Assembly: GCA_900314605.1 (NCBI GenBank)
Contig: OMVX01000011.1
Span: 1-41,794 of the forward strand
Length of the DNA: 41,794 bases
Direction of reading: 5' to 3'
DNA from: an uncultured Methanobrevibacter sp.
GTDB lineage: Archaea > Methanobacteriota > Methanobacteria > Methanobacteriales > Methanobacteriaceae
Shown one piece after another: positions 1 to 41,794 of the stretch. The notes beneath the pieces are model-generated. The model was not told the origin of the DNA. It did no database searches and was given only the letters and a program-made list of their open reading frames with translations. How positions within the stretch are numbered: the first letter of the stretch is position 1; each line of letters opens with the position of its first letter. The position numbers and the translations under genes are program-made.

Positions 1-1728
1 AGGTATGATATGTTGAAATTGAATAATTATTTTATAAAGCAGAATGTTACTCATACTATGATGACTACTCAGGTAGGTAAATTGTTTATGGATAGTGTTT
101 ATGATACTTCTTTAAAATATTTGTTTGTAGGTGGTGAGAAATTAGGTGATTTTAAAAGTCCAGGGTCTTATGTTTTAGTTGATGAGTATGGTCCGACAGA
201 AACTAATAATTTTATTAGTTCTGTTATCAATTCGGATAAGGTTCATTTTTCTTCTGTTGGTCATTTAAACTATAATTCTAAAGTTTATATATTGGATGAT
301 GATTTTAGACCTGTTCCAGTAGGAGCTGTAGGTGAATTGTTTATTGCTGGTTATCAGCTTGCTTCTGGTTATTTGAATCGTGAAGATGAAACAAATTATG
401 CATTTGTTGATAATCCTTTTGATGATGGAAATTATGGAATTTTGTATCGTACTGGTGATATGGTTCGCTTTTTACCTGATGGTAGTCTTGGTATTGTTGG
501 TCGTCGAGATGGTCAATTTAAGATTCGTGGTAATCGTGTAGAGCTTGGTGAGGTTGAATCTGTTATAAGGAATATTGATTTTGTTGAGGATGTAACTGTT
601 CAAACTGTATCTAATGATGGTAATAATGAGTTGGTTGTTTATGTTGTATTATCTGATGTAGGATATGAGGGGAATTTAAGAGAGTTTATTTGTGATCATG
701 TGGCTAAGTGTAAACCTGATTATATGGTTCCTTCTTATGTTGTTGAGTTAGATGAGATTCCTTTGACTGTTAATGGTAAGGTGGATAAGAAGTCTTTGCC
801 TGATGTTGATTTAGATTCTTTGGTTGTGGAGTATGTTGCTCCAAGTAATGATACTGAAAAATCTATAGTTCATGGATTTGAGACTGTGTTTAATCAAAAA
901 GGTATTGGATTAAATGATGATTTCATTCGTCTTGGTGGAGATTCTATTAGGGCTATTCGTCTTATTTCATTGCTTGAAAAAGATGGTATTTCTTGTAGTG
1001 CTAGAGATATATTTAAAGCTAAAACACCTTATAATATTGCTAAAATTATAAATGATGGTAAAAAAGATTATGGTTTTGTACTTGCAAGAGAGGGTACTAC
1101 TAATCAGAATATGTTTATATTACCTCCTGCTGGGGGATTAGCTATGATTTTTAATAAATTAATTAAAGAGATAGATTTTAATGGTAATATTTATGTTATT
1201 GATGATTATCAATATGAATTAACTATTGATGAAATAAGAAAAGTTGATGGTCCGTCTCTAGCTCTTCAAATGTATTGGGAAGCTATTGGTGATATTTTCC
1301 AGGATGGTGATATTCTTGTTGGTTACTCTTTGGGTTGTTTGCATGCATCACTATTATGTGAGCGTTTAGAGAAATATAAAAAAGTTGATAAATGTGTTTT
1401 AATTGATGGAACACTTAATTTTGTTAATGATAAACCAATAACTGATGAGGATATTTCATCAGAAATAAAAGAGGTTAAAGAAACTTATTTAACTGAAATT
1501 AATAATCTTGCATTTGAGGAGAAAATTATTGAAGTTTTTATTAGTAATATGAGGTGGAATTTACCTGAACCGGAATTAAATTCACATGTGATTTATTTAA
1601 CTACAGCAAATAAATTTAAAGATGAATTAGATGAAATAGCTTCAGATCATGAGTTTATTAATATTAATTCAACACATATGGATATTATAGATAAAGATCT
1701 AGATAAAATTCTTAAATATTTAAAATGA
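1..1728 (+). CDS. Non-ribosomal peptide synthetase, C-terminal part (A-PCP-TE), 5' end outside window
   Basis: The reading frame is open to the left edge, so the true start lies outside the window. The visible part is the end of an adenylation domain: YGPTET (motif A5), YRTGD (A7), GRRDGQFKIRGNRVELGEVE (A8) and NGKVDKKSLP (A10, with the catalytic Lys). A carrier domain follows with LGGDSIRAIRL, whose Ser (about residue 312 counted from the first Met, base 10) takes the phosphopantetheine arm. A type I thioesterase follows with GYSLG (Ser about 440), a possible Asp in VLIDG and a His in STHMDII. The protein would select, activate and release the last residue of a peptide in the cytoplasm. Base use is richer in G and in T-ending codons (ggt, gat, gtt) than the neighbours, consistent with transfer from bacteria. 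It converges on a MATE transporter gene 39 bases away, a plausible export partner. The family call is firm; the product is unknown. Confidence 0.95.
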   Translation, partial: RYDMLKLNNYFIKQNVTHTMMTTQVGKLFMDSVYDTSLKYLFVGGEKLGDFKSPGSYVLVDEYGPTETNNFISSVINSDKVHFSSVGHLNYNSKVYILDDDFRPVPVGAVGELFIAGYQLASGYLNREDETNYAFVDNPFDDGNYGILYRTGDMVRFLPDGSLGIVGRRDGQFKIRGNRVELGEVESVIRNIDFVEDVTVQTVSNDGNNELVVYVVLSDVGYEGNLREFICDHVAKCKPDYMVPSYVVELDEIPLTVNGKVDKKSLPDVDLDSLVVEYVAPSNDTEKSIVHGFETVFNQKGIGLNDDFIRLGGDSIRAIRLISLLEKDGISCSARDIFKAKTPYNIAKIINDGKKDYGFVLAREGTTNQNMFILPPAGGLAMIFNKLIKEIDFNGNIYVIDDYQYELTIDEIRKVDGPSLALQMYWEAIGDIFQDGDILVGYSLGCLHASLLCERLEKYKKVDKCVLIDGTLNFVNDKPITDEDISSEIKEVKETYLTEINNLAFEEKIIEVFISNMRWNLPEPELNSHVIYLTTANKFKDELDEIASDHEFININSTHMDIIDKDLDKILKYLK

Positions 1729-1745
1729 TATGATGATGAATTTGG

Positions 1746-1767
1746 GATATTTTTAAATGGAAATATC
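1746..1767. terminator. Hairpin between convergent NRPS and MATE genes
   Basis: GATATTT (1746-1752) pairs perfectly with AAATATC (1761-1767) around an 8-base loop. It lies directly after the stop codon of the minus-strand MATE gene and 17 bases after the plus-strand NRPS stop. The same hairpin, with the same loop, follows the second MATE gene at 4039-4060. A role as terminator or 3' stabilising structure is inferred from position and duplication. Confidence 0.5.
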
Positions 1768-3504
1768 TTATTTTTCATATATTATGTATGTTTTATTAAA
1801 ACCTAAAATTTGATCATAATCAAATTGGCAATTTAATTTGGATAATGCCTTTATATTATTAGATTGCTTTAATTTATTATTTGAAAAGGGATTGTAGAAT
1901 TTTCCTTCATTAGTAAATACAATATAAAGTTTTTCATCCTCCAATCTTATTGTAAGATCAATATCATCAATATCAAGATGTTCAAAAATACTGTTACATA
2001 TATCATTTATAGAATTAGAAATGGTAATTGCATTCTCCTTGAAAAGATCTTCAATATGAATTAAATGTTCCCTGGTTTCTTTATTTAAATATTTATCTAT
2101 TTTTCCTACATCATTTCTGTTATATGTCCATGTAATCAGTTTTGATTTTTGTATCAAAAATAATCTATTAAATTTATCTTTTTTAGATTTTTGTAGTCTT
2201 AATGTTAAATAAACATAAATCACAACAGGAAGAGATTCAGCAATCAGTATAGCAATCCAGATACCTTTTCCTCCAATAATTCTTGTTAAAATTAATGAAG
2301 CACTAACAATAAATAAAAATTCTTCTAAAAATGTAATAATTGATGAAATTTTATTTCTTTCTATAGCCTGTGTATAAGACGCTAAAAGATAAGATATGCA
2401 ACGACCTATAAGGGAGAAAGATGTTATTCGTATAGCTAAAGTAACCACTTCAGCATCATGTGGATTAACCACATTAAATATGGATAATAATATTTCAGGA
2501 TAAATAAAAAATAGTATACTTACAGGAATTGAAATAAGTAAAACTTGTTTCATTGAAACTATAATCATATAACGTATGGCTTCATAATCATTTTCTTTGT
2601 GGAGTACAGTTACAATTGGAGACATGGCTTTCATAATTCCAGATAAAAATATGTAAACAACACTTTCACTGTTGTCATATATCAAAAAGGCTAAGAGCCC
2701 TGCAACACCCAAATAAGTTGAACATAAATATGTTAGTAAACTAATTTTAAAAGTAAAGAATATTTTTCCAATGACCTCAGGTGTATTCAAAATAAATTCT
2801 TTCATTGTAAAAATAATTTTTTTCATCTTATTTTTTGCTATTGGAGTTATTTGGAATGATCCTTTTTTAAAAATTATGTATTGGGAAATATATATTGCAC
2901 CTATAAGATAACCTATAACAGTACTTAAAGCAGTAGAAGTAATGTCTCCATTAAACACTTTCAAAAATAGTATATCAAAAAATATATTAAGAATATTAGC
3001 TATAAGCACAGCATAAAATGGTAATCTCGGAAATCCATCAGAACGAATGAAATAGGAAACTACAATAATATAACAGTTTAATGGGTAATAAAACATTATT
3101 ATTAACAAATATTCTTTAGAGATATTGAAAATCTCTGCAGGACAATTATACATAATCAATATATTATCAGCGAAAAGAAAAATAAATAAAACATATAATA
3201 TAGAAAAAACACCTATTCCCAAAATTGAAAGTGTAAAATAATAATTCATTTTTTCATGATCTAGCTTTGATTGAGCCCTTAATGCTAGTAAATTACCTCC
3301 CTGACCAAATAAGATATAAAATATCCCAGTAAAATAAGTCAAAGGGGAAGTTAAATTAATAATGGATAATTGTTGAGAACCTATAAAAAAACCTATAATA
3401 ATCATATCAATTACTACAGCCAATTTATCGGACATAACCATACAAAAAGTAGGTAGAAGTAAAGTATTATATTTATGTTTTAAATAAATTAAATTTCTTT
3501 TCAT
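1768..3504 (-). CDS. MATE-family efflux transporter fused to a degenerate HATPase_c_2 (RsbW-like) domain, copy 1
   Basis: Residues 1 to about 450 form a twelve-segment MATE (Na+/H+-coupled multidrug/oligosaccharide/polysaccharide flippase type) membrane domain, with YILFGQGGNLLALRAQS near the N-terminal repeat. Ordinary MATE pumps end there. This one has about 117 further soluble residues (462-578) resembling anti-sigma-factor kinases of the GHKL type. Aligned to an RsbW N-box, the segment SINDICNSIFEH has Asp in place of the catalytic Glu and Ser where the Mg-binding Asn should be. The G1 box reads NEGKFYNPF, with Asn in place of Asp, and the glycine-rich G2 box is not recognisable, so ATP binding is doubtful. 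The start has GGTG five bases upstream. A TATA-like AT stretch lies at 3523-3537. It is a paralogue of the gene at 4061-5809 and of the broken gene at 10902-12649. Export of the NRPS product is inferred only from proximity. Confidence 0.88.
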   Translation of the reverse strand: MKRNLIYLKHKYNTLLLPTFCMVMSDKLAVVIDMIIIGFFIGSQQLSIINLTSPLTYFTGIFYILFGQGGNLLALRAQSKLDHEKMNYYFTLSILGIGVFSILYVLFIFLFADNILIMYNCPAEIFNISKEYLLIIMFYYPLNCYIIVVSYFIRSDGFPRLPFYAVLIANILNIFFDILFLKVFNGDITSTALSTVIGYLIGAIYISQYIIFKKGSFQITPIAKNKMKKIIFTMKEFILNTPEVIGKIFFTFKISLLTYLCSTYLGVAGLLAFLIYDNSESVVYIFLSGIMKAMSPIVTVLHKENDYEAIRYMIIVSMKQVLLISIPVSILFFIYPEILLSIFNVVNPHDAEVVTLAIRITSFSLIGRCISYLLASYTQAIERNKISSIITFLEEFLFIVSASLILTRIIGGKGIWIAILIAESLPVVIYVYLTLRLQKSKKDKFNRLFLIQKSKLITWTYNRNDVGKIDKYLNKETREHLIHIEDLFKENAITISNSINDICNSIFEHLDIDDIDLTIRLEDEKLYIVFTNEGKFYNPFSNNKLKQSNNIKALSKLNCQFDYDQILGFNKTYIIYEK

Positions 3505-3522
3505 AATACACCATTACTATCA

Positions 3523-3537
3523 AAATATATAATAAAT
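3523..3537 (-). promoter_or_regulatory. Putative TATA box for MATE copy 1
   Basis: On the minus strand the sequence TTTATTATATATTTT lies about 20-35 bases upstream of the ATG, leaving a very short leader that contains the GGTG ribosome binding site. This is inferred from position and composition only, and the whole region is AT-rich. Confidence 0.3.
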
Positions 3538-3669
3538 TGTCAAAATAAATTTCATAAAATAATAGGTCTTATATTAGTTATAGAAATCTTTTTTATTTAA
3601 TTTGAATAATATTTTTTAGATTAAAACAAATGATTTTCTATTTTACAAATTATAATTTAAATATATAAA

Positions 3670-3828
3670 GACTTTGTAGAAATCCTATTTGATTTTTGAA
3701 AAATTTTTAGAAAAATCAATTTTTTCTATTTTTACATAAATTTTTAAAAAAAAAAATCTTAAATTTAATTATTTTTATTCATTATTGTTTAACTCTATAA
3801 CAATAAAAAATATGATTTCTACAAAGCC
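3670..3828. repeat. MITE-like element, copy A
   Basis: The 556-base gap 3505-4060 holds no gene but does hold this element. CTTTGTAGAAATC (3672-3684) is matched by its perfect inverse GATTTCTACAAAG (3814-3826). TATATAAA occurs just outside both ends (3662-3669 and 3829-3836), as expected of an 8-base target duplication. The interior (AAAATCAATTTTTT, a T-rich stretch, then TTTAACTCTA) reappears in reverse orientation in the element at 29247-29428. There is no coding capacity. A small non-autonomous transposable element is the best reading. Confidence 0.65.
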
Positions 3829-4038
3829 TATATAAAAATAAAAATATATCAAAATTTTATAAATTTTTAATCAATATTAGTATGAACTTATTAGAATTTT
3901 AAATATTATGTTTTTAGAATATTTAAATCTAGCGATTAGATAATCATAGGGAGAAATTTAATAAAAATATTATCAAAATTTTAAAAAGGCCTAACAAATT
4001 GACAGTCTCATTTAAAATGATATTATGGATAATTTTGG

Positions 4039-4060
4039 GATATTTTTAAATGGAAATATC
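4039..4060 (-). terminator. Hairpin after MATE copy 2, duplicate of 1746-1767
   Basis: GATATTT (4039-4045) pairs with AAATATC (4054-4060) around the same 8-base loop as the hairpin at 1746-1767. It directly follows the stop codon of the second MATE gene, so it was duplicated together with that gene. Confidence 0.5.
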
Positions 4061-5809
4061 TTAATTTTCATATATGAGATATGTTTTATTAAATCCTAAA
4101 ATTTCATCATAATCAAATTCACAATTTAATTGGGATAAAGCCTTAATATTATTTGATTGCATTAAATTATCATTTGAAAATGGATTATATAATTTTCCTT
4201 CATTAGTAAATACAATATATAGCTTTTCATCCATCAATCTTATAGTAAGGTCAATATCATCTATATCAATATGTTCAAAAATATCATTACAAATATCATT
4301 TATAGAATTAGAAATGATTATTGCATTCTCCTTAAAAAGATTTTCCACTTGAATCAATATTTTACTGGACTCTTCATCTAAATATTTATCAAGTTTACCT
4401 ACATCATTTCGGTTATATGTCCATGTAATCAGTTTTGAATTTTGAATCATAAATATTCTATTTATGATATCTTTATTAGATTTTTGAAGTCTTAATGTTA
4501 AAATAACATAAACTAAAACTGGAAGACATTCAGCTACTAATATTGAAATCCAAATACCTATTCCTCCGATAAGTCTTGTTAATATTAATGCACTTGCAAA
4601 TAAAAATAAAAATTCTTCTAAAAATGTAATAATTGATGAAATCTTATTTTCTTCTATAGCTTGAGCATAAGAAGCTAAAAGATATGACATACAACGTCCT
4701 ACAAGGGAAAAAGCAGTTAAACGTATAGCTAAAATAACTACTTCTGCATAATATGGATTAGATACATTAAATATAGCTAATAATATTTCAGGATAAACAA
4801 AAAATAGTACACTTACAGGGAATGAAATAAGCAAAACCTGCTTCATTGAAACTACAATAATATAATGTACAGCTTCAAAATCCATTTCTTTATGGAGTAC
4901 AGTTACTATTGGAGACATGGTTTTCATGATTCCGGATAAAAATATATAAACTACAGTTTCACTGTTGTCATATATTAAAAAAGCTATGAGTCCTGCAACC
5001 CCCCAATAAGTAGAGCTTAAATAGGTAAGCAAACTTATTTTTAAGGCAAAGAATATTTTTCCAATAACCTCAGGTGTATTTAATATAATATCTTTCAAAG
5101 AATAGAGAATATTTTTAATCTTATATTTTGCTAGAGAAATTATTTTGAATGATCCTTTTTTAATAAATATATATTGGGAAATATATATTGCACCTATAAG
5201 ATAACCTATTACAGTACTTAAAGCAGTAGCAGTAATTCCCCAATCAAATACTTTTAAAAATACTATATCTAAAATTACATTAATAACATTAGCTATAAGT
5301 ATTGCATAAAATGGCATTTTTGGAAATCCGTCTGAACGTACGAAATATGAAACAACTACAATAAAACAATTTAAGGGATAATAAAAGATTAATATAAGCA
5401 AGTATTCTTTAGAAATATTGAAAATCTCTTTAGGACAATTATACATCATCAATATATTATCAACGAAAAGAAAAATAATCAATATATATAATATGGAAAA
5501 TATACAGATTCCTATTACTGAAAGTGTAAAATAAAAATTCATTTTTTCATGATTAAGCTCCGATTGTGCTCTTAAAGCTAACAAGTTTCCCCCCTGACCA
5601 AATAATATATAAAATATCCCTGTATAGTAGGTTAAAGGAGAAGCTATATTAATTATTGATAATTGTTGTGAACCTATTAAAAAGCCGATAATAATTATAT
5701 CAATTACTGCAGCAACTTTCTCAGACATTACCATGAAAAAAGTAGGTAAGAGTAAAGTATTATATTTATTTTTTAAAAAAGTATATTTTCTTTCTAATTT
5801 TCCTTCCAT
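4061..5809 (-). CDS. MATE-family efflux transporter fused to a degenerate HATPase_c_2 domain, copy 2
   Basis: This is a close paralogue of the gene at 1768-3504 along its whole length: MATE membrane domain in the first 450 or so residues, then a 117-residue soluble tail. In the tail the N-box segment SINDICNDIFEH has Asp at both the catalytic-Glu and the Mg-binding-Asn positions. G1 is NEGKLYNPF and no G2 glycine loop is seen. The chosen start is the ATG at 5807-5809 (MEGKLERKY), because GGTG lies five bases upstream exactly as in copy 1. The in-frame GTG at 5815 overlaps that binding site and is less likely. Tandem arrangement, shared ribosome binding site and shared 3' hairpin indicate a local duplication. 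Transport of a peptide, lipid-linked or toxic substrate is possible, but the substrate cannot be read from sequence. Confidence 0.87.
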   Translation of the reverse strand: MEGKLERKYTFLKNKYNTLLLPTFFMVMSEKVAAVIDIIIIGFLIGSQQLSIINIASPLTYYTGIFYILFGQGGNLLALRAQSELNHEKMNFYFTLSVIGICIFSILYILIIFLFVDNILMMYNCPKEIFNISKEYLLILIFYYPLNCFIVVVSYFVRSDGFPKMPFYAILIANVINVILDIVFLKVFDWGITATALSTVIGYLIGAIYISQYIFIKKGSFKIISLAKYKIKNILYSLKDIILNTPEVIGKIFFALKISLLTYLSSTYWGVAGLIAFLIYDNSETVVYIFLSGIMKTMSPIVTVLHKEMDFEAVHYIIVVSMKQVLLISFPVSVLFFVYPEILLAIFNVSNPYYAEVVILAIRLTAFSLVGRCMSYLLASYAQAIEENKISSIITFLEEFLFLFASALILTRLIGGIGIWISILVAECLPVLVYVILTLRLQKSNKDIINRIFMIQNSKLITWTYNRNDVGKLDKYLDEESSKILIQVENLFKENAIIISNSINDICNDIFEHIDIDDIDLTIRLMDEKLYIVFTNEGKLYNPFSNDNLMQSNNIKALSQLNCEFDYDEILGFNKTYLIYEN

Positions 5810-6323
5810 ATACACACCATTACTATGAAATATTTGATATACACTTCAAATTAAGACCAATATTATAATAGATTATAATATTAGTTTGTATAAATCAGAT
5901 ATATTTTTTTAAAGAAAAATATTTTTTTTATATAATTTTTTGATAAAAACTTTATATCTTCTATTTTTATTATTACAGCTTATATTTTAGATTAATATAA
6001 AAATATGGAAATATTTAATTATTTTTAATCATAATATTAATATACATAAAAAAAAATGTTCTAAAAAAATATATGTTTTTTAAATATTTAAATCTATTGA
6101 ATTTACTTATTAAATGTGTTTAAATTTTTATTTATTAATATAATTAATTCCTTATCATTAAATGAATATAAACAAAAGGAAATAATATCTTATTTAAATT
6201 GAAATTTTTTTAGTTATCTTAGAAACTTAGAATTTTTATCAATTACACTTAAATAATTGTTAATATAATATTAAAAATTGTATATAAAAATTAATATTCT
6301 TAATATACGGAGGATTAATACTT
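5810..6323. other. AT-rich divergent intergenic region
   Basis: This region separates MATE copy 2 (leftward) from the MFS gene (rightward). It is almost pure A/T with no coding signal. The only clear elements are promoter-like sequences at its two ends, including the TATA box at 6281-6288. Confidence 0.5.
6281..6288 (+). promoter_or_regulatory. TATA box of the MFS gene
   Basis: TATATAAA lies 43 bases before the ATG. A transcript starting about 25 bases downstream would have a leader of some 15 bases carrying GGAGG (6309-6313), a good ribosome binding site. Assigned by position and match to the archaeal box A. Confidence 0.45.
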
Positions 6324-7870
6324 ATGAATCAAACTATTAAGGAGCACTCTTGGATTCCATTAATCCTTGTTTGTTTTGCTACCTTTATTATAGCTTTGGA
6401 TACTACCTTCATGAATGTTAGTATTTCTTCAGTTATTGCTGATTTGAATACTGATGTAAGTACCATTCAATCTATTTCCTCATTTTATACTCTTATCACT
6501 GCTTCATTCATGCTGTAAGTACCAAGCTTCAGGACATTGTTGGTAAAAAGAAACTGTTTTTAATTGGTGCTGTGATTTATGGAATAGGTACACTTACTGC
6601 AGCATTAAGTTCTAGTGTTTTAATGTTATTTGGGGGATGGGCATTACTTGAAGGTCTTGGTGGTGCTTTAATGACACCTACTGCTGTTTCTATAATTAGT
6701 GGAACCTATCATGGTGATAAACGTACATTTGCTTTGGCAATAGAAAGTGCACTTGTTGCAATTGCTGCTGCTATAGGTCCACTTTTTGGTGGGGTTGTGA
6801 CATCATACTTCACTTGGAGATTAGGATTTGCTGTAGAATTTATAATCGTTTTAATTGTTTTAGCAATGTCAGGTAAAATACCTTATTTCAAAGCAACTGG
6901 ATCTAAAAGCGAATTGGATATTACAGGTTCTATTATTTCATTTGTAGGTCTAGTTCTATTTGTTATCGTTATTTTAATGTTAACAGATGATACTACTTTC
7001 AGTATAGCTGCAATGGTTCTAGGTCTAATTGTTCTTGCACTCTTTGCATTATTTGAAATCAAAAGAAAAAGAAAAGGCAATGTACCGTTGCTTGATGTTG
7101 AATTATTAAAAGACAGAAATCTACGTGTAGGTACTGTCCTTAGATTAATGGTTAATCTTGCTATGGGTGGTACATTATTTGCAGTTTCTGTTTACTTGCA
7201 AAGCGTATTAGCTTTATCTGCATTTAATACTGGTTTAACTTTGCTTCCTATGACTTTAGGTTTACTAATGTTTGCATTGGCAGCACCAAGATTATCTGCA
7301 AAACTGAATCACAAGATACTCATGTCTGTTGGATGTATAATTTCAATCATTGGATGTTTAATTTTAAGCCACCAGTTTACAATGGATACAACAATGCTTG
7401 AGTTAATGCCTGGACTGTTCATATTAGGAGCTGGTCTTGGGTTTGTAATGGCTTTAGGAGTAGACATAGCATTAAGCAATATTCCTGAAGAAGGTCAGAA
7501 TAATGCATCAGGTATTGTTACTACCGGTCAGACTTTAGGTCAGTCTATGGGTACAGCAATTATTGGAGTAATTTTGATTCTTGGAGTTATTGGTGGTATT
7601 AGTGATGGTGTTAATACTTATGCTCCTGATCATTCTGGTGATCAGATGTACGAAAAAGGAGTATATAATTACTTCCAGTCTATAGGCAGTATCAACGAGG
7701 TTAATCAAGAAAATAGTACAGTTCAAAATGTTGTAAATGTTATTATTAAAGATTCCATGCAATTTGTAATGTATGTGTCTGCAGCTATGATGGCTATAAT
7801 ATTTGTTCTGACTTTACGGCTCTCGGATAAGAAGATTAAAAAACCAGATAAAAAAATTAAAAAATCATGA
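6324..7870 (+). pseudogene. MFS drug exporter, DHA2 (EmrB/QacA) type, split by a -1 frameshift
   Basis: The first 64 codons (6324-6518) encode the N-terminal helix with LDTTFMNVSISSVIADL, typical of 14-helix DHA2 drug:H+ antiporters, and end at a TAA. In the -1 frame the sequence continues without loss (VSTKLQDIVGKKKLFLIGA from 6517) into the long downstream frame ending at 7870. That frame holds AAAIGPLFGG (family motif C) and a Lys-rich C-terminal tail. One missing base at about 6515-6518 explains the break; without it the protein would be about 515 residues, the usual length. GGAGG lies eleven bases before the first ATG. The GTG at 6572 is inside the frame and is not a credible start. This may be a recent pseudogene, a sequencing error or an off-state. 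Confidence 0.85.
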
Positions 7871-7896
7871 GAGTTTATTCTCTCATTTTATCTTTT
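7867..7896 (+). terminator. Intrinsic-type terminator of the MFS gene
   Basis: ATGAGAG (7867-7873) pairs perfectly with CTCTCAT (7880-7886) around a 6-base loop and is followed by a T-rich tract. The gene's TGA stop lies inside the left arm. Confidence 0.65.
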
Positions 7897-7919
7897 TTTA
7901 GATATTAATTATTTTCTTC

Positions 7920-8014
7920 TTTTAAAATATCCGTTATAAGCCTATAACTTATTTTAAAATATTAAAATTATTTATTTTGAAAATTAACTAAAATTATTAG
8001 AAAACTAATTTTAG
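7920..8014. repeat. Two further dyad symmetries downstream of the MFS gene
   Basis: The first, 7920-7959, has arms TTTTAAAATA and TATTTTAAAA enclosing GTTATA/TATAAC. The second has CTAAAATTA (7988-7996) pairing perfectly with TAATTTTAG (8006-8014). With the terminator at 7867 they make three hairpins in 150 bases just before the insertion sequence. Function is unknown; they may be relics of inserted elements. Confidence 0.4.
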
Positions 8015-8110
8015 AATCATAGTGTAAGACAATATCATCATATCAATATTATCAATAATATAGTAAAATATCATTTATATATTTACAAATTATTATTGTA
8101 TTCTCTTTTT

Positions 8111-9097
8111 GAGAGTGGGACGCAAATTTTTTTATAATTTTTTGCCAACTCGAAAAAATAATAATTAAAATTTTTAATTTTTTATTATTTTTCTTATTTT
8201 AAGTATTTTTTCTATTTATTTCATTGTATATTCTTTTCAGATTGTGTCCGATTGATATAATTTGAATTCTGTGTTTACTTCTTTTAGTCCAGTTGTTCGA
8301 AATTATGTAACTTTCATATTTTGTTTTATGTTTGCAAAGGGTAATTCTGCAGTTTTAGATCTTAATTTGTAGATTTTTTGTGCCTCTTCTCTCCCATTTT
8401 TCTTTGCATTCGGATTTGGAAGGGTTTCCATATTCTTCACCTAATTCTAAATCTTCTTTCTGATCTAATTCAATGCTTTCTTTTAGATGTTTTTTCAATA
8501 TTTGTAATTATTGTTCGTTAGTTAATTTATTTATGGATGTTTTTACTTTTATTTTTGTTCCATCTAAACTTATATGATGGATTTTTATTAAATAGACTTC
8601 TTTTGCTATTTTAATAGTTGTTTTAAATGCTTCTTCAATTAAATCTGGATAATTAACTTTAAATCTTAAAATTGTTCTGTAACTCGGATTTTGCAACCCT
8701 GCTAAATACATATAACTAATATAGTCTTTATTTTTCTTTCAATCTCACGTGATGATAATCCACCATCAAATACGCTCATTAAAACTAGTCTAAGTAACAT
8801 TTCGCGCGGATAAGCAAATTCACCAGCGGTATCAACAAATTCATGATTTGCTTTGGAAGAATCAATTTGGTCGACCACGTTTTTAATAAAATAACATGGA
8901 TGATCTTCAGGAATCATATTCCTCAAGTCCCTTGGGATTAACATGCTCTGATTAATAGTATCATCTTTTAAAACCATAAATAAAACAACCATAAATATTA
9001 ATATCTATATATAATAGTTGTACTCCATAGTATTTAAATTTAAAGGATAAATAACAGAAAAAAAATTATAAAAAAAGTAATTTTGTGTCCCACCCTC
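8111..9097 (-). mobile_element. IS1182-like insertion sequence with intact ends and dead transposase
   Basis: The left end GAGAGTGGGACGCAAAT (8111-8127) is matched by the reverse complement of the right end, GAGGGTGGGACACAAAA (9097-9081). The similarity continues into a shared TTTTTTATAATTTTTT stretch on both sides, so the inverted repeats are roughly 35 bases. T-runs outside both ends could be a target duplication but are not informative. The element is about 1 kb, shorter than a full-length IS1182-type element (about 1.6-1.8 kb), so an internal deletion is inferred. No other copy is present in the window. Confidence 0.8.
8199..8992 (-). pseudogene. Decayed IS1182-like transposase
   Basis: The N-terminal part has the DUF772-type region: IPEDHPCYFIKNVVDQID, then YPREMLLRLVLMSVFDGG and SSREIERKI. 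After a one-base frameshift near 8715 it continues as MYLAGLQNPSYRTILRFK and then LDGTKIKVKTSINKLTNEQ (the DGTKI signature), followed by an in-frame TAA at about 8508. Beyond the stop, the coil-like KKHLKESIELDQKEDLELG, TAELPFANIKQNMK and the C-terminal GHNLKRIYNEINRKNT can be read in shifting frames down to 8199. At least three lesions and an internal deletion make it non-functional. The start could equally be the ATG at 8977. Confidence 0.82.
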
Positions 9098-9273
9098 TTT
9101 TTTTAAGGTGTACACAATTGTAACCTAGACGATTTTATTAAAATTTTTCAACTCTTATTTTTCAATATCTAAAATTATATTTATGTTTACAAAAATTTCT
9201 TAAAAAAAATTTTTTATATTTTTACTTTTAATTTCAAAAATCTATAGTATTCTAAAAATATTATTTTTTATTA

Positions 9274-9309
9274 TTTTAGTTCGTTAAACTATACTATAAC
9301 GAACTAAAA
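9274..9309. repeat. 13-bp perfect inverted repeat in an otherwise empty gap
   Basis: TTTTAGTTCGTTA (9274-9286) is followed after 10 bases by its exact inverse TAACGAACTAAAA (9297-9309). It lies in the 490-base AT-rich stretch between the insertion sequence and the SulP relic, where nothing else is recognised. No T-run follows on either strand, so a terminator is not favoured. It could be an operator or the end of a small element. Confidence 0.5.
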
Positions 9310-9591
9310 AATTTGAGCAAAAATAAAATGTTCGAAAATTGCATATTTTGATAACTACATATACCTGTAATCATCTCATTTTACCATTTTCGAAAAATTA
9401 TAAAAATCATATATTTTCTGAAATTTTACACTTGAAATTGTACTAATATTATATTAAATATTTTTTGATAAACTATTTTTTTTAAAATTCCACATAATTA
9501 AAAATCAATAAATTTTGTAAAACTTTATTAAATTAATAATTTAAACATAAATTATTAAAAATTAAATATTAATTTTTATCAATTTTAAAAA

Positions 9592-9770
9592 TTAATGTAA
9601 TTCCTTTGAATGTCTTCTATAATATGTCTTTAAAATATTTATTTCAATAAATTCAAGCTTCACCAAATAATTCTAATCAGTTATTAGAAAGGGGACTTAA
9701 ATATAATTTAATATGGTTTTTTTATATTTTTTACATACTTCATTAATAACAATTATTGTATATTGATTTC
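9592..9770 (-). pseudogene. Relic of a third SulP gene (3' end, STAS domain)
   Basis: On the plus strand, bases 9592-9770 align almost without gaps to the 3' ends of the two SulP genes at 19418 and 22929. Shared blocks include ATTTATTTCAATAAATTCA, GACTTAAATATA and TATATTTTTTACATACTTCA, and the TTA complementing the stop codon is kept. The reading frame is broken and only the last 60 or so codons of the STAS domain survive. It abuts the promoter region of the PAP2 gene. It shows that this part of the chromosome once held another SulP copy. Confidence 0.75.
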
Positions 9771-9825
9771 CAAAAACATTAAATATAAAGAAATTAAATA
9801 CATATAAGTTAATTAAGGTGACATT

Positions 9826-10371
9826 ATGGATTTATTAACTTTTATCAATAATGGAATGCAGAATCCGATTTTAGATTTAGTTGTTCCCATAATATATAAA
9901 ATTACAGATGCACATGTATTGCCGATTATTATTCTAGTATTATTGGTTGCAGCGTGGCTATTAAAAAAAGAAAAATTAAAAAAGATACTATTATTATGTT
10001 TTGTTAGTATAATTATTACATTCGGAATAGTTTTAGTTTTAAAAATGTATCATGTAAGTCCTAGACCTTATTCAGTTTTAAGTAATATTAGATTAGTTGT
10101 TCCGGATAATGGTCTCAATTCTTTTCCTTCAGGACATATGTCTATTTCAATGTCAATTATCACTGTCCTTTTAATGAAAATTAAAGAATATAAACTTCCA
10201 TTAACTATACTATCAATTCTATATTTATTGATTTTAGCATTTTCATTATTATATGCAGGGGTCCACTACCCACTTGATATTATTGTTGGTGCAACAGTAG
10301 GAGGTTTAATTTCCGTATTTACAGTATTTGTATCAAATAAATTATTTTATAACTACTTCAATCCTGAATAA
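9826..10371 (+). CDS. PAP2-family membrane phosphatase
   Basis: A 181-residue membrane protein with about five transmembrane segments and the three PAP2 motifs: K73-x6-R80-P81, P101-S-G-H104 and S140 ... H147 ... D151. His104 and His147 are the expected catalytic pair for dephosphorylating a lipid phosphate such as a polyprenyl diphosphate at the outer membrane face. The third motif normally reads SR-x5-H-x3-D. Here the Arg is Leu141 (SLLYAGVHYPLD), which removes a usual phosphate contact; some archaeal members may tolerate this. AGGTGA (9816-9821) sits four bases before the ATG. The length is normal for the UppP-like small PAP2 proteins. The exact substrate is not readable. Confidence 0.88.
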   Translation: MDLLTFINNGMQNPILDLVVPIIYKITDAHVLPIIILVLLVAAWLLKKEKLKKILLLCFVSIIITFGIVLVLKMYHVSPRPYSVLSNIRLVVPDNGLNSFPSGHMSISMSIITVLLMKIKEYKLPLTILSILYLLILAFSLLYAGVHYPLDIIVGATVGGLISVFTVFVSNKLFYNYFNPE

Positions 10372-10396
10372 GTACATATAAAATTACATAATTTGG

Positions 10397-10426
10397 TTCG
10401 TAAAAAGGGTTTAAAATTAAATTAAA
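10397..10426. repeat. Short dispersed repeat, family D, copy 1
   Basis: TTCGTAAAAAGGGTTTAAAA followed by TTAAATTAAA resembles the sequences at 12977-13011 and 19277-19311. It lies 25 bases after the PAP2 stop. The repeat is AT-rich and short, so it is reported cautiously. Confidence 0.35.
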
Positions 10427-10482
10427 GATATCTAAGTTTATTCTTTCTTCATTTTTTTATCATTATAGAGTATTTCCCAAAA

Positions 10483-10566
10483 TTATATTTTTTAAATAAT
10501 TTTTTTCTTTATTTTGAAAATAAAGATTTATTGGGGTTAGAACTAAGTTATAGACTTTTGTCGACA
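10483..10566. repeat. Dispersed repeat, family C, copy 1
   Basis: About 84 bases match 24548-24634 at roughly 80% by eye. Shared blocks are ATATTTTTTAAATAATTT, TTTCTTTATTT, AAAATAAAG, a TTAGAA block, and GACTTTT followed by CG and ACA. Both copies lie in intergenic DNA. No coding potential is seen; it is probably a remnant of a mobile or structural element. The rest of the 10372-10901 gap holds only a GAATATTT/AAATATTC hairpin near 10585 and AT-rich promoter-like sequence. Confidence 0.5.
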
Positions 10567-10901
10567 GCATTTAGTATTGTCTTGGAATATTTTTATATTT
10601 GAAATATTCACTATTTAGATACTCCTATTATCCATGTCCAATGTATTTATCACTTATAATATGTTCCAAGTTTAGAAAGTTTATTATGGTAATACCCAAT
10701 AGATGCATATAAATGGGGTTTAAAAGATAAAAATAAAATAGTTTGATTTTAAAGATTATTTGTATTTGTAGAAAAAATAATATATTATATATAAAATTAT
10801 AAATAGGATTAAATAAATTAATGAAAATAAATTTGAAGCTAAAAGGATTTAAATATTGTTCTCTGAACGATAAAGTGTATATAATTATAAATGGATTTAA
10901 T

Positions 10902-12649
10902 ATGATTAAAAGAGGATTTGATTTTTTAAGGAAGAAATATTTTGAAGTTCTAGCACCAAATCTTATTTTAGAAGTTTCAGATAAATTTGGAACTGTATTA
11001 GATGTTATTATAGTTGGATCCCTTATTGGAAGTTCACAATTACCTGCATTAAATGTTGTTTCACCATTCTTTTTAATTTCAGCTATTATATATGCATTAT
11101 ATGGACAGGGAGGAAGTTTATTAGCTATTAAAGCTAGATCCAATTTGAATAGTGTGGAAGCAAATCGATATTTTACTTTTTCAATTGTTGGGTCCCTATT
11201 AAGTGGAATAATATATATGATTTTCTTATTTATCTTTGCAGATTCTCTATTACACCTATTAAATGTTCCTTCATATCTCTTCAATTCAAGTAAAATTTAT
11301 TTGTTAATAATATCTGGATTTTACACTTTAAATATATATATATTCGAGTTATGTCCTATTTTGTTAAGGCTGACGGTCAAGCTAAAACAGCATTATATGC
11401 TGTGCTTATTGCAAACATATTAAACCTTATTTTAGATTTCTTATTGTTTAATTTATTTGAACAAAAAATTGTAGCTATGGCTTTAGCATTAGTTATCGGA
11501 TATTTAATAAGTGCAATATATATTTCAAAATATTTATTTAATAAAGATGCAACATTTCATTTAAGTTCAAAAAATAAAATTACGTTAAAAAATTTATATA
11601 AATTTAGAATAAAAGCATTAAAACAAACCCCAGACTTAATTGGAAGAGTTTTAATTGTTATTAAAACAAGTGTAATTATTTATTTATGTGCTACTTTTTT
11701 AGGAGGAACAGGACTTTTAGCATTTCTAGTATATGATAATATTGAAACAATAATATATTTATTTGTCTCAGGAATGAATAAGACCATTTCACCTTTCCTT
11801 ACATTATTTTACAATGAACAGGATTATCCATCAGTAGAATATATAACAAAACTTGCAACAAAACATATCCTTATTCTTATTATTACAATAGGTGGAACTT
11901 TTATGATTTTCCCCGAAATATTATATACTTTATTCAATATTACCACATATTCAGAACAACAGATTATATCTATGACCATACGTATAACAAGCATAGGTTT
12001 AATCGGCAGATGTATATCTATGCTTATAGCTGATTATGCACAAGCTATATCTTCTTCTAGAATTTCAGCTATAATTAACTTTTTAAGAGAAGGAGTATTC
12101 CCATTGATTTTTTTTATAATTTTAATTCCTATGTTTAAAGGTGTTGGAATTTGGTTTGCACTAACATTAGCTGATACCATGCCTCTATTAGCATATTTAG
12201 TTATTAGATTAACTAAAATAAAAAAATACACTACTCTTAAAAATTGTATTCTTATGATACCTGAATCACTTTCATTTAACTGGACCAGTATAAGAGGAAA
12301 CTTTGAAGAAATGGACAAAAATATGGAAGACTCAAACAAAGAAATTATAAGAAGTATTAAAGGTTTATTTGAAGATGATTATCTAATTATCACAGGAGCA
12401 CTTGAAGATATAGCTAAAAATTTATTTAATACAACCAAAACCATAAAAGAAATAGATATTTCTGTAATAGTATATGATGGTTATATAATATTTAGATTTA
12501 TTTATGATGGAAAAAAATATGACCCCTTTAAAAATAAAATACTATTAAAACAGCGAAAAATTACAAATTTAAATAAAATGAAACATTATTTTGACTATTA
12601 CAGAATGTTTGATATGAATTTTTCATATATTAAAGTATTTAAAGATTAA
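10902..12649 (+). pseudogene. MATE transporter fused to HATPase_c_2-like tail, copy 3, split by a frameshift in an (AT)6 tract
   Basis: The start at 10902 (MIKRGFDFLRKKYFEVLAPN) is chosen because it aligns with the starts of the two leftward paralogues; an upstream in-frame ATG at 10821 has no ribosome binding site. The first frame runs through YALYGQGGSLLAIKARS and FYTLNIYI, then loses frame at the alternating AT tract 11332-11343. The other frame resumes with RVMSYFVKADG, matching VVSYFIRSDG in copy 1, and ends at 12649. The soluble tail is more divergent. The N-box-like EDIAKNLFN keeps the Mg-binding Asn position, but G1 is YDGKKYDPF and no G2 is seen. Gain or loss of one AT unit would restore the frame, so this may be a slippage-prone switch rather than a dead gene. 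Confidence 0.8.
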
Positions 12650-12690
12650 ACTTTTATCAAAGCTCAATTAAACATTTTTTTTAATTATAA

Positions 12691-12900
12691 GAATGCTACT
12701 TTATGCAGATTTAATAATGATACAATTGTGAATGTAGGTATTATTCCTGCAATGTACCCTCACAGCAAATCCAGTAACCACTACTTATATATAAGTAAAA
12801 ATTTAGTAATCACATTAAAAAATCAAATGGCAAACCTATTAATGGTGCTGTTTTAACAGTGAACTGGTGTACATCAATATTTGAATTTTCTAGAACATAA
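12691..12900 (+). pseudogene. Fragment of an adhesin-like protein (Ig-like repeat)
   Basis: Across one frame change the plus strand reads SKNLVITLKN and then SNGKPINGAVLTVN, the hallmark strand pattern of bacterial Ig-like (Big) domains in archaeal adhesin-like proteins. NPVTTTYI is readable just before. There is no start, signal peptide or continuing frame. It sits upstream of the large adhesin-like gene and probably derives from a deleted relative. Confidence 0.5.
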
Positions 12901-13437
12901 AATTAGTCTATTTTCTGTTTTTATATATTAAATATCGCAGTATTTACATTTACTTAGGTAGAAACTGGTTTCTATTTTCGTAAAATAAGGTTTTAAAAAA
13001 TTGAATTAAACAAAAGAGAAAAAAAATGAAAAAAAAATAATGAAAAACGAGAAAATGTTTGAATAAAAAATAGGAAGTACTAAAAAGATATAAAAACCTC
13101 AAAAAACTCAAATAAACTCCTATAAAAAAAATAAATCTTATTTAGAATTTATTCAATTAGTATAAAATAATTATCTCAAAATAAGAATAAGATAAAAATG
13201 AAAAAACATAATTAAAAAATAGCCACAAAAGAACTCAATTAAATACTATAAAAAAAACAGCCTAAAAAAGCTCAATTTTAAAAAAGACTTAAAACTATTT
13301 ATATTTTATTATATATATAATAATATAATAAAGTATAAAAATTACATAATATAATAATCTTGTAGATTTTTATTATATTTTACTAAATATATTATAGCTT
13401 TTGAAATTATTTGGGCTAATTAATAAAATAATGGAGG
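12901..13437. other. AT-rich leader region before the adhesin-like gene
   Basis: No coding signal. It contains a small dyad (TAGAAAC/GTTTCTA near 12960), a family D repeat at 12977-13011, A-rich imperfect repeats, and several TATA-like stretches between 13300 and 13395 that could serve the gene at 13438. Confidence 0.4.
12977..13011. repeat. Short dispersed repeat, family D, copy 2
   Basis: TTCGTAAAATAAGGTTTTAA continues as AAAATTGAATTAAAC. It matches copy 3 (19277-19311) at about 31 of 35 bases by eye and copy 1 (10397-10426) more loosely. Confidence 0.4.
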
Positions 13438-16400
13438 ATGTTTAATATAAAGATAATTGGTAAATCATTATTTATTCTTGTTTTAATTTTTACCTTATTT
13501 TTAGGTTTAGGTATGGTTTCTGCAAATCATGTTGATATTGATGAAACTGTAAGTATATCTGATGATAATTTACAGACCTCATCAAATGATTATAATCATG
13601 ATGTTATTGAAGAAACTAACAAAAAAGATAATGAAAATTTTAGATATTCAACTTCTATTGCTAATATGGATAAAAGTAGTGGTGAAGTTGTAAAAGATAG
13701 TAATAGTGTTTTAAATTTTAGTAGTCTTAATGAGACTATAAATTCAAATTCATCTAGCGAAATTAAATTAGATAATGATTATCTCTATGATGATACTACT
13801 GATTCTCGTTTTATAAGCCTTGGCGGTATAGTAATTAATCGTAATTTAACTATTGATGGTCAAGGACACACAATAGATTTAGCTGGAAAAGTAGATTCCT
13901 TAATGTCACTCGTTATTCTATAACATTAAAAAATATAAACATTAAGAATGGATATGCAAATACATCTGGTGGTGCAGTCTGTGTTATTAAAGGTAGTGGT
14001 AGTTTTATTAATTGTAATTTTACAAGTAATATTGCAAATACATCTGGTGGTGCAGTCTATATTGAGAATGATACTGGAATGTTCAATAACACACAATTTA
14101 CAGGAAACATAGCATCTAATTTCGGTGGTTCTGTCTATATTTTCAAGGGTAATGGTAATTTTATAAGCAGTACCTTCACAGATAATGCAATAACAGGACA
14201 GTGTGGTGGTGCAGTCGCTATTTTCATAGGAAATGGAGAGTTTATAAAAACTTCATTTTTTAACAATAATGCAACAGATGCTGGTGGTGCAGTTTACATT
14301 ACTGGAGGTAATGGTAATTTTTTAAATTCAAAATTTAATAACAACCTTGCAATTTTTGGTGGTGCAGTTCAAATTATTGTAGGGAATGTAACTTTTAAAC
14401 AATCTACATTTACAAGTAACATTGCAACTACAGATGGAGGTGCAGTTTACACAAAGAATGCTAGTGTAATATTTGATAATTCTGTATTCGAATATAACAC
14501 TGCATCCAACCATGGTGGTGCAATCTACACTAGTGAAACTACTAATTTGATTCAAAATACTCAATTTGAATATAACAATGCAAGCTGGTTTGGTGGTGCA
14601 ATCCACACTACTGGATCTACTAGTTTTATAAACAATACTATATTCAATAATAACAATGCAAAATTAGGTAGTGGAGTTTATATTACTAATGGTAATGGTA
14701 GTTTTATTAATTCTACATTTATAGCTAATATAAAACCTATAACCTCTACACTCGATCAGAATGTTAGTGTTGACCAAAATACTGTAGCTAATAGTGATAA
14801 AAATTTAACTGAGGCTGTATATATGAATGCTTCTGTAAAAAATTATACATATGATACTACTGGTTTAATCAATATTACATTTAATAATCCTATATCTATT
14901 GTAAATGAAGGTGTTGTTTATGTTATAATATCAAATAAATCCTATACCGCAAATGTTAGTGATAATAATGCTCTTATTTACCTTAATGATTTAGATTGTG
15001 GTTATTATGAAGCAACTCTGATTTTTAATGGAAGTGGAAATTATTTCAAAACTTACGTTCCAATTAGTTTTGGTGTTTTTAGGTCTTTCAGTAGTCTTAA
15101 TGATACTATTAATTCTGATAATTCTAGTGTAATATATTTAACAGTTGATTATTTATTTAATGAAGCTACTGACTCTCGTTTTATAAGCCTTGGAGGTATA
15201 GTGGTTAATCGTAATTTAACTATTGATGGTCAAGGACACACAATAGATTTAGCTGGAAAAACAAGGTTCCTTTATAATTACAGGTATTATATTACTTTGA
15301 AAAATGTAATTATTAAAAATGGATATGCAAATTATGGTGGTGCTATCTACAGTTATGGAGATAGTGGGAATTATGTTGGATGTATAAATACAACATTTAT
15401 AAATAACAATGTAAATGAAGAAGGAGGTGCAGTATGCATTCTTAATGCAGGTAGAGGCAATTTCATTAATTGTACATTTATAAATAACAGTGCAAAAAGC
15501 CAGTCTGGTGCAGTTGCAATTAATTTTGCTACAGGTATATTTATTGATTCAATATTTGAAGGTAACACTGTATTAAATGCTGGTGGAGGTGGTGTAGTTC
15601 ATATTAGTGAAGGTCAAGGTACCTTTATTAATTCTACATTCAGAGGCAACAAATCACCTCTTGGAGGAGCAATTCGTATAACAAGAGGTAAAGGATTTAT
15701 AGAAAATTGTTTATTTGAATCTAATAATGCAACTGAATATCATGGTGGTGCAGTCTACTTAGATAATGCAGAATGTACTTTTATAAATTCTGTATTCAAA
15801 TATAACACTGCAGCTCAAAGAGGAGGTTCAATTTGCTTTGATGAAGGTAGTGGTAGTTTTACAAATTCCACATTCATTGGTAATGAAAAGCATATAGAGG
15901 CTAGTGTTAAACAAGACATTACTATTGATAGAGATACTATACTTAATAGTGATGAAAATTTAGATTATGCTGTATATATAAACACAACTATAAATGATTT
16001 CGATTATGGAAGTACTGGTTTAATTAATACTCTCTTATACAATCTTAAATTTATTAATGAAGGAGTTATGTATGTTACAATATCAAATAAAACTTTCTCA
16101 GCAAATGTTTCTTATAACCGTGCTACCATATATCTTAATGACCTAGATATAGTACCTGGTTTTTATAATTTGAATCTTACATTTAATGGAACTAAAAATT
16201 ATTTCAAAACTTTTATTCCTATTAATTTCACTGTATCTATGGCTAATTCTACTATAAATGTTACAGCAGATGATGTTGTTTATGGTGAAGATCTATTAAT
16301 TAATGTTACCACTACTTGTGAAGACAGTGTTGTATATGTTGAGATTGAAGGTGTAATTTATGCTACAAATCTAACAAACGGAAAAGGAACAATAAAAATA

Positions 16401-17876
16401 ACAGGACTAAATACAGGTAATTACAATTTAAATGTAACTTATAACGGAACAAAAAATTACAAGCCATGTAATGTACCAATTAGATTCACAGTAAATAAAG
16501 CAAACTCCACAATAAATGTTACAACCGAAGATGTAAACTACGGAGAAAATGTACTAATCAACGTTACCACTACTTGTGAAGACAGTGTTGTATATGTTGA
16601 AATTAACGGAATAATTTATGCAGCAAACCTAACAAACGGAAAAGGAACAATAAAAATAACAGGACTAAACGCAAACAACTACAACCTAAATGTAATCTAT
16701 AACGGAACACAAAATTATAACCCTTCCATAAAACCTGTAAACTTCACAGTAAATAAACTTAATTCCACAATAAATCTTACAACCCAAGATATAAAATATG
16801 GAGAAACTGTATTCATTAATGTTAGCTCAGATTGTGAAGATGGAGATATTTACATCACAATTAACAACCAAACATATAATGGATACCTCCACAATGGAAA
16901 AGGCCAAATAATCATACCAAACCTTGAATCCTGCCATTATGAAGCTAATGTAACATACAATGGATCTACTAATTATAACCCTTGTATAAATACAGTGAAT
17001 TTCAATGTTAATAAGAAAGATTCTACTTTAATCATATCTAATGTTGAAATTTCAAATCAAAATGTTTTAATTACTGTATTTACTACAGGTGAAGATAGTG
17101 TAGTATCTATTACTATTAATAACAACACTTATATTGGAAATATTGTAAATTACACTGGTGTTATTAATATTACTGGTTTAAAACCAAATTATTATAAGGC
17201 TAATTTAACTTACGCTGAAACCAACCATTATAAATCTTCTAGTACACCTGTTAATTTCACAATTAATAAACAACCTACTAGTATAATTGCATCAACTGCA
17301 ACTTACACTTTAAATTATGATAATACGTATAAGGTTACATTTAATCCTAAACTTGCTGGTTTTAATCTTACTTTCTCCTTAAATGGTAAAATTGTTACTG
17401 CTGCAATAACTGATTCATCTGGTGTTGCAAGTATTAAACTAACTAAGAATCAATTAAAATCTGTAGGTGCAGGTAAACATAATATGATTGTTAGTTTTGC
17501 AGGTGATGATGAATATTTAGCATCTAATGTTACTAAAACAATTACCATAAATAAGGAAGCTACTAAGTTTATTAATGTTAAATCTGTAAAGAAATACTAT
17601 AAGCGCACTGATAAAAGTATGCAATTAACTGCTACTTTAAAAAACAGTAAAAATAAAGTTATAAAAGGCCAATGGGTTTACTTTAAGGTTAACAATAAGA
17701 ATACCTATAAGATTAAAACTAACTCTAAAGGCGTAGCTAAACTTACCCTTAATGCAGCTAAGATTAAAGCTTGTAAACTTAATAAAAAAGGTAACTATAA
17801 ATTTACTGTAAGCTATAAAACTACATCCACTAATAAACAGGCAAGTAGTAAAGGTACTATAAAAGTTTTAAACTAA
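13438..17876 (+). pseudogene. Large adhesin-like surface protein (beta-helix plus Ig-like repeats), one frameshift
   Basis: The N-terminus has a signal peptide (SLFILVLIFTLFLGLG, cleavage likely after SAN). The first frame stops at about 13923. In the other frame NVTRYSITLKNINIKNGYA continues without interruption to 17876, for a total near 1,480 residues. Comparison with the internal duplicate at 15171-15260 places a lost base at about 13891-13894. Two beta-helix modules follow, rich in GGA[IV]-type and F-x-x-N repeats of the Chlam_PMP kind. Then come Ig-like repeats of about 87 residues (STINVT ... YGE ... FTVNK) and a basic C-terminal domain. No membrane anchor or sortase motif is seen, so attachment may be through the basic C-terminal domain. 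GGAGG at 13433 is unusually close to the ATG. Binding to host or microbial glycans is family-level inference. Confidence 0.85.
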
Positions 17877-17877
17877 A

Positions 17878-17921
17878 ATGGAAAATATTAAAATAATATC
17901 TTTCCATCATATTTTTTTTTT
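17878..17921 (+). terminator. Intrinsic-type terminator of the adhesin-like gene
   Basis: ATGGAAAATATT (17878-17889) pairs with AATATCTTTCCAT (17895-17907), with one bulge, and is followed by CATCAT and a run of ten T. It begins one base after the stop codon. Confidence 0.65.
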
Positions 17922-18093
17922 AAAAATAAATGAAATAACTTAATATTTAATAAAAATTATAGATAAAATTAACTTTTTTTTAAAAATAAATAAAATGGTT
18001 AATACTTAAAAAAATTAATTTAAAAATATCTTCTTTTTAATTTGAAGAGATGAACCTAATTCCACCTAATAGAATTGTAATAACATTAATTCA

Positions 18094-18246
18094 ATGTTTA
18101 GAAATTGGACTGCACTTGCTCTAATTTATAGTTTACCATTTATATTTCCAGAGCTACATTTTTTAACTGCAACAGCAGTAATTCTATCAATTGCAGATGT
18201 TATAATACCTATGTTATTGTTTAATATAAACAAAGTCTATTTATAA
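18094..18246 (+). pseudogene. Remnant of an unidentified membrane protein
   Basis: A short frame of 50 codons begins MFRNWTALALIYSLPF and includes a second hydrophobic stretch (ATAVILSIADVIIPMLLF). In a shifted frame a third segment (TGLIISLFFG) and a fourth (DLVIGLVYFFIGF) follow as far as about 18400. This looks like a broken four-helix protein. The family is not recognised, and it may or may not have belonged with the uraA relic that follows. Confidence 0.4.
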
Positions 18247-18470
18247 TACAGGACTTATCATCAGTCTTTTTTTTCGGAGTAATCATGGTATGATACCTTT
18301 TGAATGGATTTAACCCTAAAATCTGTGTTTGGTCAGATTTGGTAATTGGTTTAGTATACTTTTTTATTGGATTTAGGTTTTGTTTCCGTTCACCATTTAC
18401 TGGAAACTTGGAAGTAAAAGGTTTTCCATAATCAAAAAGACAGATACAGATTTTGAAATGGATAAAATTT

Positions 18471-18944
18471 GAATATTATCTAGTTTATCTGGGAAGTTCA
18501 TTTGCTTTCATTCTCCTATGATTGCAGGATTGCTATTGGTGGTAAATCAAATATTTTCTCATCTTTGTCGTTGTAGGTTAGTATATGTGATAATATCATT
18601 TATTATCAGAGTCACTGGTAATGAATGGATTAATAAATTATTGCCCCCTATAATTGTAGACCCTATGATGGTAATTGGTTTAAGTTTATTCCTACTGCTA
18701 TTCAAGAAATTGATCTTGACAAAGAGCATTTTCAATTAACAACCTTATTGTACCCTTGTAAATCTTAAAACTATAAATTTGCTATTAGTGGTAGAGGAAT
18801 GTTAAAGATTATTCCATTCATTATAGGTATTATTGGGGGTGTATCTATTCTTCTTTTATGGATTATTGCAGTTAATGGGATAAAGATATTGATTCAGGAG
18901 ATTGGATTTCAATAACAATAAGAACATTGTTATTACTATAATGT
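18471..18944 (+). pseudogene. uraA: Decayed uracil/xanthine permease (NCS2, UraA-like)
   Basis: Starting near 18484 the sequence reads YLGSSFAFI, the NCS2 signature. After a frameshift come PMIAGLL and LVYVIISFIIRVTGNEWINK, LLPPIIVDPMMVIGLSL (family: LPPVVxGPVxxxIGLxL), and later GRGMLKIIPFIIGIIGG. Stops and frame changes interrupt every block, and the N-terminal part is missing. The intact family takes up uracil across the membrane. It directly precedes the upp relic, so a former upp-uraA type salvage unit is likely. Confidence 0.75.
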
Positions 18945-19215
18945 CCTAAAAAGATTGATGATAAGATTGCAATGATTGTTGACCTATGCTTGCAACTTGT
19001 GGAAATGTTTCAGCAACCATTGATATCTTAAGAAAGAGGGTATGGACCATATAAAAATATTATCCATATTAGCTGCACCTTAAGAAATTCAAGTTGTTAA
19101 ATCTAAGTATCCGGATGTTCAAATTTACTGTGCTGTTGTAGATGAAGGATTGAATACAAAATACATCACTCCTTGTCTTAGTGATGCAGGGGATAGAATA
19201 TTTGGTACAAAATAG
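18945..19215 (+). pseudogene. upp: Decayed uracil phosphoribosyltransferase, 3' half
   Basis: The blocks PKKIDDKIAMIVD and MLATCGNVSATIDIL (family: VDPMLATGGS), [27 protein letters not shown] and [13 protein letters not shown] are readable in order, ending at the TAG 19213-19215. These are the C-terminal PRPP- and uracil-binding motifs of Upp, which makes UMP from uracil and PRPP. A missing base in the VDPM segment, an in-frame TAA after LAAP and absence of the N-terminal half show it is dead. Confidence 0.8.
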
Positions 19216-19276
19216 ATTTTGAACTTTTTATTATACCTTTTTTTATTTAAATCAGCATATTTTATTTATTTTATAT

Positions 19277-19311
19277 TTCATAAAATAAGGGTTTAAAGAA
19301 TTAAATTAAAC
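19277..19311. repeat. Short dispersed repeat, family D, copy 3
   Basis: TTCATAAAATAAGGGTTTAA continues as AGAATTAAATTAAAC. It lies just after the upp relic in the 200-base gap before the SulP gene and is closest to copy 2 at 12977-13011. Confidence 0.4.
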
Positions 19312-19417
19312 AGAATTGCTAAACCTTTTCTTATATAATTCCATTATTAAGATATTGTAAAGGATTAAAAAGCTAAAACTTTTATATATATTCCAACACA
19401 AATATAGAAAAAATTTA

Positions 19418-20953
19418 TTAATCTAATTCATTTGAAGGAATTCTATAGTAAGGATCTTCTAATATATTGATTTCAATAAATTCACTTGCATCATCTAATA
19501 ATTCTAAACAATCATGAGAAAGATGACTTAAATATACTTTAATATTGTTTTCTTTATATTTTTTACATACTTCATTTATAGCTATTATTGCAGATTGATC
19601 TACTATACGTGAATCTAAAAAATTAATTACTACTCCATCAACTTTAATATTGTAATCTAAAGATTCTTTAAAATTCATACAACTTGCAAAGAATAGTGGA
19701 CCCCGTACCTCATAATATTGAATATTATTTTTATTATCTAATGTAGGTATAACAGTAATTCTTTTAGAGCTTTGCCAAGCCATATTTAATGTACTTATAA
19801 TAACACCGACTAAAACTGCTATTGCTAAATTATTTAATAGGACTGTTAAAACGGTCACAATTATCATAACAGCCATATCTATTTTAGGAACATGATTTAT
19901 AACTTTTAAACTGGACCATTTAAATGTATTAAAAGCTACTACAAACATTACTCCTACTAGTGCAGCCATTGGTATAATATTTACAATTGATGAGCCAAAA
20001 ATTAAAATGATAAATATTAGACTTCCTGCAATTATACCACTTAAATGTTTTAATCCTCCTGATTCCAGGTTAACCATTGTTTGACCTATCATAGCACAAC
20101 CACCCATTCCATGGAAAAAACCACAAAATGTATTAGCTATTCCCTGTGCTACACTTTCTTTATTTGCTCTACCACGTGTATTAGTCATTTCATCTACAAC
20201 ATTAACTGTAAGTAAAGTTTCGATTAATCCTACAGCTGCCATTAATATAGCATATGGAAGAACAATACTAATTGATTGAAAAGTTATAGGTACCATCGGT
20301 ATATGGAATTTAGGTAGTCCTGATGCTATACTTGCTATATCTCCAATTGTTTTAGTCTTCAAATTAAAAATAAGGTTTATTAAGGTTACTGTGATTATAG
20401 CAACTAAACCACTAGGAACCTTCTTTGTGAGTTTTGGTAAAAAATACATAATCAAACTACTAATAACTACTAAAACCAACATAAATATTAGTGGTAATCC
20501 ACTTAACCATGTACCTGATGGTGTTTTAAACTGTTCTATTTGTGATAAAAATATAATAATTGCAAGACCATTTAAAAATCCATATATAACAGGTTGTGGA
20601 ACTAGACGTATAAATTTAGCTAATTTAAGAGCACCAACCAGTATTTGTATAAGACCCATAATAATTACAGCCAGATAAAGATATTCTACACCATAAGTAA
20701 CTATAAGGGCTACACTAACTATAGCTACACTACCTGCTGCACCACTAATCATACCAGGTCTTCCACCTAAAAGTGATGTGATTAAACATATTATACCTGC
20801 TGTTACAAGGCCTGTTAAAGGATCTAAATGAGCTACAATAGCAAAAGCAATACATTCAGGCATCAATGCAAGTGAGGTTGTAAGACCTGATAATATTTCA
20901 TTTTTTAAAGTAATAAGTTTATATTCTTCTTTAATACTTTTTAAATTATACAT
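19418..20953 (-). CDS. SulP-family anion transporter with C-terminal STAS domain, copy 1
   Basis: A 511-residue protein. Residues 1 to about 390 form the SulP membrane domain, with GRPGMISGAAGS, LVPQPVIYGFLNGLAI and NTRGRANKESVAQGIAN. The last 110 or so residues form a cytoplasmic STAS domain (VDGVVINFLDSRIVDQSA). The family moves sulfate, bicarbonate or other anions with Na+ or H+; the substrate cannot be read here. The GTTGAT before the ATG is a weak ribosome binding site. It is transcribed away from the divergent solenoid-protein gene and duplicated at 22929-24464. The last 175 or so residues differ at only about five positions between the copies while the membrane part differs much more. 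Confidence 0.93.
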   Translation of the reverse strand: MYNLKSIKEEYKLITLKNEILSGLTTSLALMPECIAFAIVAHLDPLTGLVTAGIICLITSLLGGRPGMISGAAGSVAIVSVALIVTYGVEYLYLAVIIMGLIQILVGALKLAKFIRLVPQPVIYGFLNGLAIIIFLSQIEQFKTPSGTWLSGLPLIFMLVLVVISSLIMYFLPKLTKKVPSGLVAIITVTLINLIFNLKTKTIGDIASIASGLPKFHIPMVPITFQSISIVLPYAILMAAVGLIETLLTVNVVDEMTNTRGRANKESVAQGIANTFCGFFHGMGGCAMIGQTMVNLESGGLKHLSGIIAGSLIFIILIFGSSIVNIIPMAALVGVMFVVAFNTFKWSSLKVINHVPKIDMAVMIIVTVLTVLLNNLAIAVLVGVIISTLNMAWQSSKRITVIPTLDNKNNIQYYEVRGPLFFASCMNFKESLDYNIKVDGVVINFLDSRIVDQSAIIAINEVCKKYKENNIKVYLSHLSHDCLELLDDASEFIEINILEDPYYRIPSNELD

Positions 20954-21303
20954 AATATCAACAAAATAGAAAATATAAATAGTATATATAAATTCTAGTA
21001 TAAAAATTAATATATAATGAATATTTATTTAATTTCAAATAATAATTAATTAAAAAAAATACTTTAAATATTTATTAATATAAAAAAAAAAAATAAAGCT
21101 AATAAAGTAAATAATCTTAGAAATAATTCTATATATCTTAATAAAATTTAAAAAATTAATAAAAATAAAAATTATATTATAATTTATCTAAAATAATTAA
21201 AAATTAAGGACATTTATAAAAAATAAAATTTAATATTAAAAAAAAATACAAATTATATTTAATTAAAATTTATCAAATTTCGTCTAATTATAGGAGATAA
21301 AAA
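20954..21303. other. Divergent promoter region between SulP copy 1 and the solenoid gene
   Basis: 350 bases, nearly all A/T, no coding signal. It must carry promoters for both flanking genes. GGAGA at 21293 is the ribosome binding site of the rightward gene. No operator-like dyad stands out. Confidence 0.4.
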
Positions 21304-22878
21304 ATGGGTTTATTTGGATTTCTAAAAAAAGATAAAAAAGAAGAATCATCAACTAAAAAAGAACAAAATATAGAATTTAAAGATGAACAAGTAGATTCGG
21401 ATGATACAAGTAATATTGAAAAATACTTAAACTCCAATGAGTTAACAAACAAACAAAAACAACAAATACTATACAAAAAATTTGCAGAAAATTCAGAAAA
21501 TCGTAATGAACGTCTTTTTGCTATAAATGAGATTATGGATGTTTATATGCTCAAAGATATAGCCTTAAATTTTAAAGATAGATACTCGAGAACACTTGCT
21601 GTTGCAAAAATTGAAGATGAACAAATATTAACTGAAATAGCAGAAAAATCTCCTTATATAGAAACAAGACAAATTGCATATGAAAGACTTGGTAAAAAAG
21701 ATAAAGCTATAGCAGAACTTTTAAAAGGTCAAAATAACAAAGATACTGTTAAAAAAGGACTAGAAGAAATAGATGATGAAAAAATATTAACAGATATAGT
21801 TATTAATTCAAAAGATAAAAAAGCAAGAAATGGTGCCCTAGCAAAAATAACAAATAAAGATTTTTTAGAAGATATTGCATTAAAATCAAATGATGAATCA
21901 ATTAAAGAACAATCAATAAAACAAATAGATTTAGATAATTATTTGAAAGAAAAATTTCTAAAAGAAGAAAATTCAGCTAATATTAAACTTATTGTGCTAG
22001 AGAAAGTTGATGATGAAGAGCTACTTAAAAAAATAGCCTTAAAAGATAATTATGAAAAAGTTAGATTAGAAGCTATATCAAAAATAAATAATAAAGATAC
22101 ATTAGAAAATATACTAAAAACAACAGAACATCCTGATGTAAAAATTGAGATTATGAGTAGAATTGATAATCCAAATTTAATCAAAGACATTGCTCTACAT
22201 GATAAAGATAAATATACAAGAAGTATAGCATTAAATTATATTGATGATAATGAAATATTAAAAAATGTAGCTTTATCTGGAGAAGATAATTTTATAAGAA
22301 AAATTGCTGCTGAAAAAATTACTAATGAAAAATATTTAGAAGAAATATTAATAAATGAAAAAGATAAATCTGTTCAAAAAGCGCTATTTTCTAATAAAAA
22401 TATGCAAAATGAAGACCTTATTGCAAATATAGCAATTAATTCAGAATCAGAAGATGTTAGAAAACTTGCACTTGAAAAGATTACCGATGAAAATATATTA
22501 AAAGATTTAATAATAAAAACAGAATATGAGGATACTGCAAGTGCTGCTTTATCTCAAATAAATGATGAAGCACTTTTAACAGAAGTTATTGCAAAAACTA
22601 AAAATAAAAATATTGCACTTAAAGCTATTAGATCAATTCATGATGAAAAAATATTAGAGATAATCGCAGAAAAATCAAACTTTGAAGATGTAAGAATAAG
22701 TGCTATATCAAAAATTGATAATCAAAAGATTATTGAAAAGATTGCCTTAAATGACCCTGAGATTAATGTAAGATCCGCTGCATTAAATAAAATATTAAAC
22801 ATTAATGTGTTAAAAGAAATTGCACAAAATGATTCTAATGAATATATACGTAATAAAGCTAATAAATTAATAAAATAA
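21304..22878 (+). CDS. Alpha-solenoid protein of seventeen 26-residue HEAT/LRV-like repeats
   Basis: After a short charged N-terminus (MGLFGFLKKDKKEESS) and about 60 linker residues, the rest divides into seventeen consecutive repeats of 26 residues, with one repeat a residue longer. The consensus is roughly L-x-x-I-A-x-x-(S/N)-x-(D/E)-x-x-V-R-x-x-A-(L/I)-x-K-I-x-D-x-x-(I/L). LKDIALNFKDRYSRTLAVAK and IEKIALNDPEINVRSAALNK are two examples. The periodicity and the VR-x-x-A core resemble HEAT and leucine-rich-variant repeats, which form superhelical protein-binding scaffolds. There is no signal peptide or membrane segment, so it should be cytosolic. GGAGA lies six bases upstream of the ATG. It sits between two SulP genes, and a functional link is possible but unproven. 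Name and partner unknown. Confidence 0.85.
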   Translation: MGLFGFLKKDKKEESSTKKEQNIEFKDEQVDSDDTSNIEKYLNSNELTNKQKQQILYKKFAENSENRNERLFAINEIMDVYMLKDIALNFKDRYSRTLAVAKIEDEQILTEIAEKSPYIETRQIAYERLGKKDKAIAELLKGQNNKDTVKKGLEEIDDEKILTDIVINSKDKKARNGALAKITNKDFLEDIALKSNDESIKEQSIKQIDLDNYLKEKFLKEENSANIKLIVLEKVDDEELLKKIALKDNYEKVRLEAISKINNKDTLENILKTTEHPDVKIEIMSRIDNPNLIKDIALHDKDKYTRSIALNYIDDNEILKNVALSGEDNFIRKIAAEKITNEKYLEEILINEKDKSVQKALFSNKNMQNEDLIANIAINSESEDVRKLALEKITDENILKDLIIKTEYEDTASAALSQINDEALLTEVIAKTKNKNIALKAIRSIHDEKILEIIAEKSNFEDVRISAISKIDNQKIIEKIALNDPEINVRSAALNKILNINVLKEIAQNDSNEYIRNKANKLIK

Positions 22879-22928
22879 TATATATATACATATCATTATA
22901 TACATTCTCATAAATTATATAAAATTTT

Positions 22929-24464
22929 TTAATCTAATTCATTTGAAGGTATTCTGTAATAAGGGTCCTCTAATATATTTATTTCAATAAATTCACTTGC
23001 ATCATCTAATAATTCTAAACAATCTTGAGAGAGATGACTTAAATATACTTTAATATTCTTTTCTTTATATTTTTTAATTACTTCATTTATAGCTATTATT
23101 GCAGATTGGTCTACTATACGTGAATCTAGAAAATTAATTACTACTCCATCAACTTTAATATTATAATCTAAAGATTCTTTAAAATTCATACAACTAGCAA
23201 AGAATAATGGACCTCTAACTTCATAATATTGTATATTATTATTTTTATCTAATGTAGGTATAACTGTAATTCTTTTAGAGCTTTGCCAAGCCATATTTAA
23301 TGTACTTATAATAACACCTACTAAAACAGCAATAGCTAAATTATTTAATAAGACTGTTAAAATTGTAACAATTATCATAACAGCCATATCTATTTTAGGA
23401 ACATGATTTATAACTTTTAAACTGGACCATTTAAACGTATCAATGGATACTACAATCAATACTCCGATTAAAGCAGCCATTGGCATATAATTTAAAAGAG
23501 AAGAACCGAACATTATTATAATAAATATTAAACCTCCAGCTATTAATCCACTTAAACGCTTTAATCCTCCTGATTGTAAATTTACCATAGTTTGTCCAAT
23601 CATAGCACAACCACCCATTCCATGGAAAAATCCACAAAATGTATTAGCTATTCCCTGAGCTACACTTTCTTTATTTGCTCTACCACGTGTATTAGTCATT
23701 TCATCAACAACATTAACTGTAAGTAATGCTTCTATTAATCCTACAGATGCCATTAATATTGAATAAGGAAGAACAATCTTGATTGATTCATATGTTATCG
23801 GAACCATTGGAATATGAAAAGAAGGAAGTTGTGGACTGATACTTGCTATATCCCCTATTGTTTGTGTATTTAATCCAAAAATAAGGTTTATTAGTGTAAC
23901 TGTTATTATAGCAACTAAACCACTTGGTACCTTATCTGTTATTCTTGGTAAAAAATACATTATTAATATACTAATTGTAACTAAAATTAACATTATTATA
24001 AGTGGCATTCCAGTTAACCATGCACCTGAAGGGGTTTTAAACTGTTCTATTTGTGATAAAAATATAATAATTGCAAGACCATTTAAAAATCCATGTATAA
24101 CTGGTTGTGGAACTAAACGTATAAATTTAGCTAATCTTAATACACCAACAAGTATCTCTATAAGTCCCATAATAATAACTGCAAGATAAAGATATTCTGG
24201 ACCATGTGTAACAACAAGTGCTATACTTACTATAGTTAAACCACCTGCTACACCACTTATCATTCCAGGTCTTCCCCCAATAAGTGATGTGATTAAACAT
24301 ATTATTGCAGTAGTAAAAAGACCAGTTAAAGGATCTAAATGAGCAAAAATAGCAAATGCAATAGCTTCAGGTATTAAAGCTAGTGATGTTGTAAGTCCTG
24401 CTAATATCTCATTTTTTAAAACTATAAGATTATATTCATTTTTAATACTTTTTAAATTATACAT
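22929..24464 (-). CDS. SulP-family anion transporter with C-terminal STAS domain, copy 2
   Basis: Also 511 residues, collinear with the copy at 19418-20953, with the same GRPGMISGVAGG, LVPQPVIHGFLNGLAI and NTRGRANKESVAQGIAN segments and a STAS domain. GTGAT lies upstream of the ATG. It converges with the solenoid gene, 50 bases apart with no clear hairpin. The two SulP copies are nearly identical from about residue 340 to the end but clearly diverged before that, a pattern suggesting gene conversion of the 3' half. Substrate not determined. Confidence 0.93.
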   Translation of the reverse strand: MYNLKSIKNEYNLIVLKNEILAGLTTSLALIPEAIAFAIFAHLDPLTGLFTTAIICLITSLIGGRPGMISGVAGGLTIVSIALVVTHGPEYLYLAVIIMGLIEILVGVLRLAKFIRLVPQPVIHGFLNGLAIIIFLSQIEQFKTPSGAWLTGMPLIIMLILVTISILIMYFLPRITDKVPSGLVAIITVTLINLIFGLNTQTIGDIASISPQLPSFHIPMVPITYESIKIVLPYSILMASVGLIEALLTVNVVDEMTNTRGRANKESVAQGIANTFCGFFHGMGGCAMIGQTMVNLQSGGLKRLSGLIAGGLIFIIIMFGSSLLNYMPMAALIGVLIVVSIDTFKWSSLKVINHVPKIDMAVMIIVTILTVLLNNLAIAVLVGVIISTLNMAWQSSKRITVIPTLDKNNNIQYYEVRGPLFFASCMNFKESLDYNIKVDGVVINFLDSRIVDQSAIIAINEVIKKYKEKNIKVYLSHLSQDCLELLDDASEFIEINILEDPYYRIPSNELD

Positions 24465-24547
24465 ATTATCACAAAATAGTATTTATTATACTTATAATAA
24501 AATCTACTGTAATAATTTATATATTTTTATATTTAAAGCGTTCGCCA

Positions 24548-24634
24548 ATATATTTTTTAAATAATTTCTTTCTTTATTTATAAAATAAAGGTTTTATGGA
24601 GATTTTAGAAATAAGTTTTGACTTTTAGCGGACA
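24548..24634. repeat. Dispersed repeat, family C, copy 2
   Basis: It matches 10483-10566 over about 85 bases (blocks ATATTTTTTAAATAATTT, TTTCTTTATTT, AAAATAAAG, TTAGAA, GACTTTT). It occupies most of the 263-base gap between the SulP and DUF169 genes, just upstream of the SulP start. Confidence 0.5.
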
Positions 24635-24727
24635 CTCTTAATTTTAAAAAATTAGAAATTAATCATATTTTAAAGAATAAATTAAAAAAATAAGATAAAA
24701 TAAATAAAAAAAAGTAAAATATTGAGT

Positions 24728-25408
24728 TTAGAATATTTTTTCAACTGCTTCTGCAAATGAAACAATTTCAGATTGATTTATACCAACAGCTAATTCTTCA
24801 TCTTTAACTTTAGCTGCTCTTCTAGAACCATCACAACCTAAAGTTATATTAGGTTTACCACTTTCTATAGGTGTTGCACATACATCTCCACATACTGATT
24901 GTATACCTGAAAAATTAGGTTCGAATTTTTCTGAGTATTGATATACATATGCCTGTGCTGTTCTCATACCTCCAAGAGGATTAGTAAAGTATACTATAAC
25001 ATCAGGTACAAATTCAGCATCTTTAAGTGGTGCATATATAAGTCCTTTATGGCGTGTAGAGATTTTACATAAATTATCTGCAACAATTTTTCCATCTTCA
25101 AGTGATTTAAATCTTCCAAGTTCAAAGTATTTTTCTCCACTTGCAACTTTTTTTGGTGCATCTTCAAGTCCTAAAGCAGCTGAACCTCCTTTACAGGTTT
25201 GTTCATCTTTAGTTGAATAGAATGATTCACCTTGTGAAGCTAATTTAACCATTTCACAATGTCTTACAGGTTGTGCTTTAGTAATTCCTTGAGGAATTTC
25301 ACTTTCATCATCAAAGAACTTAATAGCAACAACATTATCATTTATACCTATTTTATCTTTAAATAAACTAGCATACTCACTGTTATTACTTATATCATAT
25401 TCTACCAT
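24728..25408 (-). CDS. DUF169 family protein
   Basis: A soluble 226-residue protein of the DUF169 (COG2043) family, recognised by RHCEMVKLA, NPLGGMRTAQAYVY and LGCDGSRRAAKV together with overall length. It has six cysteines (51, 72, 114, 173, 177, 192), including C-x3-C at 173-177. This hints at a metal or cofactor site, but the biochemical role of the family is not established. GAGGTAATATT before the ATG is a good ribosome binding site. It lies 241 bases downstream of uvrA on the same strand; that gap shows nothing recognisable, so co-transcription is uncertain. Confidence 0.85.
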   Translation of the reverse strand: MVEYDISNNSEYASLFKDKIGINDNVVAIKFFDDESEIPQGITKAQPVRHCEMVKLASQGESFYSTKDEQTCKGGSAALGLEDAPKKVASGEKYFELGRFKSLEDGKIVADNLCKISTRHKGLIYAPLKDAEFVPDVIVYFTNPLGGMRTAQAYVYQYSEKFEPNFSGIQSVCGDVCATPIESGKPNITLGCDGSRRAAKVKDEELAVGINQSEIVSFAEAVEKIF

Positions 25409-25649
25409 AATATTACCTCAAAAATTATAATATTTATATTAATATATATCTTTAATATATTTAAAATATTTTTTTTATGTCTTGTAGATATCCATATTAA
25501 ATCAATTGACATGTTCTAAAAATCTTATAAAACAGCGAAACTTTATATTTTTCTAATATAATTTAATTATTGTAATTAAATATTTTGAAATAATGACTAA
25601 GAAACATTTTATGAAATTGTATAGGTCAATTAATATCAATTACTCATAA

Positions 25650-28538
25650 CTATATATCTGTCATTAATTCTTTAGCTAATGGAGTAATATTATCTTTTAA
25701 GATTTCAAATAGGAAATCACCGGTATAAGTACCGGATTTGGATACTTCTTCAGGTGTACCTTCTGCAATAACTTTTCCTCCACCATCTCCACCTTCAGGA
25801 CCAAGATCTATTATATGGTCAGCTGTTTTAATTACATCGAGATTATGTTCTATTACTACAACTGAATTACCATTATCAGTAAGTCTATTTAACACGGAAA
25901 GTAATCTTTTAATATCTGAAAAATGTAAACCTGTAGTTGGTTCATCTAAAATATATAATGTCTGGCCTGTAGAAGATCTGGATAATTCTTTTGCAAGTTT
26001 AATTCTTTGAGCTTCACCACCAGATAATGTAGTTGCAGGTTGACCTAATTTAAGATATCCTAATCCTACATCATATAATGTTTGAAGTTTATTTTTTATT
26101 TTAGGTATATTTCTAAAAAATTCTAAAGCTTCTTCAACAGTCATTTCAAGAACATCATAAATGTTTTTACCTTTATAACGAATATCTAAGGTGTCTTCAT
26201 TATATCTTTTACCATTACATACTTCACATGGAACATATACATCAGCTAAAAAGTGCATTTCAATTTGTATAATACCATCACCTGAACATGCTTCACATCT
26301 TCCACCTTTAACATTAAAACTAAATCTTCCAGGTTTATATCCTCTTGCTTTAGCCTCAGGTGTTTGAGCAAATAATTCTCTTATAGGTGTAAACAATCCA
26401 ATATAAGTAGCAGGATTACTTCTAGGTGTTCTACCTATTGGCGTTTGGTCTATAATAATAAGTTTATCTACATTTTCTGCACCTTCAATTGAATCATGGT
26501 CTCCTGCAAATGCGTATTTGTGGTCTAATATTCCTTTCAGGCCTTTGTATAATATCTGATTTATAAGACTACTTTTACCTGAACCACTAACACCTGTAAC
26601 ACAAGTAAATAATCCAAGTGGTATTTTAACATTTATATTTTTAAGGTTATTTTGTCTTGCACCTTTTATTGTAATGAAATTACCATTACCGTCTCTTCTT
26701 TTTTTAGGTATAGGTATAAATTCTTTTCTAGATAAATATTTTCCAGTTATAGAGTCTTCTGATTTTATGATATCTTCTGGTGTTCCCCGTGCTATTACAC
26801 GTCCACCATGTTCACCTGCACCAGGACCTATATCTACAACATAATCTGCTGATAGAATAGTTTCTTCATCATGTTCTACAACAATTAGTGTATTTCCAAT
26901 ATTACATAAATGTTCCAAGGTCTGTATAAGTTTACGATTATCTCTTTGATGTAATCCTATACTTGGCTCATCTAGAATATATAATACTCCTACAAGACCT
27001 GAACCTATCTGTGTTGCAAGTCTTATTCTTTGAGCTTCTCCACCAGATAATGTACCTGATGAACGGGCCATAGTAATATAATCTAGACCTACATCTACAA
27101 GAAAACTTAAACGTTGATTAATTTCTTTTAATACTTCACTAGCTATGAAATTTTCTCTATCAGTAAGTTTAAGTTCTTGAAAAAATTTATATGAATCTTT
27201 AATAGACATTTCACAGACATCTGCAATATTCATTCCACCAACTGTAACAGCTAATACTTCAGGTTTAAGTCTTCTACCATCACATACAGAACATTTTCTA
27301 TCACTCATAAATTTAGAAATATGTTTACGATTCCAATTAGATTTAGTTTCAAAGTATAATCTTTGTAGACGTATGACTACTCCTTCAAAACGTCTATTAA
27401 CCATATATGTTCTGTTTCTTCTTTGAATGTTAAATGCAATTTTATCATCGGATCCAAATAAAATTATATCTTGATTCTTTTTAGATAAATCTTTAAATGG
27501 TGTATCTAAACTAAAGCCATAATGGTCTCCTACTGCTTGAAGTAATTGATTATAATAATTATCTTTTTTATTAGAATTATTCCAGGGTACTATTGCACCT
27601 TCATTAATAGATAGATTTTTATTTGGAACTACTAAATCTGGGTCTATTTCCATTTTAGAACCTATACCTTTACATTCAGGACATGCTCCTTGAGGAGAGT
27701 TAAATGAAAACATACGGGGAGTTAATTCTTCAAAACTTAATCCACAGTCAACACATGCAAAATCTTCTGAATATATTTTTTCATACTCTTCATCATCTTT
27801 TGGTGTATATAATACTTTAACTTGACCTTCTGAAAATTTAGTTGCTGTTTCAAGAGAATCAGTTAATCGTCTTTTAAAATCGACCGTATTTCTAATTTTT
27901 AATCTATCTACAACAATATCAATAGTATGTTTATAATTCTTTTTAAGCTTTATATCTTCTTCTAAATCTCTAATCTCACCATCGACACGTACTCTTACAA
28001 AACCTTTTTCCCTATATTCTTCAAATATTTGTTTATGTTCTCCTTTACGATCTTTAATAATTGGAGATAATACTTGAATTTTTACTTCTTCTCCTTCTTC
28101 CATTATAGATTCTGCTATTTGACCTATTGTTTGTTGTGAAATTTCTCTACCACAATTAGGACAATGCGGTATTCCTATACGTGCAAAAAGTAATCTAAGA
28201 TAATCATAAATTTCTGTTATGGTTCCAACTGTACTTCTAGGATTTACTCTAGTAGTTTTTTGGTCAATTGATATAGCTGGAGATAATCCTTCAATATAAT
28301 CTAATTCTGGTTTGTCCATTTGTCCTAAAAATTGTCTTGCATAACTTGATAGGGATTCTACATATCTTCTTTGTCCTTCAGCATAGATTGTATCAAATGC
28401 AAGTGATGATTTACCTGAACCACTTAAACCTGTTATTACAATAAATTCATCTCGAGGAATATTTAAGTCTATATTTTGCAGGTTATGTTCTCTAGCACCT
28501 TTAATAATTATTTCCCTTTTATTAGACTTCTTAGTCAT
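25650..28538 (-). CDS. uvrA: Excinuclease ABC subunit A
   Basis: 962 residues, the normal UvrA length. It has two ABC ATPase units: Walker [10 protein letters not shown] at residues 37-45 and GVSGSGKSS in the second half. The signature [12 protein letters not shown] occurs in unit one and [12 protein letters not shown] in unit two, with DEPSIGLH and DEPTTGLH after them. Zinc-module cysteines are visible as CPNC, CVDC with CPEC, CSVC and CEAC with CEVC. UvrA dimers scan DNA for bulky lesions and load UvrB in nucleotide excision repair. In archaea the uvr genes are bacterial in origin. GGTGA lies close before the ATG. uvrB is upstream on the same strand but separated by 1.2 kb of relic sequence; uvrC is not in the window. 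Confidence 0.99.
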
Positions 28539-28933
28539 TTTTTCACCATAATATATGATATATAATTTACTTCATTAATATTAAATTTAAATTTTATTAT
28601 TATAATATAATTTTAATTTTATCTTTGTAAATTTATGCTCATAATAATTAAAATTTTAATATATTATAATATTTATTCGCATATTAAAAAACTATTTATT
28701 TGACACTTAAAAAGATTATATGATTTTTCGAAAAATCCATTTCCATCTTTCTAAAACTCAAATATTAAGTTAAATCATTTTAAATTTTCATTATCCTTTA
28801 AATATATTTTTAATATACTTAAGAAAGATTTAGATATAATTATTAATTTTTTTTGATTTATTCATATTTAGAGTAGTGCGATTTGATGTTATTAAAATAA
28901 GAGGATATTATTTTTTTATAAAGAGGTTTAAAT
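28539..28933. other. Non-coding gap upstream of uvrA
   Basis: About 395 AT-rich bases with no coding signal. It must contain the uvrA promoter if uvrA is transcribed separately from uvrB. The only conspicuous element is the 16-base palindrome at 28722-28737. Confidence 0.4.
28722..28737. promoter_or_regulatory. 16-bp perfect palindrome upstream of uvrA
   Basis: GATTTTTCGAAAAATC is its own reverse complement and lies 184 bases upstream of the uvrA start. It could be an operator for a dimeric regulator, but in DNA this AT-rich chance occurrence is quite possible. Confidence 0.3.
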
Positions 28934-29158
28934 TCATAATTTTTGATTTTTATTTTCCTCATAACTGTCCTGTTCAAAAATCAAATCATATTTATATTCA
29001 ATCCTCTCATAATTACTTTGCATTTTTTGATTATACTCATCTTCATTGACTTCACCAGGTTGTAATTCAAGTATAACCGGGTTGTGGCCTCTGTGTACAA
29101 TATCTTCAATATAATTTGTCCCTGATCAAATGCAATCTACAACTATAATATTTCTCAT
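28934..29158 (-). pseudogene. N-terminal relic of an ATP-grasp enzyme
   Basis: A good ribosome binding site (GGTGAG) precedes an ATG. The translation MRNIIVVDCI is interrupted by TGA at codon 11 and continues in frame as SGTNYIEDIVHRGHNPVILE, then YNQKMQSNYERIEYKYDLIF, ending at a second TGA. This resembles the N-terminal (pre-ATP-grasp) domain of carboxylate-amine ligases; the catalytic domain is gone. The assignment rests on the N-terminal pattern only, so the substrate class is unknown. It lies between uvrB and uvrA next to a MITE-like element. Confidence 0.6.
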
Positions 29159-29246
29159 AATCTCACCAATATAATATTATTAAAAATTTTTATAAATAAT
29201 TAATTGTTAATTTTTATATGTAAAAATAGTTTATTTCTTATTTTAT

Positions 29247-29428
<182 letters not shown>

Positions 29429-29739
29429 TTATTTTATTTTAATATTTGTATAATATAACACTAAAATTTTTAATAAAATTAATTATATTATTTTATATAA
29501 AAAAATTATTAATTATTTCAAAATAATTTGTTTTTATATTAAAAATTTATCTTAAATAATAATATTTGAAGGTTTATAATTGGTTTTTTCTATTATTATA
29601 TTTTCTTATTATAAATATTAAATTTTCATCTTTTATATCAGATTTTGATATATTATTTGAAAAATTTTATGTATTGGAATAATTTAAAAATTAAGGTTAA
29701 AAAACCAATGTATAAAAATAATTTCAATTGCTATAAAAT

Positions 29740-31692
29740 TTAAAGCATACCTTTAAGCTGAACAATTTCATCTCTTAAAAGTGCTGCTTTTTCAAAGTCC
29801 AAATCATTTGCAGCTTCATGCATATCTTTTTCAAGATCTCTAATTAATAATTTAATTTCATCTTTAGGTAAACGTTTAATTTCAGAAATCTTTTTAACTT
29901 TAAGATCTTCTTTTTTCTCTTTTAATGTTCTTTCAGTAGTTTTAGGAGTAATGTTGAATTTTTTATTATATGCCGTTTGAATAAAACGTCTTTTATCAGT
30001 AATTTCTTTAGAATTTTTAACTGAATCAGTCATTTCATCAGCATACATAATAACCTGACCATTAACATTACGTGCTGCTCTACCTATAGTTTGTATAAGT
30101 GATGTTTCACTTCTTAAAAATCCTTCTTTATCTGCATCTAAGATTGCAACAAGAGATACCTCAGGTAAATCTAAACCTTCTCTTAAAAGGTTTACACCTA
30201 CAAGTACATCAAAAGATCCACGCCTTAATTCATCAATAATTTCGATACGTTCTAATGTATCAACTTCTGAATGGAGATAATGTACTTTAATACCAATCTT
30301 AGCATAATAATCAGTTAAATCTTCAGCCATACGTTTAGTAAGAGTAGTTACAAGTACACGTTCATCACGTTCTGCTCTTTTTTGAACTTCACCAAGTAAA
30401 TCTTCAACTTGACCTTTAACAGGCCTTATAATAACTTCAGGATCAACTAGTCCAGTTGGCCGAATAATTTGCTCTGTAACATTAAGACTTCTAGATAATT
30501 CATAACTACCGGGTGTTGCTGATATATAAATTACCTGATTAACAGACTCTTCAAATTCATTAAATTTAAATGGACGATTTTCTTTTGCAGAAGGTAATCT
30601 GAAACCATAATCAACAAGAGTCTGCTTACGAGCTTTATCACCATTATACATACCTCTGATTTGAGGAACTGTTACATGTGATTCATCAATTATTGTTAAA
30701 AAGTCATCAGGGAAATACTTAAGTAAAGTATATGGCATATCACCCCAATTACGACCTGATAAATGCATTGAATAATTTTCAATTCCAGGACAGTAACCCA
30801 TTTCCTGTAGCATTTCTATATCAAAACGGGTTCTTTGCTCTAATCGTTGAGCTTCTAAATATTTACCTTCTTTATTTAAATCCTTTAACCTAGTTTCTAG
30901 TTCATTATTAATATCCTTTAAAGCCTGGTCCATTCTATCTTGGCCAACAATAAAGTGTTTTGCTGGAAACAAAGTATATCTTTCTAATGATTCTTTTTTT
31001 CTACTAGTAACAGGATCAATCAAAGAGATTGCATCTATTTCATCACCAAATAATTCTATTCTTATAGGACTTGTACCATCTACAGGATTAATTTCTATTA
31101 CATCTCCTCTTACACGAAACTGCCCTCTTTCAAATCCTAAATCATTACGTTCATATTGAAGATAAATTAATCTAGATAAAATATATGCCCTGTCATATTC
31201 ATCTCCAACATGAAATGGAAAAGCAAATTCTCCATAATCCTGAGGAGAACCTATACCATAAATACAACTAACACTACTTACAACAATAACATCATCACGA
31301 GAAAGTAAAGATTGAGTAGCTGAATGTCGCATAATATCTATATCTTCATTTATAGATGCTTCTTTATCTATAAAAGTATCACTTCTAGGTACATAAGCTT
31401 CTGGTTGATAATAATCATAATAACTTACAAAATATTCTACTGCATTTTCAGGGAAAAATACTTTAAACTCTTCATATAATTGTGCTGCTAAGGTTTTATT
31501 ATGTGATATTATAAGAGTCGGTTTTTGAACCTTTTCTATAACATTAGCCATTGTAAATGTTTTTCCAGATCCAGTTACTCCAAGTAATGTCTGTTCATGT
31601 AAACCTTTATTTATCCCACCTACAAGGGATTCTATTGCTTTTGGTTGATCACCTAATGGTTTAAATGGTGAATGTAATTTAAATTCCTTCAT
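29740..31692 (-). CDS. uvrB: Excinuclease ABC subunit B
   Basis: 650 residues, the normal UvrB length. Walker A is GVTGSGKT (residues 38-45). The damage-probing beta-hairpin region reads [20 protein letters not shown]. The helicase motifs [18 protein letters not shown] and [19 protein letters not shown] follow. A UVR motif ([19 protein letters not shown]) lies at the C-terminus and would bind UvrC. UvrB receives damaged DNA from UvrA and recruits UvrC for incision. It is probably the last gene of a minus-strand run beginning at 34864, with gaps of 55, 105 and 63 bases. The start has only a weak TTGAT ribosome binding site. Confidence 0.99.
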
Positions 31693-31755
31693 ATTATCAA
31701 AAAATACATATCAATTTATAAATATTATAATCTTTATATAAAATATAAATTAACT

Positions 31756-32067
31756 TTAATTATTAATCTTAAAGTTAAAACTTATTGCAGTATAAGGTAA
31801 TTCACAGCATGGTCTAACTCTTTGTGCCTTATAGACCACATCATCATATTTAGATAAAATTTCTTTTACTTCTTCATTAATAAGTTCCAGGTCATCTTCA
31901 TTATGAACACGGAAATTACCTAAAAAAGTTACTCCTCCACCTAAATTTAATATTGATAATTTATCCATGATAAAAGTACAATTGTGATTTTTTAATATTA
32001 GATTAATATTAGATACAACTTCTTTGTTAATTTGGTCTTTATCTTCTTTTGATAACAATTCTAACAC
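31756..32067 (-). CDS. Small protein of unknown function upstream of uvrB
   Basis: A soluble protein of about 100 residues, not recognised. Its features are a helical acidic first half, a Gly-rich ILNLGGGVTFLG, a KAQRVRPCCELP segment with adjacent cysteines, and a beta-like end (AISFNFKINN). The frame begins at a GTG (32065-32067) that is itself part of AGGTG. A TTG at 32056-32058, seven bases downstream of AGGTG, may therefore be the real start. It sits 63 bases upstream of uvrB on the same strand and may be co-transcribed with it. Confidence 0.65.
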   Translation of the reverse strand: MLELLSKEDKDQINKEVVSNINLILKNHNCTFIMDKLSILNLGGGVTFLGNFRVHNEDDLELINEEVKEILSKYDDVVYKAQRVRPCCELPYTAISFNFKINN

Positions 32068-32172
32068 CTAAGAATTTTTAATGAAGTAATTTATGATATA
32101 ATAGTAATATTTATATATTAATAATATATGAACATATATAAATCTTTAATTTTAAATTAATTTCATATATAT

Positions 32173-34149
32173 TTAATTCATTTTATTTTTTAAATCTTTT
32201 AAATTGGATTTAAGAATTTTATAAATGTTTTCTGCACCAATTATCTCTTCATCAGTAACATTCCAATTTGAAGGAAATAAAATGAATGGTTTAGATTGGT
32301 CTCCGCCTACACCACCATGACTTCCAACTAATTCCTCAAAAGCACAAACCTCATCTGCTTGTGAATCATAAAAACTATTAACAAGGATATCTGGAGTATG
32401 TTCAAAAGAACTAGTTCTTTTTAAATGTTTTACAATATTGTCTCCAAAACCTTCAAGAGGGTTTTCCCCATCAATTTTGCCAGTATCAAGGAAATATGTA
32501 CCATTTTTACCAATAGCTAAATCTCCATATTTTTGGGATTTAATCAAAATAAATCCTATGTATTCATTTTTAATGATGCCAGAAATCAAATCAGGGAAAT
32601 ATTTATTGATTTCCTCATATGTTAATCTGTGAATCCATTGAGTAAAATAAATCATAGCAAGATTACCTGAAGCCAATACAATAACTTCAGAATCACTTAA
32701 TTCTTCTTCTATTTTTTTTTCTTTTTTGATAATATTTTTTTTTCTTGCAAATGGAGTATAGTTTCCTCCAGCAAAATGATCTTCATTTGAAGTCATTTTT
32801 GAAGAAAGATTCATATCCTTAGGAAGTAATGATTGAACAAAATCTTCAAAAGTTTCACCATATCTTTGGGTGAATGTAGCACCATTAGTTTGACCATGAT
32901 CTGATTGAATGACAAATTGATAATCTCTTGGACAATATTTATTTGCATCAATCAAATGTTTAATTTGATTATCCATTTTTTTTAATGCATACCATGCATC
33001 ATTATCTCTAACTCCAGAGTGATGAGCTATTTCATCATATCCTAAGTATGTTGAGTATGCAACATCAATATCTCCAATCATCATATCTCCAATTAATGTT
33101 GCAGTATTGATTTCACTCATAAAAATATTTGTACCAGCTCTTGTAGGAATATATTTTATTCCACGTTTAATTCTAGGTTGAATATTTTTAATTGAATGTG
33201 TGATTTGTGAAATTGCCTCACGTATCATATCTGCTATAAACAAAGTAAATATACGGGTAAAATGACTAGGATTAGAAAATACTGAATACCATGCTTTATT
33301 GTATAATTTATTAATTTCCATTATCTTACTAAAAGTAAATATAACATTATCGGTATCTCCTGAGAATAAATTTGATCTACTAGCACCATTATCCACCAGC
33401 AATCCATTTCCATCAGATATTCTATGTTCTAATTCCGGAACTTTAGTAAATCCTGAACATTGCATCAAATTATTACTATTATTTTTTTCTATCCATCTAA
33501 ATGCAACTATACCTTCATTATTTCCATGAAGTATGCCTGCTTGACTTGCACCAGTTTGTGAAGAAAGATCGGTTTCCCACATTCTAAGAATATAATTATC
33601 ACTATAAATCATATCTTTTACAGTTGGCATTAATCCTTTTTTTACAGCTTCACATAAAACATTATAAGCAAGTCCATCAATTTCAATAATAATTAAACCA
33701 GGATAATCCTTAATATCAGTTTTCCGGTTTTTTTTAGCATCTCTTAAAACTGCTCTATAATATGAACTGTCATCTTCAATAGTAATTAAAGCTGATAGTA
33801 CCGTTGAAACAGATGCTGTAGCTAATGGAGCTATAATAATTCCTATGCCAGTAATATTTATTCCAAATAATGGAGCAAAAATCTGAAGTAATAGTCCATT
33901 TAATAAAATAGATCCTAAACCAAAAGTTAAAACTAAAAAAGGCATAGCTATTCGAGTTAAAAGTGGCCAAAGTAATGAATTAATGAAACTTATAAAGATT
34001 ACTAAAAATATTATATTATCAAATTCAGAAACTGTAACTCCTAATCCTAAAAAACTGATTAAATATATTCCAAGGATATTTCCAATAAATAAGATAATAC
34101 TTCTTTTAATACTTCTTTTAGGAATTTGTTTCTCTTTTATGATCCTCAT
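32173..34149 (-). CDS. Membrane-anchored alkaline-phosphatase-superfamily protein with N-terminal four-helix domain
   Basis: 658 residues. Residues 15 to about 125 contain four hydrophobic helices resembling the phage_holin_4_2 (DUF350-like small membrane) type, with SFINSLLWPLLTRIAMP. The remainder is an alkaline phosphatase/phosphodiesterase-superfamily domain: metal-binding Asp158 in IIIEIDGLAYN, likely nucleophile Thr199 in SSQTGASQAGILHGN, then YLGYDEIAHHSG, QSDHGQTNG and SHGGVGGD, which supply the other Asp/His metal ligands. It would hydrolyse or transfer a phosphoryl or phosphate-headgroup substrate at the membrane; the actual substrate is unknown. It is 55 bases downstream of the gene at 34205-34864, so an operon is likely. 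The ribosome binding site is weak (GATAAT). Confidence 0.85.
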   Translation of the reverse strand: MRIIKEKQIPKRSIKRSIILFIGNILGIYLISFLGLGVTVSEFDNIIFLVIFISFINSLLWPLLTRIAMPFLVLTFGLGSILLNGLLLQIFAPLFGINITGIGIIIAPLATASVSTVLSALITIEDDSSYYRAVLRDAKKNRKTDIKDYPGLIIIEIDGLAYNVLCEAVKKGLMPTVKDMIYSDNYILRMWETDLSSQTGASQAGILHGNNEGIVAFRWIEKNNSNNLMQCSGFTKVPELEHRISDGNGLLVDNGASRSNLFSGDTDNVIFTFSKIMEINKLYNKAWYSVFSNPSHFTRIFTLFIADMIREAISQITHSIKNIQPRIKRGIKYIPTRAGTNIFMSEINTATLIGDMMIGDIDVAYSTYLGYDEIAHHSGVRDNDAWYALKKMDNQIKHLIDANKYCPRDYQFVIQSDHGQTNGATFTQRYGETFEDFVQSLLPKDMNLSSKMTSNEDHFAGGNYTPFARKKNIIKKEKKIEEELSDSEVIVLASGNLAMIYFTQWIHRLTYEEINKYFPDLISGIIKNEYIGFILIKSQKYGDLAIGKNGTYFLDTGKIDGENPLEGFGDNIVKHLKRTSSFEHTPDILVNSFYDSQADEVCAFEELVGSHGGVGGDQSKPFILFPSNWNVTDEEIIGAENIYKILKSNLKDLKNKMN

Positions 34150-34204
34150 ATTATCTTTTTTTAATTTTATCTGAAAAATGATATTTTAAATATGCTCAAT
34201 ATAT

Positions 34205-34864
34205 TCAACTCACAAATATTAAACCTGTTTTATTTTTTAAATCCGTTTTAACATTAGTTAAATTAGAAGAATAATTTTTTAAATCATTTGCAAATGAATG
34301 TAAATCATCAGTCATGTTTTTAACCGTAGTCATAGGATAGTTTGAATTAGACTCTGAAAATATTTTTTTGTATTTAACAGATTGAGCCATATGAACTGCC
34401 ATATCTTTGTCTTTGCAAATAATAAGAATATTGTCATGGGTGGTATTATTAGATAATGGTATACAAAACAATTTACCATTATAATGAACTTTAATAATAT
34501 CAAATATATGGATTGCCAATAATTCATCTGCATTTATAACATAAGCTTCATATCCGTCTAAATCTTGTTTTTGACCATTATTTACAGCTTTTATAATTGA
34601 ATTATACCCGACTTCGGTTATTTTTATTAAATTTTTATCTTCTAGGTTATTATATGTAAGTAATATTCCATTATTCCAATGCCATAATTTAAGACTTTCA
34701 AATTTTCCATCATATTTTGTTTGATTAGCAGGAACTTCTATACTTGTTCCATGAGGAGATATTTCAATTGTTTCATAATTTACAGATGTTAGTATAAGAA
34801 AAATAACACCAGATAGAATTATTAATAATATTATACCTATAATATAAAATTTTTTATTTTCCAT
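34205..34864 (-). CDS. Membrane-anchored protein of unknown function
   Basis: 219 residues. One N-terminal transmembrane segment (FYIIGIILLIILSGVIFLIL) is followed by a soluble part of about 190 residues, presumably outside the cell. The soluble part has several N-x-S/T glycosylation-type sites and a helical end (DDLHSFANDLKNYSSNLTN). No known domain is recognised. GGTG lies six bases before the ATG. It is the first gene of a likely operon with the phosphatase-superfamily gene. Confidence 0.75.
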   Translation of the reverse strand: MENKKFYIIGIILLIILSGVIFLILTSVNYETIEISPHGTSIEVPANQTKYDGKFESLKLWHWNNGILLTYNNLEDKNLIKITEVGYNSIIKAVNNGQKQDLDGYEAYVINADELLAIHIFDIIKVHYNGKLFCIPLSNNTTHDNILIICKDKDMAVHMAQSVKYKKIFSESNSNYPMTTVKNMTDDLHSFANDLKNYSSNLTNVKTDLKNKTGLIFVS

Positions 34865-35024
34865 AATGACACCAATTATTTTAAATTAATAAATTCATGT
34901 ATATAATAATTATTATATCTATTCAAACATATAAAATATATAAATTATAATAATTTTTAAAAATAATCAAATAAATTTAATAATTAATTTTGAAAACATT
35001 CAATACTCAGCACGAAAATATTTA

Positions 35025-35561
35025 CTATAACTTAAATTCCATATTGTACATACCTCTTTTTAAAAAAGACTTCTTATTATAGACTTTAAAACCAATTCTT
35101 TCATATAATGCCTTTGCTTTTGGATTTCGAAAATCTGCATCTAAAATAACTCTTTTATAATGATTTTTTTTAGCATAATCAATTACATCTTTAATAACTT
35201 TAGTACCATAACCTTTTGATCTATAATTTTCATCTATAGCTATTTCTGCAATATACATATCATCTTTTTTAATATCACAAATTACAAAATAATCCAATAT
35301 TTCTACTATTAATAATTTAAGGGATTTAAAATGAGTTTTTTGTTTAGTTTTTGATGTATATAAAATTAACATTCCAATAATATTATCATTATCATAAATA
35401 ACCTTAGTGCATCCGTCTTTTTCTAGGTTTTTTTCAATTGAATTTATTGCTTTTTCTTTAGATGAAAAAAGCTTATTATATGTTCTAAAGTCTACATTAT
35501 ATTTTAATGTAGCAACTTTATTTTTTTCATGAATCTGTGGGTCGAAATTCACATATTTCAT
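35025..35561 (-). CDS. GNAT-family N-acetyltransferase
   Basis: 178 residues with the acetyl-CoA-binding motif A RSKGYGT (residues 114-120, pattern R-x-x-G-x-G/A) following the beta-strand IAEIAIDENY. The C-terminal N-P-K-A-x-x-L-Y-x-x-x-GF signature reads NPKAKALYERIGF. It transfers an acetyl group from acetyl-CoA to an amine; the acceptor (protein N-terminus, small molecule or antibiotic) cannot be told. GAGGATTAAT before the ATG is a good ribosome binding site. Transcribed alone, divergent from the adhesin-like gene. Confidence 0.93.
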   Translation of the reverse strand: MKYVNFDPQIHEKNKVATLKYNVDFRTYNKLFSSKEKAINSIEKNLEKDGCTKVIYDNDNIIGMLILYTSKTKQKTHFKSLKLLIVEILDYFVICDIKKDDMYIAEIAIDENYRSKGYGTKVIKDVIDYAKKNHYKRVILDADFRNPKAKALYERIGFKVYNKKSFLKRGMYNMEFKL

Positions 35562-35936
35562 ATTAATCCTCTATTTCAGTTAATTTCTTTAATGTTCATT
35601 ATAATTTATCTACTAATTAAATTATACAAATCAAACAATCTTTATATATGTTAAAACTCAAGCAAAAAAATTTATTTTAAGATAAGTGTTTAATTTATAT
35701 CAATTTATATAAGAAATACTTTCATTTTTAGTTATTTTATTGAAAAAATATATTATTAATAGTATGACAATTAAAATTTAAATATTATTAAACATATAGA
35801 TTTAATTAAATATTAGAATATATAATCTATTCAAAAATATATTCTAATATAATTAAATAATATAATAAAAAATTATTTAATTAAAATATTAAATATTTAA
35901 AAAAAAAATTTTTTAAAAAAATATGGAAGTGAAAAT
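35562..35936. other. Divergent AT-rich promoter region
   Basis: 375 bases between the leftward acetyltransferase and the rightward adhesin-like gene, with no coding signal. It contains long A and T runs just before the adhesin start (35905-35921). Confidence 0.4.
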
Positions 35937-37949
35937 ATTAAGAAGAATATTGTATTAATACTTTTTTGTTTATTTATAGTGAGCCTTTCATTAGGTTCTG
36001 TAAGTGCATTTGATGATAATATAGAAAATGATTTAACTGATTCATATTACAATTATAATCCCGATTCTAATATTGTAAGTGAATCAAATTCACCGGATAC
36101 TGATGATACAGATGATGGAAAATTTTCTACCCTTCAAGAAAAGATTAATCAGTTAAAAGAAGGTGAAACTTTAAATTTAACTAATGATTATATTGACAAT
36201 GATTTAGATAACGGAATAACTATATCTAAAAACATTATTATTGAAGGAAATGGATATAAAATAGATGCTGCTTTTAAATCTCGAATTTTTACCATAACTA
36301 ATTTTTCATCTATAACTTTAAAAAATATTGTTTTTATGAATGGATATTCAAAAGATAATGGTGGAGCAATATATTTTGATAAATTATCTAATTCAACTTT
36401 TAACAATTTATCTTTTATTAATAATCATGCTGATAATCATGGTGGTGCAATTTATATTAATTCAGAAACATCATTTAATCAGTTTATTAATATTACATTA
36501 AAAAATAACACTGCTTTAAGAGGTGCAGGAATATATTTTGCTGCAGATGTTTTAAATAATACCTTAGATTTCTATGCTTCTCAAAATAGTATTCGAAATT
36601 TCTCTGGAGCAGTATTTTTTGTTGGGTCTAATTTTAGAAATAATAATTTAACTGGAAGATATATTGATAATCATGCAGATGATCACTGTGCTGGTGTTCT
36701 ATATATTAAAGGTAATATTACCAATAACATTTTTGATGGATATTTTGAAAATAATACTGGAAAAGCACAAACTGGAGGAGTATTTACTCTTATGGAAAAT
36801 GCAATAAATAATACTTTTAAAGGTAAATTTTATAACAATTCTGCTAGGATTGGTGGAGTTATATATTTCTATATTGCTTCATATAATAATACAATTATGG
36901 GAGAATTTATAGATAACACAGCATCAAAATCAGGTTCTGCAATATACTTTAGAGGTAGTCCATCTAATACTATAGTTAATTCAACATTTATCGACAATAA
37001 AGCTCTTTCTATTGATTTAAATATTGCTTTTACTGACTCATCTGCTAAAGTCATATTTACTGGATGGAATAATATAATTAATGCAATAAATGCTGCTGAT
37101 ATGGTAAATTTACAATTTAACAATGTTACATACTGGGGTGCAGATGGTTTAATTAATACTGATGATATTTACCCAATATTTGGTCCATATTGTTCAGGAC
37201 AAAACATCACTGTAGAAATTTATAAGAATTCCCAGCTAATTCATAATATAACTAATCTTACTAATGTAAATGGAGCTGCTGTATTTTATTATCCTAAACT
37301 GGATGATGGAACTTACAGTTATTTGATTTATCATGGAGATAATTCATATTATACCTATATTCAAAAATCAGGTACTGTTATTATTGGACAAAAACCAACT
37401 AAATTACGTCTTGCAAATAAAAAAACTACCTATAATACAGGAAAATATCCAACTATAACATTAAAAGATAAAAATAACAACATACTTAAAAACATGAAAA
37501 TTACTGTTATTCTTAATGGTAAAAAATCTACAAAAACTACTGATAATAAAGGACAAGTTAAGTTAACTGGATTAGCTCCTAAAACATACAAAATTACTAT
37601 TAACTTTAATGGAAATGAGAAATATTTAAATTCATCATTAAGTACAAAAATTTCTGTACTTAAAGCTAATAGTAAAATAGTTGCTAAAAATGGTATTTAT
37701 TACAGTATTGCAAAACATAAAAGATATTTAGTTGCTTTAAAAAATAATAAGAATAAAGCAATTAAAAATACAAAAATTAGCTTAATAATTAATAAAAAGA
37801 CATTTACATCTAAAACTAACAGTAAAGGTATTGCAACTTTTAAATTAGATAAATTTGTAAAAAAAGGTACTTTTATTAGTTTAATTAAGTTTGCTGGAAA
37901 TAATTACTTTAAACCATCAAAGAAAAAAATATATTTAGCATTTATTTAA
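35937..37949 (+). CDS. Adhesin-like surface protein (beta-helix plus Ig-like repeats) with no standard start codon
   Basis: The frame encodes a signal peptide (IKKNIVLILFCLFIVSLSLG, cleavage near SVSA). A beta-helix region of Chlam_PMP-like repeats follows (NGGAIYF, HGGAIYI, GGVIYF). Two Ig-like domains and a basic end complete about 670 residues, with no membrane anchor. The first ATG/GTG in frame (GTG 35979) lies inside the signal peptide. The coordinate given is the AUU codon 35937-35939, which follows GGAAGTGA with four bases between. Alternatively, GTG at 35929 would give MKNIKKNIVLIL if the run GAAAA had one more A. That suggests a one-base deletion or slippage in a short poly-A tract. 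Cell-surface adhesion is family inference. Confidence 0.8.
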   Translation: MKKNIVLILFCLFIVSLSLGSVSAFDDNIENDLTDSYYNYNPDSNIVSESNSPDTDDTDDGKFSTLQEKINQLKEGETLNLTNDYIDNDLDNGITISKNIIIEGNGYKIDAAFKSRIFTITNFSSITLKNIVFMNGYSKDNGGAIYFDKLSNSTFNNLSFINNHADNHGGAIYINSETSFNQFINITLKNNTALRGAGIYFAADVLNNTLDFYASQNSIRNFSGAVFFVGSNFRNNNLTGRYIDNHADDHCAGVLYIKGNITNNIFDGYFENNTGKAQTGGVFTLMENAINNTFKGKFYNNSARIGGVIYFYIASYNNTIMGEFIDNTASKSGSAIYFRGSPSNTIVNSTFIDNKALSIDLNIAFTDSSAKVIFTGWNNIINAINAADMVNLQFNNVTYWGADGLINTDDIYPIFGPYCSGQNITVEIYKNSQLIHNITNLTNVNGAAVFYYPKLDDGTYSYLIYHGDNSYYTYIQKSGTVIIGQKPTKLRLANKKTTYNTGKYPTITLKDKNNNILKNMKITVILNGKKSTKTTDNKGQVKLTGLAPKTYKITINFNGNEKYLNSSLSTKISVLKANSKIVAKNGIYYSIAKHKRYLVALKNNKNKAIKNTKISLIINKKTFTSKTNSKGIATFKLDKFVKKGTFISLIKFAGNNYFKPSKKKIYLAFI

Positions 37950-37981
37950 ACCATTAAAAATAATAAAATATTTTTTTTCTA

Positions 37982-38022
37982 TTTAATTCATCATACAAAG
38001 TTATAATGTATGATGGATTAAA
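37982..38022. terminator. Strong hairpin between convergent genes
   Basis: TTTAATTCATCATACA (37982-37997) pairs with TGTATGATGGATTAAA (38007-38022) at 15 Watson-Crick positions and one wobble around a 9-base loop, the longest hairpin in the window. Downstream on the plus strand are T-runs at 38031-38037 and 38042-38048. It probably terminates the adhesin-like gene and may serve the minus-strand gene ending at 38133. Confidence 0.7.
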
Positions 38023-38132
38023 AAAGTTACTTTTTTTAAATCTTTTTTTAATATTTCTGAATTATAAATCTTAAGAGTATTATATAGATATTTATATTTA
38101 TTAATTATCGAATTATTAGAAAAATGACTATA

Positions 38133-39443
38133 TTATTCAAATACTTTAATTTGAACTTGTTTAAATAAATCCTCATTAATCTTTGATTTATTAATATCAA
38201 TAATATATTTAATGTTATCTTTGCATATATTACATTTGTAAAGTTCATATCTGTTAATAGAAATATTACAGAACTTTTCTATTTGGTCTTTAGTAAAATG
38301 ATTCGCATATGGCTTTAATGAATATAAAATATAATTAACATCTGTATAATTATATGAGTTATTATTTAATTTTGTTAAAATATTTTCTATATAGATATTT
38401 ACCTTAAAATGATATACATCAATATTATCAAATTTATTATCAACAAAATTAATAATATACCTATAATCTTCACTTTCATAAAAATGATCAGAGTATTTAA
38501 TTATTAAAGAAAATAATAATCTTACCTGTTCTTCTGTTAATTGATCTGCAAAACCCCTTAATTCTTTAAAAATTTCATTCATATCTTTATTTGTATGAAA
38601 AGTTAATAGAATCTGATTAATACTTTCTTTATAAGTTTCTTTAATAAAATTACTATCAATTTTATCTTTATTTGAATTTATAATATGATTGAAATCATCT
38701 GCATATACATTTAATAAAGGTTCATTTACCATTATTTGACATATTTGGGTAAGTTGATCTTTATTAAATTTATTAGCATTCATTCTTAAATAATTAAAAG
38801 AATCTGAAACATCCCCCTCTTTATAAACTCTTAAATTATCTAATTTATTATTTATTTCAATTTGATAATCTTTTAAATCTTTATCATAAGATTTATTAGC
38901 TAAATCCTCATTAAAAATTAATAATTCCTCATTTTTCTCATATATTTGAATTATTAATTTATCTAAATTAGGTGAAGAAATTTTGATACCAGTAATAGGA
39001 TTTGCATAATACCAGCAAGGACTATTATTACCTTTTTCCTCTACAAAAAGAAAACCTGTATATTCTCCAAAATCACTTATTTCTAACCATTTACTGGAAA
39101 TATTTTCTGAAATATTTTCTAATTTAATAATATCCTCAATATATATTCCCTTCTTATAATAATCTAAAATAATATAAATGATTTCTTTTTTACAGTTTTC
39201 TATATCAGATTTGTACTGTTTTTTATAATCAAAATTTTTATCTTCAAGTAAACTATCTATTTTTCTATTACACTTATCTACTGTTGCAAAATCACATTTA
39301 AATCCAGCACGTTTTTTTTCATCTTCGAGTATTCTAATATCAGACTCTATTTGAAGGTTTCTTTTAGTAGAAATGGATTTTTCATCTTCTATTTTATTAT
39401 TTAATTCAGCAATCTGATTTAATAATGGATTAATTTGAGACAT
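38133..39443 (-). CDS. Coiled-coil/triple-repeat protein of unknown function, paralogue 1
   Basis: About 436 residues, family not recognised. Residues 1-100 are a charged coiled coil (LNQIAELNNKIEDEK). A compact middle region has SSKWLEISDFGEYTGFLFV and SPCWYYANPITGIKIS. The rest contains three related helical repeats of roughly 75 residues, each with an F-x-x-x-Q-x-x-x-x-(C/F) start and a YIIx(N/D)xN(K)xK(I/F) end; KFNKDQLTQICQIM and HFTKDQIEKFCNIS open repeats 1 and 3. The last repeat holds CNIC, a possible metal site half. The start is taken at MSQIN (39443) because the paralogue starts there; GGG lies six bases upstream. An ATG five codons earlier is in frame but has no binding site. No membrane segment or signal peptide. 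Confidence 0.75.
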   Translation of the reverse strand: MSQINPLLNQIAELNNKIEDEKSISTKRNLQIESDIRILEDEKKRAGFKCDFATVDKCNRKIDSLLEDKNFDYKKQYKSDIENCKKEIIYIILDYYKKGIYIEDIIKLENISENISSKWLEISDFGEYTGFLFVEEKGNNSPCWYYANPITGIKISSPNLDKLIIQIYEKNEELLIFNEDLANKSYDKDLKDYQIEINNKLDNLRVYKEGDVSDSFNYLRMNANKFNKDQLTQICQIMVNEPLLNVYADDFNHIINSNKDKIDSNFIKETYKESINQILLTFHTNKDMNEIFKELRGFADQLTEEQVRLLFSLIIKYSDHFYESEDYRYIINFVDNKFDNIDVYHFKVNIYIENILTKLNNNSYNYTDVNYILYSLKPYANHFTKDQIEKFCNISINRYELYKCNICKDNIKYIIDINKSKINEDLFKQVQIKVFE

Positions 39444-39662
39444 ATAGAACCCTTTCATTATTAAAATTATTTTTTATTAAGTAGATAAAAAAATATTTTA
39501 AAAAAATATTATATTGTATTTTATTAAATTACTATAAGTTTTATTTAAATTATTATTGTTGTTTAGTTATTTTTATTATAAATTATTTATAATTAATTAT
39601 AAATTAAATTTAGTAATTTACAATATTTTTACTTTTAGATATCTATAGATTATAAGTCATAC

Positions 39663-39770
39663 TTATTTTCTATTTAACTCTTCATACAAATCTTTTGCAT
39701 TTTTGTGAGATGGATTAATAGACCTGTTATTTTTAGAAGTATATTTAATATAATTTTTATTATCTTTTAA
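39663..39770 (-). pseudogene. C-terminal fragment of an unidentified gene
   Basis: In the gap between the two paralogues the minus strand has an open stretch of 35 codons with no start, reading KYTSKNNRSINPSHKNAKDL and then YEELNRK before its stop. Composition looks protein-like, but no family is recognised. It is probably the tail of a deleted gene. Confidence 0.35.
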
Positions 39771-39800
39771 TTATTAGAAAAATTGTATTAAAATCGAGTA

Positions 39801-41129
39801 TTAATAATATGTTCTAGATATTTTATTTAAAACTTCATTATATAAATCTTCACTAATTTTAGATTTATTAGCATTTAAAATATAAATAACACTATCTCTA
39901 CACTTATAACAATTATATACTTGTGAGTTAGTGAGAGATATTTGACAGAATCTATTTATTTGACTAATTGTAAAAAAATTAGCATTATCTACTAATATAT
40001 CTAAAAGTTTTTTAGCTTTTGAATAACCAAATGTTATTAATTTCAAATTTTTTAGACCAACAGATATAATTATAATAGCATAAAGATGATTTAAATCGAT
40101 ATTAATGAATTTTTCATCTATATATTTAGTAATATAAAAAAAATCATCCGTAAAATCACTCTTATAAAAATTTGCTTCATTTTTAATAATTAATGAGAAT
40201 AATTTTTTTGCATCATTTTCGGTAAATTTTTCTACATAACAACTTAATTCTATAAAAATATCTTTCATAACTTCTTTTGTTAGAAATTGTAATAAAATTT
40301 GATTAATAATTTGTTTATAAGTATCTTTTATAAAATTGCTGTTAAGTTTATATTTATTATTATCTATTATGTAATTAAAATCCTTTCCATATTTATTTAA
40401 AAAGGGATTTTTTATCATTAGTTCACATAAGTTAACTAGTTGTTTTTTATTGAATTTATAATAATTATTTTTAAAATATGTAAAAATCTCAGAATGATTT
40501 GTATATTGATCATATTTTAAAATTTCCAATTTATTATTTATTTCAATTTGTGAATATTTTATATCTTTAGCATAAGATTTATTAGCTAAATCCTCATTGA
40601 AAATTGTTAATTCTTCATTTTTCTCTTTTATCTTAATTTGTAAATCATTTAAGTTATTTGAGGAAACTTTTATATCTGTAATAGGGTTAGCATAATACCA
40701 ACAAGGGCTTTGATTACATTTGTCCATTACAAAAAGAAAACCTGTATTATTGCCGAAATCACTTATATTTAACCATTTACTGGTAATATTCTGTGATATA
40801 TTTTCTAATTTAATTATATCTTGAATATAAATCCCTTTTTGATAATAATCTAAAATAATATAAACAAGTTCTTTTTTAAAAGCTTTTATATCTTTATTGT
40901 ATTGTTCAATATGATTGAAATTTTTTTCCTCTCGAAGACGTGCAATTTGAGAAATATACTTATCTACACTAGCAAAATCATTTTTTAATCCTGCATGTTT
41001 TTTCTCTTTTTCAAGTTCCTTAATCTTGTAATCTATTTGAATTTTTCTTTTAGAATTATTAATTTTTTCTTCATCAATTTTATCATATAATTCTTCTATT
41101 TTATTTAATAAGTCATTAATTTGAGACAT
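39801..41129 (-). CDS. Coiled-coil/triple-repeat protein of unknown function, paralogue 2
   Basis: 442 residues, collinear with the protein at 38133-39443 and clearly homologous in all parts. The coiled coil LLNKIEELYDKIDEEK, the middle TSKWLNISDFGNNTGFLFV and SPCWYYANPITDIKVS, and the three helical repeats all align. The last repeat carries CYKC where paralogue 1 has CNIC. GGGGGTG lies five bases before the ATG, a strong ribosome binding site. The middle region is the most conserved between the two copies and is the likely functional core. Soluble and presumably cytosolic; function unknown. Confidence 0.78.
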   Translation of the reverse strand: MSQINDLLNKIEELYDKIDEEKINNSKRKIQIDYKIKELEKEKKHAGLKNDFASVDKYISQIARLREEKNFNHIEQYNKDIKAFKKELVYIILDYYQKGIYIQDIIKLENISQNITSKWLNISDFGNNTGFLFVMDKCNQSPCWYYANPITDIKVSSNNLNDLQIKIKEKNEELTIFNEDLANKSYAKDIKYSQIEINNKLEILKYDQYTNHSEIFTYFKNNYYKFNKKQLVNLCELMIKNPFLNKYGKDFNYIIDNNKYKLNSNFIKDTYKQIINQILLQFLTKEVMKDIFIELSCYVEKFTENDAKKLFSLIIKNEANFYKSDFTDDFFYITKYIDEKFINIDLNHLYAIIIISVGLKNLKLITFGYSKAKKLLDILVDNANFFTISQINRFCQISLTNSQVYNCYKCRDSVIYILNANKSKISEDLYNEVLNKISRTYY

Positions 41130-41456
41130 AATGCACCCCCTTACAATAAGAATATTTTTATTATTAGATAAAAATATTTTTATATAAAATTTTTTATAAT
41201 CTATAATTTAGTTTATTAACAGTTAATTTTAAATTTTAATTTAATTCATTAAACTGCTTTTTGTGAAAAATAAAGTCACATTCAACAATATTTATTATTA
41301 ATGAAGTTTATATTTTATTTCATCAAAAATAGATTAGATTTTTAATATAGTAACTACTAAAATAAAATTATATTAAATAAAATGGATAATATAGGTCTTA
41401 TATTCATTTTTTCTTTTAAATCGATTTTTTGCGGATATGTGTATAATAGAGATATT

Positions 41457-41794
41457 ATGAATAATATGAAGAATTTTGAAGGAATAGAAATTGACCAAGA
41501 ATTATTGGAAAGAACAAATCCTATATTTAACACTGCCAGAATGACTCTTTTTCAATTGGCTGCTGCTGGTTATGATGATGCCAAGGATGTAGTTCAAAAG
41601 TTGAATCTTACTCGGGAAGATACACAAGATAGTAAAACAGTTAAGGCCGATGAAGATGACCTTTTCATTAACAGTGTGGTTATGGAAATAAGATATTTTA
41701 GGGGTCTGAATTTTTTAGTTCTCAGATAATTGTTGTATGGCTGTTTTTGTATTAAAACCTTGTGATATGATTAAGGCTCCTAAAAATACATTTA
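41457..41794 (+). pseudogene. Unidentified gene, frameshifted and running off the right end
   Basis: From the ATG at 41457 (GAGAT four bases before it) the frame reads MNNMKNFEGIEIDQELLE, RTNPIFNTARMTLFQLAAAG and YDDAKDVVQKLNL, then stops at 41729. Another frame then continues open to the window edge as SDNCCMAVFVLKPCDMIKAP. An indel near the T-run 41711-41716 would join them. An in-frame ATG at 41382 has no binding site and would add an unnatural hydrophobic leader. Family not recognised. It might instead be two separate short genes. Confidence 0.45.

Follow-up and report, generated by a model that had tools for sequence, protein, structure and literature searches.

Three MATE-family exporter genes from an uncultured Methanobrevibacter sp. 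carry a C-terminal tail which, judged by its predicted fold and its residues, is a catalytically dead relative of the kinases RsbW and SpoIIAB. The genes lie on a stretch of 41,794 nucleotides, the window, which is the entire contig C33 of its source genome. We put at roughly 60% the probability of our main reading: that such tails are dead descendants of RsbW/SpoIIAB-type domains fused to a MATE pump, that in complete systems a STAS protein docks on the tail to switch the pump, and that in this genome the tail is a docking or structural remnant.

A preliminary description of this DNA had reported three MATE paralogues with a common C-terminal tail, the third of them split, and our coordinates agree with it (Table 1). 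Copies 1 and 2 are intact open reading frames that share 78% identity over their full length. In each, two MatE stretches lie above the Pfam cut-off, corresponding to both MATE halves in one membrane protein, and a full-length model of copy 2 (pLDDT 86.4) has a helical MATE body. The tail follows the last membrane helix, is about 120-140 residues long and has no Pfam match in the window copies. Copy 3 loses its frame near 11340, beside an ATATATATATAT (AT dinucleotide) tract at about 11333-11345, and so reversible slippage is possible. Two further tailed MATE genes on contig C10 and one on C9 bring the number of tailed copies in the genome to six. The NRPS gene, truncated by the contig end, is convergent with copy 1, from which it is separated by 40 bp; its nearest relatives are an NRPS on contig C52 of the same genome and one adjoining a tailed MATE gene at another locus (L151).

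Table 1. Tailed MATE genes of the window and the NRPS gene beside them
Feature	Position	Tail	Strand	Details or basis
MATE exporter with degenerate RsbW-like tail, copy 1	1768..3504	about 1771-2187	-	578 aa; MatE 3e-24
MATE exporter with degenerate RsbW-like tail, copy 2	4061..5809	about 4064-4480	-	582 aa; MatE 2.7e-24
Copy 3, N-terminal MATE fragment upstream of the frameshift	10902..11423		+	MatE 1.6e-7
Copy 3, remaining MATE domain and tail	11351..12649	about 12224-12646	+	Pfam, alignments
NRPS gene, 3' end (adenylation, carrier, weak thioesterase match)	10..1728		+	Pfam

Elsewhere in the window, two reading frames that look by eye like an MFS exporter resemble one broken gene (6324-6518 and 6572-7870, +), and transposase-like fragments at 8508-8992 (-) match DUF772 below threshold only. 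Two proteins of about 440 residues each (38133-39458 and 39801-41129, -) look like paralogues by eye and have no Pfam match at 0.001.

The tail escaped Pfam and also a profile search of the PDB, which returned no RsbW match when run with the window's clade, here clade D, alone; fold prediction and relatives were needed. A tail model built from 16 tails, all of clade D, reached a pLDDT of 86 and a pTM of 0.80, with its elements in the order of GHKL domains. When this model was compared with the PDB using Foldseek, the best nine matches were chains of SpoIIAB, UsfX and RsbW (probability 1.00, E 1e-4 to 1e-3), with modest TM-scores to SpoIIAB/RsbW of 0.44-0.64, and the structures matched are mostly complexes with a STAS or sigma partner. 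When profiles were compared with the free RsbW proteins of the same family, the N-box and G1 segments lined up position for position, with a probability of 85% and E 6e-6, and HATPase_c_2 itself is detected in homologous pumps (L033, 2.9e-14; L034, 2.7e-13; L014 and L016, about 5e-6). Together these data support the earlier identification of the tail as an eroded GHKL domain of the RsbW/SpoIIAB type; the structure prediction proposed as a check has returned a SpoIIAB-type fold rather than one unrelated to GHKL.

Alignment of the three copies gives, for the N-box pair with the Asn position and for G1, ND...S and N.G in copy 1, ND...D and N.G in copy 2, and ED...N and Y.G in copy 3; the G2 glycine is absent from all three tails. 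The motifs listed in the preliminary description (Asp for Glu; Ser, Asp or Asn at the Mg-binding position; NEG or YDG at G1; no G2) are thus those of the alignment. An active, ATP-binding kinase domain that regulates the pump by phosphorylation might be expected from membership of a kinase family, and some related tails do keep every motif, but the window copies have had the catalytic Glu, the Asp of the G1 D-x-G box and the glycine of the G2 G-x-G box replaced or lost, and the Mg-binding Asn as well in two of the three. We reject this explanation, which is very improbable, because of that motif loss; the preliminary description is right that catalytic motifs have gone.

The loss is graded across the family. 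We grouped 82 tailed pumps by their tail motifs, and most of them were included in a tree built from the MATE part. Clade A tails keep EE...N, D.G and the G2 glycine, and the HATPase_c_2 signal in the GH3-linked pumps of this clade reaches E 3e-14. Most members of clade B, which is NRPS-linked, keep EE...N and D.G and lack G2, and clade C has lost the N-box. In clade D most motif positions are lost, to a degree that varies, one member (L125) retaining EE...N and D.G. Erosion of the kinase motifs is therefore graded over the Methanobacteriaceae relatives, with clade D the furthest advanced. Some internal nodes of the tree have moderate support; once bacterial sequences are added, clade D nests within clade B, with support of 0.92 to 0.99 at the nodes that place it.

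A search of 152 genomes from the phylum gave strong matches over the full length in Methanobacteriaceae only, and no tailed-pump match was found in 24 archaeal genomes outside that family. A pattern scan of genome contigs with copy 1 returned one remote Lachnospiraceae MATE protein and nothing else, and 100 genomes from the family of a Lachnospiraceae record contained many full-length fusions. Of 17 bacterial fused pumps examined with their surroundings, 7 adjoin NRPS or GH3 genes and 9 adjoin any gene of the system; two of these 17 match HATPase_c_2 (8.7e-10 and 2.5e-12). The fused pump has likely passed between the archaeal and bacterial domains by transfer.

Neighbourhoods were evaluated in 80 stretches from related genomes together with stretches of the window's own genome, annotated through sequence searches with family members. 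Most stretches span 12.3 kb upstream and 5.7 kb downstream, several contigs being short, and all counts hold within that reach. An NRPS gene lies within 3 kb of the fused pump at 40 of 46 clade B loci and at all 14 of clade C, nearly always co-oriented with and upstream of the pump, and in most cases overlapping it or a few bases away. In clade A a GH3 gene stands beside the pump in four of five cases, the fifth lying on a contig of just 3.4 kb. One or more of the switch proteins STAS, RsbW and SpoIIE is encoded nearby in 4/5 loci of clade A, 25/46 of clade B and 5/14 of clade C. The whole combination of NRPS or GH3, tailed MATE, STAS, RsbW and SpoIIE occurs at L043-L046, L054, L056, L057 and others among the archaea, and at L183, L184 and L186 among the bacteria. 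Pfam searches confirm the assignments to SpoIIE, HATPase_c_2, STAS and GH3, as well as an NRPS of two modules that ends in a reductase. The free RsbW copies retain EE...N, D.G and either GGLG or GGWG; a serine motif, SSAGLR or SSSGLR, is likewise retained by the STAS proteins.

At four archaeal loci (L054, L055, L056 and L057) paired GH3-family genes adjoin STAS, RsbW, SpoIIE and the fused MATE gene, and the bacterial loci L170 and L183 also have GH3. A two-module NRPS ending in a reductase is, we presume, a possible source of gut dipeptide aldehydes, which we treat as a lead only; we found no paper tying these NRPS clusters to such compounds.

Clade D departs from this pattern: none of its 17 loci has a STAS, RsbW or SpoIIE gene nearby, and its sole NRPS neighbour is the convergent gene of the window. 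The preliminary description had linked the fusion to NRPS and partner-switching genes. That link holds in related archaea and in Lachnospiraceae but is not supported for the window copies, and the fusion occurring away from such genes, named there as evidence against the idea, is largely what clade D displays, though not the family as a whole. The scenario describes the family well and the orphan copies of the window poorly.

The same absence extends to the genome. A complete set of kinase, STAS protein and SpoIIE phosphatase is found neither near the window genes nor genome-wide, and the window's own genome and three others of the genus that were searched gave no SpoIIE and no HATPase_c_2 match; for G076, a clade D genome of another genus that is 87% complete, neither was among the matches listed. 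Several NRPS genes are present in the window's own genome, and the MATE genes near those on contig C31 have no tail. Its STAS domains belong to two SulP permeases of the window and to one soluble protein near the end of contig C23. The permeases are very similar, carry the domain C-terminally (19418-20953 and 22929-24464, -) and flank a gene for a protein with weak HEAT-repeat matches (21304-22878).

These STAS domains could be the tail's present partners, and the soluble C23 protein (L155, 5710-6408, -) does read YVSSAGLR. Its gene, however, appears to be frameshifted, and we found no soluble counterpart in G001-G003; the SulP domains, for all that they lie in the same window, read VDQSAI where SSAGLR is expected, and no switching kinase or phosphatase was found. 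Docking of a STAS protein on the tail in this genome is accordingly an unlikely alternative.

The tails might otherwise be neutral leftovers, decaying since the switch genes were lost. The missing kinase motifs and the genus without SpoIIE or HATPase_c_2 matches fit such decay, as do the frameshift of copy 3 and a tail-only remnant in G002 that carries a stop codon. We estimated dN/dS by counting, on single pairs. Between copies 1 and 2 the ratio is 0.26 (0.13-0.45) for the tail and 0.27 (0.20-0.37) for the MATE part, and in this intact pair the tail is under purifying selection as strong as that on the pump. Three other clade D comparisons gave tail ratios of 0.34, 0.31 and 0.21. For the C9 copy, paired with its counterpart in G002, the ratio was 0.48 with a very wide interval. 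For the tail of copy 3, paired with the C10 paralogue, it was 0.67, again with a wide interval (0.40-1.21), which is what a decaying gene would be expected to show. Five of the six paralogues are intact, and five tail positions are invariant in clade D (I, Y, P, N, N). Given ratios well below 1, we set neutral decay aside as improbable.

These data allow us to propose a mechanism. In other archaea and in gut bacteria, related fused pumps sit in peptide-making clusters beside a complete phosphorylation switch, whose target may thus be the pump itself. In complete systems the kinase, a free RsbW, and the phosphatase, a membrane SpoIIE, would fix the phosphorylation state of the STAS protein, and in one of its states this protein would bind the tail, its docking switching export directly; the STAS protein would in this way gate the pump, and with it release of the NRPS product. 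In the genus of the window the switch genes are gone, and the tail would persist in a structural or docking role that needs no nucleotide, perhaps pairing pumps or holding some other partner. A former switch-docking domain, its catalysis gone and retained for a structural or docking role, is thus the best reading of the window tail. More tentatively, and at slightly under even odds, we suggest a form of partner switching common to gut Clostridia and methanogens which dispenses with a sigma factor and acts, through a STAS-docked tail, on the exporter of an NRPS or GH3 product, some methanogens having lost the switch and kept the dead domain.

We found no description of a MATE protein fused to an RsbW-like tail in the open-licence literature searched, and none of the NCBIfam models matched spans the fusion. 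The window tail resembles the anti-sigma serine kinases RsbW and SpoIIAB (HATPase_c_2, PF13581) in predicted fold, element order and N-box/G1 register, and differs from them in being fused to a MATE exporter and in having lost its catalytic and lid residues. Compared with MATE multidrug exporters (PF01554), the window pumps have the same complete two-half body and, in addition, a C-terminal GHKL domain.

No sigma factors are known from archaea, which makes the output of archaeal SpoIIE/RsbW/STAS modules a puzzle. A pump that bears an RsbW-like domain and adjoins a biosynthetic gene offers a concrete and testable output for them. If correct, this would suggest how rumen and gut microbes of both domains release NRPS or GH3 products on cue.

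Partner switching with an output other than a sigma factor has a known example in SiaABC of Pseudomonas aeruginosa, which comprises a phosphatase, a kinase and a STAS-like protein and whose proposed output is the cyclase SiaD (PMC7647112). Against the SiaA model, the SpoIIE phosphatase of the family described here gives a match of 9.7e-16 that is far below the cut-off of that model, and the presumed output differs from SiaD in being a transporter with an RsbW-like domain of its own. The mru0066-0071 cluster of Methanobrevibacter ruminantium M1 brings together an NRPS, MatE, an anti-sigma factor antagonist and serine phosphatases, and the roles proposed for it are sensing, control of NRPS expression, and export (PMC2812497). 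The passages on that cluster describe no kinase-like tail on the pump and no switch acting on it directly. The fusion points to something more direct than that proposal: the STAS protein would dock on the pump itself.
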